Assembly: GCF_014633365.1 (NCBI RefSeq)
Contig: NC_068338.1
Location: 52,773,716-52,837,715 of the forward strand
Origin: Diospyros lotus
Lineage: Eukaryota > Streptophyta > Magnoliopsida > Ericales > Ebenaceae
Length of the DNA: 64,000 nucleotides
Direction: 5' to 3'
Shown here: piece by piece, positions 1 to 64,000 of the stretch
Numbering within the stretch: the first letter of the stretch is position 1
Layout of the letters: each line of letters begins with the position of its first letter
Made by a program: the position numbers and the translations under genes
The notes under the pieces: model-generated
What the model saw: the letters and a program-made list of their open reading frames with translations, nothing else
The model's database searches: none
Told to the model about the DNA's origin: nothing

Positions 1-367
1 TTTTGTGTGGGCATTTTTGGTACAAGTTACTCTCTTTGTATTGTGTTACATTACTTGTATATGATTTGTCTATAATTAAATGTTTGTTTTGCTTTGTTCG
101 TTTTTTGTTTTCTATTACTAATTTTTTTACTCTCTTCTTTACAGTGGTGGTTAATTGAAAAATTTACATGGATTCAAAATAAATAGGCCATCCCACTACC
201 CGGCGCATTCATTCCTAGGTGCAGAAAGTGGTTGTAAAAAAAAAGGCCACAAATAAAAAATTACAACGATTGTCTAACGAATGAAGTAAGTGTGCAATTG
301 AATCTAAATTTCATTTATTTTTGTTTTTGTTTTAGTTAATATCTATCTAAATAATACCATGTTGTAG
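1..367. other. AT-rich sequence upstream of the first visible Ulp1-like exon
   Basis: I see no open coding segment I can support here. The segment ends in a 3' splice site (TTGTAG) immediately before the first exon of the protease-like gene, so it is probably an intron, and 5' exons may lie before the window. Confidence 0.4.
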
Positions 368-2463
368 GTACGAGGATTGAGTCCGACACTTGAGCCCACT
401 GATGATGAGCGGGAAACGGATTTTTGGAGGTCCTTCAACCCAAAGCACTTGGTCGGAGAGTACGTATTCAAATTTGGGGGTGGAGAGGGTGACGAGGATG
501 AGGAGGGTGGTGACAAGGATGACCCTATACATACCCATGGAGATGAGCAGAGAAGGGAGGAGGAGGAGGGTGGTGACGAGGATGAGCCTATACATAGCCA
601 TGGAGATGAGCAGAGAAGGGAGGAGGATCAGGAGAAGGATGAGGAGAAAGTTTTACATAAAAAGACATATAAAGAATGTAAGCAAGAGGCAAGAGTCCTT
701 GATAGTCCTCAACACAGACCAGATGAGCACGGGGTATGATATTATTACAATAATGGTTTTTATTTTTTTTTCGTAATTATTTTCAATGTTTAAAAAATTG
801 TGTGTTTGCCTTTTGTAGATCACCGAGATGCTAGTTCAAACGCTAGAGATGTTGAGGAGGGTTGACGGGGAAATGAGTGTAATGAGGACAGAAATGGTAC
901 AAATGAGGATACATTTTGACCAAGAAATGGGTCAAATGAGGACACATTTTGACCGAGGAATGGGTCAAATGAGGGCCCAGTTGCTACAACTAGAGAGGGT
1001 GCAATGTAGTCCGCATATTGACCATTCCTCAGTTCACATCGATGATGGTGATGAGCAGCACCTAGGTGGTGATCAGATATATCCTAGTCATCACGATGGC
1101 GACGACGAAGCATGTACATCCGTAGTAAGTTCCAAATTTATACGTTTACATATCAGAATTTGAAGTACAATATTGTAATAGTTAGTTTATGTACAGTTGC
1201 AGGAAGATGATGTGGTTAGGGTCGACAAGCGACCTATGCGAGACAGAAAAAAATCGCAATTTTGTAAGACACCTTTCACTGATCCTATTCGATCAAAGAA
1301 AAGAAATGTCGATGTCGCGGTGGAGGGGTCGGACGCAGTGCCGCAAGTGGGGGACGATGATCTTAACCCCCCTGAGGGTTACACTGAGTTTATAGCATCC
1401 AAAGAAAACATTTTGTAAGTAACTAGTCCCATATAGAATTACATTAACAATACATTTTGACATTTACAAATTATAATTCTTGGTTATTGTAGTCGTGACA
1501 CCGGGTACCTTGAATATCTATCCCCGGCTGACTTCCGATGCATAGACGACATGAGCGAATGGTTGGACGGGCGTCACATTGATAGTTACATGTGTTGCCT
1601 TAGACGTATACAATCGCGTCCTCTATACAACGACAATTATGCTATCATGTCGACTCCGCTATTTGTGAGTGTTGCAACCATTACTCCTTTTTTCTTTTGT
1701 TGTATCTCAATTTAGTATATAAATTTTTTATTTTATTTTGCAGTCATATATATCAACTTTTTGGACTCAAGAATATGATGGAGACAATGGGAAAGTTTTT
1801 GATCCTTCTACGGCGATTGTCCCAACGGAGTGGACATGTTTTGTGGATGGGAGCAATGAAGGGAATCTCCCTTGGTGGACGGTCGACAATGTAAGTGTTC
1901 TTTAATTGATTTGATGAATTTTTATATAGTATATGACTAACGTACGAAAACAGGTGTTGCTCCCGTGTAACTACAAGAATCAACATTGGTTTCTTATCAA
2001 AATTAGCTTGAAGAATAAAATACTGTTCTTATACGACTCTAGCGCCAAGAGTGAAGACAGTCGGAGGATTAGGGTAGCAGCTGTAACTCCACTGGCGAAA
2101 CTCCTACCCATTATACTGAAAAGCAGTGGATATTACAAGCATGTATCTGCAACTACGACTTCAGACAGAGAATGGGATGTGGAGGGTACTGATCCTCATA
2201 AGGTGCCTCAACAAGTGGACAGGTAAATAATTTAAATATTATAGAGATATTGTGAATATATGGTTATTTTGTCAATTGAAACAATAATTAACCCGTATGT
2301 CTAATATAGTGCCAGCTGCGGATGCTTTGTTATCAAATACATCGAGGACATCCTTAGGCATAATGAGGGTAGCTGGCAGATAGACCCGAATCCGGATGTC
2401 TATACTCTTCGTAGACAGATTGGAATATTTTTGTATAGACATAGCAAATTTGTAGTAGATTGA
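368..2463 (+). CDS. Transposon-associated Ulp1-type (C48) cysteine protease, 7 visible exons, 5' end possibly missing
   Basis: Exons read from splice sites and frame: 368-733, 819-1124, 1203-1414, 1493-1664, 1744-1890, 1954-2222, 2310-2463 (TGA). All introns are GT-AG and the frame stays open throughout. Exon 1 encodes acidic repeats (unit GDEQRREE preceded by PIHxHG). Exon 2 encodes a coiled-coil-like stretch with a repeated Met-Gly-Gln-Met-Arg heptad-like unit. The C-terminal half is the protease: His in NQHWFLIKI, Asp in FLYDS, Gln in VPQQVDS and Cys in ASCGCF give the Ulp1/SENP His-Asp-Gln-Cys order. Ulp1 enzymes cleave SUMO-like modifiers, and many plant Mutator-like elements carry such a gene beside their transposase. 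That fits the convergent MULE transposase at 5.5-8.1 kb. The catalytic set looks intact. The start codon is not identified, since exon 1 is preceded by an acceptor site. A domesticated host gene is possible but less likely in this setting. Confidence 0.75.
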
Positions 2464-2566
2464 TATATTGGGTAGTTTTATTTAGATTACTAGTACTTGA
2501 TGTATATTATATTTTTATTTTAGTTTTAGTTTTAGTTTTTTTGTATAAACATAGCAACATTATTAT

Positions 2567-3112
2567 TCAGGTTATGTGGTTTGTGTTGTTGTAGAGGGTA
2601 ATGGTTGATGGTATGTGGTTTGTGTTGACGGCATGTAGTTTGTGTTGGTGTAGAGGGTAATGGTTGATGGTATGTGGTTTGTGTTGATGGTATGTAGTTT
2701 GTGTTGTTATATAGGGTAATGGTTGAAGGTGGTTTGTGTTGTTGGTTGTGGTTTGTGGTTTGTGTTGTTGCAGGTTTAGTGGCATGAAAACAGGGTAGAC
2801 TCTGCTAAATTTTTTTGTAATTTTGACATAGTAGTATTGTTCAGGTTATGTGGTTTGTGTTGTAATTTTGACATGACAAAATAGTGTATTGTTATGTGGT
2901 TTGTGTTGTTGTAGAAGGTAATGGTTGAAGGTATGTGGTTGTGGTTTGTGGTGTTGCAGGTTTAGTGGCATGAAACTGCCAAAATATTTTGTAATTTTGA
3001 CATAGTAGTATTGTTCAGGTTGTGGTTTGTGTTGTAATTTTGACATTATTACAAATTTTTGGTAATAATGGTTGAAGGTATGTGGTTGTGGTTTGTGGTA
3101 TGTAAGAGAGAG
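2567..3112. repeat. TGTGGTTTGTGTTG-type minisatellite
   Basis: Imperfect short-period tandem repeats of GTGGTTTGTGTTGTTG and GGTAATGGTTGAAGGTATG follow the protease stop codon. Two longer blocks (about 2760-2850 and 2955-3035) repeat the stretch beginning GCAGGTTTAGTGGCATGAAA. The open minus-strand frames across it are low-complexity artefacts. Confidence 0.7.
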
Positions 3113-5000
3113 AAAAATGACATTTTCGGGTTTGGTGGCCAACTAAGCCCAAAATCGGGTTTGGTTGCCCACCAAACTCGATTTTTATTTATTTATTTAT
3201 TTATTTTTTGTCTTTTCTTTATTTCTCATTGAAATCGATACGCACAACATTATATAAAATTATTGTTTATAAACTTCACTATCAATTTTTAGATAATCAT
3301 AACATCATCTCTGTCCAAGATTATGCTTAGTAGCTAGAACACTTTGATCATGTATTGCTTGATTGATTATCAAATCTTCCCATTGTTGTGCACCCTAAGT
3401 TCAATCAACCCTTAAAACATAATAAAAAAGAATCATTTCTGAGGTCAAACAAGTCACGGAAAGAAATAAAAAATAAAAATAAAAAAGAGAGAAAAACGAA
3501 CATTTTAGGGTTTGATGGCCAACTAAGCCCGAAATCGGGTTTGGTTGCCCATTAAGCCCGAAATCGGGTTTGGTGGCCCACCAAACCCGATTTTTTTTTT
3601 TTTTTTGCTTTTTCTTTATTTCTCATTGAAACCGATACGCGAAACATTATATAAAATTATTGTTTATAAACTTCACTATCAATTTTTAGATAATCATAAC
3701 ATCATCTTTGTCCAAGATTATGCTTAGTAGCTAGAACACTTTGATCATGTATTGCTTGATTGATTATCAAATCTTCCCATTGTTGTGCACCCTAAGTTCA
3801 ATCAACCCTTAAAACATAATAAAAAAGAATCATTTCTGAGGTCAAACAAGTAACGGAAATAAATAAAAAAAATAAAAAAAGAGAGAAAAACGAACATTTT
3901 CGGGTTTGGTGGCCAACTAAGCTCGAAATCAGGTTTGGTTGCCCACCAAACCCGATTTTTTTTTTTTTTTTTTTTGCCTTTTCTTTATTTCTCATTGAAA
4001 CCGATACGCACAACATTATATAAAGTTATTGTTTATAAAATTCACTATCAATTTTTAGATAATCATAACATCATCTCTGTCCAAGATTATGCTTAGTAGC
4101 TAGAACACTTTGATCATGTATTGCTTGATTGATTATCAAATCTTCCTTTTGTTGTGCACCCTAAGTTCAATCAACCCTTAAAACATAATAAAAAAGAATC
4201 ATTTCTGAGGTCAAACAAGTCACGAAAAGAAATAAAAAAAAATAAAAAAGAGAGAAAAACGAACATTTTCGGGTTTGGTTGCCCACTAAGTCCGAAATCG
4301 GGTTTGGTGGTCCGAAATCGGGTTTGGTTGCCCACCAAACCCGATTTTTTTTTTTTTTTGCCTTTTCTTTATTTCTCATTGAAACCGATACGCACAACAT
4401 TATATAAAATTATTGTTAATAAACTTCACTATCAATTTTTAGATAATCATAACATCATCTTTGTCCAAGATTATGCTTAGTAGCTAGAACACTTTGATCA
4501 TGTATTGCTTGATTGATTATCAAATCTTCCCATTGTTGTGCACCCTAAGTTCAATCAACCCTTAAAACATAATAAAAAAGAATCATTTCTGAGGTCAAAC
4601 AAGTCACGGAAAGAAATAAAAAAAAGAGAGAGAAAAACGAACATTTTTGGGTTTGATGGCCAACTAAGCCCAAAATCGGGTTTGGTGGCCCACCAAACCC
4701 GATTTTTTTTTTTGGCCTTTTCTTTATTTCTCATTGAAACCGATACGCGAAACATTATATAAAATTATTGTTTATAAACTTCACTATCAATTTTTAGATA
4801 ATCATAACATCATCTTTGTCCAAGATTATGCTTAGTATCTAGAACACTTTGATCATGTATTGCTTGATTGATTATCAAATCTTCTCATTGTTGTGCACCC
4901 TAAGTTCAATCAACCCTTAAAACATAATAAAAAAGAGATCATTTCTAAGGTCAAACGAGTCAAGGAAATAAATAAAAAAAATATAAAGAGAGAGAGAAAA
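3113..5000. repeat. Five tandem units of ~355-397 bp, each with a palindromic GGGTTTGGT/ACCAAACCC core
   Basis: The landmark ATTTCTCATTGAAA recurs at 3221, 3618, 3987, 4371 and 4726, giving periods of 397, 369, 384 and 355 bp. Each unit has a variable T tract, a conserved ~260-bp AT-rich segment (containing GATTATGCTTAGTAGCTAG) and an A/G-rich segment. Before each T tract is a palindrome of GGGTTTGGT and ACCAAACCC arms. In the second unit, 3561-3593 is a perfect inverted repeat with 16-bp arms and a 1-bp centre. The units lie between the two convergent MULE genes. Confidence 0.9.
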
Positions 5001-5482
5001 ATGAACAATGCACTTTTCACAATCTTTTTTGTTTAATTTTAGAAAAATTTGGCAAAATCTTCCTTGTTTTCCTTCCATTGAACCTGTATTAGAGACTCAG
5101 TCTCTTTTTACAATAACATACAACCACAATTCAATCATTACAAATTTTGATTGATGCAACCACAGTTTAGGTGAAAGAAACCAAAAGATTATCGTTGCTA
5201 AATTTATTCCTATTACAAATAATAATGTTAAAAACAACATTCATTCTCCATGACAAAAATAAATATTGGGTTGATGCTGTGTTCGAAGCCTTTTGGTCAT
5301 CATTTTTTCTCTTGTAGCAGTGATTTTTGAGCATTGCTGATATACAGAGGAGATATGGTCAGTAAGAAATCCAAACACACTATAAATGTGAGTAAGAATC
5401 ACATTATTGTTGAAAAGATCTAACAACTATTAATTAATAACATAAGTGATGACTTTATCATACCTGACTGAGTTCATGTATA
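5001..5482. other. Spacer downstream of the transposase
   Basis: AT-rich, with no repeat unit and no supported gene. It probably contains the 3' untranslated region and terminator of the minus-strand transposase. Confidence 0.4.
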
Positions 5483-8101
5483 TTAATTGTTTACATTGTT
5501 GCCAAGGTTATCATCACCTGGATTGAACAACCGTACAAGGCATCGACGACGAGTGTGTCCAGTCTCTTTGCAAATGCTGCATTTTTGACTAGCCCTTGTA
5601 GTAGATATTGCAACGTCTCTTGATTCTAGAGTAGCTGCTGTGCTTGACTCTCCAATGGAGGAAGACCATTCATTAGGGCAACCAAGACGGTTGTGTCCCT
5701 GTGCACCGCATTTTTCACATTTTTTCCTTCGATGAGCTTCCCCAGCGGATGGAATCCGATCCTCTCTCGGTCTACCAGGTTGTCTTCTTTGTATGAGTGG
5801 GTGTACAACCACCCCTCTGATGTGCACAGGAATAACCCAAGCAGACTTGTTAGGGACCGGATTGATGGGAAATTCATATGCTTTTCTGACCCATCTTGAG
5901 ATGTAATATGGATGGCAAAACGAATAGTAGTGCACCCGCATGAAACTGTCACCATACAATAAATAAAGACAGTGTTAATATCACGTTATGAATGAAATAA
6001 GAATAATAAAGTCAAATCATGATACCTGCTAGCAGCAACTGCATGAAGACATGGTAATTGATCAAGGTCCCACTTACGACAACTGCATGTATTCGCAGCA
6101 ATGTCAACGATCCCATCGCCTTCCTTAGCATGTTTCACGAGGAACTTGTTCCCGTGTATTATAGGAACTACGCTACATCCTCGATCTAATGTTTTGCTAT
6201 GGACAAAGTTGACATGCGCTACTGCAGCTGAGGTAATCTCAGTTTCGAGTCTGACAGCAGTAGCACGTCTGTCACTGAACCATTTCTGAAGCATATGTCT
6301 CAGAAATTCATGTGCACTCGTTATAGGCAACCGACGTGCTTTCATCGTGCATTTATTGAGAGACTCGGCAATATTGGTGGTCATCATGGAATATCTTCTT
6401 CTCGGACAATATGCACGCGACCACTTTTCTATTCTTGCTTCCACCAATGTCAGATGCGCCTGAGGATGCATAGACTGTATTTCTGCCAAGTATGTATCAC
6501 ACTCTACTTGGGTATAGCTGTATGCTGCACGGTAAAATGTCTCCATCACATCCTTTCCCTGTCTACATCGTTTCTTTAAGTTTTGCTTAAGGTGGAAGAA
6601 ACAGAATACATGTGGGACATTGGGGAAGACAAAACTCATCGCATTCGCAATGCTTTGGTGTCGATCGGATACGATGACCAAATCCTCTGGCACGCCAATA
6701 GCCTCTCTCAATTTTTCCAAAAACCAAATCCATGATTTGTCAGACTCACCATCTCCAAATCCAAAAGCGATAGGATAAATCATCTCTTCCCTATCTTTAC
6801 AAGTGGCAACAAAAATCACCCATTTGTATTTACCTTTCAAGTGGGTGGCGTCAATGGCAACAACTGGTCTTATGTAAGACCGAAAACCCTTAAGGGAAGC
6901 TCCAAGTGCAAAAAATGAATATAAGAAACAATTATTTTCGTTTGTTTCTATTGCCGTGATACTGCCTGGATTTGTTTCTTTCAACATGTGAAAATATGAG
7001 GGTAGCTGCTGAAATGACTCATCTGCATTACCGTAAGCAAGTCTCTTTGCATGCTGTAAACTGTAAAGACCTCCAAGCTTTAGTGTACATGATCTGCACA
7101 CCATGTTGCTCCAACAACTCCCCAATTAGCATTCCAGGTGTATATTCGCCAATTGCCACTCGTTCTGAGAACAAACTCCCTATGACAATGGCCTTCACAC
7201 TTCGAAAATGTGAATCGTAGACATCTGGAGTACATGTGTGACTCGGGATAAACTTCACCACATGCCAAAACGTACAACCAGGTCTACATCTTGCACGAAG
7301 CAGAAACTTATAGTTCACATCTTCGCAACCGACCTCAAATCGAACAGTGCACGGACGTCTGATTCGATAGTCCATCTTCACATGAACACAATATTGTCCA
7401 AAGGCCAATATCAATTCATGTTTACTTTTAAATAGTGCGCCTTGGTAAAAATAATCACCCTGGAAGGAAATCAACACTTCAGGTCGCATTGCCTCAATTG
7501 CACAATTTTCTACTCCAGGAACAACCCAATTTCCATGTAAAGGGTTGTCCTCAAATTATGAACCTGAAAATCTCACTTCAGGGTAATCCGAACTGGCTCC
7601 TCTTTCATTACCATCACCACTACTATCATCACCATTATCATCTGTTTCATTATCACCATCATCATCCATGTGTGCAGCATCACCTGACAAACCAGTTGTA
7701 CCATATGTACCAAAATCATCATTCCACATTGGACTACGTGTTGATGTAAGTGGAATGTCAACACCTGTATCTTGATTACCACCACAAACTCCAGCATCTG
7801 TACTAATCATATCAACATAAATCACTTTATATCTGCCTCCTTCGCACATAACAAACTCAACACTATAGTCGTCATCGATAGGGAGCTTAGTACTTGGAAG
7901 ATTGCTTGATGGTTCACTTAAAAAATGAATGTTGATGTCGTACATTGTTTTATCAATTCCCATCACCGTGTAAACAATATCAATCAATTGACTAAAAGTC
8001 GCATTCTTGTTAGCCATCATACACTTCTTATTCCCTCCAATGTACTTATCATCATCATTCAATTTCCCGTTCCACATGATGACCAACAGCACTTTATCCA
8101 T
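5483..8101 (-). pseudogene. MURA-type (MULE) transposase, interrupted by one stop and one 7-bp duplication
   Basis: Exon 1 runs 8101-6026 and exon 2 runs 5945-5483; the donor GCAG|GTATCA and acceptor GACAG|TTTC join in frame. The order is: N-terminal PB1-like/plant mobile domain starting MDKVLLVIMW; an acidic Asp-rich linker; a Mutator DNA-binding domain (FKSKHELILAFGQY...); the DDE core with VVAIDATHLKG and VIVSDRHQSI; a SWIM zinc finger CSCRKWDLDQLPCLH; then two CCHC knuckles (CEKCGAQGHNRLGC and CSICKETGHTRRRC). Two lesions break it. An in-frame TAA lies at 7556-7558; the reading continues in the same frame to the next segment. A tandem 7-bp duplication (CTGTAAA at 7054-7060 and 7061-7067 on +) shifts the frame. 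Otherwise the protein is near full length, so loss of function looks recent. Confidence 0.88.
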
Positions 8102-8393
8102 TGCTGCAAAATTAAAAGCAATAAGTTAGGCTATTAAACTCTAATATTCCCCAATTCTTTTCTTTTTAACTATTAGTAAGTATAAAAGACTTATTTTTTT
8201 AGATTTGTACAATTCAAATGATTTTTGACTTATAAAAACTACAATATTATTTTTTTGAATAATTATGTAGTTTCTGACAAAAAATTAGTTCTGTAGTTTC
8301 TGACAAAAATTTAAAATTCACTCCTAGAAATTTAAAAATTTTATGAAAAACTTATACAAATAATACCCCTGATAAACTCGACACTGGCTTTGG
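8102..8393. other. Leader region of the transposase gene
   Basis: AT-rich DNA upstream of the transposase ATG on the minus strand. No further ORF is supported. Confidence 0.35.
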
Positions 8394-8545
8394 TGGGTGC
8401 CAAACCCGCCGTCGAATTTGGTGGGGGGTGGGTCGACGGCTTTGGTGGCGCCGACCAAACCCGGTCCCTTGGTCGGTCGGGTTTGGTGGCCCCGACCAAA
8501 CCCGGTCCGGGTTTGGTGGCGCCGACCAAACCCGGTCCGGTTGTG
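8394..8545. repeat. GC-rich cluster of inverted GGGTTTGGT/ACCAAACCC motifs
   Basis: At least four back-to-back copies of GGGTTTGGTGGC and its complement (GACCAAACCCGGTCC) occur in 150 bp, in otherwise AT-rich DNA. The core matches the palindrome in the 3.1-4.7 kb tandem units, so the same motif flanks the transposase gene on both sides. Confidence 0.75.
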
Positions 8546-9130
8546 CAGATTTAAATTTTTTTTTTCTCTTCTTCCACACAAATCCTTCAGATCTGGAATA
8601 ATAGACTAACCATATGTTTTTTACTCACAATTACAATCATTCTACATAGCTTAATAAGCAATGTGAACATAAAAATAATTAAAAACCTAAATAGAAATCG
8701 TAATTGATACCTTGAGATTGAGAATGCTTGTTGGTGAGGATGGTGAAACTTGGTGAATGCGGCTTCAATGAAGTCCTAACTGTGATTGACGAAGAAGATT
8801 GAATGACCCAAGCAGCAGAATATTGAATGTAGGAAGAATGGTTGAGTTTTGATGCTTTCAACAATGGAGAAGAAAGAAAATAAGAGAGCGTGAATGTTGA
8901 GAGAGAGGATAGATAAAGTGAAAGAGAAAGAGGCAAGGGTATTTTGGTAAATGAAGATAAGGGCAAGGTGGGCTTTCCAATTTAAAGTCTCATTAAGGGT
9001 ATTTTAGGCATCTCACATAAAAGTGGCTATAGAGTGCAATTAGTTTGTTTGATTTGTCAGAAACGTTTTTTTACTAGAAAGTGGTTAAAAACAATTTTCT
9101 AAATTTCTTTTAGGTTATTTATGAATTCGT
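8546..9130. mobile_element. Probable terminal region of the Mutator-like element
   Basis: Non-coding sequence upstream of the transposase. It contains short stretches (about 8935-9060) in the style of plant MULE terminal repeats. The matching terminal repeat would lie beyond the left edge, so neither the exact end nor the 9-bp target duplication can be shown. Confidence 0.4.
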
Positions 9131-9139
9131 CCCTTATCT

Positions 9140-9545
9140 GTTAACAATAGAAACAATATATTGTTAACTTTGCATAAAGAAGAAAAGCAAGAAACATATA
9201 CATATATATATATTTATATATCGAGAGAGAGGAGTGGTTACTTACAGAAAGAAAGAGATGATCAGCAGCCAGTGAACTCAATCTAGAAGCAATGGATATT
9301 GCCGGTAAAAGAACCAGCAACGAAAGGGTCGAAAGGAACGATCAATGACGAGAAAAAAAGGAACTCGAATCGAGAGAGCACCAGAGTAGACGACAAAGGG
9401 CTAAGAAGAACTTGCACTGAGAGCGATCGAAAGATTGGAAGTAGACGGCGATAAGGGCGATTGAATGAGAAGAAATCGCTAGAAGAAAAAGAAGAAGAAA
9501 ATAGGGAAGAAGAATGAGGCAAGATTTTGGTATGGATTCGTGCAA
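9140..9545. repeat. Diverged dispersed repeat, copy 1
   Basis: Aligns by eye with 11090-11430 in the same orientation. Shared features in order: GTTAACTT, an AT-dinucleotide tract, a GA tract, CTTA(C/T)AG, GGGATGATC-like, CAACGA, GATCAATGACGAGAAAAAA versus GACCAGTGACGAGAAAAAA, then GAAGAAATCGCT(A/G)GAAGAA. The ORFs over it are low complexity. Confidence 0.6.
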
Positions 9546-9884
9546 CCTAGCTGGGTAGCACTCATTAAAAACGCATTTCTGACCAAGTTTTTTAAATTTT
9601 GAAACGACTCAAAATTTTTCAAAAATTACACAAACTATCGAAAAAAATGTTTCAAGCCGTTTTTCCAGTTTTCAAAATGGGAAACAGTTCGAAATGCCAA
9701 AACGATGTCTCTGAGCTATTTCTGTGCTTCACAGATAACCACGAGAATGATACCCCAGCCTATTAGAAAAAGATCTCAAATTTGAGTTTTTTCATGGGCA
9801 GTCTCAAAGTTCTCCACCTTATGGAGCACAAGTTTTGTTCTTAAAAAGAAAAGTGGATTACAAATTTTTTACATTAAATGGTCA

Positions 9885-10500
9885 CTAAATTTTACATTAA
9901 AATATAAAAAAGTTATTAAATTTTAATTTATTATTAAAAAATGACTAAACTTTAATTTAATATATAATTTTATAATTATTGTTAAAAATATTAACATAAT
10001 AGATTTATATATAATATTAAAATACTACATCATTTAAATTCAATCCAAATGAATAACCCGACCTGAAAATTCAACCTGATCTAAGATGTTTGTTAACCCA
10101 ATACAAATTAATAACAAATAGTTACTAAACTTTATATTGAAGTATAGAAAGATTTATTGAACTTTAATTTATAATCGTTTGATAACTTCACTTCAATTGA
10201 CGTTAAAATATTTTAATGGATTGCTGGCGTGTCTAAACAAAATATGCATTTAGGTCTATTAAGTTGTATTATAGCAAGAATCCGTTAAATGTTGAAGTTT
10301 GCATGTCAAATAAATATTTTGGGTCAGGTTATTCATTTGGGCCAAATTTATATAACGTAATATTTTAATATTATATATGAGTTCATATTGTTAGTCACAT
10401 TAATATTTCGTTGATCTCTTTTAACGATAATTAATTATAATTATAAATTAAAATTTAATATTTTTTTATAATTTAATATAAAATTTAGTAATTATTTATT
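9885..10500. mobile_element. Fold-back MITE, copy A
   Basis: The left arm (from GGTCACTAAATTTTACATTAAAATAT) is the reverse complement of the right arm ending near 10500. Both arms include ATTAAATTTTAATTTA and ATTATNGTTAAAA blocks, and the middle ~250 bp is unrelated. The same arms recur at 52655-52985. No coding capacity. Confidence 0.6.
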
Positions 10501-11089
10501 TATTTAGCCCTCCATTGTATAGAAGAAAAAAGAGCAACTCAAAATGTCGATAATCTATGGAGGATTTGAATTTGACTTTAACAAATGTTTGTCGATCAGT
10601 CTTAATCTTTTGTCCATGTCGAGCATTTTTTATTTTATCTAATGCGAACGTGTGAACCCCTCTCCCTGTCACAACCCCCTTCCCCACCCTGAATTGCCAA
10701 ACCTGCCCCGTCCCTCCCCCCCCAACATACATATGTGAATACATAGATATAATTTTATATTTTTTAAATATTATTATAAATTATTATCTAAATAAATTAT
10801 TAATTTTGATTTATTCCGTTAAAGTTATAGTTTAGGTTGCATGGAAACGGAAATGAAAGACGTTTTCGATAAGAAACGAAAACAAGGAAATGATATTTAA
10901 AAAAAAAAAATAAGAAATGAAAACTCAGGGTAAATTGTAAATTTAAAAATTATAAAGGTTTTTTTTATAAAATAATTCTTAATATAAAAAATATTCAAAC
11001 ATAAATAATAAATATAAATTCCATAATGTATTAGAAATATATATATATAATAATAAATATATATATATTGTTAACTTCACACATATATA
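10501..11089. other. AT-rich spacer
   Basis: Holds a C-rich patch (10660-10720) and TA-dinucleotide tracts. No gene or structured repeat is supported. Confidence 0.4.
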
Positions 11090-11430
11090 TATATATATCA
11101 TGCATACATTGTTAACTTATAAAGATATAAAGAGAGAGAGAGAGAGAGATAAGGGGTTTACTTATAGTTACAAAAGGGAAGGGATGATCTGCATTGGCAA
11201 CGAGAAGGTTGAAAAAGAATGACCAGTGACGAGAAAAAATTGAAGGACTGAGAAGCATGACGGAGCACTAGAGAAGAAGAAGAACAGAAGAAAAAAGAAG
11301 AAGAAAATAGGCAAAAATAAAGGAGGAAACAGGAGAAGAAATCGTTAGAAGAAGAAATTGCTGAAAGAAGAAGGAAAAGAAATCGCTGGAAGAAGAAGAA
11401 AAAGAAAATAAGAGAAAATGAAAGAGGAAG
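11090..11430. repeat. Diverged dispersed repeat, copy 2
   Basis: Partner of the copy at 9140-9545, including a longer GA microsatellite (about 11130-11150) and the GAAGAAATCGCTGGAAGAAG tail. Confidence 0.6.
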
Positions 11431-11449
11431 CTTTTTTATAATTCATCAT

Positions 11450-13770
11450 GCTCGGTGCATCAAGAACAATCTTCACATGCACCCACAAACCAGCACTCAC
11501 AGTGATTTCAAGAACAATCTTCACATGCACACAAAATCCCGAAATCCCCAGTCTTGCTCATTTAACTAACATGATCAATAGTCTTAAACTAAACGAATCA
11601 TAGTATAATGCAGCGGATATAATAACATCAAAATGTCGTGGCCTTCCACGAGATTCTTACATATTATTTCCACAACAAAATACGTTGTACAAAGCTACCA
11701 AATGATAACAACATTATCATACAGTCGTTCATACGTATATCAAAGTAAATGCTATTGCCTCAAAATACTACAATAGCTATCATATTAAATATCGTTGGCC
11801 CTCAACTCGCCACATCCTCGCCTTCATAGCAATCCCTGGCTAGAACGTTGAATGTTCCATGGGTATAACCCAAGTTAGATGATAAAACATCTGAATGATG
11901 GCATGAAATATTTTACTGAATGTATGAAAGACATACAAGCATGGCATATACAGATAACGATAACATACAACACGTTTAACTTAATGAATCTCCCTGACAT
12001 ACTCAACCTCCCATGAAAAATCTATTTCACACACCTTTGGGGTTGATCTTACCGCGACATACTTAATCCCTGAGTGCCCTACCATGTCACCCGATCATTG
12101 GGATTAACCTTGCCCCCATTCTCAAGAAGACCCCATCCCATCCTCATTGGACATAATAACAACACGAAATTCAATACCCTAATGATATGTAAAATCACAC
12201 GCTATGCACCGACTCTTTTTCAAGTAAAAACAGTTGATGTAATTTACCACATGTTCAATATGCATAAGATGCCACAAGTACTTAAGTAAAATGCCAACAC
12301 GATATAACCCAAATTTCGGAGGGTATAACCGCTTACTGGAACTGGTTCAAACACATGCAGCCTAAGTTCAAGAGGGTAAAACCGCTAACCTGAACCCACT
12401 ACACACACCAAACCATTTTCAAGACCATGGATAAGACTGGAATCGAACCGCTTACCTTATTCAAAAACTCTATTTCTGCCTCGTAATGCATGCTAAGCTT
12501 TGAAATGTGTGCCTGAATAATTTTCTGGCTTTGACATGCTTCTTTACCTTCAAATTAATCGTCAGAACTTTCTGGGATTTTTTGGAAGATTTTTCTTATT
12601 TTTTCTCTATTTCTTCTATTTTCTTTTTTCCTTTTTTTTTTTTTCCATTTTCTGTTTTTCTTTCCTTTTCCCTCCATCTTCTACCTTTCTTCTCTGCTTC
12701 CCGTGCTCTCTTCCTCCAGTGCACGACCTACGATCTGTGCCTCCCAGCCACCGCCGCCTCGGCCCTCCACCGACCGCTGCCGCCTGCTAGGGTGGCCACC
12801 GATCGCTCCCTTGACCGCCACACCATCGTCCCTGGACTGCTGGATCTTCGTTGCGCACTACCTCTGCTCCGCTATCGCTGCAACATTGATGATATGGCTA
12901 CCCAACTGCTACAACAGCCGCTTCAGTCGCCGGCCACCATCGTGCACGCCACCGCGACCTCATTGCCAACCGTTGCTGCTCTGCCCAGCCATCATTGTTG
13001 TTGCTGCTCTGCTCGAGCATGCTGCCATGGCGCTTGGAGCTTGTTGCAACTCTCAGCTTCTTCATTTCCATTCCATTTCCATTTTCCCTTCATTTTGCTA
13101 CCATTCTCCCTCTATTTATAGGCTACCCGTCGACTTAAGCGCCTTGGACACCACTCTTGCATCCAAACTTGGCCACCACTCCAATAAATTTTGGCCATGA
13201 AGCTTCTCGGAAACTGCCACAGCACACACGTACATATGCGTATATATATAACTATATATTATACTATAATCTAAAGAAAATTGCACATTAAACGCAAATT
13301 TCTATCTTAATTTCACTTTGGTAATTATTTTATTACAATTATGCCCTCAAACATCCAATTAATTTGCATTTTAATATCGAAAACACAAAATTAATAATGC
13401 AATATTACTCGATAAATATGATTTTGCCCCAGTGTCCTCACCAAGCTATCATTTCATTCTGAAACCACTGAAGGGTTATTCTTTATGAAAAATCGGAGCC
13501 CCCTCAGGGTTCCGTTGATTTTCCGGAGGTTTCCTACGATAATTCGATAATTTAGGTCGAATCGATATTGTACCAAAAACTGTTCCCGATTCAATTTATT
13601 TTGATACCTAAAATCATTCCTCGAATCACTCATCAGTACTGTTTCATTTTCCTTAGCTATCTAAGGTCTGGGGTACTTCCTTCGGATGATTCAGTCACTT
13701 AAAGTTGCGATAGTGTACTCTATAGGCTTATTTTTTCAAAAATACCATTTATACCCTTCGTATAATACAA
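11450..13770 (-). mobile_element. Probable LTR of a retrotransposon (solo or truncated), minus orientation
   Basis: About 2.3 kb of non-coding but structured sequence. On the minus strand there is a promoter-like CTATAAATAGAGGGAG (near 13110-13125), followed by a moderately GC-rich transcribed-leader-like tract. A 24-bp motif containing GTGCATGTGAAGATTG occurs twice near the lower end (11459-11531). This resembles the U3-R-U5 arrangement of large plant LTRs. I could not find TG/CA ends with a target duplication, so the class is an inference. Confidence 0.35.
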
Positions 13771-13777
13771 TTTTAAC

Positions 13778-14460
13778 TAAGGGTGTCAACAGTTCGGATT
13801 GGTCCAATTCTATAAGAATCTAGCAACCGAACTATTTTTAACGGTTACGAAAAAATAAGAATTGTAACCAAACCATTACATATATAAAACCAAACCATAA
13901 CCAATTCGTCGCATCGGACCGATTTCGGTTCTATCCAATTAACATTTAACTTCTAAACATTTTTACAAAATATGAAACTACAAACAAATTTGCTAATTAA
14001 AATAAACCCATAACTTCATTAATGTTTCAAATATTGAAGTAAAAGTAGAACAAAATAATTCATAGACTATCTCATCAAATGAGATTACATCGACTATTTA
14101 GTATAGAAATAGCGCATAAAAGTCTAGAAATAAAAAAGTTTATGAATAACAATAACCAACAACAAAAAAGAAATAAATAAAAATTAACAGATTAAAATTG
14201 CAAGTAATAATATATTTATGCGTATGTATATATATATATCCAAAAAATTATAATATATATACAAGTATAATATCGGTTCAGGTTCGGTTCAAACCACGGT
14301 TTGAAAAAAGAAATCAGTAACCAAACCAAATATATCGGTTCTTAATTTTTTAGAACCAGAACCTGATCGTTAAACTATAGAACCAATCCAAAAGGCACGA
14401 ATCGGTTCGGTTCGATTTGGTCCGGTTCATCGATTTTCGGATCTTTTTTGACACCCCTAT
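13778..14460. mobile_element. Non-autonomous hAT-like element with GGGTGTCAA terminal inverted repeats
   Basis: Left end TAAGGGTGTCAA and right end TTGACACCCCTAT are inverted repeats; subterminal GGTTCGG/CCGAACC motifs occur in both halves. It is flanked by the direct repeat TTTTAAC at 13771-13777 and 14461-14467, or 8 bp with one mismatch. The 683-bp body has no ORF. Confidence 0.65.
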
Positions 14461-15707
14461 TTTTAACCTCAAGAATTTTTATGGGTACTACAACAGGTTA
14501 TAGTTACTTTAATAATTGTAATTATAATCATAATTAATAATTTATTTATTTATTTTAATCATAACATAATCTATACATATTTTATATTTTTTTAGTTGTG
14601 TCTGTTGATGTAACATCTTTTTGTATATTAGTTTTGATGATAAAAAACATCTATTAGCTTAATCCCTAAATCATGAGTCAAGATTGTGGTTTTCAACATA
14701 TATCAATTTCAATATCAAGTATTACTTTGCGAAAATGAAAACCAAATAAATTTCAAGTATCGAGGTTTGCAAAACCTTATTTTTTCTAAGTCTAGAAACT
14801 AACCTTATAAGGAGACCTATAAGAAAATATTTTCTTTTTAGAAAACTATCTCTCGGTATTTTGATAGCTAATATTCATTGGTGTTAAAATGATTTTTAAC
14901 GAATTTTTCAAGAAATAGAAAATATATATTTTGGAAGTAGCAAAATCGCAAAATCATGAGTTTGTACTAAAACCCAAATTCTACTTTCTTATTGTTATGG
15001 ATTTTGATTTTCTAGATATTTTTATTGAATCCAAATAAGGGGTACTTTTATTATTTACATTTATGTATTAAAGTAAATGGAACGTAAAATATAAATAAAA
15101 GAAAATGTGGACATTTACCTACATTAAATGTTTTGGACTATGTTTTGAAACCTACATTCTATGTTTCGAAACCTTTGACATTTCTGTCAGCAGAGATTTA
15201 AAATCCAAGATGCTTTTGTTTTGCATATTAAAAGCTTCTCAAAGTATTTTTAAATGTTTTCTCCATGCTCTAAGAATTTAAATTCAAATTTGAAGTGGAG
15301 AACATTTTTAAATCATAGTGGGCATAAGACCTTGTCTCGCACTTAATGTTGTCTCTAAGTGTAAGTCCAACTGGAAAGGCTGTATGTTTTTAAACATGAG
15401 GAATATGTTTCGAAACCTAAAGTGTAAAATTGTGATGTTTCGAAACCTGTATGCTATGTTTCGAAATCTACTTTTCTGTCTTGTCTCTAACGGCTATAAA
15501 ACAGTTAGATTTCTATCTCTTGATATAAATAGTAAGTGTTTGAAGACAATAATATGCAAGTATAAGAGAACACACACTAGAGACACATACACAAACACAA
15601 GTGGTGATCAAAACCTTTATTCAAGTTCTCAAAGAAGATCTTCTACAAATCCTACTCTTACACAATGCAAGTGTGAAAGGAGAAGTAAGTGCAAACAAGG
15701 AGTCTCA

Positions 15708-17574
15708 TGACTGCACTCCCACCCTACAATTAAAACACAAAACAAAACACAATAAAAATTTTATATTTTTTTTCTTTGTTTAGGTGAGAGGTTTATACTC
15801 GTCAGTATACAAGTGCAGTTGTAGTCCAAATTTAAATTTATATTTTCTGAATGAGTCCAGGTCGTCCACTGAGAGATTTATTTATGGCAAAATAAAAAGA
15901 ATGTCACACAAGCACACACGCATTTGGATAAATTGGCAACAAGGTTTTTTATGGTTTTTTAAACAACAGATTCTAGGAAATAAATTAAGGCAGTAATTGA
16001 AATAAATACTTTAAGTGAGAATATAAAATTGGATAGTACTTGAGTTAAGACAATTTCAGTGCCAACCCGTTGATTCCCAAATTTTAGCATAAAAGATTAG
16101 CAACATTAATTTAATTTCAGATATGAGGGTTTGTTATTAAATGCAATTAGAGATGATGATAGTTGTAGGTTAAGCAATCCCCATACATGATATGCAGGAT
16201 TCTAATTTAAGCAACCACCATAAATTCAATTGCAATTAATACACAAAACAACTAAATTAATCATCCGGGTTTGGGTATGATAGCGTTTCCAGTTCTAGTA
16301 ACTCTCATACATGACATGAAAGCTCTAAGTTAGGCTTACGCTCCAATCCAAACCTAGTGATTTCTCAATAATTAAGATACACTCATACTGAAATTTAAAT
16401 TAATGTTATTTATTTAAAGCGCAGCTTTCTTTGGGAATCATTGGCGTTGGACATTGTCCTTGCCTTAACCCAAGATTAGATTTAGCTACTCATTTCCATT
16501 TAAAAGTTAATTGACATGAATTTAAACGACGTAATTTAAATAACAGAATTTAAATGACAAGAAATTTTAAAGGCATAAACTAACCGGCCATTTAGGCGGT
16601 GGATAATTAAATAACAAGAATTAAAATTGCAGAAATTTAAAGGCATAAACTAACCGTCCATTTAGGCGGTGAATAATTAAATGACAAGAATTAAAATTGC
16701 AGAAATTTAAAGGCACAAATTAACCGGCCATTTAGGCGGTGAATAATAAAGTAATAATAAATGACATAAGAATTTAAAAGAAGAAAGGAAGGAAGTAAGA
16801 TCACAAGAGAGAATACTAAAGAAAAGGGGAAAGAACAAGAACAATTCTCAAAGAGAGAATTATAAGGAAACAACTAAACTTTGATTCAAGAATAATAATC
16901 ACACTTACAAATGCAATCAAGTGATCTATTTATAGACCACAAGATGCAATACAAACCACACAATTTCAATTATTCAACTAGACATAATTATATCTAATGG
17001 GCACTCACACACTTAAAGTTAAATGGATTTTAGCTATAATACACACCTAATATTAAATGGATTTTAGCTAAAATACATACCTAATAAAGCATTCATAAAG
17101 TTAAATGGATTTTAGCTATAATATCCACCTAATAGTTAAATGGATTTTAGCTAAAAAACACACCTAATAAAGCTCTCACATAAAAAATAAAAATAGATTT
17201 CTATAAATTGGTTTTTAATCTTCATTAGGATTAAAAATAATCCTTGGGCCTTTTCCAAATAATATCTTCCATGGGTTGCTCAAATTGAGCCTTAATTTTT
17301 CATGGGCTTGATTTCTTCATGGACTTGAATTCTTCATGGGCTTGATTTTTCCATGGGTTTGATTTCTTCATGGACTTGAATTCTTCATGGACTTTAAGTC
17401 TTCATGGGCTTGAATTCTTCATGCCTAAAAAAAAAATAAAAATAATTTAATGTTATTAATAAATTATATATTATATATATGTATTACACATGGCACATAT
17501 ATATATTATATTATATTATATATATATTACATGCATGCATATAATGATGTATATGTATTATATATAATTTTATA

Positions 17575-17610
<36 letters not shown>

Positions 17611-17759
17611 ATTTTACTTTAAAATTTCATTTCATTCATTTTTCAATTTAAACTTGCATATAACCATAAAATATATATTAATATCTAATTTAAACTATTT
17701 TTAAGATCAAAAGAAGGGTATAATTATAACAAAATTTTTATAAAATTAACCACTAATCA
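15708..17759 (-). repeat. 3' LTR of the Athila-type element (2,052 bp)
   Basis: TG...CA ends. Internal substructure: a 70-bp unit repeated three times (starts 16571, 16641, 16711; contains CCATTTAGGCGGTG), a minus-strand TATA box CTATAAATAG near 16925-16934, an AAATGGATTTTAGCTA unit repeated four times (about 17020-17160), and CATGGGCTTGA/CATGGACTTGA units (about 17275-17425). An ATT microsatellite near 17577-17608 is about 15 bp longer than in the other LTR. Confidence 0.93.
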
Positions 17760-17771
17760 TACCCCCAACTT
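17760..17771 (-). promoter_or_regulatory. Polypurine tract next to the 3' LTR
   Basis: Minus-strand AAGTTGGGGGTA abuts the LTR start, the expected primer position for plus-strand synthesis. Confidence 0.75.
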
Positions 17772-18050
17772 AAACATTGCTAGTCCCTTAGCAATCAGAT
17801 TATACACCTGCCAAACTTTATTCACAATAACTGTATAAAAATATAAACCAGATGATTCATGACTAGACCTTACACCCCCCAACTTGAATTGCAGTAATAA
17901 ATCAGGGTTGTTAGGAATACCTGTAACTCCACAAGTCCATAGATTTGCTGTGAACTGCTAAAACTTAAACAACAAATGAGCACACCATATATATATATTT
18001 ATATTTTCACACCAAAATAAAAATTTCATGCAAGTCATAAGATAAGCAAA

Positions 18051-18249
18051 ATGCGTCTCAAGAGTACAAAAAGTACTCCTTACTCAGCCATCTTATCAAA
18101 GACTTTGCTAACAACATTCCACAGTTTTGTTTTGTTTTTTTTTTTTTGTTTTTTTTTTTAAAGAACACAACCAAGAAAAATTATGCAAGTTGTACAATAA
18201 CTAGATGCGTCTCAAGAGTACAAAAAGTACTCCTTACTCAGCCATCTTA
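18051..18249 (-). repeat. Duplicated hairpin element downstream of the LOG-like ORF
   Basis: Copies at 18051-18095 and 18204-18249 share an identical ~44-nt core. In the element's sense strand it reads CTGAGTAAGGAGTAC, TTTTT, then GTACTCTTGAGACGCAT, so AGGAGTAC can pair with GTACTCTT as an 8-bp stem with a 5-nt loop. The flanks (TATGCAAGT, CCATCTTA) are also related, so a ~154-bp segment was duplicated. Confidence 0.8.
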
Positions 18250-18263
18250 ATAAAGAGCATTTC

Positions 18264-18923
18264 TCACAGTGATAAATCTAAATTAATCGGACCCCTTTGG
18301 CGCTTGTTACTAATTGCCTTAGACCAGTCTATCCGAGGCTCATGAGGATCGTACTGTGGAACATAAGCATGTAATTTCTCTAGCAGCTTATCAATGGTGG
18401 ATGCAGAAATGAGAATCTTTCTTGCTGAACGAGAAATGAACTGTTGGTCCACAGCCTGATCAAGAAAAGAGAGTAACCCATCGAAAAAATGGTTAACATT
18501 TAAAAGTCCAATAGGTTTGGTATGGAGATTACTCTTGGCCCAGGAGATTATACAAAAGATTTCTTCAAGTGTTCCAAAACCTCCTGGTAAAGCAATGAAG
18601 GCATCTGACTGATAAATCTTACAAGCCATGCGCTCAGACATAGAAGTCGTTTCTATAAGTTGACTGCGTGTAATCCCGGAAATATGTGGTTCAGCTAAAG
18701 GGATTGGCATTATACCTACCACAAATGAATTTCCAAGATGTACAGCTTGTGAAACATAACCATTCAATCCACGACTTCCCCCTCCATATACCAAATTAAT
18801 TTTTTTCTCTCCTAATTTTTTACCAAGTTCGCTCGCTGCAAGTGCGTAACAAATATCGCTCCCAAGTTGAGAGCCACAAAGTACACATATGGTATTGATT
18901 CGACGAACTAACTGGCCTTCCAT
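18264..18923 (-). CDS. LONELY GUY (LOG)-like cytokinin riboside 5'-monophosphate phosphoribohydrolase inside a retrotransposon
   Basis: An intact, intronless 219-aa ORF in the element's sense orientation. LOG enzymes release active cytokinin bases from their riboside monophosphates in the cytosol and nucleus. Visible family hallmarks: ICVLCGS at 12-18 (Rossmann start), LVYGGGSRGLNG at 44-55, the conserved Arg of the substrate site in MSERMACK (R98), PGGFGTLEE at 113-121 with the catalytic Glu, and WAKSNLHTKPIGLLNV after it. Length matches plant LOGs (about 210-230 aa). Differences from typical host LOGs are GGGSRGLNG instead of GGGSxGLMG and a diverged segment at 70-97. Host LOG genes have several introns, so capture through RNA is likely. 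A splice acceptor TTTTCAG lies 20 nt before the ATG. Activity is untested; a paralogous role is possible. Confidence 0.85.
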   Translation of the reverse strand: MEGQLVRRINTICVLCGSQLGSDICYALAASELGKKLGEKKINLVYGGGSRGLNGYVSQAVHLGNSFVVGIMPIPLAEPHISGITRSQLIETTSMSERMACKIYQSDAFIALPGGFGTLEEIFCIISWAKSNLHTKPIGLLNVNHFFDGLLSFLDQAVDQQFISRSARKILISASTIDKLLEKLHAYVPQYDPHEPRIDWSKAISNKRQRGPINLDLSL

Positions 18924-18943
18924 GTTTGTTCTTTTTGTATGTC

Positions 18944-18950
18944 CTGAAAA
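18944..18950 (-). promoter_or_regulatory. Candidate 3' splice site before the LOG-like ORF
   Basis: Minus-strand CTTCTTTTCAG followed 20 nt later by the ATG at 18923. It would allow expression from a spliced subgenomic transcript. A donor-like GAT|GTGAGC lies near 19050, giving a ~105-nt intron. Inferred from sequence only. Confidence 0.45.
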
Positions 18951-19090
18951 GAAGTTTGGCGATCAAAAGTAGCTATACAACAATTCAACAAGAAATAAAT
19001 ACAAACAAAAATCATGCGTATGTATAAGTAGTTGTGATTGTGGCTCACATCTTCCTCTGGTTTTACGTCCAGAAACGGCTTAAACACTTT

Positions 19091-19636
19091 CTATGAAGTG
19101 GGGATAAGCTTCCCATCCAATTTTCTTATAGATTGGCAAACAGGGTCGTTTTTAGTCAGATTCCCAAGACTATAGCGTTGGTGGTCACTTCTGAACTGGG
19201 TCCATAAAGCAAGAAGTTCTCTTTGCACTATTCCACACGGATGCGTCTCAAGAGTCAATCGGATATCATCCAGAGACTCCTTACTCAGTCCATCCTTTAT
19301 GAAACTAATTTTATCTTCTCGATTTATGGACGTAAACCCCACAGATTTGCATCGTGTGTTACAGGTCCATCGAGCACATTTGTAACAACCATTCACTCTT
19401 TTCGCTCTTCTTTTCTTCGCAAAACTACTCTTCCCTAAGCCTGAAAAATACTTAAAACTAGGTGAAGTTTCACCAGCTAATCGAACTTTTGCTTCGATCA
19501 GCCAACGAATATCTTCAGGGATGTTATTAAGCATCAACAACCTAAGTCTTTCACACCTAGCAACATAAATTTTTTTCAAATCATTCTGCGGGAGAGATGG
19601 ATAGTACTTGTGAATTTTTGAGAGATAAAGATCCAT
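19091..19636 (-). CDS. Basic Cys-rich protein resembling nucleic-acid-binding proteins of carla-like plant viruses
   Basis: An intact 181-aa ORF between pol and the LOG-like ORF, same strand. A helical N-terminal half contains IPEDIRWLIEAKV (39-51). It is followed by SGLGKSS (65-71), a basic run AKKRRAKR (73-80) and a Cys cluster C84-x2-C87-x4-C92-x3-C96, then a C-terminal region ending LDGKLIPTS. The order amphipathic helix, Gly/Ser, Arg/Lys-rich patch with an Ala-Lys-Lys-Arg-Arg-Ala signature, Cys cluster is the layout known from carlavirus-type Cys-rich proteins, which bind nucleic acid and can act as silencing suppressors. Those are usually smaller (about 95-130 aa), so the C-terminal part would be an extension. 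The assignment rests on motif order by eye, not on a search. The start is the first ATG after a strong acceptor site. Confidence 0.5.
   Translation of the reverse strand: MDLYLSKIHKYYPSLPQNDLKKIYVARCERLRLLMLNNIPEDIRWLIEAKVRLAGETSPSFKYFSGLGKSSFAKKRRAKRVNGCYKCARWTCNTRCKSVGFTSINREDKISFIKDGLSKESLDDIRLTLETHPCGIVQRELLALWTQFRSDHQRYSLGNLTKNDPVCQSIRKLDGKLIPTS
19241..19293 (-). repeat. Third copy of the hairpin flanks, inside the Cys-rich ORF
   Basis: Sense strand CTGAGTAAGGAGT and ACTCTTGAGACGCAT match the 18.05 and 18.2 kb copies but are separated by a longer loop. In frame it encodes GLSKESLDDIRLTLETHP. Either the two downstream copies are shortened duplicates of this coding segment, or the structure was selected. 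Confidence 0.75.
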
Positions 19637-19656
19637 TTTTTTTTTTTTTAACTATA

Positions 19657-19670
19657 CTAAGAAAAAAAAG
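19657..19670 (-). promoter_or_regulatory. Candidate 3' splice site before the Cys-rich ORF
   Basis: Minus-strand CTTTTTTTTCTTAG ends at 19657, 20 nt before the ATG at 19636, the same spacing as at the LOG-like ORF. A GATCAG|GTATTC donor is only ~52 nt upstream, too short for a plant intron, so a more distant donor would be needed. Confidence 0.4.
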
Positions 19671-20535
19671 TAAAGAACTATAAACTTTACAAAAGGGATG
19701 AGAATACCTGATCGGAGAATAACACAAAGGAGAGAAGACTGAGCTCAAGAAGGGTGGCTTGCCTTATACAGATATGGAGTCTCTTATAGAGCAATGACCA
19801 TCACTATTTTACACTCGGCTCGAGGCATGCCATAATTACAGGGTTATGCTTGGCGTCTCTTTTTCAACGCTTGGTGCCTCATTTTTCAACATTTGGCAGT
19901 GTGCCTTATCCTTTATAGGGCAGTGTGATTGCACTGTCCAAGAAAAGATAGCTACCACCAGCGTCAATTCTGTCTCTCTCAATTCAAATTTTTTTTTATT
20001 ATTTTATTATTATTTTTTAATTTTTTTATTCTTATTCTTATTATTATTATTATTTTTTTTTTGATTTTTTTTTTTAATAAATGTTCTGTTTTAGGGGCCC
20101 AATAAAATCATACATACCACACAAGACAATATTATCGAGTCTAACAAAATTATTTGCACAATAGATCAGTTTCAAACACCAATAAAATCAAGTACACCTT
20201 AAATTGCGCATTGTCCTCAATCGACAATAAAAGGATAGAAGATAGGCATACCTGGTGGTCTTTAATGCATGAACTCGTATGCAAAAAATTTTTATTTACA
20301 CTGCACACAGAGAAATACTATTTGAATCAAAGTTAATTAAGTAATGCAGAAAATGAACAACTTATATATATAATTCTTTATTATTTTATTTTATTTTTAT
20401 TTTATTTTATTTTATTCTTTTTTTTTATTTAATTTTATTATTATTATTTTTTTTTTCAGATCTATAAACATCCATTTAACCTAAATGGAAAGGTGGTTTT
20501 TTAACGTCAGATTCCCAGACGATAGGAAACTTTCC
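19671..20535. other. Non-coding spacer between pol and the accessory ORFs
   Basis: Contains long T/A-rich microsatellites (about 19985-20075 and 20380-20460) and no supported ORF. In Athila relatives this interval precedes the env-like ORF. Confidence 0.5.
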
Positions 20536-23500
20536 CTACTCATCAGATGATGATGGATCATCTAAATCCACAACTCCTTCATTCTCCTCAACACTACCCT
20601 GGTATGGTTTCAACCTATGACCATTGACTGTTAGAAGCTGTCTAGACTCCGGATTTTCTATCTCAAATGCCCCATATCCTGAGATGGACTTGATTACAAA
20701 GAGGCCGACCCATCGAGACTTCAATTTTCCTGGGAATAGATGCAATCGAGAATCATACAAGAGTACCCGTTGCCCTACCTGAAAGCTTTTTCGAATGATG
20801 TGCCGATCATGTAACTCTTTCATGCGAACCTTAGCCAATCGTGCATTTTCAAATGCTTCATTCCGAATTTCCTCAAGTTCATTCAATTGGAGCTTCTTGG
20901 ATAAGCCTGCTTCAGTTAGACTCTTGTTGATTTTATGAATTGCCCAATATGCTTTATGCTCAATTTCCACCGGCAGATGACAAGATTTACCGTATACTAC
21001 TATAGGGAGACATTCCCAAAATTGTTTTGTAAGCTGTCCTGTACGCCCAAAGAGCGTCTACTAGTCTTAAGGACCAATCCTTACGATTAGTAGCAACAGT
21101 CTTTTCCAATATGCGCTTAATCTCCCTATTGGCTAGCTCGGCTTGACCATTGGTTTGGGGATGGTATGGTGTTGCAACCTTATGCAGTACACCATATTTC
21201 TTCATTAATCCTGCCACAACTTTATTACAAAAATGGGAACCCCCATCACTGATGATTGCTCGTGGCATCCCAAATCGACTGAATATGTTTTCTTTCAAAA
21301 ATTTCACGACAGTCCTATGGTCATTTGTTCTGGCCGGGATTGCTTCTACCCATTTGGACACATAGTCAACAGCAAGTAAGATATATTCATGACCAAATGA
21401 ATTGACAAATGGGCCCATAAAATCCATACCCCAACAGTCAAAAACTTCTAACACTTGGATCGGATGTAATGGCATCATGTTTCTCCTTGACAGACTTCCT
21501 AACCTTTGACATCGATCGCAATTTGAACAGAACTTGTACACATCCTTGAACAGTGTCGGCCAATAAAATCCACTCTGAAAAATTTTTGCAACTGTTTTCT
21601 TGACAGAAAAATGGCCTCCACATGCAATAGTATGACTGAAATTGATGACACTTTGTTGCTCATGATCGGGTATGCATCTACGGATGATTTGGTCAGGACA
21701 ATACTTGAAGAGGTAGGGCTCATCCCAAAAGAAGGTTCTGACTTTTCTGAAGAATTTATGCCTATCTTGCTTACTCCAATGGTCTGGGATCAGACCAGTT
21801 GCCAGGTAGTTCGCAATGTCGGCATACCAAGGGACAACAAATGATGCACGAATAACATTCACTTTAAACAGTTGCTCATCAGGGAAATTGTCATGAATTG
21901 GTTCATCAAATTGTGTGAGATCTTGACTTGGAATCCTTGACAAATGGTCAGCCACCACATTTTCTACTCCTTTCTTGTCTCTGATTTCAATGTTGAACTC
22001 TTGCAGGAGTAAGATCCATCGGAGCAGACGGGGTTTTGCATCTTGCTTTGTGAACAAATACTTCAGAGCAGCGTGATCAGTAAAAATGATCACTAGTGAC
22101 CCTACGAGGTAAGATCGAAACTTGTCCAGGGCAAAGACAACTGCTAGTAACTCTTTCTCTGTAGTGGTGTAATTCTTTTGTGCCTCATTAAGAGTTTTGC
22201 TAGCATAATATATCACATGAGGTTTCTTATCCTTCCTCTGCCCTAACACAGCTCCTACCGCATAATCACTAGCATCGCACATAAGTTCAAACGGGAGGGA
22301 CCAATCAGGGGACTGAATGATAGGTGCTGAAATGAGTGTATCTTTCAATTTATCAAAAGCATTTTGACAGGCAGGACTCCATTCAAACGGAACATCTTGA
22401 GACAACAAATGGCACAAGGGTCTTGTTATGGTGCTAAAGGAAGCAATGAATCTCCTATAAAACCCTGCATGTCCCAAAAAACTTCTGATGTTTTTCACAT
22501 TCCTAGGGATGGGGAGTTTTTGAATTGTTTCAATTTTTGACCTGTCTACCTCCATCCCCCTAGATGAAACGATGTGCCCCAAGACTATGCCCTGTTTCAC
22601 CATGAAGTGACATTTTTCCCAATTGAGTATCAGATTTGTTTCCTCACATCTTGCTAAAACCTTTTTCAGATTCTCCAAACAGGCCTCAAAGTTACTTCCA
22701 TAAACAGAAAAGTCATCCATAAATACTTCAACAATCTGCTCAACCATTTCACTGAAAATGCTCATCATACACCTTTGAAAGGTGGCTGGAGCATTGCATA
22801 ACCCAAATGGCATGCGCCTGTATGCAAATGTCCCAAATGGACATGTGAAAGTTGTCTTCTCTTGATCTTCTAGTGCAATTTCTATCTGATTGTACCCTGA
22901 GTAGCCATCTAAGAAACAATAGTAGGCTTGGCCTGCTATTCTCTCCAGAACTTGATCCAAGAAAGGCAAAGGAAAATGATCTTTCCTTGTCACAGAATTG
23001 AGCTTTCTATAATCAATGCACATACGCCATCCTGTCTGGATGCGCGTGGGAATCAGTTCATTGTTCTCATTTTTTACAACAGTGACTCCAGACTTTTTGG
23101 GTACTACCTGTGTTGGACTTACCCACTTAGAATCAGAGATTGGGTAAATTATTTCAGCATCCAATAGCTTAAGCACTTCTTTTCTGACAACTTCTTTCAT
23201 GTTGGATTTAATCTCCTTTGCATTTGCCTAACTGGTTTTGCTCCTTCTTCCAAGAATATCTTATGAGTACAGATCAAAGGGCTAATACCTTGTAAATCTG
23301 AAATGGTCCATCCTAATGACTTCCTGTGTGCTTTTAGAACTTCTATCAGTTGTTGCTCTTGCTGAGGTGTCAAACTTGAAGAGATCACCACTGGGAATGC
23401 TTCCCCTTCTCCTAGAAAGACATACTTCAAATCACTGGGCAATGGCTTTCTCTCAGGCGTGGACTGATGGCTATCAGGAGCCATGAGCTTACTGTCCAAG

Positions 23501-24474
23501 TTCCTTAATGGCTCTAAACCAGGCATCCATGTAGGCTTCTCACTTTCTTTGCTTATGACTTCCACTTCTTTTATTTCTTCGAGATCTTGATTTCCTTCTT
23601 TGGGTCTTCTCATGAACTCTTCAAAACATTCATTGGTCAGTGTTTGGATCAAGTCTACCTCATCCACTTCACTCTCAGTGTCCTGATGTTTGGCTACCTT
23701 GAAGATATTCATTTCTACAGTCATGTTCCCAAAAGATAGCTTTAACACACCATTCCTACAGTTGATGATGGCATTTGATGTGGCAAGGAATGGTCGACCT
23801 AAGATGACTGGCACAGGAGGTTGAGGCCCCTGATGCGGCTGGGTGTCCAAAACGATGAAGTCCACTGGAAAGTAGAACTTATCGATTTGTACCAGAACAT
23901 CCTCCATAATTCCTCGTGGAACTTTGACTGATCGATCAGCCAGCTGAAGGGTCACTCTAGTGGGTTTAAGCTCACCTAATCCCAACTGTTGATACACACT
24001 GTATGGCAACAAATTGACACTAGCTCCTAAATCCAAGAGTGCACGATCAACCTTTTGACTTCCTATGATGCATGTAATGGTTGGATAGCCTGGATCTTTG
24101 TATTTGGGAGGAGTTTTCAATTGGAGAATGGCGCTGACTTGTTCAGTCAAGAATGCCTTTTCATGCACATTTGTTTTCCTTTTGACAGTGCACAGATCTT
24201 TCAAAAACTTTGCATATGAAGGTGTTTGTTTGATTGCATCCAACAGCGGAATGTTGATTCTCACTTGCTTAAACACTTCATATATATCTGCATTTTGTTG
24301 CTCTTTTTTCAAATGATTCAACCTTTGTGGAAAAGGTGGTTTGGGCCTGTATTGAATTTCTTTCTCATCTTCTTTTTGTTTTTCATTTTTCTCATTTTTT
24401 TCATTTTTTCTCATTTTTTTCATTTTTTTCCACGGTGGATTCATGATCTTTTGGTTCTTTTTCTTCATCAACAT
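20536..24474 (-). pseudogene. Athila pol: protease, reverse transcriptase, RNase H, integrase (frameshifted)
   Basis: Three open segments: 24474-23197, 23200-20987 and 20970-20536. Protease has ALLDLGASVNLLP. RT has [32 protein letters not shown] and FMDDF (the catalytic xMDD). RNase H has [13 protein letters not shown] and [18 protein letters not shown]. Integrase has the HHCC finger (HTIACGGH ... CSNCDRC), [15 protein letters not shown] and the [10 protein letters not shown] glutamate, and a C-terminal segment with SRWVGLFVI. Segments 1 and 2 abut at 23197-23203, where one A appears to be missing in the CCAACATGAAA context and creates a TGA. Segments 2 and 3 break near 20985-21010 by a small indel. 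The polyprotein therefore cannot be made in full without correction; assembly error is an alternative. Confidence 0.93.
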
Positions 24475-26032
24475 GTTGGTTTATCCTAGGATCAGTTGGT
24501 TTCTCAATTATTCTTCCACTTCTTAGGGCAGTCACTGCTTGCACTTGTTCATGAGTGTTGGTTTCACTATTTGAAGCTTCTACCTGGTTGGTTTGCCTAA
24601 TTGGGTTAGGATTAGTTTGGGATGGAAACCTCTCGGGTTCTCTCACACTCAATGTTTGTGTTATCTTGGTCAATTGGCTCCTAATGTCTTCTATGGCTCT
24701 GTTTGTTTGGTCTTGATTTTTGACAAGCTGAGCAACCTGATTATTGATACCTGTTTGACTTTGGATGAACTGGTGCAAGGTATCTTCCAAAGATCTCCTA
24801 TGAGGAGGTTGGTAAGTATTGGATGAAGAACCTTGATTTTGTTGGAAGGTATGTTGTTGTGTAGGGAATGGAGGTTGAGAATGATTTCCAGAATCATTTC
24901 TCCAAGAAAAATTGGGGTGATTTCTATTATTGGGATGGTATGAATTGTAGTTCTGATTATTCCCATAATAGGCTCCACTCTGATTTTGATTTTGTCTCCC
25001 CTCAAAGTTGTGTGAATGATTGTTATTAGTCTGCCCATACAATACCTCCTTGAAAGCAGGTAGGGTAGGACATTCTTCAGTTGAATGATCTGTTACATCA
25101 CACACAGCACACTTTACTTCCACTTGATTAACAGATTGCACCTTTTTGGGTTGCATGTTTTCAACTTTCTTTGTTAAAGCAGTTAGTCTTGCATTTAAAT
25201 CGTCACTCTCACTCAGTTGGTATCTCCCTCTAGGTTGTGAATTTTCTCTTGAATCAAGAGCAGATGTTGGACCAACTTCCCAGTTCCTTGTATTCTCAGC
25301 CAATGTGTCAAAGAAGTGGAAAGCTTCTTCTGGAGTCTTCTCATAGAATTCTCCATTGCACATTGTAGAAACTAGCATTTTCAATTGGGGAGTGAGTGAA
25401 TCATGAAAGAAACTGACCATTCTCCATTGCTCAAAAGCATGGTGCGGACAAGTGTGAAGAAGGTCTTTAAACCTTTCCCACGCTTGCGCAAAATTCTCAT
25501 TTGGTTTACAGGCAAAGTTCATGATTTGTCTTTGAAGAGTAGCAGTTCTGTTGGCAGGGAAGTATTTTTTTAAGAAAGTTGTTTGCATTTCTCTCCAAGT
25601 TCCTATAGATCTAGGTGGAAGAGTGCTTAACCATATTTTTGCCTTATCTTTCAGTGAGAATGGAAAGAGTTTTAATCTTATGACATCCTCATTTGCTGTA
25701 TGGTCCATGCAAGTGCTACATACTTCCTCAAATTCTTTCATATGAGTATATGGATTTTCAGAATCCATGCCATGAAAAGTTGGCAACAATTGGATTGTGC
25801 CAGGTTTGAAGTTAAACCTATGATGATTGATAGGAAGAATAATGCATGAGGGGGTTGTCTGCCTAGGAGGATGAAGATACTCCCTAAGGGGTCTGATCAT
25901 CTCCTGATCAATGGGATCAGGGTCACCGTGGTCACTACCACGTGCAGACATGTTCTGTGGAAGTGGCATGTTCTCATTGTGTTGAGACATGAGTGACTGA
26001 TTTTCTACAGTTTTACCTGACCTAAGTATCAT
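24401..26032 (-). CDS. Athila gag (543 aa)
   Basis: Starts MILRSGKTVENQ. It contains the plant retrotransposon gag domain (ENPYTHMKEFEEVC ... WLSTLPPRSIGTWREMQTTFLKKYFP ... FAQAWERFKDLLHTCPHH), then a CCHC knuckle CAVCDVTDHSTEEC and an Asn/Gln-rich tail. The frame leaves that of the protease in a Lys/Glu/Asn-rich tract (24401-24474) coded by a GAAAAA-type repeat, where slippage could explain the break. Athila gag and pol are normally one ORF. Its product forms the particle that packages element RNA. Confidence 0.88.
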   Translation of the reverse strand: MILRSGKTVENQSLMSQHNENMPLPQNMSARGSDHGDPDPIDQEMIRPLREYLHPPRQTTPSCIILPINHHRFNFKPGTIQLLPTFHGMDSENPYTHMKEFEEVCSTCMDHTANEDVIRLKLFPFSLKDKAKIWLSTLPPRSIGTWREMQTTFLKKYFPANRTATLQRQIMNFACKPNENFAQAWERFKDLLHTCPHHAFEQWRMVSFFHDSLTPQLKMLVSTMCNGEFYEKTPEEAFHFFDTLAENTRNWEVGPTSALDSRENSQPRGRYQLSESDDLNARLTALTKKVENMQPKKVQSVNQVEVKCAVCDVTDHSTEECPTLPAFKEVLYGQTNNNHSHNFEGRQNQNQSGAYYGNNQNYNSYHPNNRNHPNFSWRNDSGNHSQPPFPTQQHTFQQNQGSSSNTYQPPHRRSLEDTLHQFIQSQTGINNQVAQLVKNQDQTNRAIEDIRSQLTKITQTLSVREPERFPSQTNPNPIRQTNQVEASNSETNTHEQVQAVTALRSGRIIEKPTDPRINQHVDEEKEPKDHESTVEKNEKNEKK

Positions 26033-26133
26033 ACACTATGCAAAAATAAAGTAAAAAGAAACAGAGTTACCGAATTTATCAGGAGATGCTTCTTCTTATA
26101 TTTTTTTTTTCCTTTTTGTTTTTGCCTCAATCT

Positions 26134-26151
26134 TCCCCGGCAACGGCGCCA
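26134..26151 (-). promoter_or_regulatory. Primer-binding site for tRNA-Asp
   Basis: The plus strand reads TCCCCGGCAACGGCGCCA, identical to the 3' end (with CCA) of plant tRNA-Asp(GUC) as I know it. It lies 5 nt from the 5' LTR (26157). This primer is typical of the Athila/Tat group. Confidence 0.85.
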
Positions 26152-26156
26152 AAATT

Positions 26157-28195
26157 TGACTGCACTCCCACCCTACAATTAAAACACAAAACAAAACACA
26201 ATAAAAATTTTATATTTTTTTTCTTTGTTTAGGTGAGAGGTTTATACTCGTCAGTGTACGAGTGCAGTTGTAGTCCAAATTTAAATTTATATTTTCTGAA
26301 TGAGTCCAGGTCGTCCACTGAGAGATTTATTTATGGCAAAATAAAAAGAATGTCACACAAGCACACACGCATTTGGATAAATTGGCAACAAGGTTTTTTA
26401 TGGTTTTTTAAACAACAGATTCTAGGAAATAAATTAAGGCAGTAATTGAAATAAATACTTTAAGTGAGAATATAAAATTGGATAGTACTTGAGTTAAGAC
26501 AATTTCAGTGCCAACCCGTTGATTCCCAAATTTTAGCATAAAAGATTAGCAACATTAATTTAATTTCAGATATGAGGGTTTGTTATTAAATGTAATTAGA
26601 GATGATGATAGTTGTAGGTTAAGCAATCCCCATACATGATATGCGGGATTCTAATTTAAGCAACCACCATAAATTCAATTGCAATTAATACACAAAATAA
26701 CTAAATTAATCATCCGGGTTTGGGTATGATAGCGTTTCCAGTTCTAGTAACTCTCATACATGGCATGAAAGCTCTAAGTTAGGCTTACGCTCCAATCCAA
26801 ACCTAGTGATTTCTCAATAATTAAGATACACTCATACTGAAATTTAAATTAATGTTACTTATTTAAAGCGCAGCTTTCTTTGGGAATCATTGGCGTTGGA
26901 CACTGTCCTTGCCTTAACCCAAGATTAGATTTAGCTACTCATTTCCATTTAAAAGTGAATTGACATGAATTTAAACGACGTAATTTAAATAACAGAATTT
27001 AAATGACAAGAAATTTTAAAGGCATAAACTAACCGGCCATTTAGGCGGTGGATAATTAAATAACAAGAATTAAAATTGCAGAAATTTAAAGGCATAAACT
27101 AACCGTCCATTTAGGCGGTGAATAATTAAATGACAAGAATTAAAATTGCAGAAATTTAAAGGCACAAATTAACCGGCCATTTAGGCGGTGAATAATAAAG
27201 TAATAATAAATGACATAAGAATTTAAAAGAAGAAAGGAAGGAAGTAAGATCACAAGAGAGAATACTAAAGAAAAGGGGAAAGAACAAGAACAATTCTCAA
27301 AGAGAGAATTATAAGGAAACAACTAAACTTTGATTCAAGAATAATAATCACACTTACAAATGCAATCAAGTGATCTATTTATAGGCCACAAGATGCAATA
27401 CAAACCACACAATTTCAATTATTCAACTAGACATAATTATATCTAATGGGCACTCACACACTTAAAGTTAAATGGATTTTAGCTATAATACACACCTAAT
27501 ATTAAATGATTTTAGCTAAAATACATACCTAATAAAGCATTCATAAAGTTAAATGGATTTTAGCTATAATATCCACCTAATAGTTAAATGGATTTTAGCT
27601 AAAAAACACACCTAATAAAGCTCTCACATAAAAAATAAAAATAGATTTCTATAAATTGGTTTTTAATCTTCATTAGGATTAAAAATAATCCTTGGGCCTT
27701 CTCCAAATAATATCTTCCATGGGTTGCTCAAATTGGGCCTTAATTTTTCATGGGCTTGATTTCTTCATGGACTTGAATTCTTCATGGGCTTGATTTTTCC
27801 ATGGGTTTGATGTCTTCATGGACTTGAATTCTTCATGGACTTTAAGTCTTCATGGGCTTGAATTCTTCATGCCTAAAAAAAAAATAAAAATAATTTAATG
27901 TTATTAATAAATTATATATTATATATATGTATTACACATGGCACATATATATATTATATTATATTATATATATATTACATGCATGCATATAATGATGTAT
28001 ATGTATTATATATAATTTTATATATTATTATTATTATTATTATTAAATTTTACTTTAAAATTTCATTTAATTCATTTTTCAATTTAAACTTGCATATAAC
28101 CATAAAATATATATTAATATCTAATTTAAACTATTTTTAAGATCAAAAGAAGGGTATAATTATAACAAAATTTTTATAAAATTAACCACTAATCA
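26157..28195 (-). repeat. 5' LTR of the Athila-type element (2,039 bp)
   Basis: Near-identical to 15708-17759. Its promoter TATA box is CTATAAATAG on the minus strand at 27375-27384. The differences from the other LTR are scattered substitutions, a 1-bp deletion in one AAATGGATTTTAG unit and fewer ATT repeats. Confidence 0.93.
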
Positions 28196-29057
28196 TCTCA
28201 TCTCTTCAGCTCTCCTCACATCAAACCAAGAGATTTGTACAGCGATTTGGTAAGGCATTTTATTGCATTCAATCTATTGGATCGTAAAGATAAAACTTTA
28301 TTTATCTTGTTAATGTTGTAAGATTTGAATTTAGCCTAAAACTCATTGTGATGAAAGGTTTGAGTTGAGCCTAAAATGCACTTGGTGTTAAATTTGAGTC
28401 GAGCCCGTAAAAACTTATTGTATAAGGTTTTGGGATGAACTATGGTAAAACCTTTATTGTGGTTGATCACTAGTAAAAGTGATTGGGATTGAAAAATCAT
28501 TCAAGTGGGTAAGCTTGAAAGTAATAGAGTAGGCGGGGTGCCGAACCACTATATATCTTGTGTGCAATTGTTCTTTCACTTTGGCTTATCATTATTGTCT
28601 ATTGCTCATGCTTTCAAAAGAATTGTTTTCAAAGACTAAAACAAAGTTTCTTTGAGCTTAAACATACATATTCATTTAAGCTTATCTTTGATCTCAAACA
28701 TCTTTGGTATTCTCTTACTTATGTAAATCATCATTGCCAAATATCATTATTTTGAAATACAAACCAAAAGATTTGGAATCAAGTAAAACAGAAAAATATA
28801 GTTCGAAACATACAATCTATATTTTGAAACTAGCAAAACAATGAGTTATTTTGAAACATATATAATAGGTTTTGAAACCTACTTAACATAAAAGTTTATT
28901 TCAAAACATATACCCTATATTTCGAAACATAGTATTCTACCATCTACCATTGTTTTAATTATCGAAAAATTTATACGAATCCCAATTTACCCCATTCTTG
29001 GGATATATTTGACATCATTAGGATCAACATCTGTCAGATAGTGTTGACATACATTTT

Positions 29058-29284
29058 TGTAACACCCCGTATCGAATGATAGGAAGGTTTAGGACAACTT
29101 ACCTTGATGGGCCTACGCGAACTTCCCAAGAGGGTCACCATCCTTGAGCTTCCCCAGATTAAGCACGCTTAACCCTGGTGTTTTTTTACCTACATTCAGT
29201 CAAAAATGTATCTAATTGGTGTTGTTTCATTCCTTACTTATTCTTGACATATACCACTCTTCTCTGGGCTCTTGGGGTATTACA
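29058..29284 (-). repeat. Cassandra-like LTR 1 (227 bp)
   Basis: TGTAACACCCC to TATTACA on +; the 5S-like segment is at 29116-29175 on the minus strand. Confidence 0.78.
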
Positions 29285-29529
29285 CACATCGTATCATCAT
29301 GAGCACATAGCCACAGGTCATCTCATAGCTCTCGCCTTTCGAAGTCTAAGAGCCCCACAGCACTTGTGAGCCTCTCAGTCGCCCTCTAGGTGACCGAGGT
29401 GCGACGAACCCGGTGCATCCACACCATCCCCCCGTAGGTGTGGTGGGGCTCTATCGACCCCTCTCTTATCGGGGGTTGTAGGGACCATTAGGGGGTTCCC
29501 ACAGACGGTGCCAAATATTGACACATTTT

Positions 29530-29756
29530 TGTAGCACCCCGCATCAAATGATATGAAGATCCGAGACAACTTACCCTGATGGGACTACGCGAACTTTCCA
29601 GGGGGGTCACCCATCCTTGGGCTTCCCTAGGTCAAGCACGCTTAACCCTGAAGTTCTTTACGTGCATTTAGCCCAAAAGGTATCCAACTGGTGTTATTTA
29701 ATTCCTTACTTATTCTCGATATATATTACCGTTCTTTGGTCTCTTGGGGTGTTACA
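29530..29756 (-). repeat. Cassandra-like LTR 2 (227 bp)
   Basis: Starts TGTAGCACCCC and ends GTGTTACA on +; 5S-like box A and box C regions present. Confidence 0.78.
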
Positions 29757-29983
29757 CACATTGTGTCATCATCACGAGGCCCACAGCTGCAGGTCAGCTT
29801 TTAGCTTTCCCCCTTCAACAGCCAGGAACCCCACTGCACTTATGAGCCCCTCAGTGGTTGCCCTCTGGGCTACTTGATGTGGGATTCATGCCTATGGGCC
29901 AATCGGCCCCCCTAGTGCGGGGGGTGATGAGCGATCCCCTCGAAGGGTTACCATAGACGGCGTCAATTGTTGACATATATTTT

Positions 29984-30210
29984 TATAACACATCGCATCG
30001 AGCAGTAGGAAGACCTGGGACAACTTACCTTGATGGGCCTACACGAACTCACCATGGGGGTCACCCATCCTTGGGCTTTATCAGGTTAAGCATGCTTAAC
30101 CTTAGAGTTCCTTGTCTGCATTCAACCCAAAATGTATCCAGCTGGTGTTGTTTCATTTCTTATTTATTCTCAATATATACTACCCTTCTCCGAGCTCTTG
30201 GGATATTACA
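29984..30210 (-). repeat. Cassandra-like LTR 3 (227 bp), start mutated
   Basis: Starts TATAACACATCG, a substituted form of TGTAACACCCCG; 5S-like segment present. Confidence 0.72.
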
Positions 30211-30371
30211 CATATCGTGTCATCATCACAGGGGCCCATAGCACCGGGTTCGTCCCACCTCGGTCGCCTAGAGGGCAACTGAAGGCTCACAAGTGCGGTG
30301 AGGCTCTTCGCCGTCGAAATGCGAGAGCTATAAGTTGACCTGTGGCTGTGGGCCCATGATAACACAATGTG

Positions 30372-30602
30372 TGTAATACCCTAAGAGCCCAGAAAAAGGG
30401 TAGTATACATCGAGAAGAATAAGTAAGGAATGAAACAACACTAGTTGGATATCTTTTGGGCTTAATGTAGGCAAAGAACTCCAGGGTTAAGTGTGCTTGA
30501 CCTGGGGAAGCCCAAGGATGAGTGACCCCCCTGGGAAGTTCGCGTAGGCCCATTAGGGTAAGTTATCCTAGACCTTCATATCGCTTGATGCGAGGTGTTA
30601 CA
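30372..30602 (+). repeat. Cassandra-like LTR 4 (231 bp)
   Basis: TGTAATACCC to GTGTTACA; 5S-like segment at 30484-30544 on +. Confidence 0.78.
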
Positions 30603-30824
30603 AAAATGTGTGTCAATATTTGGCGTCATCTGCGGGAAACCCCTAATGGTCCCTACAACCCCCGATAAAGAAGGGGCCAATAGAGCCCTACCACACCTGC
30701 CGGGGGGATGGTGTGGATGCACCCAGTTTGTTGAGAGGCTCACAAGTGCGGTGGGGCTCTTGGTCGTCGAAAGTCAAGAGTTATGAGCTGACCTGTGGTT
30801 GTGGGTCCATGATAACATGATGTG

Positions 30825-31051
30825 TGTAATACCCCAAGAGCCCAGAGAATGGTAGTATACATCGAGAATAAGTAAGAAATGAAACAACACTAGTTGGATA
30901 CCTTTTGGGCTGAATGTAGGCAAAGAACTCTAGAGTTAAGCATGCTTGATCTAGGGAAGCCCAATGATGGGTGACCCCCCTAAGAAGTTCGCATAGGCCT
31001 ATCAGGGTAAGTTCTCTCTGACTTTCTTATCGCTCGATGCGGGGTATTACA
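30825..31051 (+). repeat. Cassandra-like LTR 5 (227 bp)
   Basis: TGTAATACCCC to GGGGTATTACA; followed by TTTGGCGCCATTTATGGG. Confidence 0.78.
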
Positions 31052-31284
31052 AAAATGTGTGTTAACATTTGGCGCCATTTATGGGAAATCTTCGAGGGGA
31101 TCGCCCATCACCCTCCGCACTGGGAGGGGTCAGGGGGCCGATTGGCCCCTAGGTATGAATCCCACATCAGGTCGCCAGAGGGCGACTGAGGGGCTCATAA
31201 GTACGGTGGGGGCTCCTGGCCGTTGAAGGGCGAGAGCTGAGAGCTGACCCGCAATTGTGGGCTCCATGATGATGACACGATGTG

Positions 31285-31509
31285 TGTAATACCCCAAGAG
31301 CCTAGAGAAATGTAGTATATATTGAGAATAAGTAAGGAAGAAAATAACACTAGCTGGATTCTTTTTGGGCTGAATGCAGGCAAATAACTCCAGGATTAAG
31401 TGTGCTTGACTTGGGAAAGCCCAAGGATGGTGACCCCCTGAAAGTTCGCGTAAGTCCATCAAGGTAAAGTTGTTCCGGACTTTTTTATCGCTCGATGCGG
31501 AGTGTTACA
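31285..31509 (+). repeat. Cassandra-like LTR 6 (225 bp)
   Basis: TGTAATACCCC to GAGTGTTACA; the last copy before the array end at 31525. Confidence 0.78.
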
Positions 31510-31901
31510 AAAATGTGTGTCAACAAATAGAAATATAACTGAATCAATCAAATTAGGGGGGGGTCAAAATAGAGGATTTAATTATAAGAGAATTTTAAGT
31601 CTGTTATTGATTAGACTATATCAGTGTTTAGCAACATAAATAGTTTGATATTTTTATTTTTTTTATTTTTTTATTCTATTTGATTTGAGCATTTATTTGA
31701 TTTACTTGTTCGATTTAAAAAAAAAATGGTCTATTCAATTTAAATTACGTCAGATCTTTATGAGTAATTTGATCGATTCGATTACATTCTTATTTGATAG
31801 ACACAATTAAAAAGACATAAAATATATAAAAGTTATGTTATGATTAAAAAAAAAAAATTATTAATTATATTTATAATTACAATTATTAAAGTAACTATAA
31901 C

Positions 31902-34168
31902 TTTAATTGAAGAAATCAAAATTAATAATTTATAGTAATATTTAAAAAATATAAAATTATATCTATGTAAGCATGTATGTATGGAGGGATGGGGATTGGG
32001 GGTGTTGTCTATTCAGGGGGAGGGGTTGACGCGTCTGCGTTGGGCTAAAAGATGCCCAACGCAAGCAAGGGATCAAGACTCTGACTCCAATCCAAGACTA
32101 TGGATTGATTCTCATCCAATCCAAGTCAATATCAACTTACTTCTCACTACAAGGCAGATGAAAATGAATAGAAAAATTATTTAAAAAAAAAACCAGAGCT
32201 ATGCTTAGGGCTTCAAAAAAAACGAGGGCCCTAAAATTGTTAATTATTTAAAATTTATTTATATATATATAATTATTAATTTTATTTTATAATAATTTTT
32301 ATTTGAATTCATATTTTATTTATTTTTTATTTTATTTGGACAAAGAGGCCCTCAACTCCTCAAATTCACAAATTAGGGTTTTTGATTGCAAACATGGAAT
32401 TTGGATGAAAAGAAAATATTTTTTAGGCAATTCAATTGGCTAAAATTATATTTTAGGAAAAATATCAATTGAAGGTATTTAATTGATTTAATTTTTTTAC
32501 TTAAAAATTGTTAATATTTTTTAAATTTTTGTGTTTGATTGCGAATTGCGATTATTTTTCATAAAAATAATCACATATACACTGATCAATAATATACCAA
32601 TTAATAATTAATTATAAAAATAAATTAAATATACATACACAAAATATTCAAAAAAAAAATAAATCAAACACAAATATACATCCCCCAATTCATCCATCAT
32701 TCCTCGTTAGTATTGCTGCTGATGAATTAGAGAGTTGGGGAGTTTCCTCTCTCTCTCTCTTTATATATATATATATATATATATACATTTCTGCATGTAA
32801 TCTGTGTGGATGCGACAGAGGGGAGGTCTCTTAGCGTGGAAGTGGACGATTATTGGGAAGCTTCGGCGAACCACGGCCACAACCCCAGGAACAAAGGAGG
32901 TGCTGGATTTAGCGATGGGGACCGGAGAAATCGCGATATTCCCTAATTCTTATTTGGTGCGATATATAACATGTATCAATTTCAATTGCAGCTCCGTGTT
33001 ACGATATTGTGCAACTTGGGTAATCTGCTTTTCACCTCATTTCGCCCCCAGCCGATGCAACACTTCTTCCACTCCTATAAGAAGGTCGCCGCCCCACCTC
33101 CGTCTCCTATCGTCGGCTAGCCCCTCAAAGTCGACATCACCCAAGCAATCCATCTCCCAGCAATTGTTGCAGACTCACTGGCAAGGAAAAGACCAAGTTC
33201 TAGTCCATCATCTGTTCAAGACACACTTTAATGCTTGTCTAGAAAACAATTTCTCTGTCTCCATGGGAATTCATTTTCCAGCAAAAGTGAGAAAAGAGGG
33301 TCACATGACCCTAAGTGAAAAAATATTTTTCATGAAAAATTTGACCAATCAAATATTCAAAAAACTGAAGGGTAGAAAGTAGCCATTTTTCATAAAAAAA
33401 AATAGTCAATCAAACAGGCTCTTATTTCTTTATATTAGCTAATAAATAATGAAAGGTCATTTAAACAAGAAAGCCCCTAACTTTTTAAGTTTAGGGATCA
33501 TTTTTCAATGTCAAATAATGAATAATGAGGTGTAAATTAATAACAAAAAGAAAAAGTTAAGAAGTGATATTATTTTAAGAGGATAATTTATTAAAACGAT
33601 TCTTTGACTAGCGAAAATTTTGTTTAGAAAATCGGCACTAATCTAGACATTAAAGAAAAAAATAAAAATAAATTAATAATTTTTTAATTTGCAAGATGTG
33701 ACCGTGAGTTCTTCATATTTTTTGTTTATTCGACTCTTACTTTCAGATATTTTTTTCTTGTCTATATTGTCAATTGAAAAAGATTTATTTTCTAAATTGA
33801 AATACAAAAATTTAATTAATAATTTTATATCTCAAAAAACAAGTAAAATAATTTTTAATATTTATTTATATTATTAAAGTGACAGCTAGACAACGTCCTG
33901 TCTTAGTGGCTTAACCAATTAAACCTTCTAAGAAGAAATCGCTGTCCAATTTGGCAGCTTCTAAACCTCTCAGAAAGTCCAAACAAAGACTGCCCGTGAA
34001 TATAAACCACCAGCTCTTGTAATTGAAAAGAAAGGTAGCTATGATCCCTTTGCTTGCTACTTAGTGATTGCCAGCTGATTAATGCAGCTTCTAGAAATCA
34101 TTGCTCCCTTCTACTTAGAATCCTAGCCCGATTCTTCTTCTTTCTATTCTTATACTAACGCCCACCAT
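31902..34168. other. Intergenic spacer before the first RING-H2 gene
   Basis: AT-rich, with a CT then TA microsatellite at about 32745-32785. I found no gene I can support. The last ~200 bp probably hold the RING gene promoter; TGAATATAAACC near 33998 is TATA-like. Confidence 0.4.
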
Positions 34169-34211
34169 GTGAGAAGATTTCGGAGATCAGGCGCTTTATT
34201 AGAGCACAAGA

Positions 34212-34799
34212 ATGTTGTCAAGATCATTTCGATGCCTGATAACCACCTCAGAGAGCCTTGTTTTATGCATCATCAAGGCCATCTTCTCCTGGATCCCACC
34301 GTTCGAAGGAGACAAGGAGAAGTCTTCGACAGACTTCATGCCGTCTCCGGCGCTGGTTCAAGTTCCGGCCCCCTTCACAATCGCATCCATCAAAGAGCAA
34401 TTGCTGGTTCTGGAACATGGCTGCTTTCTCGGGAGATGCAAAGAAGAAGATGAAGAAGCCGACGTCTATTTGGAATGCAGCGTCTGTTTGGAAGGCATGA
34501 ACAATGAAGGAGACGATGTCAGAGCGGTCGGCAACTGTGGCCACAAGTTTCACAGAGTGTGTATGGAAGGGTGGGTTGACCATGGCCAAACCACTTGCCC
34601 TCTATGCAGGTCCAGTCTATTGCCTGATGCTCACCAGGATGGGAAGCTCGTCGTCCATGGCGGATCAGGAGATCAGTGGAGGAGGGAGAGGATGATTTAC
34701 TTGTTCGGTGAGGATTCCCTTTTCCAGCGATCATCGATAAGTCCAACCAGCTCTAACTCTTTAAGTCTTTTATATTTGCATTGGAAACACTTTGTGTAA
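34212..34799 (+). CDS. RING-H2 E3 ubiquitin ligase, paralogue 1 (195 aa)
   Basis: Single-exon ORF. RING-H2 ligands are C89, C92, C109, H111, H114, C117, C129, C132, a complete C3H2C3 set with the C-x2-C and CPLC signatures. This domain binds an E2 and ubiquitinates substrates. A hydrophobic N-terminal stretch (about 8-28) could be a membrane anchor. After the RING comes GDQWRRERMIYLFGED, nearly repeated in the gene 3.5 kb downstream. The protein is in the size range of small plant RING-H2 proteins such as the RHA/BRH1/XERICO type, but I cannot assign an orthologue. Start chosen as the first ATG in frame; the overlapping frame at 34169 lacks a domain. Confidence 0.8.
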   Translation: MLSRSFRCLITTSESLVLCIIKAIFSWIPPFEGDKEKSSTDFMPSPALVQVPAPFTIASIKEQLLVLEHGCFLGRCKEEDEEADVYLECSVCLEGMNNEGDDVRAVGNCGHKFHRVCMEGWVDHGQTTCPLCRSSLLPDAHQDGKLVVHGGSGDQWRRERMIYLFGEDSLFQRSSISPTSSNSLSLLYLHWKHFV

Positions 34800-37762
34800 C
34801 CTCTCAGCGAGGGTGTTCGTGTACTTGAGAATGGAAAATTTTGTATTGTATTCTGTATAATATTCTTCTTAATCAAAATTTCAAACTCATTCATAAAATC
34901 AGCTCAGTTTAAGAATATTTGGGACGCAAGAGTTATTTTGGTGACTATTTAATAATATAAATTAATATTAAAAATTATTTTACTTGCTTTTTTATATACA
35001 AATTCACTAATTAAATTTTTGTATTTAAGTTTAGAAAATAATTTTTTTCAATCGACAATATAAATAAGAGGAAAATATATAAAAACGTAAGAGTTAAATA
35101 AATAAAAATTATGGAAACTCCACAATCAACTCTTACAAATTAAAAAATCACCGATTTACTTTTATTTTTTTTAAAAATTCAAATCAATACAGATTCATCA
35201 GACAAAATTTATATTGTCCAACGAATCATTTTATCAAATTATCTTACTTTTTTTTTTCGTTGCATTACTGATTTATACTTCCCTATTTATTACCTAATAT
35301 TAAAAAATTATTCATGAATTTGGAGAGTTGGGGACCTTATCATCTAAATGATCATTTACTATTTATTACTTAACATTAAAAAATAATATATAGAGTTTGG
35401 AGAGTTGTCCGTCCTTGTCTAAATGAAATTATAAAATAAATAAAGTATAAATTTAAATTTTTTTTATTATAAAATAGAATTAATAATAAAGCATCCAAAA
35501 AAAATAATTAATGATTTTAAGACCCTTTTAATTACCCATACACCTAACCAATTCAACTCGATTAAAAGTCACCAAAATTAAGTCTAATCATCCCCGTGAG
35601 CCTGCACCAATCAATCATCCTCAATTTGATATATTAGGTAATTGACTTGACATTAGAAAATGATACGTAAATTTAGAGAGTTCAGCATTTCTCATCTAAA
35701 TAAAATAATAAAATAAATAGAATATAAATTTAAACAAAAATTATTATAAAATAAAATTAATGATAAAGAATTTAAAAAAAAAATAATTAATGATTTTAAG
35801 ACCTTTTTAACTATCCCGAACCAATTCAACTCGTTTAAAAGTCACCCAAAATTAAGTCTAATCATTCCCCTTTAATTATAACTCGCTTCAATCAATCATT
35901 CTTAATTTGATATATTATGCAATTGACTTAATATTAGAAAATAATATGTAGATTTGGAGAGTTGGATGTCCCTCATTTAAATAAAATAATAAAATAAATA
36001 GAACATAAATTCAAATAAAAATTATTATAAAATAGAATTAATGATAAAGTATCTAAAAAAAAAATAATAATTAATGATTTTAAGACCCTTTTAAGTACCC
36101 CAAACCAATTCAACTTGTTTAAAAGTCACCCAAAATTAATCTAATCATCTCCCTTAATTATAACCCGCTCCAATTAATCATCCTCAATTTGTTATATTAC
36201 GCAATTGACTTAGATACAATTATTTATTAGACTTTTCTTTTGAGTCACCGTGTAAGTTTGTGAAGTCAACTTGAGAGAAGACATAAATTAATTTGGCAGA
36301 GGGCTACCTGCAATGAGAGTGAGCTTGTGACTCAACTGGGGACACTAATAGTTATTGTTGAACTATAGATGTATCTAATCCACCCCCTTTTTTAGGTGAA
36401 AATTTATTTAGTTATTGGTCCACTCTCCAGACTCTCAGGTCATCCCTTGGACTTGATGCAAGGAGGAAGCAGGTTGCAAATGTGACTTGACCTAGAATTT
36501 AGCCATCTCAAACTTCCATTAATTACTTGGAAATATATCATTTCTCCATCAACTCTCCTTTGAATTCAACTCATTCATCAACATTTGAGTTGATACTAAT
36601 TACTTAACATATTAGACTATTTGAGTTGTGATGGTGGTTGGAATTAATTATATGATTGAATTTATCTGAAGTTAAGCACGTTTGGTTATCATTCTCAAGT
36701 CCAAGTTTGTCCCAAAACCTCTTTTACCTGTGAAGATGGGGTGGGGCTTGACCACCATAATAGTATTACTCTAGACAATAAATCTTAATACTTAAGGTGA
36801 ATAAAAGTAACGGCATATAATCATTGATATTATTATTTTTTTGAAATTCATATATTTATATAAAGCATACATAAAGTTGGTAAGAGATCATGATCGTACT
36901 ACATAGACGACCAACTCTCAACTCATGAACTCGTCTTGACAAGTGGTGATGGAGATTTGATTCAGTTATTTAGGTTGGTTTTTTATTTGAGTACTCTTAA
37001 GTTAGATCTTGATTTAATTGTCTTTGCCCGTGTTTAAATGTCTTGAAACATGTGTAACTTCTAAATAATTTAAAAAAAAAGATATTTAAGTAATTTAAAA
37101 CCAAAATTAGGATATTTCTTCATCTAAATTGGTAGAATTAACATTTTATTATAAAGATGAGCTTTTATGTCTTTATGCCTTATTTAATTAATGACTTTAA
37201 AGTCATGTTTAAAAATTTAGAAAATATCAGAATACCCTACATGAATAATATATGTAAAACAACTAATTAAGTGGAAAAATCATGCACCCTAATGTCACAC
37301 CCAAAAAGGGTGGCACCATTTATTGTCACATTCAATTTCTTCCTCTCAACCACTTCACATTTTCATTAGTAAATTTTATCAGCATATCTTAAATCATGAA
37401 TTTGTAACAACATTATTAATTAATTTTACTTCGAAACATATTGTATACCAAACTCAAACCATTGTCCATACATCATCCAAGCTAGTAATTGACTAAGTTC
37501 TGCTCCAAATATGGTAAAGCCCACGATTTATTTCAAAAGTATGAAAAATCACAGAAAACAAAGGACCGGGAAGATTTCACTTATCAGTGTACTTGGAAGT
37601 AAGTGACATGGTCTTCTAGAACTTCAGATATCACCTAGACAAGGCCTCTCAACTACCTAGCTAACACATTAATGATCGATAAACTCCAGACTGGCGTATT
37701 CTATTTATGGCTCAGATTAATCCAGTGAAACATTCTCACTTCCTCTGCTTCTTGAGCTTCCA
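34800..37762. other. AT-rich spacer between the RING-H2 paralogues
   Basis: Contains the tandem repeat at 35288-36225 and otherwise simple AT-rich DNA. A TATA-like TCTATTTATGG lies at about 37700, upstream of the second RING gene. Confidence 0.5.
35288..36225. repeat. Three and a partial tandem units of ~270-290 bp
   Basis: The landmark ATTAAAAAATAATAT...TTTGGAGAGTT recurs near 35370, 35650 and 35935, with a fragment near 35300. Later parts of the unit (GATTTTAAGACC, CCAATTCAACT, TTTAAAAGTCACC, TCAATTTGATATATTA) recur in the same order. No coding capacity. Confidence 0.75.
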
Positions 37763-38278
37763 TTGCCTGTAAATACTGGTAAAATGCTGAGACCAGTAAG
37801 AGGAATACAAGGCCTCCTAGCCACTGTAAAGCTCATGTTTGATGGGTTCAATCTTTGGAGAGATGGCGGCAACCAGCCCTATCAAGTTCTAGCTTTGGAC
37901 CGGCCTTCTCCGTCGCTGGTTCCAGTGCCTTTCCTGGCCTCCATTGTGGCTGCTGACCTGATCGAAAAGAGGCTCCCGAACATGGAGTTTGGCAGATTTA
38001 CGGAGAAGCAGCGGGTGGAGGGGCGGGAGGAAGAAGCTACTTGTGCTATATGCTTGAGTGGCTTAGAGGCTGGGCATGAAATCAGAGAGCTGCCCAGGTG
38101 TTGCCATGCGTTTCACAGTGAGTGCCTGGATCCGTGGCTGAAAAGGGGTCAGATTACATGCCCATTGTGCAGGTCGAAGCTGTGGGCACATGAGCAGGGA
38201 CAAGAGGGAGAAGATGAATGGAGGGAGGAGAGGATTGCTTATCTCTTTGGTGAGGATTATGCTATGGTTGTTTGGTGA
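37763..38278 (+). CDS. RING-H2 E3 ubiquitin ligase, paralogue 2 (171 aa)
   Basis: Single-exon ORF with a complete RING-H2: C94, C97, C113, H115, H118, C121, C133, C136. The tail DEWREERIAYLFGED (150-164) matches the 34.2 kb gene. The segment before the RING also matches in outline (PSPSLVPVPFLASI here, PSPALVQVPAPFTIASI there). A second Met at residue 8 (37784) is an alternative start. Role inferred as a ubiquitin ligase; substrate unknown. Same orientation and close spacing suggest an old local duplication. Confidence 0.82.
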   Translation: MPVNTGKMLRPVRGIQGLLATVKLMFDGFNLWRDGGNQPYQVLALDRPSPSLVPVPFLASIVAADLIEKRLPNMEFGRFTEKQRVEGREEEATCAICLSGLEAGHEIRELPRCCHAFHSECLDPWLKRGQITCPLCRSKLWAHEQGQEGEDEWREERIAYLFGEDYAMVVW

Positions 38279-39768
38279 TGCTCAACATTTTTGTTTAATT
38301 GTTTCTTTCGATCATGTGGTTGAGCCTTTGGTCATTGTTTCCTGTACGTTGCTGTTAACTTGGAAACTTGATTCAGCAACATGAAATCATGGGCTTGGTT
38401 CAACATCCAAGTTGTGTTGAAGCCCAAAATGTTTCGGTTTGTTCAAAGAACGACCAAATTAAAGCAGTTTCTTCCCCCAAATTGGATGATCAAGGGCATG
38501 TTCCATATCCAAGTTGTATTAAAATATTAGGACAAATTACTATTTTTTTCTAAGATTAGATAAAATTCGTGATCCTTCATGTATTTCAAAAATATATCTT
38601 TATTATACCCTTTAGGTTTTAATTCTGTCAATATCCGTTAGTACATTATTGACGTGGCAAATGAATCCCAAAATAATTTTTTAATAATCTCACAAATATT
38701 TTTATTTTTAATAAAAAAAGAAACATTGTAAATAATTAAACAAAAAAATTATATTAACTAGATTTAAACTTTACGCCACTTATTTAAATTTAACTTATTT
38801 CATTTAAAATTTTGTCTAACCAAATAAAAAAATAAACTATAATCATAAAAAAAATTTATACTTTTTTTATTCTTTTTACACATGAGTCACTCCTCTAATA
38901 TATTTTGAAAACATAAATTTAAAAAATATATATATATATATAGATAAAGTTTACACATAAATATTTAATCTTAAGAAAGAAAATAGAAAAAATGAAATAA
39001 GTATATTTTTAATGAGAAAAAGAAGGATAAAAAAGGAAATTGATGAAAAATAGTGAAATATGACATTAATTAAAAAAGACTTAGATAAGTTCGTACATAT
39101 TTTCGTTATTATAGTATATAATTAATTTATTTTAATAAAAAAGTATAAAGTATTATACTAAATAATGATGTAATAAATTTAAACATTTTATAAATACATA
39201 ATTATTATATAATTCATACAAATCTTATATTTTTTATTAATAAGAATAGACAATATGATTTTTTCTTAATTTCTCTTAAAGAATATTGACAAAATTAAAA
39301 TGTAGAGAGAAACTAGTAATTTACTCACACAAAAAAATAGTAATTTATTCATTATATATTTTATTAATAAGGATAGGTAGTGTGATTTTTTCTTAATTTT
39401 CATTAAAAGATATCGACGGAATTAAAATGTAAAAGGGTATTTTAAAAATATAAGAATGTGATATTTAATGAATATTTTTATTGTATTTTATTTAAAAATT
39501 AAAGATATTGAATAATAATAGGAAGTAATAAGAGGTCCTAAAACTCTTTATCCTATCCAATTAGAAGAAATAGAGTGTTATCTGATGGATGACTTGTATT
39601 TCCATTCAGCCTCTCATCCCTTCCCAGAAAAAAAAAAAAAGAAGAAGCAATCTTTCTTCTTTTCGGCCCTGTTTTGGTTGAGTATGATAGACTCTTTCAC
39701 AGGCCCAGACCGCCATTGTTGTTGAAAGCAGAGCTCAAAGGCAACTGACTGAAACAGAGGGTAATAAT
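38279..39768. other. AT-rich spacer
   Basis: 3' flank of the RING gene and 5' flank of the Nudix-like gene. Two ~90-bp segments near 39240-39310 and 39355-39430 are related (TTTATTAATAAGNATAG, TTTTTTCTTAATTT). No gene supported. Confidence 0.4.
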
Positions 39769-40602
39769 ATGTCTCAACACCCACCTCCAATTCCAAGCAA
39801 TCTCCACAAGAAGCCCACAACAGCTTTACCTGATTTTATCCTCACTGCTCTTTCTCTCTTCCTTCTCGCTTCTTCCTCCAAACCCTCCGCCCATCTCATC
39901 CCTTTCCCACTGAATCCCCGCCGATTTCTCAGAATTTCCACCATGTCCCGCAGAAGCCCTAACCCTAACCTCCTCTTCGCTACGCCTCAGTCGCTCGCCG
40001 ACTGGCTGAAGCCGCGATTGCCGTCCGATTCTTTCGCTGCCTGGGGCATCAAACCGGGAACCAAGAACGTTCACAACCTCTGGCTTGAGCTGTCCGAGGG
40101 CGAGACCTCGCTCGCGGACTCCAAGCCCCCGGTCCGGAACGTCGAGGTCGTCATCGTCCGCGTCATCGGCAGCGGCGACAAAGTCCTCATCGAGTCGCAT
40201 CAGGAGTTGTCCGACGGCGCCGTCCGGAGCCGGTGCCGGCCGCTCTCCGAGAAGATGAGGCCCGGCGAGACCGTCGAAGCCGCCGTTGTCCGCGCGGTGA
40301 GGGAGGAGCTTGGTTCCATAATTGGGGCTTCCCTTAACAATTCCGCCTACGATGGCATTGTCAAGATCGTCCCCAATTCGTATAGAAAGAAGGTGGAAGA
40401 GAGGGTTTCGGTTTCCTACCCGGGCTTGCCGGCTTGTTACGTGCTACATTCGGTTGATGCCAGGGTGGACGGCTTGCCGGACGGCGAGTTCTCGACGGAG
40501 GAGGAGGCGGAGTATGAGAATTCGGATCAAAACAAAGTTGCAGACTCGGCAGTTTCTTGCATAAAGCATTACTGGAAGTGGGTGGACGCTGATTCGCTTT
40601 AA
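39769..40602 (+). CDS. Nudix hydrolase-like protein with a degenerate Nudix box (277 aa, single exon)
   Basis: The core VEVVIVRVIGSGDKVLIESHQE resembles a Nudix first strand. GETVEAAVVRAVREELGSI (167-185) fits the second half of the Nudix box, E-x7-R-x-V-x-E-E-x-G. However, the Glu that follows Arg in the family consensus is Ala, and the upstream Gly is not at its usual place. Nudix enzymes cleave nucleoside diphosphates linked to other groups; with these changes catalysis is uncertain. Met59 (39943, context CCACCATGT) gives a 219-aa form, and residues 1-58 could be a targeting extension. The coding part is markedly GC-richer than its surroundings. AATAAA near 40803 may be the poly(A) signal. 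Confidence 0.6.
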   Translation: MSQHPPPIPSNLHKKPTTALPDFILTALSLFLLASSSKPSAHLIPFPLNPRRFLRISTMSRRSPNPNLLFATPQSLADWLKPRLPSDSFAAWGIKPGTKNVHNLWLELSEGETSLADSKPPVRNVEVVIVRVIGSGDKVLIESHQELSDGAVRSRCRPLSEKMRPGETVEAAVVRAVREELGSIIGASLNNSAYDGIVKIVPNSYRKKVEERVSVSYPGLPACYVLHSVDARVDGLPDGEFSTEEEAEYENSDQNKVADSAVSCIKHYWKWVDADSL

Positions 40603-43107
40603 TTTTGATCCCTCCTCCCCACTTGAGTTAAATTTTGATGAATTCTCATACTGCCATAGTTACTTATTAGTACAGAAGTATCTCTGTTGACCTTTTTGTT
40701 TAGGCCATGTATCTCTGGGCATCAAACCTATAACTTACTGTATGCATTTGTATATCCTGACCAACATGTGAAGTAAGAACCCTTTGATTTTGATGTCATG
40801 AGAATAAAGGTATTCTTTACTTCAATTGTTCATTGGTTTTCCTTTTGATTCTGGCTGTTCTGGTTGTTCTAGCTTCTTGTGAAAACAGAGTCTGCGCTCT
40901 TGTTTCCTTTTCTTGCTATGATTGAGGATTCGAACATGAACAAAATTTCAACTAAGTATTAGGTTTCTTTTTGCAAAATCTTGGGTTAATTGGGTATCAG
41001 GATAAATCACTGTGCAGATGGATCTCTGACATTATGACGGCAGATGATCATCAATGTCTTGATGACTCTAACTGGGTGTCTTGCTAAACCATTGCGCAGA
41101 TGGATCTCTTTGACATTGATGGCCATTGGCAAGTTGCTAAATCATTAAAATACAGCAGTTAACCCAGGATTTTGCTGAATGATAAGTGGTTGCTTGCAAA
41201 CTCACTGCTAAACAACCTGCTGCGTTTCACAATTGCTGAAAGGTCAAGGAATGCCTTTCTGGTGTTCTCTAATTATGTTCTTAAGCAGCTTATGGTTTGA
41301 TGCTTGCTATCAAAAATCTATTGTCCCTGCTCATGGTTTTGCAGGTACTTTTCTAGATAAGCAAAGGTATTTATGTGGGTTTTTCTTTTCCATGAATATA
41401 AGGTGTTAATCTGAAATACAAGGGGAACCTGTGTGTAGGACTCAAGGCCTTGCCCCACCCATTAGATTAGGCTTGGTTAAACCACATTCGCATCCACACT
41501 AACCTTCTCCTTTTGCACCCAAGTCTCATCCGTGGGATTGATAATACCTCTTGTTAGGCTTCATTGGCTGCATTAACCCCTTTACTCTTAAACCCAAGAT
41601 AACCTCACAATGAACGACCAACCAGACCCTTAAGAGCAAAGAGAGGTTGCTCACAGAAAACTCGAACACGAGACTTTTTCTTGGCTACCAACCTGGGGGG
41701 GAGCTATTATGTGAGTTTAGACTTGTGGGGGGTTGCCACCCAGGGCTTCTTCTCCACAGTTGGAGCTCCCAAAATTTACAGTGACTCGCTTGAGAGACAT
41801 CTGTCTAGTTTATGAGCTCTCAAGGAAGGGTGTTTTCGGGCCATGAAAAACCTAAGTCTCGAAAAGTTAAAGATCTTTTCTCTAGCAAACTGTAGAATGT
41901 TCAGCAATCAGCTGCCATTAGAATATTAGTAGATTACCTTGTAAAGCCTTTTTGTTTTGGGTAGGTGTCGAACGTCTATATTGCTCTCAAAAGTGAATGC
42001 ATGCGAGAGAGATTGAGAGAGATCTTTCATTTGCTACCATTAAAAAGAGAAAAAGCTTGCTTTCAAAAAACCCTTCGCTGCAATTATTAGGAGGTGGTCG
42101 CTGCTTGCTCATTTCTGCGATTGGGACTGCCATTATTAGGGGACCCAAACCGGCCGAACCAAACAATTCTGATTTTTAGCAGCTTTGGAGATGATTCATA
42201 GTGCTTTATTAGTTTGCGCATTTCATGAAGGTTTCTAGAGGTCGTCTTCCGGTTTATCAAACCGCACTAGTTATCACATACAATTGATTCCCCCCCCACC
42301 CCACCCCCCACTAGAAGATTAAGCTTATACATAAATTTTTTTTTGTCAAAATAGAACTCTGACTAAACTTGTTCTTGAAATAAAACTCTCATCTCGTCGT
42401 CTCGTAGACAATATTTGACAATTTTAACTCAAATAATGCAAGCCAAAGGAAGAGGAAACAGCTAATGCTGCCGCACAGTAGGCTTCCGCCCAAAAGTTAA
42501 GGGGGAAACCTTGCGGTTTTGTTTTGTAATGGTTTTGTGACTTTGATGGGTTGGCGTGAATAGAGAGTTTTACTTGGGAAAAAGTTTGGTTGGAGTTTTA
42601 TTTTTGTAAATATGCTTGATTTTGTAAAAAACTTCATAAAGAATCTTCTCTCTATGCATTCGAGATGCTGCCTTATGCATGTTCTCCGCATGCGTAAAAA
42701 GTAGCAAGAGATCTTCATGATTCGGTTGTTGACCCATTAAAGGAAAAGAAGAGACGAGAGATTCATGGAAAGATGATGCAACATTATAGGAATTCAGTGT
42801 GAAATCGGGATTCAGGATTCTGGAATCAGGAATGAAGTGGTGAAAGGCCATGAAACTGATCTTAATTTACATTGCAGTGATGCACCTTGTCGTATCATTT
42901 GGTTGAACACAGATACTGGACAAGCCTATACATGTATCTCATCTGGAAGATGCCCCATATATGTTGTTTTGGCTCTGGCTGTGTTCTGCTGTTGCTCCTG
43001 CTTTATTATTACATTGATATGGGTGGTGTTATATTGTTGATAATATACTTACAGTCTTATTTTGCGGGCGAGATCAGATCAGATTGGTTCTGGTGAAGCC
43101 ATCTTCT
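40603..43107. other. 3' flank of the Nudix-like gene and spacer
   Basis: Higher complexity than most spacers here, but no ORF over 100 codons with a recognisable domain. A C-rich tract at about 42290-42310. It ends at the TTCT target duplication of the gypsy element. Confidence 0.4.
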
Positions 43108-43564
43108 TGTCACACTCCATTCGTGACACTACCGAAGACAGGCTGACAGCCGAGAGAGGCATGAAGATGGGCACAAGAGGGGTGCCAGGCCAAAGGCTGA
43201 AATCCATCCCCAAATCAAGGTAAATATTTGGGATATTTTGTGTAGAGAATTCTAGAGGGAGATGGGAGGAGGTCGTTGGATCAAGTTGATCTCCACCGTC
43301 CATTCTAGGGAGGTGGAAGTATAAATAGAGGTGAGGCCTTCATTTGCAATCCATCCCCAAATCCTCCAACAATCCAAGAAAGTGAAAAGCTAGAGAGCTA
43401 GAGTGAGAGTCCACGTGTGCAAGGGCAAGTGAGGGCCTATAGTCACAGGTGTTCTACGAGGGTCGTTGTAATTGTAGAGAGTTTTAATACAAGAGGTTTA
43501 GTATCCGTGGAAGACGAATGGAGCTAAGGCTATACGGAGCTTGTGAATCTTCAAGTTCGTGACA
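43108..43564 (+). repeat. 5' LTR, internally deleted (457 bp)
   Basis: Matches the 3' LTR in blocks but lacks about 250 bp before AAATATTTGGGATATTTTGTG and a stretch before TAGTATCCGTGG. TATA box TATAAATAG at 43320-43328. Confidence 0.8.
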
Positions 43565-43565
43565 G

Positions 43566-43579
43566 TTGGTATCAAAGTC
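43566..43579 (+). promoter_or_regulatory. Primer-binding site, initiator tRNA-Met type
   Basis: TTGGTATCAAAGTC just after the LTR end. It differs by one or two bases from the usual TGGTATCAGAGC complement. Confidence 0.6.
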
Positions 43580-43599
43580 GTGTTTAGCACGATGTTGGC

Positions 43600-46390
43600 A
43601 TTGGCGTGCTGGCTAACAAGGAAAACGAGTCTGGCACAATGAAGGTTTAGCAAGGATGTGATGCTACCTCTGCTAAGGATGGCACCAAACGTGAACGCAA
43701 CACAAGTCGGGTACGTATGAAGGCCCTTGAGGAGATGTTCATCAATTTAGGGGAACGTATTAAGGCCATGGAACATTCACTCTCAGTGTTGGAGGCACAT
43801 AGGATGGATCAACTTGGCCATCAAGGAAGAATAGTATGTCATGGGTTAAGCCAATTTGTGCTATTCAAGTTTTAATTAAGTTTTGATGATTAACAAAAAT
43901 AATATTTTGAATAAATATACTAATTATAGTACCAAATTATTTTCGATTAATTTATAAAATATTTTTTCATAATATATGTAGTACTAAAACTATTATTTTA
44001 CATTAAAATTATTTTAAGTAATTTTAAAATGAAGAATTTTTTTTTTTGTAAAAATATTTTTTTAAAATGGTACTATGAACAATGTTGTTATAGTCTCGAT
44101 CATTGCTAAAGTACTTTTTACCATTATGAACAGTGCTATCGTCACTATAGTATTTTTTTACCATTGTGAACAGTGCCCAAAAATGCCTATAAATATATAT
44201 CCCAGGCTTGTTTTGAAGATTATTCATTGTATATTCAAAGCACTTAGAAGTTCTCAAACGCTCTCAAGCAAACATCCAAGCAATCCGAGGCTTTAAAAGT
44301 ATTATTGTACATTTACCGAAGAGTCACAAGACAAAAGGAGAAAAAATTCTTTAAGTCTTTTATGAGAAATCCGAACTTCTCCATTTGAGATTACAAATTT
44401 ATTTACTTTATTTATATTTCATTTCTCTTGTATAATTTGTGCTTAATTACTTATTTATTTGTGTCCAAGTGTGGACGATTATTTGTAAACATTTAAATTA
44501 TCTTTGTGGATTATATAGGTTTCCTAGAACCGTTAAAATTTAGGTGAGTTTAGTTTCTAAAGTAAACTAGGATGGAAAATTTTTGTGTAGTGGTTGCCTA
44601 GAAACCTATTGTAATCTAGGTGTATATCTAGTTTTTAAGGTGAATTAGTGTGGAAACCTTGGGAGAGTGGACTAGTTGTGTGTGGAGACACTGAATCACT
44701 TAAAATTTCATACTGTCTCATTTTATTTATTCTTGTTATATTTTGTGGCTTATATCTATTATCAATTTCAAACATTATTTATTGTATTTATCAAATATAT
44801 ATTTTTTAAATAAAAAAATATTTATTAAAATTAAGAAAAATTTTAATCAGTCAATTCACCTCTATGTTAAATAGCCATATCCTAAGGAACCAACATCGTG
44901 AGAGGCAACCTTACAACGTTAGAGTCAAAAGTCATGGACGCCATCATGGCCAACCAAAACCAAGTCAACCAGCTTTGCAACGAGATGCGCAAAAGGATGG
45001 TCGCAAGCAAGAGGACAATGTCTAGCTCGGGTGCTAGCACATCATTCATTACTCCAAGGGTAGAGTACCCCAAGTCGAAGGAGTTTGTCGATCGACAAGT
45101 GGGATGCCAAAGAGGTTGAGAATTTCCTATGGCAAATGGAGATGTACTTTGAAGGCTTCAACATCATCGATGAGGCCACAAATGTATGGACTACCTTAGT
45201 GACATTGTGACATTATGGTGGCACCGTAAGCACAATGATATATATAGAAAGTGGAAAGTGCAAGATCGAGATGTGGGTTGATTTCAAGAGGGAGTTGAAG
45301 CACCAATTCTATCCTGAAAATGTGGTGTACGATATATAAAAGAAGATGCAGGAACTCAAGCAAAGATCCACGATTTAGGACTACGTGCAGGAGTTCACAA
45401 CACTAATGCTTTGAATCCTGAGCATAGCGAAAGAAGACTTGCTCTTCTACTTTATCGACGGGCTCCAACATTGGGAAAGAATGGAGTTGCTACGATGAGG
45501 AGTTTGCAACGTTGATGAGGCAATAGCAGTAATGAATCTTTGGTGGACTATTGCATGGAGGATGCCTCAAAATGCAAGGAGCCACGGGACAACCATGACA
45601 AAGGTGGGGGAGAAGAGAGAACTCCATCCCACCCAAAAGGCGATCACTTTCCTCTTAGAGGCAGTCACTTCTCTTCTATAAGCGACAAAGACACGAGGTC
45701 TCAAGGCTGGAAAGAGTATGAAGAGAAGAAGGGGATGTTTGGACCAAGGGAAAGATGCTTCAATTATGGTGGGCCTCATAAAATAAAGGAATGCCCTAAG
45801 ATCAGTGCATTGTCAGCTATTGTGGAGGAGCCAAAGCAAATGGGGGCAGTCCAACTCTTGAACAAACTAGAGGTTGGAACCAGAGAGCCCAACTAGTGGG
45901 ATGGTCGAAGATAAGGGCCTCATGTGCGTGGAAGGCCGGATCAATGGATAAGACATCCGGGCCTTGGTGGATATAGGAGATTCCCACAACTTCATATCCG
46001 AGAAAGAGGCCAAGCAGCTAGTCCTTCGTTATTAGGGGTATCACGAGGCGTGAGGCTACACCTTGGCACATGGGGGACTCATGTGGACTTCTCAATAACG
46101 CTGATGGATGGCTACGAGATGGTATTGGGATTGGACTTTATGAAGAAGTCCAACGTGATGCTAGTGCCGAGCATGAAGGCGTTGTGCATTCTTGGAGGGA
46201 ATGCACCTTATATGATTCCCAATAGATGAGGGGTCGTACGAGACAAGAGTCTCAGGAATGCAGATTGTCGAGGGGACGAGCAGATGCAATGTGTATTATT
46301 TGGGGATGATTCGGCTCGTTGAAGAACGCAGGTCGGACATGGCACATTAGATGCCATGGCAACTAGGGTGTCGCCACAATAGGTAGGGGA
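43600..46390 (+). pseudogene. Degenerate gag and protease
   Basis: Gag fragments: a coil-like EMFINLGERIKAMEHSLSVLE before the nested LTR; LTTLESKVMDAIMANQNQVNQ after it; then WDAKEVENFLWQMEMYFEGFNIIDEA with stops. The knuckle reads CFNYGGPHKIKEC, with Tyr in place of the second Cys, so zinc binding is lost. Protease remnant: ALVDIGDSHNFIS (near 45960), with Ile in place of Thr in the catalytic D-T/S-G triad. No RT motif follows before the 3' LTR at 46394. Confidence 0.75.
43837..44895 (+). mobile_element. Solo LTR nested in the gag region (about 1.06 kb)
   Basis: Begins TGTCATGGGTTAAGCC and ends AGGAACCAACA, splitting the gag reading. TATA-like CTATAAATATATATCCC lies near 44190. The flanking pentamers TAGTA and TCGTG match poorly, so the exact ends are uncertain; an older insertion would explain this. 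No internal domain. Confidence 0.6.
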
Positions 46391-46393
46391 GAT

Positions 46394-47210
46394 TGTCATG
46401 CTTTGTTTGTGACACTATCGAAGACAGGCACTGTTAGCTGAGAGAGGCACAAAGATGGGCACTAGAGGGGTGCCAAGCCAAAGGCCAAAGACGCAAGGGG
46501 GATGCATGACTGAGGATGCGAGGCGACGAAATCGAGACGACACACCATTGAACACGCAAGTGGGCCAAAGTCGAAGGAACGCCCAAGAGGTTTATGGAAG
46601 GTTCTGAAAGCCTACGAGACATGGTCGAGTTGGCGAGGTCCAAAAAGTTGCATGGACGGGCATTGAAGGAACTCTCTACAAGGCTCAAGAGAGTTGCAAA
46701 AGAATGGGTCATTCTAGAGAATTCCAAGGGAAGATTCTAGGGGCTTGTTCTAGAGAGCTCCATTGTAAATATCTAAGATATTTTGTGTGTAGAGAATTCT
46801 AGAGGGAGATGGGAGGCCATTGGATCAAGTTGATCTCCACCATCCATTCTAAGGAGGTGGAAGTATAAATAGGGGTGAGGCCTTCATTTGCAATCCATCC
46901 CCCCAAATCCTCAACAATCCAAGAGTGTGGAGAGTTAGGGTGAAAGTGAGGCATTTGTGCAAGGGCAAGTGAGGGCTTATAGTCACAAGTGTTCTATAAG
47001 AGTTATTGTAGAGGGTCGTTGTAATTGTGGAGACTTTTAATACAGGAGGTTGTATATTTCTCTCTACATTTGTTTGTCGATTTCCCTTTCATTCAGCTTA
47101 GAAGCACTTGAGGGGTGCTTGTATGAGTGTCAGGCTCACTTAGCTAGTATCTGTGGAGGACGAATCAAGCTAAGACCACACCAAGCTTTTGAATCTCCAA
47201 GTCTATGACA
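46394..47210 (+). repeat. 3' LTR (817 bp)
   Basis: Preceded by the purine-rich tract GGTAGGGGAGAT. TATA box TATAAATAG at 46864-46872. Near its end is a stretch (CATTTGTTTGTCGATTTCCC) absent from the 5' LTR. Confidence 0.8.
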
Positions 47211-47214
47211 TTCT

Positions 47215-48078
47215 GGTAGCTTTAGGATTATCTTTTAGTATGGACATATTAATTAGATATGAATTAACTTGGCTTTAATTTTGAAACCCATGGAAAGTTC
47301 TGCAGCTTTGAAAATATAATATGCTACCAGTTGACATTTAAGAGCTAATTTAGGCTAAGAGTTAGAGGAGCTTACTTAATAAGGTCGTTTCAGAAAGCTT
47401 AATTTAATGGACCCATATAGTTGTCTGTGATGAGCTTGATTGAGTCCCTACAATGACTAAAAGGTAGGTGAAAAGAGAAGCGCTGTCGTGGAAAATTGAT
47501 CAAGATTCCTTTGGCACAGGAAAGCAATTAGCTCTCCTCGGCCTGTAAGGCACCTCTCTTTTCCTACTGCAATCTATCATGAGCCCTACCCAATCTGTGT
47601 TTTCTCTTTCTTGCTTGCCATGAAGGTAAATCAAAGCTTATTAAAGGTTATGCCTTTTGGACAATGGTGTTTGTGTTTTTAGCTTCTTTGTTTTTATTAT
47701 CTTATAAATTATAAATACTAAAAATTAAGCAGAAAACATTTTTCATGATCAGAGTTAAAAAAGGATCGTCTTTGTATACAAACTTTCCTTTATTTTCCGA
47801 AATCTTTGAAGTTACATCAAAACGAATTAACTGATCAGGGTGGTGGAGAAAGGAGGAGAAGATGCCACGAACAATCCAAACAAGCTTCTCATTAATTACT
47901 ATCTATCTATGTATATATAATTTCTATTTCAGCTCTATCATTCATCACTTATTTGCAATCAAATAACACAGGCAAAACCATCATCACAGACAGGAAAACA
48001 TCGAAGCAACAAGAAAGAATATATATATATATGTATATATATATATATGATTATTCTCCCATTCCTGTTAATCTGACT
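47215..48078. other. Spacer and 3' flank of the NHL gene
   Basis: No supported gene. A TA microsatellite near 48020-48050. Confidence 0.4.
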
Positions 48079-48723
48079 TCAGATCGTAGCGGAACACCGA
48101 GACCCTTGCTTAGATATCAGCGGACCCGAAGGAATGGTTGCTCCAAAATCCAAGATAGAAACACAGTTAACGTTGAACCGATACCTCCCAGAAACCCAGG
48201 TACCCACCTTCCATCTCAGCCTTCCATCGGCCTTTACACTCAGCACCAGCTTCCCGGTAGTGGTCTGGTCGCGGCCAACCTCGTAACCAAAGGAAGACGT
48301 CACCGGCAGGCCGGTTCCGGCCAGCGATGCCGTGAGCAGGTTGGTCTCTTCATGGCCTTGGTAGAAGGGAGGAAGCCGAGTGTGGGAAGTGATCTGCTGG
48401 CCCTTGTAAGAGGCGTAAACCTGGAGCTCGTCGAAGTAGACCCCGACTTTCTTGTTTGGGTTGGTGCAGAGGAGGGTGAGTTGGATAGAGGAGTTAAGGA
48501 GGTGAGAGCCGGCAGAGAGGTTGAGCTGGGTGATGCCGACTTCTTGGAGGGAGAAGCGGGGCTTGGATGGGTGGAGGATGAGCCAAACGAGTAAGATGAG
48601 TGATAGGAATGAGAGGAAGAAGGTGGAGAATGCAAAGACCAGTTTCTTCGAGAGCTTCTCGATGTTTACTCCTTTCTGGGCGCAGTGCTTGGGCGATTTT
48701 GTGTCGTCCTGAGACATTTGCAA
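48079..48723 (-). CDS. NDR1/HIN1-like (NHL, LEA_2 domain) membrane protein, 214 aa
   Basis: Single-exon ORF. A short Lys-rich cytosolic N terminus is followed by one hydrophobic segment (about 29-50, LVFAFSTFFLSFLSLILLVWLIL). Then comes the LEA_2-type domain with the hallmark NPNKKVGVYFDELQVYASYKGQ (88-109) and PPFYQGHEET (118-127). Plant NHL proteins sit in the plasma membrane or at plasmodesmata; some act in defence and stress. Met3 is an equally possible start. The 5' flank has a long GA repeat. The specific NHL number cannot be assigned. Confidence 0.85.
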   Translation of the reverse strand: MQMSQDDTKSPKHCAQKGVNIEKLSKKLVFAFSTFFLSFLSLILLVWLILHPSKPRFSLQEVGITQLNLSAGSHLLNSSIQLTLLCTNPNKKVGVYFDELQVYASYKGQQITSHTRLPPFYQGHEETNLLTASLAGTGLPVTSSFGYEVGRDQTTTGKLVLSVKADGRLRWKVGTWVSGRYRFNVNCVSILDFGATIPSGPLISKQGSRCSATI

Positions 48724-48739
48724 ACTACTGCAATTAATG

Positions 48740-48741
<2 letters not shown>

Positions 48742-48778
<37 letters not shown>
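48742..48778. repeat. GA microsatellite in the NHL 5' leader
   Basis: About 18 GA units, starting ~18 bp upstream of the NHL start codon on the minus strand (CT repeat in the mRNA). CT-rich leaders are frequent in plant promoters and can bind GAGA-type factors. Confidence 0.85.
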
Positions 48779-48782
<4 letters not shown>

Positions 48783-51700
48783 AGGAGAAGGGAGGGAGAA
48801 GGGGTGTTGATAAAAAGGAGAAGGGGAGAGCGTGGCGATAGAAGGGACTGCTTTTGACGGGTTGGAATTGGCTGTGAGATGGAGCAGAGGTGGCGTAGGG
48901 GAGATATCTACTGAGTTTAACTTCCCGTGTGTAAGCTAGCTGGCTAGGTTATCATGAATATTCCCTAATATTCTTGGCACGATATGGAATGGTTGCCCAC
49001 AAAAACATATGCATCTTCTTAATCATAATTATTCATATTATTTGATTTTTACAAGTTATTATTTGTGTAACAAGATAATATAATATAGAGTTGTAATCGA
49101 GTCTAGTTATATTTTGACCAATCTTGATTCATTCAAAAAAAAAATAGATAATTCAAACTCAAGTTTGTTAATTAAAGATTTATCGAACACAAGTTTGTCT
49201 TAAATTTTAGCCAACTCATTTAATATAATAAATAAATAAGTTTCTGATCAAGTTCGAAGTTAAGTTTATTATAATTTTTTTAATTAAATCCATTAAAACT
49301 TACTTTTACATAATAAAAAATATAAACAAAAGATTCTTAAAACAAATGCAACAATATTATTCAAATAAGTATTAACATCCTTATCACAAATATAAGAATA
49401 GATAACAAAACGTTTTGAATATTATAATATAATTATAAATATATTATATAAGATATATATATAGACAAGGTTATAAATGAACTCCTAAATGAGCTGCTTC
49501 ACAAGTCTATTCACAATTTTATTCGTGAATTGAATCGAACCGAGTTTTACCTTACTCAAATTTGGCTCGTTTATAAATCAAGTTCCAAATTAAAACTTAA
49601 ACTCAACTTATTTATAATACAAATTAAACACAAATGAACTCTTATTAAACCAAACATTATGCCATTCTCGAACAACTTGCCTCATTTACAATCTTATAAT
49701 TCACTTATTGTTTTGTAAATCTTTTATTATCAAAATGTAATGCCATTTTTCATGATAAAAGTGTGTTTGGGTACATGCATTAGTTACAAGTGTTTAATCA
49801 ATATGTACATATGGAGCCCCCCCCCTAGGCATAGATGATTGATGTGAGGGTGCTAACATTATACTAGAATATCTGTCTGGGCTTTATCGATCAGGTAGGA
49901 AGCTCTCTCTTTTAGAATTAGTGGAAGAAAAGTTGCATTTGCATGATCCATTTCTTTTTAATTCAAAATGTTATTTTGATTATATTTTTATTTTAATGTG
50001 ACATATTAATATAAATATATAATATATTAATATATAATTATCCTTAAAAAATATTTAAGTATTTAAATAATATTTTATTTTTTTAATTAAGTGTGTTATC
50101 GGATTACTTGATAGACATGGTAGCTTATTATATATAGCCTTTAAATCATTTGATTGGAGAGCATTTATATAGGAACAACCAACCCTTGAGGTTACTGGGG
50201 TACCCTAGCCTAGCCTAGCATTGCCCTATAAAAAAAAAACATAAAATTATAAAGATAAAAATATGGATTTCACCAAATACAAACCCTAAAAAGCAGTTAC
50301 TTTCAAGTTAAGAAAGGGCTGGTTGGAGTTGGGAGTGGGAGTGAGAGTGGGAGTGGGAGTGTCGCCACTTGCGTGGATCACGGGCCCCTCAAATAGACCA
50401 TCCACCCAGTTAGAAACCATTCACCCCCCACCGCCCACCGCCATCACCGCGGCAGCTCAACCATTCATAAACCTTGTTTATTTATAAATCTAAAAAGAAA
50501 GCAACTCATGTCTTGTCAGATCTTTCACTAATAGACAAAACAAAATTTACAGCTAAAAGAATTTTTTTTTTTTTTTTAAATCCGAAGATCTCAATTAAAA
50601 TCTTGTTTGGTTGTTGCCTAGTCTAGGCCTGATCTCGATTCAGTTAGAATCATGAATTAAACTGAAATTATTTTTTTAAAATCGAATCGAAATTGTCTTC
50701 CAGTTTCGATTCTTAAAAATTTTGAACCAAAATTAATTAGAATCAGTTCAAATAATTAAAAAATAAATTAAATAAATATAAAATATATAATACAACGCAC
50801 AATAACTATTATTTCTGAAAATAATTTTGATTAAAGTAAAGGAGTTACAAATTCAAAGAATACGTGAATTATGTGAGTTTTGATTTCTTTAAACTAAAAA
50901 AAAAAATATAGACAATTTAATATATGTAAATTAAGTCCAACCCTTTTTTTTCCTTTTTTTTTATTAAATCAATTTGAACCGAAACCAAATCGTTAGGAAT
51001 TGAAACCAAATTATTAAGGAATCAAAACCATCTGTAGATAGGTTGGTTCTAGTTCCACCAAAAAGTGAAATCAAAACTGTTAGTTTCAAAATCGTGGTCT
51101 GATTTAGTTTGGTCGTTGGAAATTTAACCTCTATAAAGAATAAAACCTTGATAGATAAATATATTTAATATCTAAAATCTAGAATACTATTTATTTTATT
51201 TATTCTCATCTACTAATTTGATCATTGAGTAATATACCTTGAGATGAAATTGCACATGTTCCACTAGTCAAAATTCAACATGTGCCTTATTGAAAATAGT
51301 GTAACTTGTGTCTCATTAGATCCTCTATTGATAGACAAAAAAAATTCATGACTAAAAAAAATTCTCTCTAAGTTCGAAGATCTTAGTTAAGATTTTACCT
51401 GATTGTTGAATGTTCAACTTCTATTGAGAATAAGGTCTTAACAGATAAATACATCTAATATCTAAAAATTCGAGTATTATTTATTTCACTCATTCTCTTA
51501 TATTAATTTGATCGTCAGAGACCTTTACAATAGAGTCCAAATTCAAACATGCTTGGTTATTTTCCCCAATATTATCAACACACACTAATAAACATAAATA
51601 AATTTATATGTAAATTTAGTATTTGTGAAAAAATTTAAACTCATCTCTTAATAGACAATTATAATCTCATATTATATTATATATACAAAGGTGTGCAAAA

Positions 51701-53732
51701 AGTTCAATTTAACATAAATAACTAAATTGAACCAATTGAAATTATCAATTTGGTTCGATTTTAGCTAAGGGTCAGTTTGGTACAGTTATCAAATTTGACA
51801 ATTTCAAGTTATTTTGATTTGATTCAGTTTTTGTATTGAAAAAAAAAAATCAAAAGAACCGAATCAACTAGAATTTTTAATTTTTTTAGGTTTTTTCTAT
51901 TTTTTGGGGGTTTTTTTCCAAATTTTTTTTCTGATTTTTCTTAGTTTGTTCGTTTCGATTTTTTTAATCCGTTCAATTTTTTTGATTAGTTTAATTTTTT
52001 TATTTATTTGATCGGTTAGTTTTACTTTTTACATAACTTTAATTTATTCAATTTTAATATTAAAAAACTAAACGAATGGTCATCCCTATATATATATATA
52101 TATAAACTATCTTATTGAGCAAACAATTATAATCTCATACTATGTTTAATCATTAACGATGACTTTCAAATGGGTCTACCCCATGATGTTAATTAGTGCT
52201 TTCCCATCTGATCCCTTTTCTTACTTTCTCTTATTTCTTTGCAAATAGTATCAAAAGAGATGTCCATCTATGTCCCCATGCTTTTCATTTTCTTGAATTT
52301 ATCATGGTACTTTTATAAACCATAATTTTTTTTTTTACATAGATATGAACATATAAAATGATACGTTTTTTTAATTTGACAAGCAAGAAGTCAATTGCAA
52401 TAACTTTAATTACAAAAATATTATCATCATAATAATACATTATGCTATTAATATATTCTTATAAAAACTTCATAATAATTAAAGTGACAAAGGGATAGTG
52501 ACTTGAGTGCTGAGGCCTCCTGGTCCCTTCTGTGGCCTTCAGCCCTTCTGTTTTGTCATTAACCACCCACAACATATGCTTCATTATCAACATAACTACA
52601 CATTTATAACCAGAAGATTATAAGTTCATGTTTGTAAAAATGATTAAATTGTATAATTGATCACTTAACTTTGCACTAATATATAAAAAAATTATTAAAT
52701 TTTAATTTGTAATCCAAAGATCATTAAATTTTAATTTAATATGCAATTACATAATTATCATTAATTGTTGTTAAAAGAGAATAATAAAATGTTGACGTGA
52801 CTAATAAGATGGATAGTTAAATAGTACAAATAATCACTAAATATTGTACTAAAATACAAAAATGGTCAACATTTTATTCGTCTCTTTTAACTATAATTAA
52901 CGGTAGTTATAAAATTATATATTAAATTAAAATTTAATAATTTTTTTATATTTTATTGCAAAGTTTAATAATCACTATTTAACATTGTGAAAATTGCTTA
53001 CTTCTTTGCACAGAAAAATAATATAAAATAAATTAAAATTGGTGAATGAAAGGTAGAAGGAATGGCATGATTGGTACCATTATTATTCTAACCCATCAAA
53101 TATTTCTGCGGGCACTGCAGCTCTAAGCAAGCATTTGGATTTTTCTGCCCTGTGAATAGCCAGCCATTGTCTTTAAGCATTTGGGTTTTTCTTTCTCCTG
53201 AATCTGCTTTACAACACCTCCCAGCATATTGATGTTACGGCACAGTCTTAGAGGGTCCAACATCTACTTGACAAAAAAGGAAAATTCCTCCATGAAATTC
53301 ACTGCATAATACAGCCAAAAGTTTCTATCGCGACAGAGTTATATGATAGATATTGGGACCCAAATAAGTGAAAAACAATGAAAGAAAGAATGAATGATCA
53401 ATGAATTACATTGACACCAAATTTGCAAGCTATATATATGTATGAACCATGTGTGTGACACAAGAAAAATAATCTATTTCAGCCTCTTCAAAGCATAGAA
53501 AAAGCGCTACCAAGATTTACAATACTATTCTATATATGTGTATATATATATTACACCCACATGTGGAAGACTAGTAAGCTACCAAATCCTAGCATCTAAA
53601 CTAAGGTTTCCTTCAACCGCTAACTCCTCTTCATCAGTTGCTTCAACTTCTAAAATAAAGGAGAGTTCCGACAGATCTCTACATACAACTCTTATAGCTG
53701 CTGCTGCTGCTGCTCAAAGAAGTTGTGATCAG
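48779..53732. other. Long AT-rich intergenic region
   Basis: No gene supported. It holds a GGGAGT/GAGAGT minisatellite (about 50326-50365), repeat fragments at 50490-50630 and 51290-51540, AACCGAAACC-rich stretches of the kind found in plant non-autonomous elements (50620-51120, 51690-52080), and the MITE at 52655-52985. Confidence 0.5.
52655..52985. mobile_element. Fold-back MITE, copy B
   Basis: Arms around a short centre: AAATTTTAATTTAATATGCAATTAC ... AAAAGAGAATAATAAAATGTTGAC is repeated in inverted form as GTCAACATTTTATTCGTCTC ... AATTAAAATTTAATAA. It is the same family as 9885-10500 but without the long middle. Confidence 0.65.
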
Positions 53733-56700
53733 CTAGCCATCTAATGAATTGCCGCTGTGATTATCAGTTTGTACGGGTGCTGGATCGGTATGCACTTGAC
53801 GAACAAACTGTCCTTTCACTCGAGGGCGCTGCTCCGCAAGTTTCTTCCTGCTTTCGTATCTAACCTGTGAACAAATTTTGATCATCAGATTTTAGCATGC
53901 ATACAACTGCACCTGATCGGCAATTATGAAGATCTTAGTTACTTCACATAACTATCACGAGGTCCAGGCAAAAAGTAGTGATACTACCACATAACATGAC
54001 AGTGTAGATCAAAACTCACCACTTTCAGTTGATATTCATCTTCAGTGTAACTTGAATTGATGAAATAAAAGTGTCAGGGAGATATGTGGGGTGTGCTTCT
54101 TGATACAATAAAGACGAACAGTTATAACACTAGAGACCGGGTTTTCAAAAGAATGTGAAAGAAAGGTGGTGCTGCGTTTTTTTTTTTTTTTTTTTTCATT
54201 TTTTGTATTTCCCAAATCTGGTTCTTGTCATATCGGCTGGGTAATTCAATAGCTTAAAAACCCTGAATAGCAATTATTTGCATCGCTAATGAAAAGATAG
54301 AAAGACTATGTTGAAATGTAAGGTCAAACAATGGGTGGAAGCACAAGCAACCCTCTTGGCCCATTGAAAAGTTTTTTGAAGAGTCTATCAATTATAAAGT
54401 TACCATAGTTCCATCCTTTGGCAACATGACCCGTTGGTAACTGGCAAGCAGAATCCTAAGGGTTCTGTTGAAATCTTAGGTGCTTAGGTGATGAAAAATG
54501 AGTCATTATGCATGAGTAACTAACAATTTTGTAATTTCAAATAAATGATAATCATCAATAATATACCTTCTTCTCATAGCATCTGTCCTTCCTCTTCAAG
54601 CGAAATTTGGTTAGAGCTGCTTCTCTTTGGACAGATCGATGGCAACTTCTATCATGCATGGGGAGACCACCTTCATTCCCACTCTCTGCAGTAGTTTGGC
54701 CAGCAGCAACTTGATCAATGTTGGCATTGCTTATGCAACCAATGTTATTAAGGGGACTAGCAGTACCATTCCACAAACTGTTACTTGCACTTTGATCACC
54801 AGCAGAAGAAATGTGATTTCGATCCTCAGGAGATGCCAACATGTGCATCTGTTTGTGCTCTGTTTGGTTTATGGAATTGCTTCTGTTTTGATCAATCAGG
54901 TCATGAAACTGACCAGAGTTTCTAGTTTTCAAATTGGATGGATGAAATGCATTAGCTTGAAAAGATGGCTCCAGATGGCAAACTGAGCCTGGATTCTGCA
55001 CTGTTGATTGGCGGGATTGTGGACAAATCGTTGTAGGCACTACAGAACCATAGGCAGTTGATAGACCGCCAAACCCTAAACCTGTCACTGGAACTGAGAC
55101 AGGAATCACAGCCCGTTGAGGATGAGGAAAAGCAACTTCAGCTCGTCCAGTGACCATAGAGAGTATACTTTTCTGAGATTTTGGCGTCAAAACATCAGTG
55201 CCAGAGTTATAATCAGGGGTGTGAATGGATAACTGCCTACCAGAACCGGTTCCATAATCTTTCTGTTGATTACATGTGCTAGCTGATGAATGCTGGGGTC
55301 GCAATGGCCTGTTAATATACCTGCACTTGAGATATTTGAGTTGATTAGAGAGCTACTACAAGTTTCCAACTCTTGGAAGGTCACACAAAGACACAAAGAT
55401 CCCCAGCTGTTCACAGGAAAATGAAATGTTTGATATGGTTCTTCAATTTCTAATGCCCCAAATAACAAAGCATTATACATTTTGTAGTATATACATCTGT
55501 TTTGAAATCTTTGGAGTTATAACTGGAGAAATTGTGGCTAAGCACTACAATTGCTATTTGGAAGTTTGAGATACTATTGATGGAAGAAAGCAGCCATCTT
55601 TTGGAGGGAGGTGTAGAGGTCAAGACACACACACAAAAATTGTTGTTCTTTTTTGGTGTAACTTGGCTGCATTTCTTACACGACTCAGAACAGGAAGCAC
55701 AGAATCCATTCTCTGCCACTCAGTACTCACCTAATTAAGCTTGTTAAAGAAACAATTATATCAGAGAACAAGTTTGGGCAAAGTAATAAGGCAATCATCC
55801 ATTTTCCTCCAAGTGATCAACTCGGTCTTCTATTGATAATGAGATGAATGTTTCACCAATAAAATCCAAATATGAAGATGAAAAAAATAAAAAACAGAAA
55901 CAGAAAAATTACAAATCAGAAACAGAAACTCACCTTGAGAAAGCTGAGGCCTCAGAGTGGTTCAAGGGGTGCCTTTCATCACTGACTTGATTAATGGAGC
56001 CACTTGGATGAGATCGCCTCAAGGAAAGATCCAATAGCAGTGAAGAATCACGGTCATTTGTACCATTATTTAGACTAGAGCTGCCTAATGTTCCTATTAA
56101 GTCAATGGCTTCTCTGGAAGAGTTGGCTAGGGGTTGATCAAAAGGTTCAATGATGATGTTGGAGTGCACTTTTGGACTTTCATGTGCCACATCTTCTCCC
56201 CGAGTCATTGTATCAACATTATTGCAGGCACCCACCTCCAATCCTAATACAATGTACACCAGACCAAAATCAGATGTTTTTTCCTCCTGATGGAGCTGAA
56301 ATTGGTTCCGTAAAGATTAAAGATATTAAAAGAGAAAAAGTAAAAAAAAAAGTTTACCATTATCTGCACAAGCATGTTTGAACAATTTTCTACTTGATTT
56401 TGTACCCTCTTCATGCTTCTGTATGTTGACATCAATTGCAGGAGGTTTCTTACAACTGGGCTGCGAGAAATCCTGCATGTTTTCTGCACATGTCTTCTCG
56501 GGTTCCAGATCTGGCTTTGTACAAGAACTCTGCATGAGGGACATAAAACACAGTTACCACATGAAACATTATGTAGTCAAACTTAACTGAAATGAAGTAG
56601 CTCTAATCCACGAATAGTTACTACAATAAACATTATCTTCTTGCCTTTCCAACTGATGCCGAAAATTCTCGTCATTAACAAAAGCATTGGTCACATTTTA

Positions 56701-58973
56701 CATGTTCAATTGCCAAAAGCGGTGGATTCTTTCATCAGATAAGACTTTCTTGAGAATGGAAAACTCTACCTGAGCATCACTCCCTTTCTCAATGCATTCT
56801 CTATTTCTCTCAATACAAGCCATGTAACCACTTGAATGGTTACTGGCAGCATTGTTTTCAGCTGTAGCTTCAACCTTCAGTTGTGCAACACTCTCATCTT
56901 GTGGGCCTTGTCTTCCACTAGTTGTCTGGTGTTGCAAAATATACAGAAACAACATAAATCAGAATCTTCGCTTTCAAGTAAGGAGAAAGAAAAAGGCAAT
57001 GTGAAGATCAGCAAGGATGAAACATACAGTCCTCCTCCAAACATGCTGCCACAAGTTGCTCAGCTCATTTTTCCGAATAGGCTTGACAAGAAAGTCAGCC
57101 GCACCTCTCAACATGCATCTATAAACCATGTTAACTGAATCTTCTGAGGACATCACTGCATGACAAGGATAAAAAGATTAAACTACACATAAATATGGAT
57201 CTCCAGATGGATTAAAAGTCTAATCAATGCCATACATCTAGAAGATTGATTATTATCGTACTTATGACAGGAATGTTTTTGCATATGTCATGCTCCATAA
57301 TTAAGGTCAGAAGAGCATATCCAGAGATCGATGGCAGGTCAACTTCTGTCAGTATGAGGTCTATGTTATGTGGTTTTCCCTTCAGTACCTCCCATGCCTT
57401 TAAGCCGTCAGGAACAGCAGCAACTGCTTGAACAGAAAATAATGTAATTAGTGCCTAAAATGACAGCCTAAGTAAGTTCAGTCAAAATACAAAACACAAA
57501 CAAATAAAAGTTTCCAAGCAACAATAATCAGATTGCTACAGGACACTGGGATGTAATTTCATCCCACTATGCATTGTATTAGATGAAGATGGAAGGTGAT
57601 GAGTAGGATTAAGCATGCTGGTGTTTTTATGTGTTCAAGAGATAACAGTAATCGTAAATTTACTAATCTCTAGTGTACGAGGTTGGCTACAGAGAGTTTC
57701 TTCAAGCATTTTTCAGTTATGACCAAAAACAAAAAACAAAAAGATATACAGTCCATAATTATATAAAGGGAGCAGGGTGAAAAAAGGATGTAGCGATATC
57801 CAACTTTGGGGGGTTGAAATAAGTAGTATGTCATGCATGGCCATAAGAGGAGAAGACTAAAATAGTCCCCGTGCTTCAGCCAAAGATTAGCAAAAATAGC
57901 AGAGCATAAAAGTGAATGGTAATTCTGATAAAGGATTCTCGAAGGATGTTGACTTTTCTCGTTATAAAAAGATTAAACAGGATTGCTATCCATCTAGAAA
58001 TTTCTTCAGAAGCAATAAGATTTGAACTAATGGCTACTAAGATTGATAAAGCCCATATACCAATGATGGTTGTTAAGTCGAGCAAGGCCTTGAAATTACA
58101 ATTGTGAAAAAAATTCAGCACTTACCCAACTTCTACATTTACAAAATATTTGATCCAGAGGGATCTAAAACAAAGCATTCCATACATGAATGGACTACCA
58201 ACTCTTCCCAGGTTAAAAATCTTTGGCCAGTCAGAAATTGGTACAGCCACCAAGTGCGCACTGCTATCTCTCTTAGAAGTCACACCAGAAAACTCATGAA
58301 TAACTTCTGTTTCTGTACAAAGGATATCGTATCGGTTTCCTAGTCGATGACAGAATTCAACATCTAGAATACATAATTTCAGTCTTCTCCACATCAAAAT
58401 TGATGTTTTTTTGCCCTAAACTACTTCAGCAGAACTCCTAGTTCAGTGCTTTTCTGAAGAATTTCCAAATTTGATCAATCAACACAAAAACCTAAGAACT
58501 CCAAAAACACTAATTCATCGTGTCACATCAATCAAAACTGCCCAAGATCACAAAACCATTGCGATTCCTGCGAGATCAATCAAGATCCTGAACAAAATTC
58601 AAAACCCTTAAAACTTCAACACTCCCAACCAATGTCCACCGAGCACCATCAACCGAGACCTGGATCTCTGCCACAAGCAAGCAACAAAACCCAACCGAAA
58701 CAATTCGAGACATTCAAATAAAAAAAGAGGGAAACAGATGTACGACCCACCTCTGTAGTTGCATTTCCTGAGAAGCGCGGTTATAATCTGGCGAGTGGAA
58801 TCGTCGGCTTCGACCAGTAAAACTCTCAGAACCATTCTGGGTAGAATCCTGTCCCACCTGCTGGCCGAAGCAGAGCCATCTTGCTGCTTGTTCTTCTGGG
58901 CCTCAGTCTCTACCTCCATTCCTTGAACTTCCAAATTCATATCTTCTTCGCTGCTCACCACTACTTCCCCCAT
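53733..58973 (-). CDS. PRR5: Pseudo-response regulator 5-type circadian clock protein, 8 exons, 678 aa
   Basis: Coding exons: 58973-58751, 57423-57262, 57155-57028, 56925-56770, 56529-56358, 56243-55934, 55320-54567, 53864-53733. All are GT-AG and the phases join without a break. The pseudo-receiver domain (about 48-165) has [24 protein letters not shown] with Glu101 at the phospho-acceptor position (the PRR hallmark), and [11 protein letters not shown] with the conserved Lys. The middle region has [11 protein letters not shown] and [14 protein letters not shown], typical of the PRR5/PRR9 side of the family. The CCT domain (about 616-658) has [20 protein letters not shown] then [26 protein letters not shown]5 represses morning clock genes such as CCA1/LHY. 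MGEVVV was chosen as start; an in-frame Met at 59003 would add 10 residues. PRR9 is the main alternative. Confidence 0.9.
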
Positions 58974-59095
58974 ATTCTTCTGCTTGTCCTGGTTTGAATC
59001 CAACGCAGAGTGCTACTGCTACGTGGTGCGCTTTGGGCGTGGAATTATCACGGCTTCTTCTCGTCCATTTTGCTGCAATTTTTTGTGAGCAGAGG

Positions 59096-59104
59096 AAAAT
59101 ATCT
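59096..59104 (+). promoter_or_regulatory. Evening element 1 upstream of PRR5
   Basis: Exact AAAATATCT, 123 bp before the chosen start. This motif is bound by CCA1/LHY/RVE MYB factors and drives evening-phased expression. Confidence 0.65.
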
Positions 59105-59164
59105 CCCAGTGGCCACTAGATTTGGGGAAACCAATTGACATATAGGAGGCCAGAAAAAGGACTC

Positions 59165-59173
59165 AAAATATCT
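59165..59173 (+). promoter_or_regulatory. Evening element 2 upstream of PRR5
   Basis: Exact AAAATATCT, 69 bp from the first and in the same orientation. Confidence 0.65.
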
Positions 59174-59200
59174 GGAATGCCTCTTATGGCCCAAATTGGC

Positions 59201-59206
59201 CACGTG
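59201..59206. promoter_or_regulatory. G-box 1 (CACGTG)
   Basis: In GGCCACGTGGAG, 28 bp beyond evening element 2. G-boxes are bound by PIF, HY5 and related bHLH/bZIP factors. Confidence 0.55.
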
Positions 59207-59746
59207 GAGCTTTTTTAATCTAAAGGTATAGCCTCATTGGCTCTCCCATTTTGGTTGGTGTTGGTGTTGGTGCTCCAAATTTTATTAAATTAAAAAATTT
59301 AAATTTATTCTACTCATAATTTCACCAAATATTCTCTTTTAAATAAATAAAAACCCGACTTCGTTGCTGATCTCGAAATTTATCGTCTCTCGATCTTACA
59401 GTAATTTGGGTCCAGTGAAAAAAAATCTCGTGACTCTATTATTAAAATTTAATATAAAATATTACCCAAACCCACCCCCCCCATTCGAAGAACTGCTTCA
59501 AAACCTCAAAAAAAAAAAAGAAAAAAAAAAAAGACCCACTTGGATAGAAGTGGGTGTGGGTCTGATTTTTTATTTATTTATTATTAAACTTTCTCTCATT
59601 GTCAATGAGAAGCATATTAAATTAAATAAAATAAATTAAAAAAAGTGAGATATTTTTTAGGGCGGGACATCTGATGCCAGAAAGTGCGGGCCCCAGGGGA
59701 GGCAAGATATTTTGCTAAATTTTGGATCTCGTGGACAGCGGAACGA

Positions 59747-59752
59747 CACGTG
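59747..59752. promoter_or_regulatory. G-box 2 / ABRE-like (ACACGTGGC)
   Basis: Exact CACGTG in an ABRE-type context within a locally GC-rich stretch. Confidence 0.45.
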
Positions 59753-60318
59753 GCGGGCTCACTGCAGATCTTCGGTTTTCGTGGCTTCGAAGTTGTCAAC
59801 GGACGCTGTCTTGATTTCTCCGGAAAGCTAAAGGCTAAAGCCGTGTGCTGCTGCTGCTGCTGGCGGCTGGAGGCTTGGTTTTGTCAAATCGGCTCCACCC
59901 GCTTCTCGGCTCGCCCTTCAACTTACGCCACTCGCTGCGATTCCAAATGAGTGGCCCATTTTTTTATTTTATTTTTGTTTTACCAAATTCATTAATTATT
60001 TAAAAATTTAGAATTGCCCGCAGAGCATCAAACAAACGTTCACTCAAAATCATTCTAATTCTTAGTTTTAATTAAGAATTGTTGTTTTCGTGGGTGGTTG
60101 GTTGCGCAGCTACGACCCGTTTTAAATCGGGTCAACATTTTAAAAAAATTATGAACCGTTTGAAAAGATTGATTGAGGTTAATGTTATTTATTTTTAATT
60201 AATTTTTAGTCTCGGGTCAACTCCGAATCAAACTAAACTAAGATTTAATTGAAATAAAAATATAAATTAGAAATCAATTGAGAGACTAAGTTAGAATGGG
60301 AAGGTAACTAAGAAAAGC

Positions 60319-60327
60319 AAAATATCT
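60319..60327 (+). promoter_or_regulatory. Evening element 3
   Basis: Exact AAAATATCT about 1.35 kb upstream of the PRR5 start. Confidence 0.4.
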
Positions 60328-60580
60328 CCCATAGTGTCCTGCGTTGAATGCGCCTATTTTTCTTCTAACAAATTGAGATATTGGCAAAAAAATATTATAT
60401 TGATAAATAAATTTTATAAATTTATGCTATATAAATAAATTTATAATTATTTTATTAAAAAAATGTAATAAAATTATTCACTATTATAAATTATTAACAA
60501 TTTAAATAGAATGAATATAAAAATCATGATATTTGTGAATAATAAAAGGGGATGAAGGGTGGCAGCGTATGTATGTGCGA

Positions 60581-60586
60581 CACGTG
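60581..60586. promoter_or_regulatory. G-box 3 (GACACGTGTG)
   Basis: Exact CACGTG about 1.6 kb upstream of PRR5. Confidence 0.35.
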
Positions 60587-60599
60587 TGGGGTATCATGG

Positions 60600-63500
60600 G
60601 ACAATTGAATTGGATGCAGCTATCTCCATCTATCTGCCAACACAACTGAATGAATGAATGAATGCTGCTGCTGTGTGTATCCGCCATTCTTGTCTCTGAT
60701 TAGTGCCCAACCACACATCTGATTCGACATTTCTCCACCACCTAAGTTGCTTTACTTAGTCAATTACGTTAATTTCTTTAATAAAGTGCATACCATTAGT
60801 AGTCCCCTCCTTGCAACGACTTTTTTTGTTTCAAATTAGGATAGTAATTAGATATTTTAGTGGGTTTCTAATTTCTATTTGATTTATTAAATATTAAAAT
60901 TTTAAATATTAAATCTAATTGATGTGTCTTAAATAAAAACCCATTAAAAGATAAAAAAAAAAACCTAAAAAAACCCAAAAACAATTCTTAAGCTTTTTTT
61001 TTTCTGGAGAAATAATGCAAAAAAAAAGCTAAGCTCAAAAAATCAAAGGCCGAAAAACTTTTATTGTCTCTAAAAGCTTTAAATCAAGAAATTGCAAGGT
61101 GTCTCCAAAAATAAAAAATGAGAGATCTTGCAATTTATCAAAAATCTTAAAATCGAGAGATCTTACGAATTAAAATTGAGAAGTCTTGTCGTCTCTTGAA
61201 AATCTAAAATTTGTGATTTCTCAAAAATTACTCTACAATTAAAGAATAAAGAAATTTTTGAATGTGACATTTATAATATTAATTAATTAAATACTAACTT
61301 TTGACTAAATAAAATTTAAAAAATCGAATAAATTAGGTACATGTATCATTCCAATTCCTTGGGATGCGCCCATGCTTGCTCCGCCTCCATTGGTACGACG
61401 GCACCCATCCATATTTTAGATATTTTGTTTAGTCACGGAGTGGAGGGGAGTACGTCGTCGTATTGTTAAGATTTAGTATAAATAAATAGAGATTTTTTAT
61501 TAACGTTATTTGGAGGAGATCATAGCCACATCAAGTGCTTGGGTTCTTGCAAGGGTGGAGGTTTTGTCTCTTAAAATAAATTTCAACTATTAAATTAGTA
61601 TCTAAAAAGAAGTTATGACAAATATTAAAGTAATTGAGTAGATTAAAAAAATATGAGAAATATATACTCGTTAAACATTATCATTTATATAGGTCGAACT
61701 CTTAATGGTTATACAAAATTATTAGTACAATCATCTTTAGAGATTATCTGATAAAATTCTTGGCAACATTATTCTTGAAAATTTTAAATTGTGCAAATGG
61801 ATATCTTAGATATAGATTGATTTTTCAAATAACAAAAGAGAGAATATGTCACGTGACATATTGTGAATGGCTAATTCTTAAGAAGAATATTAGTCAAAAG
61901 TTACATTAAATTATTTCATAAGACTAGATTTACACGGTGATATGAAATTATTTTGTTATCAAGCCAATTAAATTTTTTTAAATCTTAAACCACCAATAAA
62001 CATTACTTGATAAAATTGCAATTTGACAATTTGATTCAACTCAATTTAATCAATTTTTGTGACTCTCTTCTCAACAATCTATAGCTTAGGTTAAATGTAA
62101 ATATTTTATCTTAACTAAGACACGAGTAAGATGCGATTGTAAGAGTTGAGATGTTAAAAATTATAAATAAAACAAGTAAAAGAAACATTTCGTCTAAAAT
62201 TTTAGATGTTTATAATTTATTTCTTAATAATGGACATCCCAAATTTTTATTTATTCTCAATATCCTTTTATAGAAATTTATCTAAGAATCTCATGTGTCT
62301 CATCAGTCGAAAAACGATATATATTTTGTTAATCAAAGCGTAATACTTGTCTTGTTAAATCTTCTATTAACTAACAAAAAGATTCACATCTAAATATCTT
62401 CACTGAAACTCAAAAGTCTCGTCAAGGATCTCACCCAATTGTTATAGGATCAGGCAATACAACGTGCAAGATCTTGATGACTAGAGACATCTAACATCAA
62501 AAGACTTATTATTATCTATCTCTTTCCTTTTAAAATATCAACTTAATCATTGAAGATTATCCCAAGGGCAGATCTTCGTCCTTGTAGGAGAGTCTAGATT
62601 TAAACATACTTAGTAATCTCTTCCAATATCACAACTTCTTGTTTAAATAATCTCTTACTTAGGATTGTTTAAAAAAATGCAAAATCTCCCAAATAAGCCA
62701 CATAAACCCAAACCATAAGAAGTGTAGCTTCACTTTACCATTGAATCTAATAAATGTCTTTGAGATTTGAAAGTTTTTAAGATTTGAAAATGCTAGACAA
62801 ATAGTGAGTTTTGATACTCTATATGGTACTTAATATTAATGGTTAAATATTCGTCAATAATTATTTATTAATAAATGATTTTTCACAATGTAATAAATAA
62901 TTTATGATGAATGTCTAATCATTAATTTTAAGTATCATATAAAGTATCAAAATTTCATATTCGTGTAACATTTTCATCTAAGAATAACTCAAGTGATGAC
63001 TAATAATTTATGATTAAAAATGTGAATGAGTTTAAATATTCTTTTGTCTAATAAAAAAAAAAATCAACTTGCCAACAAATTCTAACATGTCATGTGGCCC
63101 AAATTGAACGAAACACATGAATTAGTAGAAAATTGACACTTAGCTGATCATTGTCAACTAATTCGAACGTCAATTGAAGACACTAAGATCTATCAAATGA
63201 CAAGATCTAGTGCTTCAATAATTAATGAGCATGGCTCAGTCGATATCGAGTCCTAACATCATGCCCTAATTATGTTCAACCACATCTCAAATAAGATATT
63301 TGACAAAAATTAAATTTGAATCATTTATGTGTAAACTATAAAAACTCTTAAATTTTTAATAATAAGTACACATTAACTTTTTTTCTACTTGACTTCTCAT
63401 TATCAAATACTAATTTAACTATTAAGAATACACCAAAAATAAAACTTCCAAACTTACAAAAAATGGACTTACCGTAGGCCAATTCCCCAGGCAACATCGT

Positions 63501-64000
63501 GCCTTTGAATATAAACATTTATAATAAATTTTGTATGACGATTTGCACAGCGACGTTAATTGGACACATTAAATGGATGCAATTGGATGGGAGCATAGAG
63601 GCCCATGCGGCCCAGCAGGAGAGTGGTAGTGCTTTAACTGCTTATCCATTCCGCGTAGACGCCCACCCGCGACGACGGATATTGCTGCGGGGACCAATTG
63701 AACTGCTGGGCTCACGTGTTCCTTAGATCCGACTACCCGACAAACCGAGAACCAATCCATCTCATAAAATAATCCACTGACTTCCCCTAAATTTAAATTT
63801 ATTCGAATTAATAGAATATAATTATTTGAATTTATCAGTTTAATTTAGTTTTTTTTTACATTGATTCAGTTTGATTATTTTTTTTTCAAAAAATTAATTT
63901 TTAGTTCAATTTTTTGATTGGAAGAACTAAACTAACCATCGATCGAATTTTAAAATAATATTATTTTGATATTTATAAAACAATATCGTTTTCTTAAGTT
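60600..64000. other. AT-rich intergenic region to the window end
   Basis: No gene supported. It contains a repeat fragment at about 62335-62640 related to those at 50.5 and 51.3 kb. A less AT-rich patch lies at 63560-63760, without a recognisable protein on either strand. Confidence 0.45.

What the first reader, a model, noticed from the sequence alone, without database searches (positions are those of the whole stretch)
18264..18923. A cytokinin-activating LOG homologue carried as an intact ORF inside an Athila-type retrotransposon
The ORF lies between pol and the polypurine tract, on the element's coding strand, well inside both LTRs. It keeps the LOG signatures (GGGSxGL, the substrate-site Arg, PGGFGTLEE) at normal length with no stop or intron, while host LOG genes are intron-rich. 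A retroelement that raises local cytokinin could promote cell division or meristem activity and so favour its own spread to the germ line. I know of no described Athila element with this gene, though I cannot search.
Basis: partly seen in the sequence, partly recalled or inferred. Interest (0 to 1): 0.88.

Follow-up and report, generated by a model that had tools for sequence, protein, structure and literature searches.

The report
Hormone-enzyme gene carried by plant retrotransposons
A plant jumping gene carries a long-kept relative of a growth-hormone-activating enzyme, next to a gene resembling a plant-virus protein that dampens host defences, which suggests that some mobile elements may influence their host much as viruses do.

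Summary
The ORF is real: 219 aa, intact, minus strand, inside a young LTR element (14 differences in 2,040 aligned LTR bases, 5-bp TSD), between pol and the PPT-like tract. It is a LOG-family protein, but not a one-off copy of a host mRNA: it sits in a clade apart from every sampled plant LOG (33 of 33 tips together, support 98) with relatives in Diospyros, Populus, Xanthoceras, Malvaceae and Rehmannia. LOG in Ty3/gypsy elements of Citrus and Populus is already in print, so the headline is not new.

Not found in print by my searches: (1) an upstream partner ORF matching plant-virus nucleic-acid-binding proteins, with pN/pS 0.40 against a relative from another genome; (2) a C-terminal LxLxL tail in 84 of 110 clade members and 0 of 122 host-type LOGs; (3) catalytic Arg and Glu kept in 104 of 110 while pocket residues K100/E125, kept in 122 of 122 host-type LOGs, remain in 12 and 11 of 110, so 'cytokinin-activating' is unproven; (4) a hairpin-forming sequence in the partner gene repeated twice just after LOG.

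Best reading: a conserved two-gene host-manipulation module. The pair and its sequence constraint are shown; the effect on the host is inferred.

The parts
15703..15707 (.). target-site duplication TCTCA (left)
15708..17759 (-). 3' LTR of the element
17760..17771 (-). polypurine-tract-like sequence AAGTTGGGGGTA next to the 3' LTR (a second one, CAAGTTGGGGGGTGTAAGG, lies inside 17860-17895)
   Evidence: assignment by position and composition
18049..18093 (-). hairpin copy C
18203..18247 (-). hairpin copy B, just after the LOG stop codon
18264..18923 (-). LOG-family ORF, 219 aa, with C-terminal tail NKRQRGPINLDLSL
18944..18955 (-). splice-acceptor-like CTTCTTTTCAG, 21 nt before the LOG ATG
   Evidence: pattern scan only
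19025..19090 (-). 66 nt after the partner gene's TAG stop, 58 of 66 nt identical to L001
19091..19636 (-). partner ORF, 181 aa, viral nucleic-acid-binding-protein-like (basic stretch plus Cys motif)
19239..19295 (-). hairpin copy A, inside the partner ORF (codons 114-133)
19657..19670 (-). splice-acceptor-like tract ending TTTCTTAG, about 20 nt before the partner ATG
   Evidence: pattern scan only
20536..20970 (-). C-terminal integrase region, separate frame (no Pfam match on its own; aligned to L001 integrase ORF)
20987..23200 (-). reverse transcriptase, RNase H, integrase
23197..24474 (-). aspartic protease region
24401..26032 (-). gag
26133..26154 (-). primer-binding-site-like stretch TTTTGGCGCCGTTGCCGGGGAA next to the 5' LTR (tRNA-Asp complementarity recalled)
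26157..28195 (-). 5' LTR of the element
28196..28200 (.). target-site duplication TCTCA (right)

Best explanation
The ORF is one half of a two-gene accessory module that an Athila-type LTR retrotransposon lineage carries between pol and the 3' LTR. Gene 1 encodes a small basic Cys-motif protein of the plant-virus CRP/NABP type. Gene 2 encodes a LOG-derived phosphoribohydrolase with an added basic tail ending in LxLxL. SHOWN: both ORFs are intact and adjacent here, the LOG belongs to a separate clade found in several eudicot orders, and both proteins show sequence constraint. INFERRED: each is translated from its own spliced mRNA (an acceptor-like site lies about 20 nt before each ATG); gene 1 weakens RNA silencing and/or acts on transcription as viral CRPs do; the LOG protein goes to the nucleus, keeps phosphoribohydrolase chemistry (on cytokinin nucleotides or a shifted substrate) and recruits or titrates TOPLESS-type co-repressors through its tail. 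Net effect: cells pushed toward a dividing, less-silenced state that favours transposition and transmission.
For: Clade: 33 of 33 sampled element-type LOGs together, UFBoot 98; also one clade. Constraint on LOG, protein level: in 25 members under 70% identical, 34 of 206 columns invariant, and column entropy tracks that of host LOGs (Spearman 0.54, p 5e-17). Catalytic R99+E122 kept in 104 of 110 (residues from PMC4979012 passages). Tail: LxLxL in the last 12 residues in 84 of 110 versus 0 of 122 host-type LOGs; background 50 of 41,168 twelve-residue windows of the LOG domain; 20 of 25 thinned members; 81 of 110 also carry a basic run. Partner: PF05515 33.3 bits (cut-off 23) and PF01623 23.4 (cut-off 20.9); each hit by 37 of 42 aligned members; against L001 pN/pS 0.40 (0.29-0.54), and 0.32 (0.21-0.45) for codons 1-100. 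Pairing elsewhere: three Orobanche gracilis gene models contain the partner followed by LOG. Function of viral CRPs: PMC12172455 passages.
Against: No function was tested. Only the window copy is shown by DNA here to lie in an LTR element with LOG; the other clade members are protein records without context. No second LOG nucleotide sequence could be had, so LOG dN/dS was not computed. K100 and E125 are lost in most of the clade, which may mean lost or changed activity. The EAR/TOPLESS and NLS readings are motif recall. 26 of 110 lack LxLxL by this pattern (including truncated records and the Xanthoceras forms). Relative L001 has the partner but no LOG ORF, so the pair is not obligatory. The viral match covers only about 57 of 181 residues.
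Confidence: 0.45

Rival explanations
1. One reading: a plain cytokinin-activating LOG that raises local cytokinin and so favours the element's spread; tail and pocket changes are incidental.
For: Fold, PGGxGTxEE, R98, E121 and W128 kept; basal-looking members (Xanthoceras proteins, P0068) keep K100 and E125.
Against: In this copy K100 is Met, H97 is Ser and E125 is Cys; in the clade K100 is kept in 12 of 110 and E125 in 11 of 110 versus 122 of 122 host-type LOGs. Both are also present in the two bacterial LOGs printed. NF058542 score far under its cut-off (that model is for prokaryotic naming).
Confidence: 0.27
2. The LOG fold is kept mainly as a scaffold: a nuclear protein that recruits or titrates co-repressors through its LxLxL tail, with catalysis secondary or lost.
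For: Tail absent from host LOGs and frequent in the clade; pocket remodelled.
Against: The catalytic Arg and Glu are kept in 104 of 110, unexpected for a pure scaffold.
Confidence: 0.2
3. A passive passenger: a host LOG mRNA transduced once, without function for the element.
For: Plant elements do capture genes (PMC7264820, parts 1 and 2 of 3 read); this copy's gag-pol is broken, so the copy itself may be dead.
Against: Clade across several orders, conserved catalytic residues and tail; about 50% identity to host LOGs rather than near-identity.
Confidence: 0.04
4. The partner's likeness to viral NABPs is convergence on a short basic-plus-Cys motif, so that only LOG is a recognisable accessory gene.
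For: Match limited to residues 63-119 (PF05515) and 64-96 (PF01623); no relative in IMG/VR by three protein-based scans with the partner or LOG; L001 scores 20.4 against a PF01623 cut-off of 20.9.
Against: Two Pfam models above cut-off in the window; each hit at E up to 0.01 by 37 of 42 members.
Confidence: 0.25

Closest known systems
LTR-retrotransposon consensuses with YgdH/LOG domain in Citrus and Populus (Alvarado-Marchena et al. 2022, PMC9289625, section 12 read; Steinbauerova et al. 2011, cited there, not held, content recalled)
   Same: LOG-type domain carried by Ty3/gypsy LTR elements
   Different: In the passages I saw there is no account of the partner gene, tail, pocket changes, selection, phylogeny or repeated hairpin
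Plant LONELY GUY enzymes (LOG3, LOG7, LOG8)
   Same: fold, catalytic Arg and Glu, PGGxGTxEE
   Different: separate clade; K100 and E125 mostly lost; LxLxL tail added; intron-free here
Carlavirus/allexivirus/mandarivirus cysteine-rich (NABP) proteins
   Same: basic stretch followed by Cys motif; Pfam PF05515 and PF01623
   Different: 181 aa with long conserved flanks; encoded by an LTR element
Athila extra 3' ORFs (env-like, PF03078, Transposase_32)
   Same: position between pol and the 3' LTR, sense strand
   Different: different proteins; both ORFs here are under 250 codons, the lower limit used in the 2019 survey PMC6317226 (passages)
Direct repeats flanking src in Rous sarcoma virus (recalled)
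   Same: an acquired host-growth gene lies between copies of a short structured element
   Different: no function of the hairpin shown; only an analogy

Membership tests
LOG family | Rossmann LOG fold with PGGxGTxxE | tested here: met
LOG family | catalytic Arg and Glu (CgLOG R99, E122) | tested here: met
   residues from PMC4979012 passages
Cytokinin-activating LOG | proposed prenyl pocket M96, H97, K100, E125, W129 | tested here: not met
   window has M, S, M, C, W at these sites
Cytokinin-activating LOG | phosphoribohydrolase activity on cytokinin nucleotides | not testable with these tools
   needs an assay
Ty3/gypsy LTR retrotransposon | LTRs with TG..CA, TSD, gag, PR-RT-RH-IN order | tested here: met
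Athila clade | RT phylogeny | not tested
   no reference RT set was at hand
Athila clade | non-chromovirus, without second RNase H (aRH) that marks Tat | tested here: inconclusive
   no chromodomain and one RNase H region reported by Pfam; criterion from PMC6317226 passages; PBS tRNA-Asp type by recall
Viral NABP / CRP family | Pfam PF05515 or PF01623 above gathering score | tested here: met
   L001 meets PF05515 only
Viral NABP / CRP family | silencing suppression or transcription activity | not testable with these tools
   needs an assay
EAR-motif (TOPLESS-recruiting) proteins | LxLxL motif (definition recalled) | tested here: met
   LDLSL at the C-terminus
EAR-motif (TOPLESS-recruiting) proteins | binding to TOPLESS | not testable with these tools
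   needs a binding assay

The most novel reading that the evidence does not exclude
An Athila-type retroelement lineage has carried, since before the spread of its clade through several rosid and asterid orders, a virus-like two-gene programme: a viral-type CRP plus a LOG turned into a nuclear, LxLxL-tailed phosphoribohydrolase with a remodelled base pocket. The LOG gene sits between copies of a structured RNA element that first lay inside the CRP gene and was duplicated behind LOG, as direct repeats flank src in Rous sarcoma virus.
Probability: 0.3. Interest if true: 0.85.

Novelty: new variant of a known kind. Interest (0 to 1): 0.62.

Why it matters
Extra ORFs of plant LTR retrotransposons are mostly without known function. 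Here two have concrete, testable activities (nucleotide hydrolysis, co-repressor binding, silencing suppression) and signs of long constraint. If they work as inferred, some plant retroelements steer host cell state and defence as viruses do, and the element-type LOGs, two of which are already named LOGL10 in Populus and Diospyros annotations, should not be counted as host hormone genes.

Tried and rejected
One-off transduction: rejected on the clade and conserved residues. Bacterial origin: not favoured, because plant and element LOGs group together against the two bacterial LOGs (support 99), but where the element clade attaches is unresolved: (bacterial root) it is sister to all sampled plant LOGs, (rooted on AtLOG8) it joins next to Papaver LOG; its long stem makes either doubtful. 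Readthrough of the partner's TAG stop: two of 120 listed relatives read on in frame (P0176, P0225), but two others (P0138, P0232) are frame-shifted readings of what looks like the same nucleotides and the window/L001 likeness past the stop is at nucleotide level, so a nucleotide-level element is more likely. Known RNA family: no Rfam match. Relatives in IMG/VR: none (hairpin pattern). Solved structure for the partner: none by profile. Hairpin caveats: the window copy A folds no better than shuffles (z -0.74; 40 of 200 as good); copies B and C z about -1.6; only L001 is clearly better (z -3.08). All 42 of 42 cells pair, but the covariation shuffle control is reached in 101 of 500 and there are only four sequences, three from this element. 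The synonymous-constraint segments were chosen after seeing the sliding table, so their p-values are post hoc; in codons 101-181 pN/pS rises to about 0.60 because pS falls.

Full report
Observation. The ORF at 18264-18923 is real, 219 aa, on the minus strand. It matches Pfam Lysine_decarbox (E 1.1e-32) and Arabidopsis LOG structures. It lies inside an LTR element on the same strand: LTRs 15708-17759 and 26157-28195, 14 mismatches in 2,040 aligned bases, TSD TCTCA, PBS-like and PPT-like stretches next to the LTRs, gag and protease-RT-RNase H-integrase in order. The gag-pol of this copy is divided among four ORFs in alternating frames; the relative L001 reads the integrase region in one ORF. Under a recalled rate of 1.3e-8 the LTRs would differ by roughly a quarter of a million years.

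The host plant is probably a Diospyros (persimmon) species: the nearest protein, 97% identical, is from Diospyros lotus (P0001). This is an inference from one protein.

Partner ORF. Upstream of LOG, 19091-19636 encodes 181 aa with matches to Viral_NABP (33.3 bits, cut-off 23) and Carla_C4 (23.4, cut-off 20.9) over residues 63-119 and 64-96. The protein search found 527 relatives at E up to 0.001 among 582 candidates (120 listed). Of 42 that I aligned (window plus 41 of the 120), 37 match each Pfam model at E up to 0.01. Three Orobanche gracilis gene models (P0163, P0193, P0199) hold the partner followed by LOG sequence, and P0163 ends in KRKRSLDPLDLSL. Two pairs of records share a contig length in the two lists (8,723 nt: P0023 and P0124; 4,511 nt: P0066 and P0140), which suggests but does not prove one contig.

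A second nucleotide sequence. A scan of prokaryote genomes found one relative, L001, a 3,330-bp plant-like contig placed in a Candidatus Nomurabacteria MAG. It holds an integrase ORF and the partner ORF (71% identical to the window's), then a PPT-like tract about 250 nt further on, with no LOG ORF. Between window and L001 the partner has pN/pS 0.40 (bootstrap 0.29-0.54), 0.32 (0.21-0.45) in codons 1-100; the integrase region gives pN 0.19 and pS 0.79. So the partner is under purifying selection, and elements with the partner but without LOG exist.

LOG clade. Of the best 120 of 7,841 hits, I class 110 as element-type and 10 as host-type from the tree (two short fragments, P0075 and P0105, were not in that tree but are among the 110). 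In an IQ-TREE run with 33 element-type, 36 host-type, two Arabidopsis and two bacterial sequences, all 33 form one clade (UFBoot 98) and join plant LOGs with support 99. Members include Diospyros, Populus, Xanthoceras, Reevesia, Diplodiscus, Pterospermum and Rehmannia. Apart from the window copy, their genomic context was not seen.

Active site. With CgLOG numbering from PMC4979012 (passages), R99 and E122 are both kept in 104 of 110 element-type and the single residues in 122 of 122 host-type LOGs. K100 is kept in 12 of 110 and E125 in 11 of 110, against 122 of 122 for each in the host-type set (10 and 112; both capped lists, mostly LOG7-like). H97 is kept in 40 of 110. The window has Ser, Met and Cys at 97, 100 and 125. 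The Xanthoceras forms and P0068 keep K and E, as do the two bacterial LOGs printed, so the loss looks derived.

Tail. LxLxL in the last 12 residues: 84 of 110 element-type, 0 of 122 host-type; background 50 of 41,168 windows. 81 of 110 also have a basic run before it. In the 25 members under 70% identical, 20 carry LxLxL. That LxLxL is the EAR motif and a basic run an NLS is recalled; PMC9485867 passages say only that EAR motifs recruit TOPLESS.

Constraint on LOG. In those 25 members (mean pairwise identity 0.59), 34 of 206 columns are invariant and column entropy correlates with that of host LOGs (Spearman 0.54, p 5e-17). This is protein-level evidence; LOG dN/dS could not be computed.

Repeated hairpin. 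A motif in the partner gene (19239-19295) recurs at 18203-18247 and 18049-18093, just after LOG; the cores CTGAGTAAGGAGT and ACTCTTGAGACGCAT match exactly three times each. All four sequences (with L001) are predicted to form a lower and an upper stem, 42 of 42 cells pair, and a model built from them finds no further copy in window plus L001 at E up to 5. Against: weak fold scores in the window copies and a weak covariation control. In the partner gene, synonymous identity at conserved residues is 33 of 67 in codons 1-100, 14 of 17 in the hairpin, 6 of 11 in codons 134-154 and 20 of 20 in codons 155-181 (segments chosen), and 58 of 66 nt past the stop are identical. The LOG gene thus lies between copies of a probable RNA-level element.

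Expression. Acceptor-like sites end at 19657 and 18944, about 20 nt before each ATG, and donor-like CAGGTAT occurs at 20251 and 19707. This is pattern matching only.

Literature. LOG (YgdH) in LTR consensuses of Citrus and Populus is in PMC9289625 (passages, section 12 read), which refers to Steinbauerova et al. 2011; from recall that paper's abstract mentions two Athila-like elements with LOGL4 similarity. The review PMC7264820 (parts 1 and 2 of 3 read) says, of antisense extra ORFs, that they lack similarity to viruses. For the partner, searches gave 0 papers, one search gave one listing on small-RNA virus detection and search 75 two glyoxalase papers (listings only). For EAR/TOPLESS with retrotransposons, one search listed three papers, none on an element-encoded motif by title and abstract start. 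The library holds only open-licence papers, so print elsewhere is not excluded. Viral CRPs as silencing suppressors, and one as a transcription factor causing hyperplasia, are from PMC12172455 passages.

Mechanism and odds. I commit to a two-gene host-manipulation module (0.45), with plain cytokinin activation as chief rival (0.27).

Noticed in passing
window 19025-19090 (-): Sequence past the partner's TAG stop is 58 of 66 nt identical to L001 and appears in other relatives in frame (P0176, P0225) or frame-shifted (P0138, P0232); role unknown.
   Followed up: partly
L001 (DAIEQH010000041.1): Plant-type Ty3/gypsy contig placed in a Candidatus Nomurabacteria MAG, probably contamination.
   Followed up: partly
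P0176: A partner-type protein whose in-frame extension ends in NLSLSL, an LxLxL-like end like that of LOG.
   Followed up: no
window 5986-7125 (-): MULE transposase with SWIM zinc finger.
   Followed up: no
window 3535-5007: 369-bp tandem array, 4 copies, with GGGTTTGGTGGCC motifs.
   Followed up: no
window 30253-31525 and 35368-36212: 449-bp (2.8 copies) and 281-bp (3 copies) tandem arrays.
   Followed up: no
window 34212-34799 (+), 37763-38278 (+): Two RING-H2 finger proteins.
   Followed up: no
window 39769-40602 (+), 48079-48723 (-): NUDIX-domain and LEA_2-domain proteins, ordinary plant genes.
   Followed up: no
Orobanche gracilis P0163, P0193, P0199: Gene models that fuse the partner with LOG sequence, probably by automatic annotation of element copies.
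   Followed up: partly
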